From NCBI RefSeq assembly GCF_022539665.2, contig NC_081340.1, forward strand, positions 4,154,001 through 4,218,000: a stretch of 64,000 nt of DNA, read 5' to 3'. Below are positions 1 through 64,000 of this stretch, in pieces (position 1 is the first letter of the stretch; each line of letters begins with the position of its first letter). The translations under genes were made by a program, and so were the position numbers. Below the pieces are notes generated by a model. That model had not been told where the DNA came from. It searched no databases and saw only the letters and a list, made by a program, of their open reading frames with translations. Origin of the DNA: Daphnia carinata. Taxonomy: Eukaryota > Arthropoda > Branchiopoda > Diplostraca > Daphniidae.

Positions 1-614
1 AAGTCGAGGCGGCAACGACGTCGGTATCTTTGACAATCAGATCTGTGCATGTCTATATAACAAGGACGAAAATAAGGTCTTGTAGGGTGGTCGGTAAATC
101 CAGACGAGGGAATTGTTTGATTGCTCTTTTGACATCCTTCTGATGACTTGGGGACGCACGGTAATGAAGAGAGAATAGCCCTTAATACAGTCAGAAATAA
201 AAGACTATGAAATATTTTTGAAAACAAGTTGAAAAGGGCAAAGCTACCGACCTTCAACCTCTAGACTATGTTCCCTTTTCTTCTTTACATTTAGAAAAAT
301 TCCTGTGCGTCTTTTTGATTCCCATGCAGAGCAACTCAGTGAAGACACGCAGTTTCATTCATAAATTCATAATCCTCTAGACTTGTATACCGATGCCACG
401 ACACATCGCAATTCACACTTGATATCTAATAAGACTGGCGATATTTAAACTTGCTCATGACCTATTCGCCTTTCCTTCTAAGTGATCCTCCGACCGGGAA
501 AATTCATTGCTGTCATTAATTCGAGGGCATTGAACTGCCCTGCTGGACAACAACATTTCAGACCAACTTGTGATGGACCAGCCCGTTTTACTTTCAGTTT
601 TACTTCAGCCTGTA

Positions 615-1005
615 ATCCAGTATTAAATGTTTTAATTGGGAGTCCAACTTTACTGGTCTAAACAAAACTAAAAGAGACGTTGGCAGATGTGAGGATATGA
701 TTGAGAATGATGCCGTTTATGAAGAGCTTATTACTCATGTTTGCGTCAATTCTTTGAAAGTGGGGGCATTTGTGCCCCACAGGGATATCAACAGCCTCCG
801 TCTACCCACTGAGGGAGCATTCTTGTGTACCATTTGAAACTAAACACGGGGTTTCCGACAACAATTTCTCTTGCGACTCCCACGATCCGTTTTTTGGGTG
901 TTCTTTGAGAAAACTTGAAAAAAAGAGGACTACATGTAAATTCAGAAAGAGGCTGGTCAGAGATAAACGGTCGGTAATTACAATATTACATGTTACCGAA
1001 GATGG
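615..1005 (+). repeat. Paired palindrome block C (partner 21,315-21,705)
   Basis: Both copies share runs such as CATGTTTGCGTCAATTC, CTGAGGGAGCATTC and GATAAACG followed by AATTACAAT and TTACATGTT. Identity is roughly 70-75% by eye over about 390 bp with small indels. The 770-1,063 open frame lies in this block but is not kept open in the partner. Confidence 0.8.
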
Positions 1006-1449
1006 ACAAGCTGCTGGGAAACAAAATATTTCTTCATTCATAGCCGAGTTAAGAGGAGCTTGAAAACATGCGATGTATTGATGACGGCACATCTCGGATG
1101 GAATTGTAATCGGCAATCACCGATTAGTTTCTCACGTTCATCGAAAGTCGATACTTGTTTTGACGAAACCATGGGCTAAGAAACAACTGTTCACGAAAAA
1201 GAGGAGTTAAAAAGATTAGGTAAGGCTCTTCCACTCAAACTAAGAACATCAAGTTGCGTGTGGAGTTTAATCATTTCATCAACAAACGTCGGCTGATTGT
1301 AGACAGATAATTTCGGGCTGCGACTAACAACACGTACGGTTTCATAAGCGAACCGCTATACAACTATCAAACACAATGTAGAGATAAGACAAATTGGAAC
1401 AATCGTTGGTGTCGATTACCTCAAGATGTTATCCTCAGCTTGCAAGGAT

Positions 1450-3390
1450 GTACTACAGTCTCTTATCCTTTAAGCAACTTACTCCACAAACTTTGGCTTG
1501 ACCTTGTGCAATTTCCATCGCCTCAGCTATTTGAACCTTCAATCAGGCAAGTAGGAGGAAGAGATCAGCAGTCGTTATGGAAGGCCGCCGTTCCAGGTAA
1601 AAAATAAAACTCGTCTCGACATCATTCGTTTACTCCCTCTGCTGTTCATGTTGGCGAAGAAGTACTCGGTTAAAGAATAACACAATCAGATTTCGCTTAC
1701 CTTTGGGGGTGCCGTTTGAATCGAAACATCAGCAAGAAACAAACGACAGCGGAAATGACAGATTTTCGCGATTAGTTGACTGAGTTATTTGGTTGGCAAT
1801 CACAGAATGTTGTTGCCAAAAGAGTACAGGACTCGTCGTCGCCACTGTGGTCCTAGACGCATAGAGCTTCTAATGAAGTGAAACATAGTTGTATAGAAAA
1901 AAAAGCCTAAAAAAAAATAGGTAAAGATGGGCGGGGTAAGGAAAGGGTAAAGAGGAAAGGTAAGAAACTTAACGAAGATTGTACTGACGGTACCTTTTTG
2001 GCAATGGGAAAAATGAGGATGGGAGCGAAAGATAATCAGTTCAAAATCACATGGGAAAAGAGGATGAGCCAGAAAGTTGAAAATAGACACGAAAAAAACA
2101 GGTAGTCGCATCGGAGAATGAATTAATGCAACACATTTCGAAAACAAATTTGCAGAAATACACTCCCACCCAAGTTGTTGAATGCTTTTCTTTATCTGTC
2201 CTGTAAACGTTTTATAGATTGATCGGCAATCTTCATTTTTAAAACTATTTTCCCTAATATCTTTAAAATAATATGCTGAACAAGGTTCCCGATACGAGCC
2301 ATTTTTCATCTGGACAGATACACGGTTTTGCTGAACGAGACCAAGGCCCTCCCACGATGGTAAAGCCACAAACATCTCTACAAATATTTCTCCATATTTA
2401 ACTTTTATCTCTTCACTATTTTCCCTTTCTGTTTTGGTGATTATCCTCGAAACTTTGTTTGTATTTTTTGTGGTTGAATTTATGGTTGGTCAAACTCATT
2501 TGAATAAAACCTGACCGTGTAATTGTGGGTAGAGTTTTTCTGTTTTTATTATCCAACAATTCGGCTCTTATGGGAGACACGTGGATTTTTCCCGCAGCCT
2601 TTGACCTCTTGATGATGCTAGGTATATATGTTCTAGTTTCCTGAACAAGGCAGCTTTTATTTCAGCCTAAATTATTTGCGTTTATGTGTGTACACCGGGA
2701 GGGCAATAAGGAACGTGCCAGTGTGTTCACGGGAGTTCGGTACAATACACACCTGTGCGCTATGAGTTAAGCTCTATTCTAAACGTGTATGAACTCTCAG
2801 ACAGTACAAACTTCGTTGGGGTCCAAAAATGGAGACTCATTTTGTGGTACTCCATTTCTTTTTTTTTCTGTTAATTTCCTTTCCCCTGTTCTCTTTTTTT
2901 TGTTCTCATGTATGTGAGCATTTTGACAAACGGTTGAGCCCGTTGGCGTTTGTGCCGTAGTTCCCAACAACTTAACTTTGCCCTTTTTCAAAATTACTCT
3001 CTTTCGTTTTCCATGTCTCATTTCCAATTCTCGGAGAAAAAAAGAAAAAGGTAAACGGCACCTAACCTTTGTACCATTTTCCTTTTTTCTTTAAACAATT
3101 TTTCAAACCCGTATGTTGTCATTGTTACGGTTGAAAAAAAAAGAACCCCGCGGCCTTTAAGATAAACCGCAATCCATCTATAATTCGGACAGCAATTTTT
3201 ATTTTTTCGCTGAGATTTGATAAATGATCTTTGAAGCTTTTTGAAGGTCAGATCAATGTTCTAGTATGATTAGAAACCGCGATGACATTTCATCTTACGA
3301 GATGGAGATGTTACCCATAGCTTTAAAAAAAAAAAATTGTGACCGTAAGACTAGACAAATTGTACTTCATTTATAATGTCAACCAACTTT
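1450..3390. other. Left-arm segment without a mirror partner
   Basis: The flanks pair with 20,930-20,960 and 20,420-20,645, but the roughly 1.9 kb between them has only about 0.3 kb opposite. Either about 1.6 kb was inserted on the left or it was deleted on the right. The segment is AT-rich with poly-A/T runs and has a 191-codon minus-strand frame (1,800-2,375) that resembles no family I know. I saw no terminal repeats or target-site duplication, so no element type is assigned. Confidence 0.5.
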
Positions 3391-3394
3391 AGCA

Positions 3395-3675
3395 GTTGCC
3401 CGGAAGCATCGGCTGGCTAATACAATCCATGGAGTCCAAGACGGACGCAAGCTGTGCAGGCCCTACTGTCGGCACCGATACCGTTTCAACCGGCACTTTC
3501 ATTTTCCCTGTTCCCAACTGGGCACGGTTCTTAATTCGTGTAATAATTTATGCAATAAAAAAAGTACCTACCGTTGGCTCGGAAGGTCACTGGTCAAGTG
3601 ACACTTTCCAACTAACGGTCTGTTTCTCCGAAGAAAGTGACCGAGTGTGGGACCATAGAACAACGGTATAAACAA
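3395..3675 (+). repeat. Paired palindrome block E (partner 20,420-20,645)
   Basis: Shared runs are CGGCTGG, GCACTTTC next to a TTTTC tract, and CTAACGGTCTGTT, in the same order on the opposite strand of 20,420-20,645. The 91-codon frame here (3,396-3,671) is broken in the partner by indels and stops, so block conservation does not support a protein. Confidence 0.75.
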
Positions 3676-3939
3676 CAGGGACCACAACAAGTCTGCTTTC
3701 CTTTTCATTAAGAAGTTCTTTAAAAAATCACATAAAACACATGGTGACAGTAATAAAAACAAGGTTTCCTATGGCAATTTGATAATGAAAGTGTCGCACA
3801 CAACCTGGGTGGGTAGGGAGGTTAGGGGGACCAACATTACAGACCCATTGGCTGTTTCAGGTATAAAGGCTTTCCCTTTCGTTATCTAAAACTTGTGATT
3901 ACTTTATGTTGAAAATTGAATGATTTCACTGCGGATTCG

Positions 3940-4340
3940 TTGACGAAGAGGTTCCGGCCCATAGAAATATTCAACAGGATTTCGTTAGACTAGTGAGGGA
4001 TAACGGAGAGGAAAGATGTTCAACTTAAAATTGCATGGGAAGTTAAACAACCCACCCCCCAAAAAAAAAAAATTGTTTTGACCACAGCAATTCAAGTACA
4101 AAATGTTGTTCGGTGAAGGGGCCTACGTAATCACAAAGAGAAAAAAAAATATGTAGGTTAAAGAAGAATAAAAAAGAATTAGGGATAATAAGATAAAGTG
4201 GGCTTACAAGTCTCTGTACAAAAAATCCTATAATATCTGTCCAAACTGGATGCTCCATTTTACTCAGTGGGCGATCCACTTGTTTTGGTGGGGGGCTGCT
4301 ATGATTGCACGGTGGGATACTTTGATGTGTACACACACAC
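3940..4340 (+). repeat. Paired palindrome block F (partner 19,735-20,115)
   Basis: Reverse-complement matches include AAATTGCATGGG(A/G)AGTTAAA, TTTTGACCACA followed by CAAGTAC, and CGCACAGTGGGATAC opposite TGCACGGTGGGATAC. These lie in mirror order, about 75% identical by eye. Confidence 0.82.
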
Positions 4341-4350
4341 ACACACACAC
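4331..4350. repeat. (AC)10 microsatellite
   Basis: Ten uninterrupted AC dinucleotides. They are absent from the mirror position in the right arm, so they probably arose after the duplication. Confidence 0.95.
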
Positions 4351-4599
4351 GTAACTTGTAAAACAGGGCGTCATCATCCAAGGGACGCCAAAAAAAAAAC
4401 ATTTCTACAATTTAGAAAGAACATACAAACACGGTGAATTGAAGGAGGGTAACAACATGAAGGAGGTTATTATGAGGCCCCCGTTCTTACTGAAGTAGAT
4501 CAACAGTGGAGGGGGCCGGGGCGAAAGGCCATAACACACACGAGCAAGAGAAAACGGGCAGTGGCGGCCACAATCCATTGCGAGCTAGTTAACTATCTT

Positions 4600-4960
4600 C
4601 ACTTTGGTCAATAATGATAATGAAGCCTAGACTAACTGGACGGCGAGAGGACAAGAAAGTAGGAGGTCCTCTTATTGTTCTTTTCGGCAGCTTTTGTGTC
4701 CAGTCCACGCAAGACTCTACTGTTATTAAATCGAGCGCGGCCTTATAATTTTTATCGCCTCCTAATTAGACAACAAACCCCAGTTTTGCCCTACTTTTTC
4801 AAGGTTCTTCAGCGTAAGTACTTCTACTAGTTTTTTTTTAGATACTCCGCAGCTTCACGCGCCCGGCCAAGTCTGGGCACACGCACGCCACACACGAAGT
4901 GCGTCCATAGGCGGAAGTCATGTAATAAAAATCACCGATAATAGAAGAAAGAGAAATGAA
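4600..4960 (+). repeat. Paired palindrome block G (partner 19,160-19,465)
   Basis: Shared reverse-complement runs are GTTAGTCTAGGCTTCATTAT, CAAAAGCTGCCGAAAA, CTAATTAGGAGG(C/T)GATAAAAA and CGCACTTCGTGTG. This is one of the clearest pairs, about 75-80% identical by eye. Confidence 0.85.
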
Positions 4961-5214
4961 AGACATTAAAGTTTAGAAATAAAAAGAAAGCTGAGCATTG
5001 GCTTCATGGCTTAACAGCCAACTTTCCCAGACGAACGATGGATCAAGTCATTTGCATAGTAGTTGGAATTCCATGTCATATTTGATTTTTACCTTCTATT
5101 GTAAGTCTAGAGGTAACAGATGGTAATGATCTGTCATCGCTTTTTTTGATGAAAGGTTCGTATTATTGCATAGATTTCTTTACTTCTGGAACTACGCCCG
5201 GACCCAATTGAAAA

Positions 5215-5375
5215 ACAATGGCGTCCCCGCTGAGTTAATCTGTTTTCTTAGAGCTGAGATTCTTCGGAACTCGGGAGCCCCTCAGCGGGAATCAAACCAC
5301 CGAGTTACCCTGAAATCCACTCTGAATCCCATCCAACTTTCACCCTGGCCCCACAAAATAAATCAAACTGGACGA
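5215..5375 (+). repeat. Paired palindrome block H (partner 18,765-18,890)
   Basis: GTCCCCGCTG, GCCCCTCAGCGGG, CCAACTT and TGGCCCCA with ATAAA are repeated in mirror order on the other strand of 18,765-18,890. The 103-codon frame here is not preserved in the partner. Confidence 0.75.
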
Positions 5376-5805
5376 ATTCAAGACAAATCAGAGAACAACA
5401 ATCTCCACGGGAGACGCACGTCTTTTGAAATTTCAATCGTCTATTGTTTTCCCTCAACATCTATACAATGTGGATAAGAGAGATTCTCCTTATAGGCTAG
5501 TATATACAAGCGAAATGATTCAAAATCATAGTGACACACATCACTTCTATGCAGGCTGCATTCACTATGCATTCCTTAAATTTGCATGTTCGATAGACTT
5601 TGGCACTTTTAAATATGTCGAGTTCATCTTGCACATTCAAAACTGGGGGTTGTTTGAATGGCTAGATCAAGGGATAGCGATGCATGAGGTTTGTAACCAG
5701 GACAGGCCTACTGACCATCCTTTACCACTTGTTTCGTCCCACATGTCCAGTTGGGTTATTGATGGGTGTCTTAACCAAATAAACTGCAACAGGTCGATTG
5801 ATGAA

Positions 5806-6066
5806 TGAGTCATCTGTGGCAAACAACGGCTCACTCATTGATCACTTGATAAGATACACTGTTTAGCATGGATCGTTGGACTTGCTCGATTCGAGGACAG
5901 GGTTTCAAATAAATGTTGCTTAAAAAAAACGATTTGAATTATCAGAATTTAAATAATCGCTGGTTTGATTTTGAGCTTTCAAATCATTTTGTGCGAGTTG
6001 TGTACCATTCCCTAATGAGTCATTGCCTCATGGAATTGAGCCATTATAGGTGACTCATCTGACTCA
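5806..6066. promoter_or_regulatory. Cluster of four TGASTCA (AP-1/TRE-type) sites
   Basis: Perfect heptamers lie at 5,806-5,812 (TGAGTCA), 6,016-6,022 (TGAGTCA), 6,051-6,057 (TGACTCA) and 6,060-6,066 (TGACTCA). Several near matches (CTCACTCAT, GCCTCATGG) lie between them. By random expectation about 0.03 such sites would fall in 260 bp. TGASTCA is the site of Fos/Jun-type and related bZIP factors. I did not see the heptamers at the mirror position near 18.1-18.4 kb, so the cluster may be specific to the left arm. Function is inferred from motif density only. Confidence 0.4.
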
Positions 6067-6654
6067 TGAATATTCACGAGCCCGCGAAAATTTAGGGTAA
6101 GGGCTCTTCAAGCTATTCATCACTGTTCTTTCCCGGGTATTTGGACCTCTACACCTGCTAAACCTTTTTTTTTTTCAAACGTGTCTATCGGCCTGCACTG
6201 GTGTAGTAAATAACTTATTCTATTCTCATTTTCACTTCCCGGATAGCCATAAATTCATGGCGTATTATCCTGAGATCGTTGACAATTTACCAGTTTATGA
6301 ATCTTTCCTTTTTCTGAAGAAATGCGGTAGCTCTGTGGGGGATGCTGTAATCGAATCGCATGCACAGTTGCCTCTTCCTATGGTAAATCAATACAGTTGA
6401 TGCACCGCTGATATAAATCAACCCAATCGCCATTAAACGACAAGCGTGGATAATATTTCCTATTCCAGACCCTTCTTCGTAAAAAAGAAATAGGTCACCA
6501 GTCACAGTAGAATTCTAGGAATGCAATATTCATTGATTTGCTGGAATCTATTTTCATTACGCACAGGTGCTGCTTTTTTACGCAATAAACATGTACAGGG
6601 TACAGTCAATGTCGTTGGCGGACTATGTCCACCTGTGTCGGAAGGAACAATAAA

Positions 6655-6735
6655 TTTGACCTCTGCCGTGTTGCTGTGACAGTCTGGCAGGCGACACTAG
6701 CGTTGCCAATGGCTCACAGAGACCGACGTCACCCC
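6655..6735 (+). repeat. Paired palindrome block J (partner 17,565-17,660)
   Basis: The runs TTGCTGTGACAG, CTGGCAGGCGACAC and CACAGAGACCGACGTC are all found in reverse complement at 17,565-17,660. This is about 85% identity over 80 bp, above the arm average. Confidence 0.85.
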
Positions 6736-8164
6736 CTCTTGTCATCGGTTGCAACCCCCTCCGTTTTTCTTTTTTTTTTTACTTCTTGTTAGATAGGAAT
6801 GACCGTGCGATATTACCTTAATCTATTGTGCTGCATTGAAGCGAACCAACGACGCATTATTATTCACTGGCCGTCAGGTTTTTACGAGGCGCCATGCAAC
6901 ACTCGAGAACCGGACTTTATTGTCTGAGCTTTTTCTGCTGAAAATTATCGTTCTTAAAAGAAAAATGAATACACAAATAAGTTCAAATTTGATTGTCTGT
7001 GGAAGCCGTGAAGGTAAATTGATAATAATAGCAAAAAATGATGAGCCGTTGTTGTTTTGAGGCCGACCAAGGTGGGCTGCCCAAACAAAAATTCGCCGGC
7101 TTTTGTATTTGAATCTTCCGAGTCGAATGCCAAACAATACGAATAAAAGAAATGGAATCTATTGAGAACAAAAAAAAAAGGCGAGGACCAGCTGCTATTT
7201 CAAATTTTGAGAATATATCAACACCAGTGTATTATTTTGGGTATCAGCCAAACACCTTCAAATAGCTTCAATTGTTTACGCATTTTGGAGTAATTAAAGT
7301 TGTGTGTGTTCTGTGGTGTTGGGCATCATATTCGAAAGCACGTGTGTTAGCCCTGCAACATGTTACGTAATCGTAAATCAAACGAAATGGCAACAGGAAG
7401 TGAGTATTGCAATCGAACACTTCAGATATGTTACCGCGTACGTCTCTTACGACTTTGATCTTGAAATTTCATTTTCCATCCCTAATAAATCTATACTGGT
7501 ACGTCAAACTCTTCTTTTATTTTCCCCTTTCGTCCGAAAGTAATCAAACAAAATGAAATAACAAAAAAGGTCAAATTGAACGAATTTCAGTTCTGTTTGC
7601 CCGCTTATCGCAGTTTGCTTTAGATAACCCATACCCTTTGCCGAGGATCCTTTCCCCTTCCCTAGAAAGAGATCAGTTTCGTGGAGAGAAAAAACCAAAT
7701 TCAAGGTGAAACGAAAAATGAAAGAAAAAAAAGGGGGGAGGGTTACAAACGGTGCCGCCATGATTGCTATGGCCGTGACTAGAAACCAAGAGGAGAGGTA
7801 GGCAGGGTAACTAAGATAGGGGGAGAAGTAAGAAGACGGTTTGAAGACAAAAAAAAAAGGGAAAAACGAAAGAAAGACTAAGAATAACGCAAAACTTGTC
7901 TGTCATAAAGAAAAAACGCCCACTCAGGTAGATATTTCAGGAAAATTTCACTAAAGAATCGACAAAATTGGCGAAAAAGCAAACGTTACGATGAATAGGA
8001 ATCAACACTGAAACTATCCCCGATTCAATTTTGGGTTAGAAAAGGACAATGTCCTTTTCGATTGATGAAATGGACTTTGCATTGATTTCCATCTATATTC
8101 TTTTTTTTTCACCGCATTAAATCTTATTTCTTTTCAAATTTCGCTTTACCTCGTTCATACTCCC

Positions 8165-8525
8165 TTCTTGTCGGTGTGTGTGTGTGTTAGCGTGTACACT
8201 TTAGAGCTCCACCTCCTAAGCTAACCCTATAGTTACAAGTGCTATGTTTAGCTACCACGCTACCCTTTCTTGTTGGTGGGCTCTTACAAGTACGAAAAAG
8301 AATAGAAAAGGACAAGCCGCCATCGAATGACTGTGTCATCAAAGTCGCCACACAAAGGCAATGTTTGGAAACAACTCGCAAGCTGATTGATGCCGACAAA
8401 TAACCCGTTGTCCGATGCCAATCGGAATGAAACATTTCCGCTGTCTTTTGCTTTATTCTCGAACTGATGTCGCGAGATCGAAGTACACGAGGAGATCCGT
8501 AGAAACAAAGTCGCTGACAGAATGG
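8165..8525 (-). repeat. Hyperconserved palindrome core, left copy
   Basis: This matches the plus strand of 15,365-15,740. The segment 8,270-8,408 has one mismatch in 139 bases against 15,505-15,643, and about 265 bp are roughly 96% identical, while flanking arm sequence is around 65%. A frame is open in both copies on corresponding strands (8,187-8,435 minus, 15,373-15,726 plus). Several of the few substitutions change amino acids, so protein constraint does not explain the identity well. The core contains TGATTGAT at 8,384-8,391, a form bound by PBC/Hox pairs such as Exd-Hox. It may be a regulatory element, a non-coding RNA or a gene-conversion tract. Confidence 0.85.
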
Positions 8526-10934
8526 TTTGTAAAAATCTAAAAATGGAAATGTAAGGTATTCAGCTTATTTTATTCCCCTGCATTGGTGCATTTAAACAGC
8601 AGTTTCAATAATTGTTGAGGGCATTTCTAAAGTATAAATTGTTTTCCTTTTTTTACAATAAAGCAGGAGGGATGTAAAACAGTAAAACCGCTTTTCCGAT
8701 GTCATTATTGAGAAAATTACTTGGCTAGTAAAAATAAAATTTGAAAATGGAAGGCCACCAGCCCTTGGTTCTCTTGTTATTACACTTAAAAGCTGAAATC
8801 AAATTTCGAACGTAACGCATTTCATTCCGATAAAATACCATAATCAACTTAAGAACAATCAGACTCTTTGACCACATACAAAAGCTCTTTAATTACAGAC
8901 TTGGATAAAGAGCGTTCTTTCCCGTACAATCTGTCATTCTACATCGATTGTACGAAAGGTTACGAACGAGGCCATCACTAGCTCGGCTCATACAGTGGGA
9001 ACATGGTGGAGCTTCTGGGGAGGTGCCGAAAGAAAGATCGTTTATTCAAGTATCATAACATGTTCGCAGAACGCCTTATGGGATCGTCTGAGGATCAAAC
9101 CCCCAAAAAGAAAAGCAGGACCCTCTCATTAGATTTGTGGGCATCCTTTCAATCATATCCTCACATCTGCCAGTCTATACGTAAGAACCGGAAAAAGGCC
9201 AACCGTTTTCAAAGTTTTAATTGATAACAATGTACCACTCAAACAATTGAGGTTTACATCAATACACTAACTATGATATGCCTAACATTTTCATTTGTAA
9301 ACAGCCAACAGTGGGTCATAAAAAAGCCTATATTCAAAAATTTTAAAATGATTGATCACCTGTTCCTGTATCCGTTTACAACCTTCAAAGATGAACAAGC
9401 CTGCACGGAAAAAGAATAGGATAGTTACCATCCACTAGCTTCCGGTCCCGAAATTCAATCCAATGATGAACGAATTCATTGACCCAGTGATTTTTTTTGT
9501 TACTTTAAAAAAATGTACTTAAGTTAAGTGAGCGGCCAAGGAGAGAAAAAGCCGACGAATCTGCAGATTTGATGGCCACGTCCCAACTATACCACACATG
9601 AAGAAATGTCGGTTTGTTTTGAGCGAAAGGGAAAATGATTGGTGTTGTGCCAAAACATAAGGAGGAGCAGCTGACGGCCAAGAAAAGGGATGATCTTAAT
9701 AACAAGCCGCTGATTTATTGCATGTGCCACACAGTGTGTGTTAGTGTTTGTTTTGTGTGTTGGCGTGTTGCCGACTGGCACATTTCGTTTAGCTTTGTCA
9801 ACAATAAGAGAAAGCTAAAGAAAAAAAGAATAGATGATTTCCTGCTTTCTCTTTTCGTTCAGAATTTTCACTACATGGTGACAATTGGCAAAGACTAGCT
9901 ATAATTAACCAAAATGTCTTGTCCAGCAGGATCATTTCAGCGCTTCCGTCCAACGTCCAGCTTGGAGTTGTTCGTTAGCCCTTTCGCTGACGTTGGCAAG
10001 TACCAAGGCATATGGAAATCTTCGACAGCTACAAGAACTGACGAACGCCACTGTTCATTTGTATTCAACAATGTATCACTGGATAATGAGTTTATTATGG
10101 TAATTTTCAATGTCTCTAGTAAGAAACCTCCCTGGTTCACACGGGAGCAATATGGCAGGCCGTATAGTGGACACAATTTGATGATTAACAGAATTATTGC
10201 ATAGAGCAGTCACTTTCTCCCTTTCCCTTTTGTTTTACCCCCCCCCCCTCTGCCTTATTTGCATATCCTTAGTGACAAAAGAGCCGACTAGCTCCACGTT
10301 ATTCGACTCCTTTTATTTCTTTACCGTTCTACAAGAAAGTGATGGCGTCTTATAACGTTTTCTCTTTCTTTTACACCAGAGGCCTAACTCATTATCGTTT
10401 CACTTTCTTTCTCGTTGACTTATAGTTCACTTCGCCGCATACCCAGTGAACTCATTAAGCAAGGACGTTTGTTCTTCATTAGGGTAGCAGACAAGATGCG
10501 GTGCCATCTGCTTACCTGATAATACGATTTTCATTTTCTACCGTTACTTCCGAGTGTCAGAGCAATTTGTTGTATGATGCAGCGGGAGTCTTAACTGTAA
10601 GAAGCTTCCCTCATTTACACGCAATAAAAATACAAATGAAAGTGATTTTCGTAAATCATACTTTGTTGCTGCAAACTGTTGGCCGTTACCTCCTACATGG
10701 TTTTTGAATTAAGGAATGCAGCGGGAGGTGTTAATGGAGACGATGCCCCCCACTGTGCTATCCCGGGCTTAGCCAGCGCGTTCGGGATCGAGCCCTCGGG
10801 GCTTTTCATGGTGGATCGGAATATATTACAGGCAAAGCACACCTATTCAATTGAAATAGGCAGACAAGGCACGGTCGGAGGTGTGTCCTACTAACCGATA
10901 AGGAAATTAGAATGGGGCTTATGATGGCAAGCGA

Positions 10935-11180
10935 TCGATTATCACGCAATCGTCGTGTTCGTTCTGAGGACTGGCCAAATAAAATGCGGCTGTAATAATG
11001 TCTCGTGAAGTTATGACGATCGTAAAACTATCGATGGGCTCGTATTATAAACAATTATACGCCCCGAAAATAGCATCCATTATCGTTTCTTATTTTTTTA
11101 ATTTCCTCAACAGACATCACGGTAGTCTTTTTGTTTAGTACCGCTATAGATACGCCCGTGTGTTTCCATCCGTGTTTATT
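10935..11180 (+). repeat. Paired palindrome block O (partner 13,680-13,970)
   Basis: CGATCGTAAAACTATCGATG, AAACAATTATACGCCCC, TTTGTTTAG(T/C)ACCGC and CCGTGTGTT recur in reverse complement at 13,680-13,970. About 60 bp around 11,015-11,070 are near 85-90% identical. The shared ACTATCGATG resembles the DRE/BEAF-type core ATCGAT. No coding potential is shared. Confidence 0.83.
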
Positions 11181-12099
11181 ATGCCTATAATACCGCCGGC
11201 CATAGCAGTTGTAGAAAGAAATGAAAGAAGGGATGTTTGAAATGAACGAATGAAAAAAAGAAGCCCGGGATACCCTCATCACGATGAATTTTCGACTACA
11301 TTTTTCTTTTGAAAATAAAATGTTCTTTAAAGAAATGAAGCAGCGTGTAAAAGAACGTTGAAAGGAGAGTGCCGCCGTTGTGGCCTGTCTCGAGTGACAT
11401 TCGTATTTATGTATTTCTTTAAAGGTTCAGTCATTATTTCGTTTTGCTGCAGCACCACAAACAAGCCAACAACAACTTTGTTATACAGCCCTTGGGGGCA
11501 TTCAACTTTAATTATCTCGAACCAGGTATACATGCCCATTGGATCCGTAGAAGTTCATCGTTTCTTATGCTCATGATTTCAAATTTAAGAATCATAGGGA
11601 CTGTACGGATGTAAAAATAAAATTTATTAAAACTCAACAAGCGCAGGGAAACAAAAAAAAATTAAACCCACCTATTCCACTTTTCTTTTTCAAGGCCGAA
11701 TAAATTCTCCAGTAAACTGGACAATTTTCTTTTATTTATTCATCATCAATTTCATTTCACAAACGTTATCTATTGATCATCATGTCTTCGATGGCTCGCG
11801 CCAGGAAGACACGAGACTAGGTCAAAATAATTTTACTGGAATGTTTTGTCCTCTTGAGTGCTGTCCGTTTGGTTGACGTATGTCCACTCAAAGATCTTCA
11901 TTGTTACGTTGGCTGTTGATACCAACACAAACGGAAGCGAAGAATGAACTATCATTCAATCGTTGTTGACAGAACGAAACTCATGTTGTTGACGGAAAAG
12001 GCCCCACTTCAAAAACCACAGCGTCCAGAATTGCGAACTGTTTGTTCCAGCGAGCCCTGTACCTCGCTACACGCAAAAGAAAAACGCGTATACAAAAGA

Positions 12100-13000
12100 C
12101 GGTACACAATGCATTTTGAATGGTATAAACGTATGACAGCTACACAACTAAAGGCTTTTTTTTTCTATAGTTGTTTCTACGATTGCAACTGTCTAAAGCG
12201 AGTACTGTATTGGAAAACAACAGCTGTTCCCATTGATAGTCAGCTGACTTCAAGTCGGGAACAACCGCGGAGGGTAGCATGTCGTTAAATGACACCGTGC
12301 TAACGCGTGCCTAATCACCTTCTGCGAGAGCCATCGCTAAAAACCGCGTCTAGTTTTATTGCACGGTAACAGTGATGGAGTTTTCTTTTAAAGTTTTTCG
12401 TATTCTAAGAGGTTTTGGCACAAACCCTCTCAGCAGCTGGTTAGTTTTTTTTTAATTCATTAAAAAAAAAACCATTCGTTACTCTTTCAACAGTTGAGCA
12501 CGCGCGTCAGATGGCATCCGTGCGAAACGGATTGCAATCTACTCGAGCAATAAGACTGAAAAGTTTTTAGATATGAATCGTGTGACACTACGACGCACTC
12601 GTGCATTGTGAAACAATCAATTGTATCAGGGAATTTAAAGTCTAAGGGGACGGGTAGGTTTATTCTAACTTGTTTTTGTTTTTTGTAGGAAGCCACTTGT
12701 TTAATTTGACTTTTTACTGGTTATGTCATTGGAAGGCACGTTGTTGTGATGAGGCCACCGTTTTCCCCGTGTGGCCGATCTCTTGTTATTGTAGATATTG
12801 CTTAGTCATTGCAAGGTGTGTGCATACAGGAACGTTAGCCAACCGATGTGTCTACTTAACAACGGCCTGGTACATGATCCACAATTGTATCCATTACTTT
12901 CGTTTGTACAGCGAGGCTTCCCTCCGTTATTGTTTGCATAACCGAGTCATCCTGTCTAAAGTAGATCTATCTTACAAAAGGTAAGTACACGTTTAATGAT
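12100..13000. other. Central spacer of the palindrome
   Basis: About 0.9 kb between the last traceable arm matches, with no clear self-complementarity. It contains the element at 12,301-12,540 that recurs near 57.7 kb. The open frames here (for example 12,670-12,984) have no recognisable domain. Confidence 0.45.
12301..12540 (+). repeat. E-box/CACGCG element, copy 1
   Basis: Three collinear blocks match 57,662-57,856 in direct orientation: TAACGCGTGCCTAATCA; TTTGGCACAA with CAGCTGGTTA; and AGCACGCGCGTCAGATGG followed by CGTGCGAA. Conserved motifs are the E-box CAGCTG (12,434-12,439), CACGCG (12,499-12,504, the class C form bound by Hairy/E(spl) repressors) and the E-box CAGATG (12,508-12,513, a form favoured by Atonal/Neurogenin-class proteins). 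An enhancer role is inferred from the motifs and from an atonal-family gene in the window. Confidence 0.55.
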
Positions 13001-15364
13001 ACCCATCCATTTCAGTCCAGTCGTGTTCTCCTCCTACTTTTTCTTGTACAGCGAAAGCCATCCACAGTTTCTCAATGGGTCGTTCCCCTAAACGATGGTT
13101 CTCACGGCTTATACAGTTGCTCTAAACACAATCAAAGTGGAATGTGTCGTGGCATTTTCTTTGATCGTCGTTGTCATTAACAGTTGATTCACAATATCGT
13201 ATAACAACTATCAATCGTTCCATCTGGTCAGGGAACATGGCTACTTTTTTCAAACGAACACAAGAACAGACTTGAAATTGAATTGATACTGGGTTTTTGG
13301 AAGAAGGTTAGTAGTCTTCCTTTTATTATTATTAATATTTTTTTACGACCATAATCCCAACTTCCTCAAGTTCAGAATTTCAAACTGCAGTAGCCTATCC
13401 GTCCAGTTGATACAAGGAAAATCTTTGAAACTCAGATGATAACAACAGTATCTGCCTTAGGTAATTAAAAGAGAAACCCTAAAATGTCGGTAACAAAGCT
13501 AACTAGCCACCGACCTTAAAAACGAAATATTCGTCCTAGCCCCATATATACGCAGCAAAAGATAAATATGTCATACGAAACGAGTAAACGGCGGCAGCTA
13601 TCCCTTTTAAAATGCCGCTTAAGATTTCGTTTTCTTCTGGAGCACGGGTTCTATTTGTGGCATTTTTTAATCGAAAAAAAAAATATGTTTAGCGTGGCCA
13701 TCCAACACACGGATTTATCATTGGCGGTGCTAAACAAAAAATAAGAGAACTACCGTGGCTGTCCAGGGAAATTTAATTGTTATAAAAAAATAATAAATGG
13801 TAATGAATGAAAAGAAATGCTTTTTTTCCGGGGGGCGTATAATTGTTTCTAATACGATCACATCGATAGTTTTACGATCGCTGTAATTGCCCGTCATTTC
13901 ACTTGGATTATTCACTCGCGTCACGACATTCATACGAACGATTGCGTGATTATTGCTGCTAGACTGACGTCCTCATGAAGCAATGAACACGCGCAGATGA
14001 AATTAATTTCACTTTCTCTTCCGCTCAGCTCAGAGACGTTGTTTTATTCTTACCATTTCTCTTGTTCATTGATTTCAGCCATGAAGGGGGAGTGTCCTGA
14101 TTGTAAATCAGTCCGTCTTTGTCCCGGCAGCCCCAGTATTTCTTTTATTGTTTGTGAAGTGGACACGTTAAAAATAAAGTGAATGGATTTCAATCGACCG
14201 GCTGCCATTGGTCCTTTATTTGCCATTCGGTTTTGTTTTCTGCTAAACAGTTGAAATGGTTTGCCCTTCGTTTGCAACTCAAGGCTGAAATGACATGGAA
14301 CCATCAATCCAGGTTTCCTTTGGCCGACAGGTGGTCACTGGGTACACACATTGACGGCACGAGATCCTTATTTTTTGCGCATTTCGTTCTTTATTCACCT
14401 GATTTCAACAAAAAAAAATGTGTAATTACGTATTTCCACTCTTCAGTCGGCTGTTTCCCTACACTTTCGTTTTCCACTTCGCTCTCTGCGGCGAGATGTA
14501 ATAAAAAATATTACGTATGATTTCCACTGGTATTTCCGCCGCTGTTCAACCAGCGGCCGTTTACTTGCTGCGATGAAAAAGACTTTCAAACTGAAAATAA
14601 CTTACCTCGGATTAAAAAAAGGATTTCTTATGGCGGTTGCATCTGACGTTTAACTCTTCGTTTAAGCAGGTGGTATGCATAATACGTACGGTCTAAGCTT
14701 GTCTTCCCATACGGTAGCAGGTTAAGTGAAGTTAACGAATACAACAGACGAGAAATGGAAAGCACAAGGCCAAAATGAAAGGGAAAATGTTACGAGACGT
14801 CATCGCTTTCCATCAAGGCATAGGGTTAAATGAGCCTAATTAAAATAAAGCGTGAATTTTATGGTCTGCTCTTTTAATAAAGGCGAAATCAAGTTAAGGG
14901 AATGGGATAAGAGCCTTAGAAAGTGAAATTTGTTTTATATAACGTGAAAAGAGAAAGTGAAACTTCGATAGGGTACTGGATCATTTCTCCAGTTAATTTT
15001 ACTGACATAACATTAGATTTGAGACGAATACTTCCCAACTGCTCTTAACCGGATGAAAGACCACTCTTTATGAACCATTTTTTAAATTATGCAGACTGGA
15101 CAAGTTGTCAGCGATGGTTAAATTAAAAAAAGGGAAAACAAAGGAAGTCGTGAGTTTGAACTTTCTCTTTAATATTGGCTAACTCAATCAAATTTGCACC
15201 CGTCAGTCGGCGACTGGCCACTCGCTGTCATGTTTGCCATCTCGCTGACACCTGCTTCCTCTATTTTACGTCTTCAATCTCCTTAAGAGAAAGCTTTCCC
15301 CAAAAATAAATCGTTTTCCAAACTGTAACTAACGTTAATTTTATTCAAACGGCTGTCGTTTTTA

Positions 15365-15740
15365 ACAATCTGTTGAAAGGCTTCAGAGCGACAGTCAGTG
15401 GTTTCTATATGAATCTCCTCGAGCTATTTCGATCTCGCGACATCAGTTCGAGAAAAAAAAGCAAAGGACAGCGGAAATGTTCCATGCCGATTGGCATCGA
15501 GACAACGGGTTATTTGTCGGCATCAATCAGCTTGCGAGTTGTTTCCAAACATTGCCTTTGTGTGGCGACGTTGATGACACAGTCATTCGATGGCGGCTTG
15601 TCCTTTTCTATTCTTTTTCGTACTTGTAAGAGCCCACCAACAACAAAGGGTAGCCTGGTAGCTAAACATAGCGCTTGTAACTATAGGGTTAGCTTAGTGG
15701 GTGGGGCCCTGAAGTGTACATGCTAACACACATACCGAGA
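15365..15740 (+). repeat. Hyperconserved palindrome core, right copy
   Basis: Mirror partner of 8,165-8,525. The near-identical segment is 15,505-15,643, with the Exd/Hox-like ATCAATCA at 15,522-15,529. Identity drops on both sides: towards 15,365 a small indel appears, and beyond 15,740 only scattered matches remain. A transcript crossing both copies could fold into a stem of about 350 bp with a loop of about 6.8 kb. Confidence 0.85.
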
Positions 15741-16427
15741 AGAACCCCCTTCTTCTGTATGAAATGAGGGAATGATTTGAAGGTAGGTAAAAAAGTTCGA
15801 ATATGAAACAAAAAGCATTTGCAGAGCTGCGATGAGAAAAGGTTTAGCTAGAAAAGCATAAATATAATTCCATTCATTTTTATCTTTATTTTTTATTTTA
15901 GCGTGGTTGAGTGACGGAGTTGGGCTCGTAAAAGGTAAAAAAGGTCCTTCTCTCCGAGTGATGAGTCAATCAAAAAGCACGAGCCGCTTTTGAAGCTCAT
16001 CTCCCTGGACATTTTTGAATTGCCCGCCATCCGCTGTTTTTGTAGACTTTTAATGTTTACCGTCCCTTCATCCCTACAGCAAAAACCGGTTTGCCGTCAA
16101 CAATGAACATTTTAATGGCACCACAAAAAAAAACCTTTACCTCAATCTTCTTTTTCGATTATTGCTCGTTTTCCTGAATAAAAGGATCTATTTAGTTTGG
16201 AAATAAAATCCTTTTAACGACTTGACGAGGTGTGTAAACAAAAGACTTTAGAACCGCATAAAAACGAGATAAATTCCAAACTAGATTGAGTTCTCCAACA
16301 GATGTCATCATGTGCTATTTAATGTTTCATAGCTTGACACTTTCAGTTTTGTTTTTATCCTCAAGGTTGTTGAACAAAAACAAACAAGTCTAGACAAGTA
16401 AAAGAAAATTGCGTTAGAAAATATGAC

Positions 16428-16502
16428 ATGTCTGTCAATATAGATAAAATTTTGTTGTTTGTGAGATGTCTTCCCATATAGATCACATTTTGTTGTATAT
16501 GT
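16428..16502. repeat. Two-copy tandem repeat, 38-bp period
   Basis: Two adjacent units begin ATGTCTGTCAATATAGAT and ATGTCTTCCCATATAGAT, and each continues into a CATTTTGTTGT-like run. About 80% identical. No function is suggested. Confidence 0.7.
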
Positions 16503-19500
16503 TTCTTGTTACAAAAAGCTTTCCCATCCTATTTCTTCGGCCTCTTTCTCATCCCTTTCGTTGTATGGGATTATAACGCGATGCACAAGTGTGGCGGTAT
16601 GTGAACCGCGCGTTACCCTTTCCCCGGAGAAAGCATCATGGTAGGGCACACAAATGGTCCTTGTTTAAAGGATAAAAACTGCAATAAACTGACTGGCAAC
16701 AGTCATCAGCTGGCCATTTGTTTTTCGTCTCGAAGTTTGAAAATTGTTTGCTGAACTTGTGAAACAGTTCCCACATAAGTTCCCACATTTCGGTAAGTTT
16801 TTTTTTATCTTTATTTCAAGAAAAAATTGCCACTATCTGTTACTAGGTCTATTACTAGGTGTCCTTTCCTTCTCCCATTGTTGTTCCGTTACAGTTCAAA
16901 TTTAGCTTCCAGGTTAAATGTGGTAAAGGTTCGAAAATGAACCCCCACCGGACCGTTGAGTTATTTCTAAAAAAACGCGCAAACAACGAAAACTCGAAAA
17001 GTAGGGCAAAAAGGTCATAATTGTGGATGTGTTCGCAGATGATGGTCAATGAAATTGCAGCCGGCTCTTTCTCTTTCAGTATTTTTGTGGTTTCAGTAGA
17101 TCTCATTGGCTTTTCTTTTTTCATCCGCATTGTTCTCCATTCGACTCGGGAGTCTGTACACAAAGGCCTGCACTGTTCTTTCCGATGGTCCCATCTTGAA
17201 CACAACAACGGACCATGTTCCTATTTGCTATTATTATTTTTTTTTTGTTTCTTTGAGAAAATTTGCTATGCGTTCAGGATTTCTAAAAGGCCGCCGACTG
17301 AATTCATTTGTTTGTTTACTGCAATTTTCTTGTTTGACCTTGGACATTATTCCGAAGAAGGATTACAGTAAAAAAAAATACAGAAGAAATTCGATTAAAG
17401 TTGGCCATAAAAAAGACAATAAGACAGGGCGGGGGGCTGTTATTACGATCGTTACTCTTTGGTAAGACGTCGACCGTCAAGGAATATTGTTCCAGTGCAA
17501 TATACAATTGTGTGGCATAAAGCATTCACAGATAACAAGGGTTGAGAATAGAGGGGGGTTAACGGTGAGGACGTCGGTCTCTGTGAACCATTGGTAACGC
17601 GTGTGTCGCCTGCCAGGCTGTCACAGCAATAACAAAGAGGGGGAAATTTATTGCCGACCACCCTGCCGACTCAGGTGAATATGAAAATATGTTAAGACGA
17701 CACATAACATTCGAGGAATAAAACAGCATGTTCTCATCGTTCCTTGGATTTATTGCATAAGATTGTATAGGCTTGTTCGAAAAAAGGGTGAGAAGAAACA
17801 CCTGTATATTGGAAATGGATTTGAAGCCGTCACCTGTGGGATTCATGGAACTCTGCTGGAATGATTTGAAAATCATTGGAATCTGATGGATATGTAAGGA
17901 AAAAAACTGAACAAACTTATTTTCGTGTTTCTACAGTTTTGGCGATAACGGCCAATATACAAATTTCGCTATAGCTTGGCGATGTGGTAGAACTCAATCC
18001 ACTGGTCAGGTGCATGATGAGCTACTTCATTTCGCACAGATGGTAAGGTAAAATTAGTGAGATAACCGAATTTTCTATGGTGTTTTTGCAGATACCAGAC
18101 AGAAACCCGATTTCGAATTGATTGCAATATATGCAGACTGTACCACCCACCGGTTACAGGATGTATCTGTGGGCACTGATAGAAACCATAGGTGGCATGC
18201 ACTCCTGCCAAAAACGATCTTCACCCCCGTGGTCTTATTCATCATTCAATTTGTTTTGCAAAATTTTTCCTTCAGACTCGATATCCTAATCCAATTGAGT
18301 TCATTCAGAAATACTGAAACATCTACGCAATTTGGTTGACCACTCCAAGGGGATCCACGGTCAACAGCCTGGTCAATGAATGAACCTTTTGCATCGGATC
18401 TCATTCGTCACGTTTCTGTCACTATCTAGTGGAAGACAAGAGGATCTCATCAATATTCGCAGCTGGACGTGTGGGACAGAAAGAAAGTGGGAACTATTGG
18501 AGAGGCTTATCCCTTGAAACTGACCATTTGGAACGTCAGTTTTCATTTCACTCGGAGAGACGAAGATGAAAGAAGCTACTCCCAAGTGCCAAGTATTTGC
18601 CTTATTAATTATGCAAAACTTATTTCCAGGAATGCACATCTCATTGATATCCCACATTTTTTTGTTTAGCGATTGCAATTGTTATTCAGAATCTTTCAAC
18701 GTTTTCATTGTAACCGTTCGATGGAACCAGTCAAATCTCCTGCGGAGAGTATTGTTTTTAGTTCCTTGTTTGTTTAGCTTGAATTTTTTATTCATGGGCC
18801 AAAAGAGAAGTTGAGGAACGTACACGATCCCCGCTGAGAGGCTACCGAAATCCCGAAACTTAAACAAATAGAATTTACACAGCGGGGACACTGTTCCCAC
18901 TCAATAGCTCCAAAACGTAAACAAACGCAACGCTAGAAATCTATCAACACTATCCGACTATGACTGATTATTACCACCTGTTGTCCTTCTTCAGTAGCAA
19001 CAGAACAAGTAAAATCACGTGATGAATTTCCCCCTGTGTTTTCTTTTGTTTTCTTAAATTCATCTTGGTAGTTTATCGGGAATTGAACTTCTTTTATTTC
19101 AACGCGTGCTTCTCTGTAATTTTGTTATTCTCCTTCCTATGATTACTAAGAATTTTATTTTTTCCGATTACTTCCGCCGTAGACGCGTGAAAACGCACTT
19201 CGTGTGCGGTGAGCGTGTGCTCGGCGCCAAGCGGAAGCTATGCAGAATATGAAACTGAAAGCTCCTGAGGGTTTTTTTTTCACCTCTAATTAGGAGGTGA
19301 TAAAAAATGATAAGGCTGAACCCCAATTAAATAACAAGTCTGTGGAGGTTGGTCTGGACAAAAGCTGCCGAAAAAAAAGAGGAAACAAGTAAAAAATGAG
19401 CTAACTCTTGGCTTTGCTCTAATATTGCCGTCGAGTATACTCGTTAGTCTAGGCTTCATTATATGGCCATTGACCATAGAGACGGTTAACTCATTGCAGG

Positions 19501-22390
19501 GATCCTGGCGCTTGTTGCACCTTCTATTGTTTATCCCCGTGAAACACGAACAAGACCCACACGTTCTAATGTAGCCCCCCTTCTTTTGTGTTACCTTCCT
19601 TCTTAACCTTGTTTGTATATTGCTTCTAATCATTGTCTAACACTGGACGTACTTATTGGCTTTCTCTCTCTTTTTTTGTTGTTTTAGATTGGACGTTCTG
19701 TGACGTAAGTGTTGTATGTGTCCACATGGAAGTATCCCACTGTGCGATCCTATCATCTCCAAACAAAGGAGGCAAGGTCGCCCGCCGAGTCAAACACCAA
19801 TTGGACATATTTTGCCACGATTTCTCCTTTTTGTCTCGTACAACAAAATGTATGCCCACCCCTCCATGCCTGAATTTTTGTTCATTTTACTTTATGACCT
19901 CTAATTTTTTTTTTGTTCTTTCTACCTCTTCCCCCCATGTGATGACGTTTTAGCCCGCAAAGGAACATTGCCGTACTTGAGTTGTGTGGTCAAAATCATT
20001 TTCTATTTAACTCCCCATGCAATTTTGTAGTCTGGCAACCTCTACCTAATGATGCTTGATCTAAGTCAAAGAATGTGTTGAAGCCGCTAGTTTTCTCGCT
20101 GCATTCAGGGGGAGCCCAACGGTCAATGAAATAGACTAGACGTTGCAGTGCTAGAACTAAACAAATTTCAGTGTTACTGAATGGAACAAAAAAGAAGGGC
20201 AATTCTAAACAACAAAAGGGAGAGTCTTTCAAAGTGCCCTCTACTTCAGTGGTCAAAAATGACGTATCCCCCTTTGTGTCTACCTCCCATGTTGTTGTAT
20301 GACACTTTCGCTACCTTTACAATTTTCCAGGCATTCAACAAACTTTATTGCTGTCAACATGTGTTTGATGTGATTACTTTGGCTTCTGGAACGAACTTTA
20401 GATAGACCTTAATGTGCATTGTTTACCGTTTCTTCCACCCGGACGGCCTCATCACCTAGAGAACAGACCGTTAGCTGTACACTGAACTACCTTTCTCAAT
20501 GACTGGGGTGACCGTTTTTCTTATGTTGGACGACCGTGGATAAGAAAACGAAAGTGCCATGATTGCAACGGTGAACCGCTAAATGAGATCGCACAGCCTG
20601 CATCGGTGGGAGCGTTGTCCAGCCGGCGCTTCCGGCAAGGTAAGACAATTGGCATTGATATAATACTTGACTGTGTTACAGCACAAACATATAGTTTGTG
20701 TTACCTGTTATGGATTGAGGTTGTTTGTGTAGGGAAATAGCGTCGTAAAGGTTAAGTTCTTCTTCTAACAGCTGTGAATCTTTTGTTTCTTTTGATCGAT
20801 TGGGTTTTGCTAATTTTTAAACCAAACGATGGTGCAGGTGATGACGTAGTTCCATATAAACAAGGATAGCCTTGCGCTGGTTTGCGGTTATACAGGACGA
20901 GATCCACTTTGAGATGGCGGGGCGTAGTTGAGATAACATCTTTTAGCGTTTGAAACCATTTTACACTCTTGTTTGTCTTGTTTACGTACGTTGTGAGGCT
21001 GTGCCAATAGTTTGGCGGTTATCCTTTCTACGATTAGTGCATGTTGTTTAAATTGAAGCTGTAACAGGTACACCGGCCAATCAGCCGATACAGATGTTCA
21101 GTTACGCTCTTCCGCAATTTTCTTGTTTTCAGTGTTTTATTTTATCCTTTCTAAATTGTATTTGATCAATCGTTTTGATTCTTTTCGTTCGCTAAAGCAA
21201 CAACAATCTAGCGAGCCTGATTCTTGATTATACGGCATCCTTCGGTGCTGACATCACTTGTACGATCACTACCCTCAAGTCATTGCTCATGAAACATGAA
21301 GTAAGAGATCGCTTGCTCAAATAGCTTTAACAACATGTAACATTGTAATTATTAAACGTTTATCCCTGGGTCAGCCTCCTTTAATTCTTGTGCATACCAC
21401 TCGATTTGTTTCTCTGTCCAAGTCCAACAACTCCCACTAGAATTTGTGTAATAGATCTCTGTTAAGCTTTGATTGGCAGACAGGAATGCTCCCTCAGTGG
21501 TGAATCACTGATGTTCTTGGGAGGTAAGCAAAACGCCTCCACTTTGAACGAATTGACGCAAACATGAAGAATAAGCTCTCGATTTTTATAACCTCGCAAT
21601 GACAGGAAACAAGAGTCTGAAATGCTCACATCCTCCCCACCTGCCCTTTGGTTTTCTGATCGGGTCAGCCTCCCATTCGAAACGTTTAATACTTAATGAG
21701 AGGTTTGCGCATGCTCGAACATAACATTTTTTAGGCCAGCGATAACGTATTAGTATTCCCTAATAGTCTGGCATTTTTTCTACAGACCTGGAGCCTGTTT
21801 TTTGCATTTTTACCTTAACGGCCCGTTTTTTACAAACTTTATCCCAACTTTTACTTTCCGTTCACATTGTAATAATGACATTTCTGAGGTTAGATTACGT
21901 TTTTGATTTGTTTTGTACTCTATTGATTTGATTCTCATTGTTACGTTGAGTTCACCATCAATGCAACAAGAGATAGCGGTGAAATGGTTGAACCTGATTA
22001 TGTCGCAGATCCCGTTGTAGAAAGAAACGAGGTCAATAGGCCACGAACGTTTCAAGTTCACCGTATGACGGGGACACTAGTTGACTAGTTGTTATAGAAG
22101 ATTATGAATTTATGAATGAAATCAAGTCTCGTTGGATTGCCCTGCATGGGAATCAAAACTTGGCAGCGATTCGTGGAAGACTAGAGAAAAATGGGAGTTG
22201 AATGCGATAGACGGTAGGATCGCCCTTGATAATAAAGTTGACGTCTCTCATGCTCTATAATGCGCCCCAAGTCATCAAAAGGATGTTAAAAAAGTAATCA
22301 AACAATTCCTCCTTTTGGATTTTACCGACCACCCTATGAGACTCTTCCCTCGTTGTTGCTATAGACAATCAATTGTCAAAGACACCGACT

Positions 22391-25300
22391 CTCTATAGTC
22401 CTATGTGATAGTTGTGTGTCCCCTGATTGCTGCAGTTCACATGGATCAAGTACGTCACATAAAAATCAGCGCGTTACATGTTCAACATAGGCTGTGACGT
22501 AACTCAATTTTCTTGTGTTTTTGTATCTTGGTGGCTTCTTTACAGTCCTATTTTATTCCATTATTTTCCTTTGTTTTTCATTTTTTTCTCGTGATTTGAA
22601 TAGAATTGCCATTTTATTGATACTCAATAATCTCGTGACGGCGATAACACAAAAAAGAATATGAAACGTGATCAGTGAAACCCTCTTGTAGGACAGGAAG
22701 TGTACAGGTAGGGTCATCTTTGATGAGTTTATGGCGGCATATCAAACAATTGTTAGAGGGTCAACCCACGGTGGTTAGATGCCTATTCAATCCTACCAAC
22801 ACAGGGACAGCTAGCGAGTTGAAAGAAAAATCACCTGTTATACAGCTTCTTCATTATTTTCATCTTTTTGTTTTATGCAGTGCCCTAAAGCATGTCTTCA
22901 TTTGAATACCGACCCTACGATGGGATGCATTTTTCACGCTGTCTTTTAATTGATTCCTCTAATTTACCTGCCATGCCGCTTTCTGAAGAAAACAAAGAAT
23001 TGGTGAGGGTCCATCCTATCTCGTTTCGTTATCCTTGTTCAGTGTCTCAACATCTTTTTATAAACTTCTCCATTGCATGTTCGACTATTCGTTCAACGAG
23101 AAATCCCAGTTTTATTATCTTCTTTGACGTTCCCCTTCATCTATTTTATTATTCAAGACGTCAAGACGAGGCGCCGCTGTTCCTTACATATATGTGGTAA
23201 CAGGGCAGCTATAAATTCGATTCTATAGTTAATACAGTAGCTACTAGAAAATTCTTTTTTTTTTAAGCAACTCAATTCCGTGGTTTCATTTTAATTTGTT
23301 CCTGAAATTCCGAGTTCTTGTTACGATGTTCTCCTAAGTGTTGGACAGTTGGATGCCTCTTGAAGAGAAAACATCTAGACACTATTGAACCATCTATAGA
23401 CTTAATTCAACTATGGTCCTCAACCTTTGTTTCTCTTGGAGATAAAATTGGGCCAGGGTCAAGAAAGGCGGTACGAATGTGAAGTAACAAGGGGGGAGAA
23501 AAGACGCATGTAATTTGCCTGTCGAGTTGACCCAAGCCTTCACGTAGGACATCGTGTGGGTTTTGGGTCGTCTATACGTTCGTTGTCCATTCCCTGATTT
23601 ATCCTCAGTTTCTCTACTATTTTGCTTTCTACATATTTTGATGTCTACTATTATAGTGTCTGAACATTGCATCTTGAATCTCTTTTTTTCAAATGTCCAC
23701 ACTGTCACATGTGCAACTGGAATCGTTTTCTTACTGTCATTTTCACAATTTCATGGTTTAAAATGCTGGTAAAACTTTTATTCTTATTACTCAGTTTTTT
23801 AAGTTTATTTAAATTTTTTTTAAAATGTTGTTGCACAACAACTCGCCGCAGCATAAACTTCCGGCAGGTTCAGGTCACCATCTAAAATTGGCCGGATGAC
23901 CAATCGAAAACGGTTTCAATTTCTAATGGGCACGTGTGGATCTATGGCTTCGTATTTTTTAATAAATAAGCTTCGTTGTTGTCTACACCCAGTAGTCCGT
24001 GAAAACGGAAGAACTTGTAGGGAAATTGGGGGGCAGGATCAAGTGTCATCACCTCAAGAAACGAAAAACGTTGCAGTTTCTTCACGTTTTGTCAGACCTT
24101 CACGGTTATCTTGCGATATCCATTCACCATATGCCCTGCCTTCTTTTTCTTTCTTCTGTTATTCAATGAATGTATTATCCATCATCGCTGGAGGGACTGC
24201 AAACCCCTTTTTTTTATCGGCCTTCTGTTTCCTATGATCCTAAAACAGCCCATTTCTTCCGGAATCCCGATCAAGCATCGGGAAAACATGCAGCCATTCT
24301 TTTCTTTACTAATAGTTTAAACAGATGTAACTGATATTTGCATTGAAGGGCAAATCTTCTGCATATTTTTATCGTTTTCTTGCTGTGCTTTTCTTTTTCT
24401 GAGTGTTAAAGGGAAGTCATGCTGGGCATTCAACACGGGCCCACTATTAGTCTCATTGAACCACCTTTGTGTCTCTCTTGCTCAGCACGGTTGAATGCGC
24501 AAGCGTTTCGCCATTGGGGCAGGAAGAAGCCAGTCTGGGGAAGTCCACTTGACTGATTTATTGTTGGATTGACTGTCACTGATAGGGACGATAGCCACAG
24601 AATTTTCTTTTCTGGTCCGGGATGCCTTTCAAGATGCACATATCCCATGTCTGAGCTACCAACTCTTTCAATTTCACCCTATCGGCTAGTTGTATCTCCT
24701 TTTTTTTGTGGAAAAATTTAGCCTCGAAATATATTTTTGGACCTTAGGACCCCCGCTATGTCGACGACGACAGCTCCCAAAACAATCCTTTGACTTTAAA
24801 AAAAAAAAAAAAGGTATATGTCTCTCAGATTTTGACCCTTTTTTCGTCGCTTGTCCCCATTTTTCTCTTCCAGTTTATGTTGATCCAGCAATGAACTGAA
24901 TACTTTATGGAGTCAAAACCACTTGTCTTTATCATTTGACCGATCAGTGTCCATCCTACCCACCATTGATTGACTCTTCCAATCGAATCTATCGCATCGA
25001 TGTGTCTTTCAGAACGCAATAGTTAAAACAAAATGTAGTTAAGTGGTTTTCAAACGAATCTCAAAGGCCGAATTTTCGATTTTCAAAGAAATTGTTTGGA
25101 GAAATCGTAAAAAGCTGATCAGAAACTTCAATTTCAGATAGCGGTAGCAATCGGCGGCAACTGGATAACATTAAAAAAAGATGGCCACAAACACCCCGAA
25201 TCGTAAATCCCCATACAGTCCATCAATCCAGTTGTCCGGACACGCCTCCTGTGATTAACAGAAAAGCAACAACTCGAGGATATTGACGTTCAGTTTCCGA

Positions 25301-28300
25301 CTGCTAGGGCTCGTAATAATAACAACGTTCTGACTACCGCATTAGGTGGTAGTGATAGAGAAAAGGAGCCACCGTAAAAATCGAGAAACAATAAAACAAC
25401 AACACACCTTACTGTATGAGGAAGAGCGATTGAGGTGGAATTGTTCCATTCACCTGTCCGATTCATCTATTTTGGAAACCCTATCGGCGATTGAGAAGAA
25501 AGCACGCAACTATCCGCTTGTTCCAGTCGAAGGGGGAAACGTTCCGGGACTACCTGCGGCGTTCTAATTCGAAAAAAAAAGAACAAAAGATACGGTCGAT
25601 CTTGTACTGACAAAGATATTGAATGAACTGACCCTCGTTTCCCACAGACTTCTAGACCATTCATAGTTTGATTTTGATTCGAGCCCAACTTCTTCTTTTG
25701 CCCTATATTTTCTTATTTTCAGCGATTATGTGCTTCAACGTGAACGAGGATAGCTTTAACCTAGTCCTTTTTTTTTTCAGGGGAAATCTTATTACAAATT
25801 TAATGGCTTACAAAGTTAATAAGGGAGTTAAGCATTAAACCTTCCCCTGTGGTTCTTCTCGAGCAATGGCAAACAATCCATGGGAAAGTGGACGGAAATA
25901 GCAAAAATGGCGTAAGATTGTTTTGGGTCGTTATGAAGGGGCCTTTTTTCATTCGGCTGCGTGTGAATCAACAAGGCCAATAATCGAAAAAAAACTTTGC
26001 ACCTCGTATTGGATTCCGCCAAATGTGACCACCCCCTGTGCACATCCAGCTATTTAAAAAAAAAAAAAGGAAAGGTGATAAATTTTGACCGAGTTTCGTT
26101 GCAGAGCACCCCACATAAGGGACAAAATGGCGATCCAACTTGGCTTGTACATAAAAATCCATTAGATGCCCATTCATTTTTTGGTGAAAACGGTTCTTTC
26201 GTTTTAACGATGCTGACTGAGTTGGCTTTTACACGTCGTTAAAAGATTCAGCACTCCTTTCCCACAGGTAAATATGAAACAATGTAAGTCATCTTATTAG
26301 ATTATTAGGCGATGATTATGCGTTCACCTGGGGAGGTCTCTTTGTGGCGGTACGAGAAGAGGAAGCTGCTGCTGGCTTCACGTCACACTCATGTACTTTG
26401 AAATCTGATTCATTTAGCTATAAACTGTTTGAAATTACGACTTGTTGAGCTCCGTTTTCAAGTCTCAACACAGTCTTTTACACGCGTAATAGCCTTTAAT
26501 TTGCCATCTCATTTCGTCTAACATTTATAGCGACGAGCTATAGACACCATGGGAGACGAAGGATATCGCCCCCCCCCCTCCCTATGTGGATTGCATTCGG
26601 AAAGAGACCAAAACAAGGAATCACAATCCAAACAGCTTGGCTATCGTTTTTACGCGAACCGGAACTGCTGAGCGAATTTAATGAGAAGCCCAAAGTAATT
26701 TTCCCTTTGATTTGTATTTGCGTTCTTGCACAATAATAGTGAAGCTTTGTTTCTGGATCATCAAAATGATATCGGTTTGGGGCTGGTGATTGCAATTCGT
26801 TGGATTCGTTCGCTTTGCAGTTTCACTGAAATCAGAGAACAATTGAAAGAGAGTCAATTGTAGTCTAAATGGCAATGCTTTTTGAACTGTTTTGAATAAC
26901 AAAAGCGGTCCGATTTTAATCACAGAGTGCACTGCTGAGGTGGCACCCAGTGGAAAATCGTCCTGAATGTCCATCGTTTGAGCCAACCTCAGTTAATTGC
27001 TAGTTTCGTTCAATCAGCTTCGGTTGCTTATCCAATACCGTCGGGTTCTTTTCTCGCGTCAGGAAGACGCACTGATTCAAAACAAGTGAATGTTAGGTTA
27101 AAGATGAAGTTTAGAAAGAAGAAGAAACAACCCTTTCTCGCCCCCCTGAAAGCTCTTCGAACAAAGGCGCAGGACAGTTAGATCAATTTAAAGTGTTAAG
27201 GACGTAGTTGATAATTAGAAACAATTCAACGTTCAAACTATCGCATGTTATGACCGTTGAAACGGAGGCTTTTTTTTTTTTTAGAAACAGGAAGTCAGTT
27301 TCCGAGTTTGGACCCTTCTTATTATTCTTTGCCATAATGCCTTTCGCTCTTGATGGAATAGGCATAAATACCCGTGATTAGCTCTATGGTGTTGGGTAAA
27401 GTGAGGGCCAGTGCGCATCACAGTCAAAGGCTTTTATGACGATTCTCTGCGAGGTGCCCTTTATTTTTTCGCAGGAAAGGCTTAATCGCACAGACCTATA
27501 GAATTAGGGAATAAAAGAGAACAAAAAAATACGATTGGAACCCCCCACTTTTATTTCTACCAACGCAGGGGGGTATTCACAGCTTAACAGGGAGTCGCCT
27601 TCACCTGTGCGTTGAAGTCTTTTGCCTCCACCGCTTCTAATTCGAACAACCGCAATGGAGTTTTCTCTAGAACACGTTGGCGATTCGTCCGCATTGATTC
27701 AAAACATTCTGCATTTGTCTGAATCAGTGGGGGGACATTAGAACCGAAATTCCGCAGTCCAATTTCTTTTTATCAATAAATCTGTCTGAAGAAAAAGAGA
27801 GCCAAGTTAAAGAAAAAAAAAATCATGACGCAATGGGCTGTTGCTATTTTTCTGTTATATGAAGACACGCAAGGGGTGACGGTTAATTTCAAAAGGCCTA
27901 CATGTGGGGATTGGCTTGAATTCATGTGAAAGGAGGCGGGACAAAAAGGAAATTGTTGTAGACGATTGAAGAAGTCACGACAAGAGCAGACGGTAGGCCT
28001 TGCGACAAATGATAGCTTACGTATTTGCGGTCGTCAGGTACCAAAAACAAACAACGCACGTCGCATTGAAAATGATCGCCAGATGACAGAGGGAAAAAAC
28101 TTTCACTAACGTCTAGAAAAGGGAGAAAGTGACATTCAACTTTTGTTTTGTTTTTGACAGATCATGCGACTAGGCCTATCTGCTGTTTCACGTCAACAGA
28201 CTTCTGCGTCCAAAAAACCTCATTTATTTTTGGAACTGGAGCTATTCTACATTTCTATTGTTTCTTCGCTACGATATAGCAGACTTTTGAAGAGAAAAAA

Positions 28301-31170
28301 AAAGGGCTTCATTCATGTCCAGAAGACTGGACGTCTGGACCGGATGCCGATTACGCGCTCCGATTTTCTTGTTGTTGTTTTTTTTTTTATTTCAGCTGCA
28401 CGGACAGGAACTGGTCGTGTTATCTTGTACAGACCCTATAGCGAAGTTGTTTACAACCACATCAGATCCGCCAAAGAGAGAAAAAGAAGGCAGTGAACAA
28501 CACAGAGTTTCAGGTTCCCAAACGACGTGACACGTTTATACCCATTCCAGTTTCTTTCAACATTATTGTGGTTAGCCAGTAGTTGACCACTTAATTGTAA
28601 AGTACTGACCATTGCTAAGGCCTTCTTTGTATATCTGTTCCGCAAAAATATTGGCGAAAGATGGAGAACGTCATGAGATTTTTTTTTAAATTTGCCAGTC
28701 CAAGTTATAAGAAACAAAGAGATGCAAACGACTTTTAACCGCACGCGACCCATCGTTTTGACTGAATGAGAACCCCATTATTTGAGTGGAAGAAAAAAAA
28801 AATATGCTAGACATGCCAATTGAGTCATTGTCGTTCTTTTTCAGGTATAGTTATGGACAAGAGACGAAAGCTAAAGACATAAACGACCATCCAGAGCAAT
28901 TGCGACAACAACAAAAGCACTCGAACTCATGGGCAATGCGATTTCATACACTCGGTATTTACTTTTGCTTTCCAGCACATATTGTTAAGGGCTGTTTGTT
29001 ACGAGATCGTTGAAGACAGTCAAAACAAATCATCGTTATTCAATTTAGAGGACCCCTCTTTTGAAGGGGAAGAGTTTGAAATTGCTGAGTTCCCATAGTT
29101 TGCATCCGTATGTCACAGGGATCTCTTACAGGCAACTCACCACCAACGTCGATGGCATGTTTAACGATTGCAGTTGAATGTACTGGCAACCCCCCAGATT
29201 ACAAATATGAAACCACGTATGATGAGCAAAAAGAAAGTGAATTCCTTAATGTCGTTAAATGGCATCACTGACTGGGCAAGGGCTGCTCAGAGGTCCCTTT
29301 TGCTACTAGGATCTTTGAAGTAGAAGATGATACGGAAAACATAGTTCCGCTTATGTTAGCTATAGCATTTTCTGATTAACATAGACACCTCATCAGCTAT
29401 TGAAATGTTCATTTCTTGCTCGATCCTTTAACTAATCCGATGTTCTCCCCATTATTTTCATTATTCACTTTTCAATAGATTTGTTGCACTTGTTGCTGTA
29501 CATCCGCATAAGAAACCTGTACGCAATTTACTTGTTTTTAAAAGCAAACTGTTTGAAATGTCTGAATGGGTTTTGGAGTGGATCGAGAATTTTGTTTCGA
29601 AAGCTTCCATGTCATTGGCGAACAGAGGGATCTATTGAATGGTAGACAAGACACTTCTTCGTCCCGTCACGATGCCATCAGCAGCAGAAAAAAAGAAGGA
29701 ACTGTGTAAAAGGACTTGAATGAGTGGTCCATTCAATAACTCACACAGTGAAAGACGTTTAACACAAATGTATAGCCTCTGTTTTGAAAAGAGGGGAAAC
29801 ATTCCAGCAAAATGACTTTGACCCACTCTTTTTTATCGCCATCTTGACACAAGCCAAAGAAAGAAATCTCTTTTTTTTTTCGCTAAACCTTCTGTAACAA
29901 AAGCTGATGGGATCCCATCGATAAGTGATTTACACCGATGGTGATCGTAATGAGTGTTGTTGTATAATCAAAGGACCACATCTTATTTTTTTTTCTCTCT
30001 CTTTTGATCTTTCACCTCGACAAATAACCAACTGTCACTGTTTTCGCATTTTCGGCTAGCGATGTCGTCATTCTGTATGGAAATTCCTATCGACTGGTAA
30101 TATCCTCGAATGTTGAAACCCCCCGTGAAGATGACGGTCGAGTAGAAAACAAAAACCCGCTAGCAAGAAATGGTAGTATCCTGATGAGCGAAACGATAAA
30201 AAAGAAACTAAAAATTAGAATTCTTTTTGGAAAACCTTTTAAAAATTCTGTTTTGCTTTAAGTTTCAAACTTTTCTGCCTTTTGTTCTGTTGTTGTTTGT
30301 TTAAAGAAGGCGATCGTTTCACACGTGAGCTCATCATCAACTCCGAAAGGAGAGGCGATAACGCGCTAGACTTTGTTAGCTGATAAGAAATTACACAGTA
30401 GATCGAGGAGCCATTGAAGGAGAGCAACTTTGACCGCTATAATTTCAGACCGTTCCTACTACTTTTTGAGATACAAGGATACTTCTTGCGCTCAACGATG
30501 GACATAACTCATTTTGGATGGTTGCCTAGGGACATCCTTTATCGTGAAGAAAACCATTGAAAAAACTCATTTCTAGATCGTTTCCTCTTTCACCTCAAAG
30601 ACTCAATGAATCACAGCAATTGGACGTTAATCGTTTTTTGGGTTCATAGTTAAAAGTAAAGCTAATTTGAATGTTGCAGTGGTTTCTGCTAGTTCAGATC
30701 CTTTAACTGTCTTTTTCCTGCTTTGATCCGCGGTTTTCTTGTTGGCCAAAGATAAAAGTTCGAATCAGTCCGTGTTGCAGGAGTCTGTTCTGTCCGCTGG
30801 CGGTTGCCAATAGAATAGGTTTTGGTTGGCGTAGATGCAGGTTCAAAAGAAAATAAAAAGTAATAATAAAAAAGGAACGAAAATAACTTACGACTTCCAT
30901 TTTTTTTTGCTCCTACGGTGTTCCATGTGTTCTGTGACTGAAGGTAACGATACAGTACAAAGCTACAGGAGGAGAAAGAAAAAAGAATGGGAGGCTTATG
31001 CTGTAGGACAGTCTAATTGCTCTACCTCCGAGGCGCATCGCAAAGGAGAAATATATAATGCAGACACACGGGGTCCATCCTCAGGTAAGAAAACGAAAAG
31101 TTGGGGGAGGGTGGATAATGTAGAAGATAGAAGGTACACCCTACCTCTTGCCATAGGAAGAGGAGGAATG
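22391..31170. other. Intergenic region, no supported gene
   Basis: This 8.8 kb lies between the visible end of the right arm and the atonal-family promoter. Open frames reach 110 codons (28,164-28,496) but show no domain, codon signature or convincing exon boundaries. Poly-A/T runs are frequent (for example 24,798-24,813 and 27,270-27,283). As the upstream flank of a proneural gene it probably includes enhancers, but none can be delimited by eye. Confidence 0.5.
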
Positions 31171-31177
31171 GTAGAGC

Positions 31178-31212
31178 TATAAAAGTGAGGGTTTGAGCTG
31201 GTTGGAAGTCAG
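31178..31212 (+). promoter_or_regulatory. Core promoter of the atonal-family gene (TATA + initiator)
   Basis: TATAAAAG at 31,178-31,185 is followed 33 bp downstream by TCAGATC, whose A at 31,211 fits an arthropod initiator. This gives a 5' UTR of about 150 nt before the ATG at 31,361. That leader has no other ATG. Confidence 0.7.
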
Positions 31213-31360
31213 ATCAGCTTGTGCTTTGCTCCCGTGCACACCTTCAATTCCTTCTCGCTCGCTCCCTCTTATTTCAAAACATCCAACTTTTGCCTCTTCT
31301 CTCGCTACTCGTAAGTGTAACAAGGAAGTCTGTCGACTTTGGAAATTCAGTGACACAGAG

Positions 31361-32215
31361 ATGTTCCAGGATTGCAACAAGAAACGCTTTTTGGCCACCG
31401 TCAGTAAGACAGGCAAACGCGACGAATTGTCCGCTTATTTAAACGACAGCAAGTGCATCGCTCCGCTGCCACCGGTCAGCTCCTTCCGCCAGCCCACCAG
31501 TAGCTGCTACGACGCCGCATCCGACGGTTACAACACTCCCAGCCCAATGTCTTCGGAAAGCAGTGACCACGGCCATCATATCGGTGGGGGACATCCAACC
31601 TATCGCGGACACTTCGGTGAAAGTCCCTTACCATCGCCCAGCCACCATCACGCCGTTTCACCATCAGCCACATCGTCCGAAGAGGAACTCCGTCAGCGAT
31701 TGCAATATTTCGTCCAGCCGCCGGCCAGCAATAACTCATCCGCTAACTACTACGACCTGCGAGTCAGCGTCAAAGAAGATCCCGAACGCTGTTACCTCTC
31801 CGCAGGTCTACCCACACCCAGTTCTCCAGGATCGCCATTGAACAGCCACCATCATCACACGGTAAATTCGCCCGTCAGTCCGGCTCCTTCTTCCATTCAT
31901 CCGTTGATGGGTGAGCAGGCGAACCAGTCGAGCAACCACAGCGGCTCCGATTCCGAGTCGACGCTTCCGCGCAGCACCAGCAGCGCTTCAAACGGTCACA
32001 AGCGGCCGCTGAAGGAAGTCGCTCCGCAGGTGATGAAGAAACGTCGTCTGGCGGCCAACGCTCGCGAGCGCAGACGGATGAACAACCTGAACAGCGCCTT
32101 TGACCGTCTCCGCGATGTTGTGCCCGCTCTCGGCAACGACCGACAACTCTCCAAGTACGAAACTCTCCAAATGGCTCAGAGCTACATCACCGCACTGTGG
32201 GAACTGCTTCAGTAA
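31361..32215 (+). CDS. ato-like: Atonal-family proneural bHLH transcription factor
   Basis: A single uninterrupted frame encodes 284 residues. The bHLH domain is the last 60 (about 225-284): basic region [13 protein letters not shown], helix 1 [15 protein letters not shown], loop [12 protein letters not shown], helix 2 [16 protein letters not shown], then one Gln. The basic-region signature [11 protein letters not shown] and helix 2 starting ETLQMAQ mark the Atonal group (Ato/Amos/Cato/Atoh1/Atoh7). A bHLH at the very C terminus and no introns are also typical of fly atonal. Members dimerise with Daughterless/E proteins, bind E-boxes and specify sensory-organ and photoreceptor precursors. The N-terminal two thirds are rich in Ser, Pro and His with many Ser-Pro pairs, likely disordered and phosphorylated. 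The start is the first ATG after the TATA/Inr promoter; the frame stays open upstream to 31,193 but has no earlier ATG. Which paralogue it is cannot be settled by eye. Confidence 0.95.
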
Positions 32216-32860
32216 AGTTCCACTAAATGCTGTTTTGAAACGATTATTGCTGCACTTGTTGCCATTTCGAATTCATCGTTTGAAACTCTGAAGACGGGTT
32301 GAAAACTAATTCCAGTTAATCACGGTAAAAGGAGACGTAAAGTACCTCATCATTCATTGTATGCCTCCCCTTCAAATGTCAGAGTGTTTAGCATAAATAG
32401 TAAATTAAGACTTGAGATCGTGGCGTACATTCGCCTCTGAATGGGAAGCGATTCAGGATAAAGCTCGGTGAAAATATCGAAAAAAGAAATTCATGGCTTT
32501 TCACCATGACATTTCCTACTGTTGTTATTGCATACACATAAATCTAGTCTCTGTTTCGTTGATGGTGCCCGGTCGGCCGCTGTTTCTGACGCCGACGACG
32601 CCATTTATTGTCTGTTGCCTCAAGTGTATAACTCTTTCTCTCTCTTTCGAGTTAGGCCATCTTTCGACATCTTCATCTTTTGAATAGTTGCCTGTCTTGA
32701 CCTCTCCTCATAGTTGCATGCATAGGGTCTCGATGTGAACTGCATTCGTAATTGGAGGCTGTTCAACTCTCCCGTATCTTACCTTGTTTCGAATTTCTCT
32801 AAATGTTTGCTGGCGAAAATAATTGCACAAAATTTACAATAAAGAAAAATAGAAAAAAAA
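32216..32860 (+). other. 3' UTR of the atonal-family gene with AATAAA signal
   Basis: About 640 nt run from the stop to AATAAA at 32,838-32,843, the first canonical signal I see downstream. The predicted transcript is about 1.65 kb. I found no clear copies of the fly Bearded-type 3' UTR boxes, though short motifs are easily missed by eye. Confidence 0.6.
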
Positions 32861-34596
32861 AATGAAGAGCTACATAACTCAATCACGAACAACTTGAAAT
32901 TTGCTGCTGTTGACTTTGAAATGAGAAAAATGTTTCGTTGGGCTCACTGTGCCTTTTGGAGTTGTATTTCCAACTAATGAATCGATTGCTCACAACGTAT
33001 GCCTTTCTATTTATGTATTTGCTTGTCTACGCAACATTATGACGTACACCGTATTCCTTATTGCTGAACGTTCGTTGAACATAAATAGATTTGTGTTTGA
33101 AAGCTACATAGAAACTTGTTCGAATTATTTATCTCCACTCAAAAACTATTAAGAAGTTAATCTGCTTATAAAAATTCAATTTTTTGCGTTGGAAATTGAG
33201 ACACGTTGATGTGCTGGGTCCGTGTCTAAAGTTACCGCATAGATTCGCAGAATACACACACCAATTTGAATGTATTATTACCAGCGCTTGCGGTTATTCA
33301 CCGAGCGCTGCCTCTCTTCACTGCGGAGGTGGTCCCTCCGTCATTAAGTTGTATCGCCGCAATGGACAGCCAACGAGACAGTGAAAGAGAAAAACGAAGA
33401 TAATGCAGACTTTCAACATTTTCAGGAGGGACCAACCACACACTAACTAAAAAATAAGAGAAACAAACAGAAATAAAAAGGAGATAATGGTTCTTTTGTA
33501 TATTCAAATAGTTGTTTTTAGTGTAAATCGCCAAAGAAAGAGAAAAAAAGGACTTAGCCATTCAATTTGCCGGCTTTGGGTAAAAGAGACAGTCGAAAGG
33601 AGTGAATCCAAGAACATAAAGACATTTATTCGGTTAAGAGTAATCAGAGAGTAAAAAAAGATGAGGCACTCTGCGAATTCGACAGTATACTCATAGCAAA
33701 GGGTATCAAGCTCAGCATACAATTTTGTAGCAAATTTCTCTTCGTTTTTCCTGTTTGTTTTTTTATCGTATCGCAAATGATTAGATAGAAACGCAAGAAA
33801 AGGCTAGACGTTAGCGTCTACGATATTAGCACGCGTCAGGACCTCCTTTCCCGTTGCATGGCCGCACTTTAATTTGTCTCCGCACAATGCCCGGCGTGCC
33901 ATCAGAAAGTCCCCACTAACCAGAAAATTACGCAAAAAATTCCGTTTAAAAAATCCTTCTCTCTATGACAGACGGGGCTTCATCGCCATGATCACTCTTC
34001 CTCTCATTTTTACCTTATTACTCGCTTTGTCATTATCGACACAGTCGTCGACGTGTCACCTTGCTGGCACGTTGTTCATTGTTCTGTTATTACTTGTGTG
34101 TGTGTGTCTGCGAAACTCCTGACGTTTTTGTGCGTCAGAAAAGACCTTAGCGAGGATCGTTTAAGTGCATTTGCACTAAACTTGTGTTTTCATACTTACG
34201 GTTACGTCAATATCCATACACTGTGTCATTCTTTTGGAACCCTCTTCAATCAAGTGCGTTACATCTTTCACCAGACATTGTAAAGGAATTTTTACAATCA
34301 TTTTCAAACTATTTGTATGAACTCTTAAAGAATGCTGTTGCATAGACTATTAAGAAACTTCACTAGTGACACTACCCACTTTGGAACGATGCTCGACGAT
34401 CCCCGTCAACTTAGTCTCATCGAAAAGCCTCGTTGTAAGTTGACATCTCGATGAATGAAGGATTCCTTTGGCTGGTGGATGTGCAGCTGGTAACAAACAT
34501 CCCCTCTGGAACACGAAAGTCAACAAGAGCATTACATCTGCAAACCAAGTAAGTTTTGATGCTGATTCAATGGACTTTATTCAGTTAAGATGATCA

Positions 34597-34715
<119 letters not shown>

Positions 34716-37700
34716 GTTAGAAACTGCATGAAGTGGCGATTTTTGCCTTCATTGAAACCTTTTTACCTGTAAAAAAAAACCTCGTTATTGTCAAAGAGGG
34801 GATCAACAAGAAACCAATTGGCAGGCAGCAAAAAAAAAAGAAATAGCCTTTTGTTGTGGTTTTCGACGTGTCTTTGCTTTTTTCCGTTTTCATCTGCGTG
34901 TCAAAACAAACAAGATCCTTTATATCCTTTTAGGAATTTTTCGAGTATAAAATTATTTGATCTCCCATACTTCAAGTACAATTTCTTTTGAATCCTACCT
35001 CATGTTATGGTCGCGTTTTTTTTTTTCAAAATCCAACCGCTGCGTTTGTGGTGTCGACACACGCGTTCACGGGTGGTCCGTTATACCTGTGTCAACAACC
35101 GCCGCCGTTTGTGACAGATGTTTGTTTAGTTTTTTTTTTACAAACTGTATCAACCCAATTGACCTACTGAACTTTTTTCCTTTTTACGGGACGACGCTCC
35201 CTAAAAGTGTCGCTTGATAATAAAACACGGAAGACGTCGATGTGGTATTCAAATTTTCGAGAAATAACGGAGGTCTTCTTCCAACACTTGACTTCTCGTC
35301 TGTGTGAATATATAGTCCCGTTCTTTTGTTTCTACCTGTTTACTGATAAGTTTATTGACCCACCTGATTTTTATACTTCATATCCATGCGCAATAGATGA
35401 TTACGTATAGGCTGTACATGTAGGAGTTAGGGCGAAATTCAGGCCAAAGAAAGCAGCGGCGAATAGAAAGAGAACAATTGAAGGGCCATATAAAAATGTC
35501 TTGAGCAATGGCCGTTATTATGATGATTTCCTTGTATAAATACAAGGCCGCTTGTTCTTTTTTTTTTCTCTCGACTTCTATTGTTCTGATATTTTCTTGT
35601 GTTGCTGCATCATCAGCAGCCGCCGCCCACAAACAATAAAGGGAAAAGAGACGACTGCCAAATGGTTTTTTTTACAGAGAAAAAAAAGAAAACGACGTTA
35701 CGCACTTGATGTTTACCTGACTCAGTTCCGGGGCATCGGCCCAACATTTGTTCACACACGGACAAGAGAGGACTGAACAACAAAAAACTTTGTGATCTTT
35801 TCTTTTTTTTTTTTTTAATGAAAGCGCGAAACGGCTGGATGATTCTATTGTACAAACTGAATGAATGCGCAAATAGGATTCAGAACTATCCGGCATTACA
35901 TGGCTACCTATCTACTTGTTGTTTACCTTTACACCTGTTTATTTCTTTTCTAACGCGCAGGTGGTTATTTCTATTGCGGACTGTTGAACACCCGCTTGCT
36001 ATTTATTGAATAGCTAAACAAAATGTAGCCGCGATCCATTTTAAATTCTTATTTAACATTGAATTGTTGAGAATTTAAAGTTCATCGAAATCCTTACTGT
36101 GTATTTAAGAAAAACGTTGCGGTTGGAGTCCACAACGTCACTAACGGTCCTTGTTCTTTCTTTCTATTTTAACACATCGTATAACAAAGGGGAAAAAAAA
36201 GGTGTCAACCTGCAATCAAAAGTTAATTTACATGTAGGCACACCGCTATGTCCGCACCCAATAATTCAATGTCCCAACTGCCGACACTCTTGTTCCCGTT
36301 CTTCTTTTGTTTACATCCTTTTGTTACAATAGAAGCAAAGTCATCAAATCAACGAAACAGAGATCACACAAACTCATGTGTCATGGAGTGTGATTACCGT
36401 TACGTCTTCACATTTATATTCTTTTATAGCCAGCGGTGTGTGATAATCTACCCCGAAAATATGATTGGTATGTTGTAAAAGAAAAAAACAAACACATACC
36501 GCCTGTCCTTTGGTTTTAAAACGTCATCCTCATTGATCAGATGTTGTCAGCTAATGTCTACACAATCCGACGCGTTAGGAAACAGCCTTTTATCTTTTTT
36601 TTTTCCCGTAAGATTTTTCTTGATGGCAACTGTGACAACATAAGCGGCGCGTGTTTGTATTTGTCGATGTAATCTCGCCGACACCAAACACCTGAAGAAC
36701 TCATTTTGTTTTTCTTCCTTGTCCGTCCATTTCATCTTCTTGTATTTCGCTTTGCAAACATAGTGACAGGTGTATTTCTTCCGCATAATATCGTGTTTCA
36801 CCTGTTTGTAATCCTTGCCAAATGTCACATAATCCTTATATTTTGCTTCGTTTTTTGCACTGTTTTTCTTCTTTTAATCGGCTATTTTTTCTACGTGCGC
36901 ATTTAGCCTGGCGGATTGAAACGAAACACGATCATAGCAGAGAGGGAAAGTGTGATTATTTTAAGGGCGGAAAAGGAACACGAGGAAATCCCATTTCAAG
37001 AAAAAAAGGGGGAAAACGAAATGAGAAACCCAAGTGAACCGGTGTTGAAAAGAAATCGTTTTAAACGACGCCTAATTACAGCGATTGTCTTTAAACACAC
37101 GGGAACGCGCGCTGTTGTCGCTACTGCACCATCGGGATTACAATCCCCCCCGCCTGCCGATTCACATTTTTAACTTTACATTTTCCACCTACTTCTTTGA
37201 ATCTAACGAAACCCTTACAGGTGCGCGTACCAATTATTGCGCTCGCTTACAACAGAAGTCGTCCCGCAGAGCTGCGATGGACTTCCGCATCACCAGTGGA
37301 GAATGGCGTGCAGCCAATAATCGTACCAACGTTTTCAGTCGGATTCAATGAAAGAAAACGTTCACAAATTAGAGGGTAGACCTAAAAAAAAATGCCACTT
37401 CTTTTTGATCTTACGAATTTAAAAGAAAACAGCAGTTGCTTATATTTCGAGCAATTCGATTTTGTGTAGTGCCCAGTTATATTGTTGTGTTTAAAGAACT
37501 CGTCGGACTTTATAAAAGGCCGAAAAAGGATGAATTACGTGGACAGGTAAACCCCGATCGAGTTGCACGTGCAACCTGTTTTCCTTACACCCAATGTCTC
37601 TTGCGTTAAGACACCTACTGTGCGCACGCTGGAGATTTTTTTACTAGGAATTCAACATTCGTCAGGAAAATGTAATCGATGTCCTGGTGTTGCTCAGTGC

Positions 37701-39146
37701 TTCTTGAGGCGCGTGCTTTTCCGCGTTTTTTTGTTATGCAACATCGTCTATCATTGCGCGTAAGCCGCTGATCGTTTGCTGGGTAACGTAGCTCTTTTTT
37801 TTTAAAGAAGGTCTCAAGGTGTTTCAGGGTTGCTGTTTCCTAGAACATGAAATCCTCTTTTCAAGGCATTTGTTGAACTATTTTGTGGTTCAATGCGCAA
37901 TTTGACTTTGCATTTTGGCACAGTCGTACTGTTGCAAGTTTGCTAGTCACTCATTTGTATTTTGCCGACTCTTCAATTGTCATCGCGTTTTATTCGTGGT
38001 GGGACGAAAAGACCCTCCCATCTTTCCTCAAAGTCTTTTGAAGTTTGCGTTTCGAGGAGTGCCACCACCGTCCGTACAGGAATTATTGGGTCGAGTGTAG
38101 GAGGGTGCAGGCTCACCATGGCGCCAGTCCTTTAGCTTGTCTGTCGCTTTTTTTTCTTTCTTTCTTTTCAGTGTGTCTTCACTTGTCCATGTAATCAACA
38201 GGTGAAAGGTCAATAGAACAAAATAAGGGGAAAAAGGAGGCCTGATTTTTCTCTTTTGCCCGGCAGCCAATGGCGACCATAGGACCATTCAGTTTTGATG
38301 GTTGTCATATCGAAATGAGGCATACTCCTCATCACCTCTCTCTCTCTCTTTTTCTTAGGCTCAATGAGGAGTCGAACCTTCTTCATTTTCACATTGTCTT
38401 TCTTAAAAAATTTAAAAAAAGATTGTGGCTGACAGCGTAGAAGAAGCCCTTTGACGTGCGCGGATAAACTTTCACACTCGTTTCGTTTATGGGAAGACGG
38501 GCACAGTAGTAGGCGGTATCGGTAGACAGACTATACACACACAAATAATCGTCGCCATCGTCGGTGTGTGGTCTTTGCCTTCAAATTATTAGTCAAGAAA
38601 ACGAAAACGACCGACAATTGTTTCCTTTTCTTCTTTATGTCGGCACCGTTCGTGTTCATATTATTTTTCTGTTGTTTTCTTTTCTTGTTACCTAATCATT
38701 TTTACCGAGAAAGGATTGTTTTCTTAACGAGTGAAGAAACTGAGAAATTTTCGAGGTAGGCGGGCGACCTTGTCTTGTCGCAATCAGATAATGACGAGGC
38801 CCATCAGACAGACGCGGCGGCATCGTGACTAGCCACTCGTGCCGGGATACTGGGATTCCCCTTTCTTTCTTTTTACATGTTAACGGCCTAGCGCAATGAT
38901 GACAAATAATTATAGTGTGTTACCTAACACCTGACTCAATTGCGTAACAACCAACCACGGAGTACGTGAGCTTTTTCTGCGTGGCGTTTGCATTTACATG
39001 TCGGAGTCGCTCCCGAACGCGAAGCACGGAATCTTTTAAATTTTACGTTGATAAGGATTGATTATTCTGTAAAAACTTTAATTATTTCAGTCAAATGTAA
39101 TACTCAATTCGTATGAAATGGGAGTACAGATTGTGGGAAGGAGAGG

Positions 39147-39378
39147 AGGCGGGACTGCGTGATAAGGCCTTCCGCATCGATACGATTAGAAGGAGGATTA
39201 TTGTTCGTAACAAACCGCCTCTGCTTCCTGATCTCCTGATGAAATTGAACTCCTTTTGCATATTGAAGAAGAACTTTTAATGAGCTGCGATGGTGTGATC
39301 TAACACCAGGCGGAGATCTATCCGCCTCTCGTTCTTTCGTTTCCTCCTTTGCACCGACGACGCAGAAAGGTCCCGCCT
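39147..39378. promoter_or_regulatory. GC-rich patch with inverted AGGCGGGAC sites
   Basis: AGGCGGGAC at 39,147-39,155 faces its exact reverse complement GTCCCGCCT at 39,370-39,378. Between them is a hairpin AGGCGGA/TCCGCCT (39,308-39,314 and 39,321-39,327). The GGCGGGA core resembles E2F sites. No gene start is visible nearby, so a regulatory role is tentative. Confidence 0.25.
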
Positions 39379-42300
39379 AACGTAATGAAACAGAATAGGA
39401 GGATAGGCTGAATCAAAAAGAATCTAATGTAATACAATCTCGGAGAAAGAGATTTCCTTTACTTCGAGCTTATTGCAACGAACCGGCGCTGATACGGTGC
39501 AACACTGCAGTCGGCATTATCACTGCCTGCAGAAGGGCGGAGTGCCTCTCTTTTTTTTTTTTTGTATGGAAGAAAAAGTAAAGAACGCAAATCCGAACGA
39601 CTCCGCCTCAACGCCCAATCCAGTCCGACCCACCGCTGGCTGGATGAACGGCGTTTCATTTTGTGTGTGTCCAGTTTAGCTTGCATGCAAATTGCTTTCT
39701 CCTCTTCTCCTCATAGTTGTCCGAATAGATTAGCCCTTTCCTCTCCCCACTCCGAACTCAGTTAGTCAATTAGTTAGAACCAGGTTTAAGGGACCCATCA
39801 GATTTATTTATTTTTTATTGTTTCCTTCTTGTCGGCTTCGTTCTCTTCAGCCCTTTCGATGATTTTCTTTTTCGGCTATTTTTGGGCGGTCCATTTAACA
39901 CCTCCGCAAGACAAGTTACGTAGATCAGCACTAAACAGCATCAGAGGTGTATAGATGGGAGTGGATTTAACACCTTGACTTAGTTCGTCCTTTAAGTAGA
40001 AGGAAAGATTTGGATTAAATTGATGATGTTACTTAACTATTCAGCGATACGGACGGTATGTTTCTTTTACAAGGCGAGGTATCTTGCGGAGATAGAGGTC
40101 CATCCCGTTTGCTTCATCCTTCCGCCTTCCTGCCAGAAAGATATCTGTTGAGGAAAAGCATTTCCGACGTTTGGATAGAATATAAATTAAGTGTTATGAT
40201 GTTTAAACCTTCCTCGTTCGATTTTTATTCAGGATTATTTTTCGTTTGATCAATATTGGATGGAAAAGTTGAACTCTTCTTTTAAAAAGGTTAGTCATTA
40301 ATAACATGGGTGTAAAAAAAAAGAAGAATAACGTAAGGGAGGGTAAGAAAAATCAAATGCCGAAAGTAAGAAAACAAAATGAGAAAAAAAAAGGAGATAG
40401 GCATGGACAAAGGCACAAATGCCGGTGTTAGGATAATTGCTTTTCCTCGACAGGCAAAGACGGAAAGGAAAGGTACACAAGGATAGGGAAAAAAAAAGGA
40501 CCAAAATCGTCAGCCATTACTAAAAAGGAGAGCGAAAGGTAGAGACGAAATCAAGAACAAAAAAAAAATCCTTCCTTTTCCTTCTCGTCAAATGCCAATA
40601 TAGAAAAAGGAATAGATCGTACCACCCGCAGTTCATATTTGGCCAAACGATTGAAACCCACTCGAAAGCTATGAAAAACAAAAATTAAGAAGAAAAAGGC
40701 AGAAGAATCACCGGCAGATCCTACGGTTGTTTTCAATCTCTCTGTGTTACGTCAATGTCAGTTTTATTTCGGACTTGAACAAGAAATGTTTGGAGCTATA
40801 AATAACATCTTTGAGAACGGCGCGTGCGAGCCAGACGTGCAAGTCGATCGCCAGTGCGTAAATTACTCACAAAACTGTGCAGCAATGATTTTGTGTTAAA
40901 AATCAAAGTTTCTGCAATTGCCTTAATTTAATCGAACTATGCAGTGAGAACAATGACTTGATGTTAGTACTGTCCAGAATCGTTGGACTTCAGTGATTCT
41001 CATCATAGTTCAACACGAAAACCGATCGAGGAGTACCGTGGGAAGGTGTTGTTACTGTCGATGAAAAATCACATGTGCGAGATTGGATTATGTTCAATGT
41101 GTAAACATTGGCCAAGCCAGGCATAGATTGGAAGCTTTTCGAGAGGCTACGTATCTCAGGTAAATAAACAGTCGACCTCTTTCACACCTCAACTCCCCCG
41201 CAACGTTCGATAGTTACCATAAGCTGCACGCAACCCTTGCCTGTAAAAATGTATCAAAATTTAAGGGGAGTGTTGCCTGTAAAGAGTTGTTTTCTCATAA
41301 TAGCTGAAACTAAACGCGTATGTTTGGCTTTCCCACACTTGCCGGTTCCGGTTCGCTTCTTCAGCTGCTGATGCTGCAGCCCTGCCCTAACACATTGCTG
41401 ACGAAGATGCTTAATAGTCTCACCCACAACCTCTAGCGATTCTCTTTTTCGTGCTTTTATGTGCCTGTGTGTTTTAAAGAAGTAAATCCCAATAGAACTC
41501 CTAGTCACGCATAGGGCTTATACACATAATTCATACCCCCAACGTAATAGACCTTTGACCAAAAGTCAGCTTGAAAGGTAAACAATCGACGATAGTTTTA
41601 TCTATTTTCTTCTTTCCTTTAGCGTTTTCTTGATTAAAGGTTCAGGGGGAAAGCGCCAAGAGAAACTGTTTTCATCCAAACTGATCCACGTTTAAGCCCA
41701 AAATTATCCGAGTATAGCTTTTTGAAATTCACTTTCTCTTTCCTACTTCTAATTATCTGCTTAGATTTTAATGGAAGCGGGACACAACGCGAGCCATAAA
41801 ATGAGAAGAGTTTGCCTTTAATGCGATAAATGCGCAGCCATAAGTGGAGTGGAAACTTTGTTCGTTACAATCCCATATTACGATTAAAAGAGTTATTCAG
41901 TAAGTTCGATTGGAGATGCATGATTGGGAGGGGCCGTAACCATAGACTTCAACCATCCAATCGTAGTTACAAGATCAACAAGGCCACAGGGGTGGAATCG
42001 TGAAAAAATAACCTGAAAGATGGGAACAAGCTGCTTTTTTCTTACTTCTACTGTTCCATATCAAATACAGAATAGGACACACGTTGCCTGTGACCGCCAA
42101 CAGTTCCCCTACTTGCAAGTGAAGGGCCATCCTGATCATATTTCTTCCCACTTTTTATGCCACAAGAAAAACGATTTTAAGTTGATGATAGAGATCTCGA
42201 GTTCAAGATTATCCGTTTTCACTCTGCATTGTTGAATTGCAAATAGACTGAACACGAACCTGCAGTTTGTCAAAGACTATTATGTGTAACCTGTTATGAG

Positions 42301-42608
42301 AGAAGACGAGGAAGAAAACCATGACTCGCTTCGTTCTTCCCTCTCTTTGACATTTAATTGCTAAATTGGCTGCGCATACGCTCCAGGGTCCGGGTGGATG
42401 CAACGGAGCATAGCTGGAAGATTGGCACAAAAAAGGGGAGGCAACCTGTCTAGGTCCATTGGGTCTCTTGTTTTTTCTCTTTCCACTAGCAAAAGATCAG
42501 ACAAGACAAATGGGCAAACCAGCTATTTTGCAAAGAAACACGCAATCAAACTGCAATGCAATCATAACGCAGACAGTTGGACAAGGTCCAGTTTGCAAGC
42601 CAATTTAA

Positions 42609-42788
42609 TGTCTATGCCATTCTGACTGTTGGCTTCTTTGTACAGTTTTGCCAGGAGCAGCCTCCTCCGCCGTCACATTGTCTTGGAAAGAAGGAGCAAT
42701 AATCTACTCGGTCCAATACAAAGTCGATGATTACCGGACAATCTGCAAAGCCAACAGTAGTCCGCTAAGCCAGCTGGATGATTCGTAA
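42609..42788 (+). CDS. Possible isolated exon or gene remnant (weak)
   Basis: After an acceptor-like TTCTTTGTACAG (ending 42,645) a frame stays open for 46 codons to TAA at 42,786-42,788. The peptide has a balanced composition, including the stretch VTLSWKEGAIIYSVQYKVDD, which loosely recalls a fibronectin type III strand pattern. No partner exon, start codon or domain can be confirmed. It may be chance, a decayed gene piece or a terminal exon of an unseen gene. Confidence 0.15.
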   Translation, partial: CLCHSDCWLLCTVLPGAASSAVTLSWKEGAIIYSVQYKVDDYRTICKANSSPLSQLDDS

Positions 42789-42799
42789 AAATAACGGTT

Positions 42800-45700
42800 C
42801 ATGAAAACAATAAGGTAAGCGTCTCCTCCCTATTCTTCGATCACTTTTGTTCGGCGATTAAACCGCAACGTTTTGCACAATATCTTATTCTTTTCGGGGT
42901 GGAAAAGGAGCGGCTTGAAAATGATTCAGTTATGATTGTCGGCTTTCGCAAGGCGGTTCGTTTCGGTAGTCATTCTTCTTTAAACCAGAATGAAAATGTA
43001 TCGAAAGAACAGCGTGCAATAAAAACAAAAACAAGACAATACAGAAGCAAAAAGGCGAACAAGCAATTGCGCAAACCCCCCTCGATGAGCTTGACCGGCT
43101 ATACTACATTTCTTGACACGGGGGTGGGCAATCTTCCGAAAAAACGGCAAACAATAGAAAAAAAACCACGAAACAAAAAAAGAAAATGGAATCAAAACAA
43201 AAGAAGCCCGAAAAAAAAGGAACCTTGACTCCCCGCGTCGAATCACTTTCATAGCCATTAAACACGCATCTTTCAATTTTCCTTTTATGTTTACCTTTGC
43301 TTTTGTTTTCTTTTTTGAGCTGCGAAACTGTTTGAAACGAGCCATTTTTACCCGTGTTTCTGTTTCAATGATGAATATCCCGTGTAGAATTCACATTACA
43401 AGGAAAAGTCACACGGCGCCAGCAGGTCCAAAAGGCAAAGTGATTGTTCGCTATCGTTTGTGTATTTATACCGTACACAATCGCCTTACGCTTCAACTCT
43501 TCCATTTTTTACTTCCTTCGGTTAGTGGAAACCCTTGTCAACTAATTAACCGAGAAGACTCGATTGTTCAGTTCTCCGTGATGCGATTTGTCTGTGAAAT
43601 TACACAGCACAAGAAGGTGATTGAAGCCGAATCGGTTTGATTACTACAGCCACCTATGCGGTGTGTGTGTGTGGTTTCTTTTAGGCTTGTAAATAAAGCC
43701 AACACGGAAGAGGCTGATGGCATGTTCACATGCAATCTACAAACAATCCAAAGCGGTTCTTTTTTTTTTTTATTTCTCTCGTCTAAAATCATAAATCAAA
43801 AGGCAAGTTATTAACACACACAACAAGTGTCCAGCAACTAACACACGGTTATTAATTTCTGAGTTAATAAGAGGCGTAAGGCTTGCGTTTTTGTTTTAGC
43901 AATTGGATCTTGTTGACCTAGTGAAAAAAAAAATTGTAGCATGGCTTTGATTAAACTTGACCGAAGAATTTATGATTTTAGAAGACTTCCTCTTTCAGGG
44001 TTAAATCCTCTATCGGTTAAATTTGATTCAATAAATTGCTACGCCGACCTGGCCGTTTGCAGCGGTTTGATGGACGTCGTTTAAACTACTCTGCGTTTTA
44101 GCTAACCTTAAAAAAAGCTACGCAAAAAGGATGGAATTAAAAATAGCCAACAAACCCATGAGAAGAAAAGCAGGATCGTTAAAAGATTCCAGAAGAGTCT
44201 GATGCACGACCAGAGTGAACGCGCTATGTGGGGTTGATACACCAATTTTGTCCAAAGAAGGGATAAACGGCAGCCAAAATAGGAAACATGAATAATTTCA
44301 ACAAATTTTACAGAGAATTAAAAACTAAAAAAAAAAACGGTAACCTCAAAGCGAAACACACGACGCGATAGCCCACACACCTTGATCTTTAAACCGCCAC
44401 ACAACGACGTAGCTGCAGTGAAAAAAAAAACAGGCTCATTCGGCAGCGCGGGTCATTAGACAAATGAGACGAAGCCAAAACAATTATCGGCTTTTTACTA
44501 TATTACCTTCCTTTTGTGTGTGTGTGTGTGTATGTGTGTGTGTTTTTAGACTTTGACCCATACCTGGGATCAAGGTGAGGATGAGAACGCCCGCCTTATT
44601 CCCCCATACTTTTCTCTCCCCTACTCTTTTCCCTACTGTGTCAATGACTTCTTTTGTTTCAAACACTCTGCTAGTCTGAGACAAGATTTTTAGCCAGTTT
44701 TATTCGTCCGTCCCTGTATGTCCGGTCCGAAAAATGCGCGTTGTCCGTGTAAAGTCCTCAACGGGACATTGTAGCGCAATATGCGATCAAACTTAAACAA
44801 CATTTGGGTCTTTCCACCGTGCCATATTAAAGTAGTAGTTGTAGAGCTTCAGTGAAACTGTAACATCTCTGTATTTGAATTCGCTTTCTTTTTAGGAGGG
44901 TTGATAGTTAACGGCTTTTCAGTTGTTATTGTAACCAAGAAGCGAGGAAGGGCAATGAACACCCCCAAGTTCGGCGGAACAAGCGGTTGAAGCACCTGCT
45001 CATTTACATTTAAATGTCTCAATGCCGAGTTGAGAACTTTCGGAATGAATAGCCAAGACAAGCGAACGATGTTTTTTTTTTTAAAAAAAAGGAGAATAAA
45101 AGGAAAAATCTGAATAATAAAAGAAGGAAGACCTCACACAGAAGTGGGAGCTGATACCTTGTTCTCGGTTGCCCAACCAATTTTCCAACAGCTCACCTGT
45201 AGTCTCACCTCAGCATTTATCATACTGGGTAAAGGAAAAACCGTCCTCAATGGGAGGAATATCATTATCGGAAAATGCAGAGGCGACACTGAGCCGACCG
45301 ATGAAACTCGTAAATCAGTGCCCATCAATAGTTCCTCTTGAGTGTATTATTTCTTACCCTAAAATTTGCATAGTAAGCAGGCTACCTATTTTTTTTTCTT
45401 TGAAAGGGATGTCTCCTTGGTCTCTATATCCTGACCAGTAGTTAGCAATTTATGCAAAAATGTTGTCACACCTAATTGCTCATTTCGTTCAAAAGGGACC
45501 TGTCTCGTCTGCGCCCGGCGATTAGAGAGTCTGCCATCAACGACTGGAACGTCAGAACAGGTACATTCAACCACAAGGAGGAGGATCCACTTCAGTCGAT
45601 GACCAAGAGGCTTGAAATCAATGACGATTTTCCGAACGAGAAGAAGGTAAGCCACAATTCATCTTATTAATTATTCAAAAACAAAAATGTGGTAACTCAA

Positions 45701-48700
45701 AACCACGATATCACGTACACTCGAATGAAAAGAAACGTTGAAGCGAAATGCAACGAATGAAACGAGTCATTTTTGTTGGGGAAAACAAGGTCTCAACTTT
45801 CTTGTCCACCCGAATGTAATCCGATCGCATTTCGTCTGGAAAAGAATAAGAACTATTTGATTAACTATATCTCTGAGGAGGATAGATAAAACAAAGATTT
45901 CTGGAACACTAAAAGGGGGGCACTCAGTTGTGACTTGCCATTGCTCGTTTGAATTTAAATTTGAAAAAAGGGGAATCGTGCACGACCTTGGCCAGACATC
46001 TCGTTTTACACAAGAGCGGCCGTTTGGTTCTATCTAACTTGTTTATATAGCTGCGTTCAGGTATTTCTCTTTCTGATCGTTTCCAAATGCCTTTCTTTAC
46101 TTTGTCAACTGTTTGATGACGTCGTGATAGCGCTGTTTAACAGGAATTTTTGATCAATACCAACGCAATTTTCTATTTTGATAACAAGTGTTTAGTAGTT
46201 GATTAACATCTCGCGTCCAAGGGAAAACTCTCCCCTCCAACCACAGGCCGCAGGTTCGTTGGGGGCCTATATCTTTTTGAGGGTTGAATGTAACGTAGAT
46301 GTAGGGTAGCGTTGATGAAGTCGTCCGTTGCCTACGCACTGTAAGCTTGTCATTGATACATTACGTACATCAGACGGTTCTACCGGAAAAAGCCTTTGCT
46401 TTTTAGATTTACATATGTGTGGGATAACACTCAAGTTGTTTGATTAGATCGTCAATGCCCCTGTAACTTTGATTAATCCTTTTCGTAATCATGCCCACCG
46501 TTAGCAGCTGATTCACCCTATTCATCCGGAATGAGTAGAAATAGCCACAGCTCTATTCGTGTTTCCTTTTTCCCCCTTTCTTCTTTCTTTTTCATTTACT
46601 GAATATGAGATATGAACTTGCACCTTTTTCAATTTAATTGGATAATGCATCACCGGTGAAACCGTGGCATTTTCCGGAATAGGGCAAGTACTGGGCCTAC
46701 TATAGCTGAATACTGCTTGTCCTTTTACAACAACACATCCCCTGAAACTAGGCCAAAAGTTCCAATGAACTTGTTTGTGCCGTTTATGCCGAACAGATGG
46801 GATGTTCTAGATCCATTTTTACCATCCATATCTCAGTTAAATCATTTCGGAAAAGATGGCAGCTTGTTGCAACGTAAAATTAACATGCAAACCGCATCGA
46901 AAAATCCCCGCCCTCTTCATAAGATTGTTCTATCCTATATACTTCCCCAATTTTCTGAAACGCGAATATTTCAATAAGGAGAAAGCCCCTAGAAGATTGT
47001 GTAAAAATCCATAACAGACTAGCGTACACGTGTGCTCAAACTAGGCAACCACAGTGGCACATGCCAGGTGGACGCTCGGGGTGTGCAACTGGAACACACT
47101 GCCACCCCACCGACCACCAATTCTTTTTCCCTTCTCTTATCCAGGGAAAGTCCGAGTTTCACCTAATAGAAGTATAAGGAAGAAGAGAACATGACTGCCG
47201 TGTCGGTGCTCCGGGTTAGCCTCTCCCTTTCTTCTCGCTCTCTCTAAGTGGATAATTGCTGATGGAATTATCTGCGCTAGTGCTGCTGACTTGTCTCGCC
47301 GCAAGAAGAAAAGAATAAATAAAGCGCTTGTGCATATTGGGAACAACAGAGGATATATACAGGCACTGTCTGTAAGGGGAGGATAGAGTCGGAGGTGCGC
47401 AGTAGAAAGAAATGGCATTCAACACGAAAAGGTCGGCCATTGTCGATGGGTGAGCACCAGAACACCTTTGAGATAAAAGAGACACTTGACTTTCCGGTAG
47501 TGAATGGATCGCAAATGGTCTCATTCTTCTTCCGTTTCCATTCAGTGAGAACCAACAGCCGGCTCGCCCTGATAAGCCGCTTAAAGAGTTTGAGGAACAA
47601 AAGACAAATCATCAACCCGCCCCTTCTCTATTTAAACTACGAAAGCCATTTCACCAGTGTTTGAGGGTCCATCTTTGATCTATATATGCGCTACTGGAGC
47701 TACTGATTGACTACTCAACCGGATGATTTGCCACAGACAATTTAGCCCACCTTGACTCCCATCCAGTTTCCGGCTGCGTTTTTTTTTACATGCCTTTTTA
47801 ACCTGTCTGTTCTTCCCCTCGGTAATCCTCACGTGTAAGTCTTCTTTATTCTCCCCACTTTGTTGAATAGTTCCGGAACTAGAACCGTTATGTTTTTACT
47901 GTTCATGAAAATGGACGTCTCGTCCGTAGATGGCTGTATTGACCATGGCGTGTGCATTATTATTATTCTATTAAACGTAAACTGTCCTCTTTTTATTTTA
48001 CTTTGATCTTTCTGCAATAGTCCTAACCCTCTACTAGTGAGGTCTTCTTCTTCTACATGCCCCAATGTTTGTTGTACTAGTTGGGAGATTATACCGGCAC
48101 TGTGATCGTTTTCATTGGCAGTGGAAGGCCTTCAACGGTCATCTTAAATTTTCAAATTAAAAAGGCCAATTCTTCTGTCTAATAGAACAAAAGACGATGA
48201 TCCTTCGAAAATTTCAAGTTTACAAGATACGAGCAATTTGTCTTAGGGTACAGCACAATAACACAGCAGCTTAAGATGGTACGTAATGGCCCCTTATTAA
48301 AAGATTGCGCTTCCTACGATGAATAGCCCATGCACTCTGAATCTCTTTTTCAAGTTAATATCAAGATATTATGGATCTCCATATTCGTACGAGTATAATG
48401 TGGATAAAAACCTTTCGCCTTATAAGAAAACGCTACGCGATTGCCGGGTACTGGTAAAGCGGAACGAATGTCGAAACAAAAGAACTTGCCGATTGAATTC
48501 GTACAACAACAACAACAACAATAGAAGTCCAGAAATCTAGAAGGATAAAGGAAAAGTATTATCCCAGAAATGATGACCCATTAACGTCTGTTTTTAATGC
48601 CGTTGTTGGTCGAGTTTAATGACGTTGCTCTGCCCCCGTCCTTATTTTTGGTGTGGTGGGTATTGTGTTGGGCTGTGACGCCTTAGAGAGAATCAGCTCC

Positions 48701-51700
48701 CACTTTTACGAGATTGACTTTTGAAAAAGAAATAAGTTTAACTAGAAAAAATGAAAAGTGAAATTAGCAAATAAACAGGCCGAAGAGGCGTTTTTATTAC
48801 GGCAGCCGCTGTGGACACAAGGGTGGGTTCCGGCTTGTTTTGTAGCTGAGGTGAGTACCCCATAATATGCAATTAAATTCTGGTAATAAAAAGAAATGGG
48901 AGGTAAGGAGATTCATGAAGCTTAAAAACTAAGTTGAGATTCGAGGCGAAGAGAACTAAAAAAAAATTCAAGGGCGGCATCATTTGACAAAACACTGTGG
49001 CTATTCAGAAATTTTACGTAGTACAATAATTGCCCGTCCGAAACAAAAAGACTGTGCTTCAATTAGAACAAGAGGGGTGGTCTCTTAAAAGATAAGCTTT
49101 CCCTTTGAATTGTATAAGTAAAAGAGATAAAATTTACTGTCACTCTTTAACAGGGACTCTTCTTTATCAATCAAAAGTTTTAACTGTAAATTTACTCTTC
49201 CTTTCAGGCTTTTTTGTACATTTGTAATTAAACGAACATTATAGCTACGCTAAACTATTTACACAATGCGCAATCATTATCGACAGAAAATGACCTACAC
49301 TTTGCGCAAGTGGTACACTAGTAATACAATCGATTGTAGCTATTTCAAATCACATGATATTGAAAATCACTCGAGCTCACGAATACGGATAATACGCTAT
49401 TCGCGTGTGTTAGGCTTCTTTTTGCCCTCTGGTATTTCCAATCCCCCACGCAAAGTTAGACGATATAACTTGCACACTCAATTTGATGGCGAAGGGAATC
49501 GATACAAATTAGATATTCAATCCATCGACCCGCCCGAATGCAAAAAGGTCTTCCATTCGAAATGATATTCCATCGGATATAGTACAAGTGTATTCTACCT
49601 GAGATAATGCTACATATGGGATGATGTTTAAAACTTGATGCACGCAACGAAGCGGATCACTAGCACACTTTTTTTTTCCCTTTTGATGGTGGTGGTATTG
49701 TTATCATTCCACCTGGTCATTGTTCATCTTGCCGAACTTGTTCTTCCATAGTGTCTTGTAAGGTGGGGATCGAGTCCATCTTATTAGCATATAATGGAAG
49801 CCAAGTGTTTATTATTCAAACCCACTGGCCAAGGCCCTCAAGCTTGATTTGATACTGCCCTTGCTGGACCTTCCATGTACGGTGGCCGTACAATGCGCTA
49901 TAGCAATTGTTACGTACACAATGTGAAGAGAAAATAAGAAACCATTGCCAACGGTAGCCGCGCGATTTTTTTTTTTCGAACCTGCAATTAACTTGGCTCG
50001 GCATTGACAAGTAAACTGAGAAGAACGTGACGGATCTGTTTTTGGAAGAAAGCTTCCATAACTTCAGATATCTTCCTAAAAGAATCTTACGAAAATGGAA
50101 GTTCGAATGGAATTCTGATCGGAAAAAATAAAATCAAACAACAAGAACTTGCTTCACAATGCAAATGTGTATCTCCACGGTTTCGTATGGATTCAACACC
50201 TGGAGCAATTTCGCATACCTAGCCCCGTTTCTTTTTTCTTTCTTTCCTTATGGTTGCCAAATATAGGGGGTAGGGGGCGAATATTGTCGTTGATACGTTT
50301 GTTACTTACCTATACTTGCTTTGGCAACTCAGCTGGACTTCTGTCCCCCCCCCCTTTCGCTAATTGCTTTTGTAAGCCCGTTTGTTCTTAGAACATTAAG
50401 GTGCGAAACGTGTCACTCGTCATTTGTCTCTTGCACCTGCACGTCATTTTTTGCGCTTTCCTTGTGCCAAATCTATTAGTGCGAGTTCTCACGTTTCGAC
50501 GTCATGTGCCTTGAACTCTCTTTCAAAACCCTTTGCGACTTGAACATTACGTAAGACATTCCAACTGATTTTTTGTGTATTAGGTTTCAACGTTTAACTC
50601 AAACACGAGACAATATCACGTGAAATGGAAAGAGTTACACGAAACGGACGGCTCCGAAAAAGAAAAAAAAAATGCCCCTGGAAAAAAAATCCAACAGTGT
50701 CGCGTGGAAGAGAATCCGCATCAATTCCGGTGGTCCAGCTACTAGTGCGGCCCCAGCGTGGTAAAACTGGATGACAGCCCATATTCGGTTGCCCCATTTA
50801 TTCTCAGGTTCTCTCTTTAAATTTTCTTATTATTTCTGAATTCTTTGCCACCTCTATGATTTTCTCTGCGCGCTGTCGCCTCGGTTCAGCTCACACTTCG
50901 TGTGCTACTGGTTTATTTTTGAAAGAAAAAAAGGATTGAATTTTCTATTGCTCGTAGAAAGAAACGATTGTTTAGATAGCAACTAAAGCCCGTTAACCCA
51001 CGCCCCACGATGAAAATTGTAATCAACACTGGCAGCGTCATGCGGACGATATGCTATCACCTGGATTTTTATTTTTCGGAAAGAAGTAACCAGGTAGCCA
51101 CGCCCGATTCAGCGTAGATGGAGGTGGGTTGAAGAATTTTTATCGCCAGATTCCATTAAACAACTAGACGAAAAGGGCACGATGGCATTTTCAAATGTTA
51201 TGATTTTCATCAAATCTTTCAAGTGGGTTCATGACGTCCTCTTTCGAGAACTCCACTCGTTTTCTTCTAGAGAATTTCAGATAAATGGGAGTCGATGCTT
51301 ACACCAACAAGATATTGATAGGGACTGGCTATCATGAGAAGGCTGCGTACTCACAAATCATGTCCTGCTCGATGGAGCGTATAGGATAGCTATCAAACAT
51401 CGAATTCAGGGATGCCAAGCTAAAACACAAAGTTATAAACGAAACGGTAATTCGATCCTTGCACTAACAAAATACGATAGCCTCTAGCATCTTTCTATTT
51501 TCTTTTGTTTATAATTTTTCTTGGTTCTTTTTTAAATCTACCCAGTTTTATCGGGGTAAGAAAGAGGGCAGTACAAAAACTGTCATGTCGAATGAGCCGT
51601 AGCTCCAGTGACATGGCAAGCGCGTCCTGGCCCTCTGAAACTAAACCATTTTTCTTATGCTATGTCCACCTGTATTATTTAGTTGCAGTCCAGATTCCAA

Positions 51701-54700
51701 AATTCGTTAATACTTTCCCCCTTATTTTATCTGTCTCTTGCTTTTTTAAGGGAGAGAGTCGTTCCCTTCGATTGCCCGATCCAGTTCGCATGACCACTTG
51801 AAAATTCGTTGAGTAAACAAGAAGAGGTACGAGTAAACACTTGTCGTTATACAGCACTTTATTTGAGACACAGGTACATACATAGGCTATAGTTTTCAGG
51901 TCGTCTGCTTATTACCTTTAGCCTTTTCTTTTTTGTTTTAACTTGCAAAGTACTTGACTTCTTCTGATTGCTCAGTACCTAAAAATGGAGGGACTTGTCA
52001 CTCAACGTTCAAACCATCCAATTGAAACTTGTCAGCATTTTACGAGACTTTTCTCTTCTCAAGATTTTCTCTTTTGTTTTTGTTATTTTACCTGGATGAC
52101 CAACAGCCCAGCGGGGACATTCAGTTCAACATCTATCATAGAAATGTAAGGCGGGAGAAGAACTTCAAAAATAACGGAGGATGCGCTCGAAAGACCAGAA
52201 TAAGAGAAACACAGCATGGGATGAAAGATTCATCATCAAACTTGTATTTCTTTTTACTTTATTTACTTGTTGTTATTGTGAGATTTTAAAGACACGCAAC
52301 CCCTCCTCAAAAAAAAAAGCGAAGTAGCGTCTCGGTCATTTGTATGATGCATGTTGATGAATTTACCCTCGGTGAAGTAGAGAAAACTGAAAGAATACGC
52401 TACTGTTTTATTGCACGTGAAATAATGCCTAGGCCTATACCCATCACTATTGTGTAAATAAAGAAGGACTCGTCTAACATCCATGTAACAAAGCGAGATC
52501 TCATTGTGTTCTCTTTTCAAAATTACGTATTCTTTTCAGTTTTCTCTACAGCATTCGTTCAACTCGCTTTAATCATACACATGCAATCGTAACACACTAG
52601 ATACAGTAATCTTTAAATATGGGGGGAAGAAAAAACTAAAGCTTCTTGTTCTGGAAATTATTTTTGAATCTCTTCTAATATGCATTGACCAAACCATCTG
52701 TTAACGCTCTTACATGTCGTGATGAAGATAGGGGACTTGATGCGACCGCTATAGTTAAAGGCCTCCTCTTTGTTATAGAATCCATTCAAAGGGACGAGTT
52801 ATCAATTTAATAATAAAAAAAAAAGTATAGAGCCAAGTGCATTGGGTTTGTACGTTAACAATTGAAGGCAGGAGCTGATATTCTAATAAAAACTTCGTTC
52901 GTCGGGGTCGTAAAGGAATTTCGTTCTCCAATTAGTCGGCACCCTGGTGTGTAAGGCTACTATTTAATAAATGCCAAGTCCCAAAGTCCTCCACTCTTCA
53001 ACCCATTCTCTTGTAACATGATGTGTAGGCATACCCCTCAACTCACCTCACATTCCCCCCCCCCTATAACCGAAATTGAGGGGGACACCTGCTACGGCCA
53101 TCTCATTAATCAGATGATATACCTTTTAAATGGAAAAGAACCATATAAACGAAATTGCATTTGGCTACCATCTCTTACCTAAGCCTATGTACCTCTTTTT
53201 TTTTTGAAACAGCGATGAAGAGACTCCGTTTAATTATCCAGTGGATTGCCCAACTTCTTCTTACCCGTTTTCTATATACTGCGATGAGGTAAATCGCCGT
53301 TTCGAGAAAGAAAGAAATCATCTTTTAGGGGACTATGCTCTTTTTCTCACTCGATTTCAAATGTCTTTTACACAAAGTGCCGAAAGAGCTGTACGATAAA
53401 TGAACTGCAGCCCCAGTTAGGCATCTTGAAACAACTGACTTTTATAGTGATTACTAAAAGTTCAATTGAAAAAGAGAAATACGAAAGGTAGAATCGTTAC
53501 TAGGAAGCATTCTCCACGCTCAATTACAGATTTAACTGCTTTTGACACTACGTGAAAACGTTGCAATTGTAAAAAACGGGGTGCCCGTCCCAAACGTTTA
53601 GAATTGTAGACATGTTTGTTGCACTTGGACCTAATGGAATGCTAACTGCTATCAGCGATGTTACTTTCTAGCCAGTGGGAAATGGTTCAATAGCAATTGA
53701 ACCGTTTCCTCAAGGCAGACCACACGCAGCGTTTGTCGGTTTGAGTGAAACAAACGAAAACAAAAGGCTATTTGCAAGTGCCAATTATATGTGCCCAATC
53801 GACACGCGCTGGCACTTTGTGGGCAATTGCAATTTTTACCTATAAAGAAAATAGATTTGCGGAGAAGGGAAGTACAATATCATTGGCGGTAAGGAAGGCG
53901 ATAGAGAACAGGTAATATGCAAATATCATTGCCCATTGTTGTGCTGATTCCCTGGTACTAGACTCTTCGATGCGCTGGACTCTTAGTGGCCGGGGTGCTA
54001 CCGTTTTTCTTGTTTTGTTTTTTTAAGGTTTTTTTTAGATGAAGATATTAAAATAATCATAGGAGCAACTGGCGATGATTGGCCAAAGGGTCCGCACGAA
54101 ACGCGCAGTTTCAGTGAACTGCGGATGTAAATTGTATTCATTTTGGAACGTCTGCGCTCGCCAACGAAAATGGCGCCACAGTTGAGAAAACAGATTCTAG
54201 GATTCAACGGGTAATTGAAGCTATTATTCGTCTTGCATGATAAATATAAGTAGTTGAGAACAGCATTGAACACGAGCCGCCGCAGATGTTAATCAAAGAG
54301 TTCAATCCAGCCCGGAGCTGTTTTTTGTTGTTGTTGTTGTTTACGTTTCATATGGCCTGATGGGCCATTTCGTTCACCTGTTGACGTATACACAACAATA
54401 ACGGCTCTATGCATATTTAATCTGCGTGGTCGTGATGGGCATCTTCCTTTGGTACTTTGAAACACATTCGATCTGGCGCAGGTTGCCTTTTTTCGTACCC
54501 CCTGCTGTTATCGCCGTTCCAGCTGTGGTCATCTTTTTTTAACTTTTATATTTGAGGGGCCATTTTCAATTAAGTTACAATCCTTCATGTTACGAAGCAC
54601 TACTCTTTGTTTATTCATTTCGTCTACAGTTACGTAACCCAAAAGTCGTGAAGTCCAACACGTGTGTGCCCCAGTTTTCTTTTTATAGTCCAATCAGAAA

Positions 54701-57650
54701 AAAAGAGGAAACTTAAAAAAAAAAAATTTAATCCACCGCCAAAACACCGCCAACCCCTTTCTTAACGCCATATACCTTCGCTACGTTAATAGCTCGATTA
54801 AGAGGTACTAATGAGTCGAATTCATTACAACCCTGCTTACCGTTCTTTATTAAAAACTAATTTTCTTGTGTAGCCAAGCAGACAAAATCCTGTTGAAACG
54901 CTTAGTGATTTACCCACGTACGTATAATCATTTACTGACCGCAAGATGATATCAAGAGCTTTTCGGCTTAGATTGCAGTTTAAATTTTAAACTACAATCT
55001 CTGCCGGTTGTGCCCGCAGTTTACATTTCATGTAAAGTCCACTTAACCTCGGTCACGATATGGAACAAACGTTTACGCGACACGAGCCTCCCGGCGGCGA
55101 AGTTGAACGCCGGTACTCAACACGCGTCCCGCCAGCAATTTTGTGAGTATGATAACACCATTATAAAGGGTTAGCCTAAAGGACCCCGATTATTTTCTCC
55201 TATTATCTCGACGTATTAGTGGTGGTAGACGCGTGTTTAAGGGCCGAGTTTTATTGCAATTTCAAATGGCATAAACCAAATCAGAAAGGCAAACAAGACC
55301 CCACAAGTTTTAGTAAAAGAAAATTGAATTGTTAAACACACACACAGTGTAAAATCAATGAAAAACAAATGAACCGCCGCAATATTTTTATTCTGTTCCC
55401 TTTCATTATTTCAACAAGCCGCTAATCTGTTAATCGTCAAAGTAAAACCATACTTTTTCCTATTTCCGTGTGGGATATGGCCCCGAAATGCACAATCCAA
55501 TTCCAGCCGGACCGGCCTCTAATGAATAGGGAGAAGCACACGTGTGCAAAATGTATCACTCCTTTTCTTGAGACTCAAAAAAAGGATATTGCTCTACATT
55601 TTCTGTCCTTTCAAAAGTACTCCACACCTTGACAATAGTGCCCCCCCCTTTTTTTTTAACACCGATCGCGCACACTATTTACACGAGTGAACACCTCATT
55701 GTGATTTCGCATGAAAGGTCTATATTTGGACAGGCAGGAAAGCTCTTTAACTTTCCTTTTTGCTCTTCCAAAAACCCCATCGATCTTTGCGAATTGCCAA
55801 TCTTCTCCGGACTGAACAGAAAAGGGATAGGCAAGCACGTACCACCCACAATGATATTTGTTTTCTCTCTTTAAAGTTTATCTTTTATTTCTTCAACTTC
55901 ATTTCCTGAACGAACATTTCAAAGTAAAAGGCAAGAGAGTTTTCTCAACATTGGCCGATTTTTTTTTTTTTTTTTTTTTATTTACGATGGTGGCTATATT
56001 TCTAAATGGGGCAACACTTTTTATCTTTGAAAAACGGAGGTTTTTCATTTATTTTTCTTTCGATTTTTTTTTACAAACCATTTGGGAAGAATGAAATCAA
56101 AGTTTCCATGGCAAGAGGGCTTTTTTTTCGATTCATTCAGCGGAGTGAATGAGCAGGGGGTTCCGGCGTCCCAATAAATCCATCGCGCTCGTTGAGAAGA
56201 AATTGAAAGAGGCCAAAAAGAAGGAAAGAGGCAAACTGAATTGTTGTTTTCTTTCACCGGTTGAAACCCTTTTGCAATGTGTTATAACTCTTTACGGGCT
56301 CATACGCGAACCATTTACAACTTCCTGGAACATCAGAGATAAATGTGATGACTTACACCGTTTCTGATTGAGGTTATCATCCATGGGAAACTGTTGATGA
56401 GTAAAATTTAAAAGAAAATGATCAAAAAATGAAGAGAAAATATATTTTTGTTCAACGATCAGAATTTTTAAAGACCTCGACCACCTGGGGTTTCCAGGTA
56501 AACAAAGAAAGCATCTTATTCTTGGTGATGGTCGCTTACCACCTACACCCAATTTCAGTTATCTTCGTTATGGTTCGTCCTCTATCCAGTTCAACCTCCG
56601 TTTAAATCCTTGGGACAGTATGTTTAAAAGACCATCACCAACGTGATACTTCAGTTCACGGCCAGTGTGGATCGTGTAACATTATACTTTCCCAAAAGAT
56701 TCTAAGCGGTGGTCAACGGTGTTGATGAGGTGATGTTAAACAGATGCGATAGCTGATTATCAGCTGGTATATAAGCTCAAATTATGTTTTCACTATCGCC
56801 CTTCCTTAAAAGATGTTATTTTTTTGCAGCTCTTTGATTGGAGATTACGGAAGAAGCCCCGGACCATCTTACCGTTAAATCCTTAATTGCTACTGGAACA
56901 AAAAAAAAAGACACCAGGTAAATACTACGTAGAAATTTGAGACGTGCAAAGAATAGTCCTTTATACTACATCGAACAGATTTTCTTTTCTTTTTATGCGC
57001 AGTAAAAATCTGATTTGCTTTTAAAAAGAACCAAAGAAAGGCGTTCGATCACTTCGGTAGCTTTCATCGCGTTTCAAATTCATAAAGAAAATACGATATG
57101 TTAACACTTAATAATCAAAACGCTAGAAGCTGAACCTTGTTCGTCCTGCGATCTCGATAAACATTTCAAGGCTTACGTGGGGCTTCCAGCGATGAAAAGG
57201 CTGTTCTCAATCGTGTTATTCAACTCTGAATAATGCCGATAACATACGGTAGGCTGTAAATAACGCATTTCACTTAATTTTTCATTCAGAATACGTTATC
57301 GTAAATGGCAAAACTTTAGAGATACTTTGATGGCTACGCTATTTTTCCACACAATTTCCATTTTAATGTTGATTGATGTGCTTCGTCTTCTGTTGTACTA
57401 GAGGTATCCCCCATCGATCTCAATCACGTGAATTCAAAAATAGCTAAACTTGCTGGGATTTAGCATCACTGCACGTAAAAAAAATCCTGTTTTAATTAGA
57501 GAAAATTCAAACGTCAAGTTTCTTACGTTGTCTACCAGACAATTGTTCCTTCTACTCGATGTTGACGTCGACTCTCCATTTCAACCGTACACTGAACCAA
57601 CCACTTTCTCTGGACTCTCTGTAAATAATACCAGATTTTATGTTGTTGTA
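42800..57650. other. Intergenic region, no supported gene
   Basis: About 14.9 kb. Open frames reach 121 codons, and the longest (around 42,900-43,350) are translations of A-rich/T-rich DNA. The frames at 46,717-46,977 and 49,266-49,565 have more balanced composition but no recognised domain. Other content is a GT microsatellite (44,515-44,543), a CAA repeat (48,503-48,521) and a TTG repeat (about 54,325-54,341). Confidence 0.5.
44515..44543. repeat. (TG)n microsatellite with one interruption
   Basis: TG repeats over 29 bp, interrupted once by TATG near 44,531, followed by a short T run. Confidence 0.95.
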
Positions 57651-57661
57651 TTTTATTATGT

Positions 57662-57856
57662 TAACGCGTGCCTAGTCAGCTATCGTTGAAACAATCTCAT
57701 TTACATTTGCTTATGAACATCACAATGGAGCTATTTCAGTTTGGCACAATGCCCCAAAGCTCGTGTAACAGCTGGTTATGTCTTCGTTTTTCCCCCCACC
57801 TTCGAAATCTCTAGCACGCGCGTCAGGTGGTACTCGTGCGAACCGAATTGCGATCC
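57662..57856 (+). repeat. E-box/CACGCG element, copy 2
   Basis: A diverged direct copy of 12,301-12,540. Order and approximate spacing are kept: TAACGCGTGCCTAGTCA at the start, TTTGGCACAA then CAGCTGGTTA, and AGCACGCGCGTCAGGTGG followed by CGTGCGAA. E-box CAGCTG is at 57,769-57,774, CACGCG at 57,815-57,820, and CAGGTG at 57,824-57,829 in place of CAGATG. The copies lie about 19 kb upstream and about 26 kb downstream of the atonal-family gene. Confidence 0.55.
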
Positions 57857-57859
57857 ATT

Positions 57860-60500
57860 TTTTGCCAGCCTTTAGCTCGAATTAACTAAACACGACCTCA
57901 CTTCCGTTGGAACAAATCCACCTTACAGCACCAAGTAGCAGTACGTCAAGAGTTTTAACCCCATTATTTTTTAAATGTCGCATCATATACGTCATAACCG
58001 AAGGAGTGGTGCACTAAATATCTGCGTCATGACGCAACGAGAAATCTGGAACAAAGAGAACGAAGAAGTGTGGGTTAGAAAATGATTTCAAAGTCGTTTC
58101 CTGTTGAGGTAAACGACCTTTCCTTTTTCGAAATTTTCCTTTCCGTAACCCTAAAAGTTGGACGTAATGCAAGGTCGTGACATTCAAAAGCAACTGGGGG
58201 ATGGGTGATCATCGCAAGGAAGAGGTGACATAAATAGGCTATTGACAGGTAATTTTGTCAGTTGGTGTTCACCCAAGGTGTTGAACACTACAAATGCTAC
58301 TGAACGCTGTGGCACAGGTACTTCATTAAGGACCAGAATTCCCTTGTTCTTGATCGGAGGTTATTTTCATAGTTGATCTTTGCTTTTATTTCATTCAAAT
58401 TAAAGGTAGTTGTGCAGTGTTTTTGGTTAATAGTCTAGTTTTTTCATGCAGATAAATGTTTAAGCGTGTGATGTAATGAAGGGTAACTACAGATAAGTCA
58501 TGTCATTTGTTTAATGTGAGATTCTTGTTTTGTGCTCTTGTTTTAATATTCCATGGTTGAATCCAATTCCTGTTAAGTCGAAATCGAAAGCATACAAAAA
58601 GAAAGTGAACATTGCGCACATAATTGATATCCGGTCTAGACGTCTATCCCGCCCCCATCAGGTGCCCGTCTTTTGTTTAAAACGAGCTTTTCTTTTTAAA
58701 ACTGTCATTGTTTGCATTTTTTACTCGACAATCTTGTTGCACGAATAATCAAAATCTAATTTCCCGTTAGAAAGTCCCAGACTACGTGCAGATCTGCTTT
58801 TGTTTTCCAATAAAACTTGTACTACACTTTGCTGGGCATCCTTGCGTAGAGCCAAAAGTCTAATCGAATGCCAATCATTCTTGTTCGTCACATTTAACAG
58901 ATTGTTCTTTTTCTTCTCTAGTGCATCGTTATAAGAAACGATAATGCGGAGAAGGTACTGTCTAACCAATATTGCTCGAAAAGGGACAGTTTAAATGGCT
59001 AGGATAGTGCGTTACAGCGAACTGGGTGCTGCAGTTGGAATATGGAAGAATGCCAGGCAACGAATGTAACGTATAGGTGAGTGTGATTTCTTATTAGGGG
59101 GGGGGGGGGGGGTAAACCCTATGGTTGCTTAGGTAGAGGGTGGGCTGCAATTTTGGGAAACCCCCAAGTTTTAATTTGAGTTCAGTGATTAAAATTAAGC
59201 TTTTTCTTAGGGAGTCAAGGCAACAAACCGAAGAAACGCTGTTGAGTACAGTTAATCATTGGTATTGATGCTCATTCTATCAAGGACGAAAGCGTTATCT
59301 CTTGTTTTCTGTCGGTTTCATTTATGACAGCACAGATTGAATTGCTTCTAATGAAATGTGCCGTTCAGTGAGTGTTTGGTGTCTACTTGAGAATGTCTGC
59401 AGGTTACTGGTCTATTGTAATCTGCCTGAATTTAACTTTGAAAAAATTGCTTTAGAATTACAGGTATAAGATGCGCTAATTTCATTCAGCCTTTTTTTAC
59501 TGGGTTTCTAGTCCCCTTGTAGGGACATGACGTAATGGAGCTCTTGCTCTTAATTGCATATTTCCTCTGATTAACAAGAACCAGTTGAAACACGATTTGC
59601 ATACGTTGATTGACCATACTATCAAGTCGACAGTTGTGTTGCCTCGACAGAGTTGCTGCCTAGTTTGGTTGGGTGTAAATATCTATACACAAATAACGGT
59701 CTTATCTTGATTTTATGTAATGTTTTCTGCTAGTACTAACTGCTCTCACGTCATAGCATTCCGCCCTACGCTCACGTGGGCCAGTGTTATGTCTTGTTTA
59801 ATCAGCATATCAGATCCTAGATGCCGACTGTGAATTTCAATGCGACCTGTCCATCGGTTTGTGATTCTTTTTTTCAATTCTGAGTATTACGTTGTAGTTT
59901 GCATTTTAATCTGTTACGTTATTCTTAGAATGTCTCCGAAATTATGGTGCCTCATTACGCGTAACAGTGTTGCACTTTCCTTGATAAGGTAAGTTTTCAA
60001 GGTGGTTTGTTAATCTAATTACGCAGCTGTTGATAATTTTGTGAAAACCACACTGTGTTCCCAACTAACTCGACGTGAAAGTTAATGGCAAAATTCTCCG
60101 CGTTTCTTGGGAGAAATCAAACGAGTTAATCAAGTTTAAATCGAGAGGGAAAATTGCATTTTTTTGTGTGGAAAATTATTGAGACAAAGAAAGTTAAAAT
60201 CCAGAATTTTAGGTAATCAATGTTAACAAGGGGACAAATGTATCAGAAGAAAAGGCTGCATTCTATGACAATCTGTGTTACCGCGATACGACGCTAAAAT
60301 GTCTTACGGTAGGAGAAAAAAGTTAATTCAAACTAGTTCATAATTTTCTTATTTTCACTTTCGTCCGTCTAGTTGTGTCAGGTTTTCCGACCACAGCTTT
60401 CTTTCGTTTCTACAGCTTTCGTGCAACTGTGACATGTCAGTTGCCATTTCCTTTACGTTGACGCTATTTATGGTGAATAAAGGGCGTTTCATTTTCGTAA
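57860..60500. other. Intergenic region upstream of the secreted-protein gene
   Basis: About 2.6 kb with no supported gene. It includes a run of 16 G (59,097-59,112). A 24-codon frame starts at 58,995 (MARIVRYSELG...) and is followed closely by a good donor-like AGGTGAGTG near 59,075. This could mark a non-coding or leader exon but is not supported further. Confidence 0.45.
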
Positions 60501-60505
60501 GGAGT

Positions 60506-60540
60506 TATAAAAGGGACTCTAGGTTAGCTGGCTCGGTCAC
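60506..60540 (+). promoter_or_regulatory. Core promoter of the secreted-protein gene (TATA + initiator)
   Basis: TATAAAAG at 60,506-60,513, with TCACATC at about 60,537 as an initiator some 33 bp downstream. The spacing is the same as at the atonal-family promoter. The 5' UTR of about 87 nt contains a two-codon upstream ORF, ATG-ACT-TAA (60,574-60,582). Confidence 0.65.
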
Positions 60541-60625
60541 ATCGTCACCAACTCTTTGCTCATTTGGATATTAATGACTTAATAGTGATCACATCAGCGG
60601 CCCGCAAAATTTCACGTAGCCCGCG

Positions 60626-62958
60626 ATGGCTATTCCTAAAGTAAAATTTTCCATTTATCCTGTTAATGTCAATTACTTAACAGTTCTATGTTTACATGTT
60701 TAGGTCTTGCTGGTTATTGCGGTTACAGTGGCTGTGGTCTACGCCCTAGAGCCTGTTAAAGGAGACTTAGCAGTTGCTGAAACCAAAGGCAAAAAAGTTG
60801 TATACGTTCAAGAAAGTGGTTACGGAGGCGGTTACGATGATAGCAGCTACGGTAGCAGTTACGGTGGAGGTAGCAGCTACGGAAGCAGTTACGGTGGACA
60901 CGACGATTATGTCGTGGTTAAAAGCAAAGGAAAAGAGAAAGGCAAAGGCAAAGGCGTTCGTACCAGTTACGGTTATGACGGCCCTAGCAACTATGGCAGC
61001 AACTATGGCAGCAACTATGGAAGCAACTATGGCAGCAACTATGGCAGCAACTATGGCAGCAGCTATGGCGACCACGACGATTACAAAGTTGTTGTGAAGA
61101 GTAAAGGCAAAGGTAAAGGTAAAGGAGTTAGTACGAGCTACGGTTACGACAGTCATAGCAGCTACGGAGGCAGTAGTTATGGCGGAAGCAGTTATGGAAG
61201 TGGTGGCTATAGCGACAAGGGTAGCAGCTACGATGGAGGTAAGGTCTTAGCTGTGTTTGAAAGGCTAAATGTTAACGTTACGTATGACTTACTTTGATTG
61301 TTTTGTTTGGATTGGATTAGGTTATCAAGTTGTCTTGGTACATAAGGCGAAAGGCAAGGGACACGGCAAAGGAAAGGGTATGTAGAATCATAACAAAATA
61401 TGTATGTATATATGAATGAATGTGTGACACTTACATTGAACATCTTTTCAAATATCAATTGTATTCAGGACACGGCCACGATTACGATGATTACAATAGC
61501 GGGTACGGTGGTGGCGGTGGATATGGTGGTGGACATAGCGGTGGTAAGTAACCTGCGTAATTAAGCACTAAATTCATCATCAATGTGGAAAGTTCGATGA
61601 TAAAGACAGGATAATTCTTTGAATGTTGTATGAGAAATTAAATTACATTTTGTCATAATATTCAGGTTACGTGAAAGTCAAAGCCAAGAAAGTAAAAGGA
61701 CATATAGGTAACATAGAGCTAGAATGATTTCTTTTGATTTCGATTCTTATTTGAGCATACACGCTTACAGTTCCCGTTAAGTCGAGCTACAGTTCTGGCG
61801 GTGGATATAGTAGTGGGTATGGCGGCGGAGGAGGAGGAGGATACTCCAGCGGATATAAGAGTGGAGGCGGTGGTAGTGGAGGATCTGATTCAAGTGATGA
61901 AGACAGTAGCAGCGGAGGAGGTGGCGGAGGTAGGTCTTAAATCATTTTCTTGTAATTGAATTGCGCTTTTTTAAAACGCAATTTTTCTTGCGGGGTGTTT
62001 AACATCGTTTAGGTGGATATCAAAGTGGCAGTGCAAAAGCTTCCAGCGTATCTGCTGTGGTAGCGGCGCCTGTGGCCGTCGCTGATGGAACAGGCAGTGC
62101 ATCCGTAGGAGAAGCATCCGGTACTATTGCGTCTGCAATCGTGACAAGTGAGGCCATCACGAGCGGAGATAGTGGTGTAAGTGTTGCTGCAGCTGATGCA
62201 ACCGCAACGGCTGTGGTGGCTGAATCCGGCGGAGGCGATGAAACTAGGAGTGCAGCGGTAGCGACAGCTGATGCATCCGCATCGGGTGGCGAAACCGGTG
62301 GAGGTGAAGCTGCTGCAAGCGCAACTGGCACAGCTGAAGCATCAGCTGATGGAGGAGGTGACGGTGCCGCCGGATCGAAACGAAGCGTTGAAACTGCAAC
62401 CAACGAAAAGGATAAAAACGTCATAGTTGCTGAAACTAAGCCTAAAAGTAAGTTAAATTCAAAATACTGGCCATCGTTCGTAGCTAACTTAATTTTTGTT
62501 TACTATTTTGAAGTACCTGCCAATGGATTTAGCATTCCTCCAGCTCTTGCTGATTCTTCTCCTACCAGTGCTCCTTCAAACAATCGTTCACCTTCGGCCA
62601 GTCGTGGTCCTTCAGATGGCCGTTCTCCTTCGCCCAGCCGTCCACCTTCCAATAACAGGCCGTCATCCAATAACAGACCATCTTCCAATCGTCCTCCATC
62701 GAATCGTCCTCCTGTTAATCGGTCACCAAACGCAAATCGTCCACCGCAGAGTGGGCGTATTCCACCGCCATCCAGCCGCGCTCAGCCGTCGTTTGTTCGT
62801 TCTGAAAGAGCTCGTCCACCAGCATCTTCTAGCACGAGCTTGCTCGATCAACCTTGGCCGGTAATTTGCTTTACGATACTTCCCGATTATTTAGTTTAAG
62901 TAGTTAATTGGTGTTTTGATTTTTGTAGAAACCGATACAGTTTCTAGTACCTTCGTAA
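60626..62958 (+). CDS. Secreted modular Gly/Ser/Tyr-rich structural protein, nine exons
   Basis: Exons read by eye: 60,626-60,640; 60,704-61,238; 61,321-61,377; 61,469-61,543; 61,666-61,707; 61,771-61,929; 62,013-62,447; 62,514-62,860; 62,929-62,958 (TAA), about 564 residues. All introns are GT-AG, 63-122 bp. Exon 1 plus exon 2 give the signal peptide MAIPKVLLVIAVTVAVVYA, probably cut after Ala19. Residues about 20-240 alternate SYG/SNYG/GYGGG repeats with Lys-Gly modules such as VVVKSKGKGKGKG (exons 2, 3, 5). Residues 242-294 are Gly/Ser-rich with an acidic DSSDEDSSS patch, about 295-439 are Ala/Ser/Thr/Gly-rich ending near a dibasic GSKRSVE, and about 440-555 are Pro/Ser/Asn/Arg-rich with RPPSN-type repeats. 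The ninth exon (PKPIQFLVPS) is the least certain; reading through ends after CFTILPDYLV. This pattern suits an extracellular matrix, silk, cement or cuticle protein. No family is recognised. Confidence 0.85.
60986..61069 (+). repeat. In-frame 12-bp minisatellite encoding SNYG repeats
   Basis: Seven tandem 12-bp units, six AGCAACTATGG(C/A) and a final AGCAGCTATGGC, lie in exon 2 and encode (SNYG)6-SSYG. The near-identity of the units points to recent slippage or unequal exchange, so repeat number is probably variable between alleles. Confidence 0.93.
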
Positions 62959-63140
62959 ATTGATCTGTGACCTACGAGACTGGATAAAACACGACTGCGG
63001 TTTATATTCAATTCGGAGTTAAACAGAGAATATAGTTAAATATTATAACAGATATTATATTACTATTTAAATATTACGAGATGGGTAGTACTCGCTAATT
63101 CACTCTATCGCTATTTGTTGAAATAAAAGCACAATAAAAT
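62959..63140 (+). other. 3' UTR and AATAAA signals of the secreted-protein gene
   Basis: Two AATAAA hexamers at 63,122-63,127 and 63,133-63,138, about 165-180 nt after the stop, are the probable polyadenylation signals. The segment is AT-rich otherwise. Confidence 0.65.
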
Positions 63141-63149
63141 TTATAGGGG

Positions 63150-64000
63150 TTCAAATAGCAATTTGCAACTCAACATCCTGGAACACGTACAAAGAATAAA
63201 GGATTTGGAAAATGTCATTTGGAAAAAGTGGGAGCACAAAGGGAAGTGGATTTGGGTTTTAATTAAATTTCGCAGCAGTTCCGTTTGGTGTTAAGCAGCA
63301 GGTTGTCTTCAGGCTTGTTACGCATCGTCCTTTACGGTGTCTAACCTGTTGCTACAATCGTATCTTAACAGGATGTAGTGCAACGTTTTGATTTCTGCAC
63401 AAGGTATGGGAACATTTTAAATTAAATCAATCCTCATTCAAAGATTTCTATTGACAGTTCAGTGACTTCTTCTGGTCGTTAGTAGACTGCAGTACGTGTT
63501 AAGGTGTAAAGTGGATAACGGAATCAATGAAAAATGATAACGGACAGTACGGTGGTTGGTAGCGTATTATGTGAGCTGCTGCGTGTGGTTTGGGGGTCGA
63601 TGGGTGGAACCGGCAGGTATTTTCAGGTATTATTTCATGAGTTTCTTCATTTTTTACGAAGGGATTACTTTTCATCATTACGAGCCAATCAATCGAAACA
63701 CCGACGTTCAATAGCTTCGTACGGTGCTTGTGTTTTGTGCTGGCTCACAGGTAATTGCTGTGGGCGTGTTTAGAAACAATAAAAATCGTTTGATGAGCTC
63801 AACTTGATTTTCAAATGTGGGATTTGCTTCCGTAGCTGCTGTATTCTATAAATCATGCTCCTTTTATTGTTATCTGTTTGAAAGTTTTCCTGCTTTTTGG
63901 AGTTCATACCGACGTAGTGAAATGGTACACTGGATGTAATCAAATGAAATGCGGAAGCTTCTTCGGTTGAAGGTACGTTTTCACTAAAATTCATCTTATA
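63150..64000. other. Downstream flank, no supported gene
   Basis: Open frames of 70-79 codons on both strands (63,499-63,711 minus, 63,534-63,773 plus, 63,770-63,994 minus) have no recognised domain or clear promoter. A gene beginning beyond the window edge cannot be excluded. Confidence 0.4.

Follow-up and report, generated by a model that had tools for sequence, protein, structure and literature searches.

An old inverted duplication with arms of about 45 kb around an atonal-family gene in Daphnia carinata, and a mosaic within the exon that points to gene conversion

Neighboring paired transcription factor genes with shared regulation are familiar from engrailed and invected in insects. The nearest published case that we found to the locus described here is the Dlx pair of Capitella teleta, inverted paralogs for which, in the available part of the report, conversion was inferred and a fragment of 150 bp was detected by Geneconv (PMC3199776). 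Like that pair, the Daphnia atonal locus is an inverted pair of developmental transcription factor genes for which conversion is inferred from near-identical nucleotide stretches; however, the Capitella genes lie tail-to-tail, with conversion that takes in the homeobox and a portion of the intron, whereas the Daphnia genes are head-to-head, their arms of ∼45 kb are still alignable, and near-identical islands occur in noncoding DNA too. The GC content of the Dlx tracts is given there as the same as that of the rest (PMC3199776). Old duplicates kept alike in stretches by conversion are also known from the mammalian BMP8A/B, DDX19A/B, and TUBG1/2 pairs, in which conversion has lasted over 100 million years according to the accessible sections of that study (PMC2720389). 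For those pairs selection was ruled out by the similarity of introns, and the pattern was shown in several species, whereas our case uses synonymous sites and comes from one genome. The palindromes of mammalian sex chromosomes are likewise inverted repeats homogenized by arm-to-arm conversion, but in the excerpts available their arms are over 99% identical, whereas here only islands are so alike and the aligned background is at about 68% (PMC3723533, PMC8981503). As far as the extract of a further report goes, duplicated Dscam exons of Daphnia magna and Drosophila carry no signs of conversion (PMC3236188). Among the papers listed, judged by title and the opening of the abstract, none concerns an inverted atonal duplication in Daphnia, and the available portions of two papers give no count of Daphnia pulex atonal genes (PMC1828162, PMC2958161). 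The kind of locus is already known, and what is unusual in Daphnia carinata is how long the arms are that can still be aligned and how sharp the patchwork within them is.

The window is the whole stretch of 64,000 nucleotides that was analyzed; coordinates are window positions, negative ones lie to the left of base 1, and 100 kb of flank was taken on each side. In the window's own assembly an inverted repeat extends between about -34.2 kb and +56.8 kb, with its axis near 12.4 kb, giving two arms of ∼45 kb each, so that the window truncates the mirror on the left. With the search restricted to inverted orientation, 20 of the 22 matches (E <= 0.01) form a single collinear chain from -34236/56792 to 11164/13704, which in the left arm spans 30,141 bases. 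One intact atonal-family bHLH gene lies in each arm, with the ATG at 31361 (plus strand) on the right and at -10163 (minus strand) on the left. Because these genes diverge from start codons 41.5 kb apart, positions 1-22,390 are the middle of their shared upstream interval. The gene and the principal parts of the mirror are as follows.

31361-32215, plus strand: right atonal-family bHLH gene, a single-exon open reading frame of 284 amino acids (Pfam HLH, E 1.6e-19)
1-12400, plus strand: inner (axis-proximal) left arm and upstream flank of the left atonal gene, in the collinear inverted chain
12401-22390, minus strand: inner right arm and upstream flank of the right atonal gene, in the same chain
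11165-13703, no strand: center of the palindrome between the innermost blocks, unmatched in the chain and matching only itself genome-wide
3602-5293, plus strand: longest inner left block, 57.7% identical with gaps to its partner at 18826-20484
6625-7297, plus strand: matched block with its partner at 16961-17682, overlapping a block retained in a third copy (71943-72657)
10926-11164, plus strand: innermost matched block with its partner at 13704-13964, overlapping a block retained in the third copy
55807-56792, minus strand: outermost matched block, at the outer end of the right arm, with its partner at -34236 to -33212

The original prediction, made from positions 1-22,390, had described at least fifteen inverted blocks in mirror order, at 65-85% identity, in arms of 10-12 kb. 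Extended to the left of base 1 in the flanking sequence, the mirror continues well past that interval, reaching -34236 and 56792, and the arms are accordingly much longer than predicted. Within 1-22,390, arm-to-arm BLAST gave seven blocks (E 3e-7 to 9e-83), all inverted and in mirror order, at 20-174, 272-381, 607-994, 3602-5293, 6625-7297, 8095-8508, and 10926-11164 on the left, with partners that descend from 22389 to 13704; the block that ends with 20-174 begins at -873, to the left of the window. The best direct-orientation match between the same two stretches had an E of only 1.3, and a reversed, non-complemented control one of only 0.046. The mirror order is thus confirmed, whereas the number of significant blocks is seven rather than fifteen or more, allowing that the 1.7-kb block at 3602-5293 could be split into several. 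These blocks take up 30% of the left stretch (3,690 of 12,400 bases) and 37% of the right (3,689 of 9,990), and their identity is 65-90% ungapped and 58-85% with gaps counted; four of the seven are at 58-66% with gaps over their full length. The arms are collinear and inverted beyond what chance would give, as in a palindrome that stems from an inverted gene duplication.

Outside the near-identical islands described below, ungapped identity over aligned columns only is 67.8% in the outer arms and 69.0% in the inner arms, compared with 92.9% inside the islands. Inverted joins are a known assembly error, so that a head-to-head join, of two haplotypes or through a read chimera, could in principle give a mirror of this kind, but allelic divergence is generally far below the 31-32% ungapped mismatch of the aligned background, and the repeat is contained in one 8.4 Mb contig. 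We regard such an artifact as exceedingly improbable, in keeping with the earlier view that the arms are old and diverged and not freshly made by the assembly.

The duplication is inverted, and both of its genes have been kept intact: the two copies are predicted open frames of 284 codons, their proteins are 96% identical, and a PF00010 match at residues 284-335 (E 1.6e-19) identifies an HLH domain with an atonal-type basic region. The best named relative of the right protein is from Daphnia magna (86% identity over 83% of the query). Among the matches listed, the closest named ones are, in order, a D. magna hypothetical protein, an Aquatica leii hypothetical protein, and an Artemia amos-like protein, followed by insect atonal proteins, and of the insect proteins that carry a name in the list of 120 relatives, many are called atonal (for example P0027, with 72% identity over 24% of the query). 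Within the family, the gene may be an ortholog of atonal itself or of amos or cato. Genome-wide, the two arm genes are by far the top protein matches; the next two, on another contig, are at 61 and 49% and cover the bHLH part and some of the preceding sequence. The gene at 31361-32215 is the one gene identified in the first 57 kb of the window, and the predicted lack of a recognizable gene, which holds for 1-22,390 as tested, fails for the full arms, each of which has its atonal-family gene.

Two inverted copies of one dispersed transposon would look similar locally, and we therefore consider this reading together with copy number in the genome. In searches of the 108 Mb assembly, which skip simple repeats and very common words, all four arm probes besides the core island at 8186-8508 matched only themselves and their mirror partners (just 93 bases of the partner being recovered for the 3602-5293 probe), the core was found in three places, namely both arms and a third copy, and the center at 11165-13703 had itself as its sole match. 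Apart from the mirror partners and the third copy of the core, none of the five arm probes turned up another copy, and as far as this search reaches the arms are not a dispersed repeat; the further genome copies that mark a transposable element were absent for these probes and the center, and a dispersed transposon is hardly credible here, as the original prediction had also held of a simple transposon. No relatives were found in viral contigs and plasmids.

The likeness of the arms is concentrated in islands. Of the 26 stretches that pass an 85% filter, 8 have a length of 286 columns or more and an identity of 91% or more. These 8 occupy six places: the atonal gene, four sites downstream of it, and one upstream (8186-8508/15399-15726).

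8186-8508, plus strand: noncoding core island of the left arm, which shares 91.8% identity with its mirror copy and includes two exact runs, of 73 and 69 bp
15399-15726, minus strand: mirror copy of the core island at 8186-8508, from the arm-to-arm alignment
30970-32653, plus strand: atonal island, the right gene with its flanks, 94.6-96.5% identical arm-to-arm, with a diverged stretch (codons 170-220) inside
38165-39402, no strand: noncoding island of the right arm, 90-92%, partner at -17519 to -16299
41745-43111, no strand: noncoding island of the right arm, about 92%, partner at -21293 to -19936
47112-47797, no strand: noncoding island of the right arm, 92%, partner at -25662 to -24960
49281-49868, no strand: noncoding island of the right arm, 93-94%, partner at -27017 to -26441

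The atonal island contains exact runs of 369 and 318 bp, and when it is divided into 33 bins of 50 columns (-11453 to -9811) each holds 0-8 mismatches, apart from two bins with 12 and 10 where the exon is diverged. The island ends abruptly, the two bins immediately outside holding 20 and 23 mismatches on one side and 13 and 26 on the other. The noncoding islands have indels of 1-2 bases and 1-13 stops in their best frames, apart from the right copy of the core, which has none. GC content is 45-46% in the core compared with 37-38.5% around it, and about 50% in the atonal island compared with 37-39.5%; the GC of the other islands differs less clearly from their flanks, and GC-biased conversion was set aside.

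The atonal exon itself is a mosaic. The left and right copies differ at only 2 nucleotides in codons 1-169, both of them replacements, at 30 in codons 170-220, and at none in codons 221-284. There are no synonymous differences in the first and last segments, compared with 17 synonymously changed codons in the middle one, where dS is 0.90 and dN 0.10, and this dS accords with the 31-32% mismatch of the aligned noncoding background. At fourfold sites, 11 of 24 differ inside codons 170-220 and 0 of 114 outside (Fisher p 4e-10, with the limits chosen after inspection), and the 169-codon gap that the 22 third-position differences leave was equalled in 0 of 200,000 random placements. Such a mosaic of near-identical and diverged synonymous sites is the mark of concerted evolution by ectopic gene conversion.

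Under purifying selection alone, the islands would be ultraconserved elements, the atonal exon and its enhancers, with no exchange between the arms. Conserved noncoding elements surround developmental genes, these islands surround such a gene, and the core is the best kept of four elements shared with the third copy, all of which would suit this explanation. It leaves unexplained, however, how synonymous sites could stay unchanged over codons 1-169 and 221-284 yet be strongly diverged in codons 170-220, since selection on the protein does not freeze them in one part and spare another. Codons 1-169 are also not simply frozen, because 20 of 169 residues differ between the left copy and D. magna (19 for the right copy), compared with 2 between the arms. 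Selection by itself is thus, in our judgment, an unlikely cause of the whole pattern, and ectopic gene conversion is strongly supported as the best explanation of the exon mosaic, on the evidence of one genome plus related proteins. Polishing errors could, by reasoning, remove a few remaining differences where the copies were already nearly identical, but strongly diverged DNA would not be made identical in this way. For the noncoding islands the two processes stand level: conversion may have acted there, and strong purifying selection fits as well.

The comparison with D. magna also bears on the age of the duplication. In codons 170-220 the left copy differs from D. magna at 3 of 51 residues, compared with 8 of 51 between left and right and 9 of 51 between right and D. 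magna, and the left-right/left-magna contrast between this segment and codons 1-169 has a Fisher p of 4e-4 with limits chosen afterward. For the protein alignment and trees we used the two copies and P0002-P0010 of the 120 listed relatives, with P0002 trimmed to its first 286 residues, and excluded P0001 (the window's own protein) and P0011-P0120. In codons 170-220 the free tree joins the left copy with D. magna at a support of 100, and the tree constrained to join left with right has a non-significant p-AU of 0.082; in codons 1-169 left and right are joined with a support of only 76, and left with D. magna has a non-significant p-AU of 0.264. The closeness of the left copy to D. magna in codons 170-220 suggests that the duplication came before the D. 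magna split and, given that the alternative trees pass the AU tests, we call this greater age likely only.

Some of the upstream blocks exist a third time. Of 14 matches to left-arm blocks between -3522 and 11529, 11 lie at 64396-81960, in direct orientation and in the order of the arm, whereas the remaining three, at 85.8 and 99.3-99.8 kb, do not follow it. For the right arm 6 of 7 matches are in order (a row of self-overlap omitted). An exon-by-exon search of the interval found no HLH domain, and the third copy is without atonal. Four upstream elements are thereby kept in three copies in the same order, the noncoding, ordered arrangement looked for in regulatory elements. Identities for left-right, left-third, and right-third are 66, 62, and 53% for E1, 55, 54, and 51% for E2, and 56, 58, and 58% for E4, the copies of the latter two being about equally distant, whereas in the core the arms are 91.5% alike and each is about 60% identical to the third copy. 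Ungapped columns identical in all three copies number 194 of 342 in the core and 153 of 347, 250 of 692, and 189 of 459 in the other elements. These three-way distances give no clear sign that the third copy is older than the pair, and they set the core apart as a special feature of the two arms, where its likeness reflects either conversion or a constraint that was lost in the gene-less third copy. A glycosyltransferase-10-like fragment (22.2 bits, cut-off 23.9) lies within the third copy.

An unrecognized gene in 1-22,390 was considered and rejected. None of its 16 open reading frames of at least 100 amino acids (one screened at E 0.001 and fifteen at E 0.1) reached a Pfam cut-off, and no coding signal was found there; between 22,390 and 57,000 the screen took in the atonal frame only. 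The top subthreshold scores, in bits against the cut-off, were SAS4 13.8/24.4, SH3-C_UBE2O 13.3/21, DUF6552 16.8/27, and Hyd_WA 13.1/21. The core keeps a long open frame in both arms (125 and 138 codons), but its changes fall evenly over the codon positions (14, 14, and 15), its middle is out of register, and dN/dS is about 0.75, and we read this frame as a product of chance. Shared frames in the island at -25.5 kb change just as evenly (7, 7, and 6; other strand 3, 3, and 5). An RNA function would require that the arms be transcribed across the axis and fold into double-stranded RNA. The islands at 8186-8508 and 15399-15726 are 92% complementary and include the two long exact runs, as a hairpin would need, but its loop would be about 6.9 kb, protein-coding genes are included in the same mirror, just 30-37% of the inner arms is alignable, with four of seven blocks at no better than 58-66% with gaps, and neither an Rfam family at threshold nor a tRNA was found in the window. 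A hairpin RNA is very improbable on these grounds. Of the retained function that had been proposed for the interval, the regulatory form is plausible, whereas the Pfam and Rfam results and the codon positions of the core give no support to an unrecognized protein or RNA gene.

Taken jointly, a ∼45-kb inverted duplication, conversion in the exon, and retained blocks that act as cis-regulatory elements of both genes form the account that we hold to be quite probable. A stretch of ∼45 kb with one atonal-family gene was duplicated in inverted, head-to-head form in an ancestor of this Daphnia, after which ectopic conversion between the arms would have homogenized patches of the atonal exon and, possibly, the noncoding islands. 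From their position and retention, the surviving blocks are candidate enhancers of both genes, duplicated along with them, and a shared bidirectional regulatory interval would be the simplest working picture. More tentatively, and with the balance of our judgment against it, the palindrome could be a conversion machine maintained for a proneural master gene, in which the inverted geometry enables exchange and selection keeps the exchanges that fall in exon and enhancer islands, so that the gene copies and their enhancer sets stay in concert while the intervening DNA drifts toward saturation. The locus is an old palindrome with partly alignable arms around a key developmental gene, and the contrast between converted and diverged DNA is sharp within one exon. 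If the islands prove to be homogenized independently in other Daphnia, they would offer a natural test of whether conversion persists mainly in functional DNA and of how two divergent copies share a duplicated regulatory landscape.

Several further features were seen in the flanks. Genes with cadherin domains lie in mirrored arrangement on both sides of the palindrome, at -54.5 to -48.8 kb (L008-L009) and 87.8 to 92.1 kb (L016). In a comparison that gave 289 matches, those starting at -64.4 to -58.2 kb being left out as repeat, the cadherin matches listed were only 23-44% identical over 40-247 residues, and for this reason they were not counted as an extension of the palindrome. Near-perfect palindromes of about 5.7 kb (-64033 to -58359, L007-L008) and about 4.8 kb (108513 to 113350, L018) are 97.7 and 98.0% identical to their own reverse complements and 88-89% to each other, with related sequence at 136-139 kb; they are probably a mobile or repeated element, in which the longest listed frame has 131 codons. 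The frame at 62057-62899 encodes a low-complexity protein rich in alanine, serine, and proline, and that at 60707-61297 a repeat protein rich in glycine, tyrosine, and serine with a tandem DNA repeat inside; neither has a Pfam match, and frames similar in make-up to the latter lie at about 150.7 and 159.7 kb. Elsewhere in the genome, two more atonal-family bHLH genes (L024 and L025) face each other ∼44 kb apart at G000:C3:11819025-11819294 (plus strand) and 11863530-11863895 (minus strand). A comparison of 6 kb pieces around them gave an inverted match of 562 columns at 59% and two weak ones (E 0.004 and 0.009), so that a second inverted pair, made up of the closest relatives of atonal, may exist on C3.
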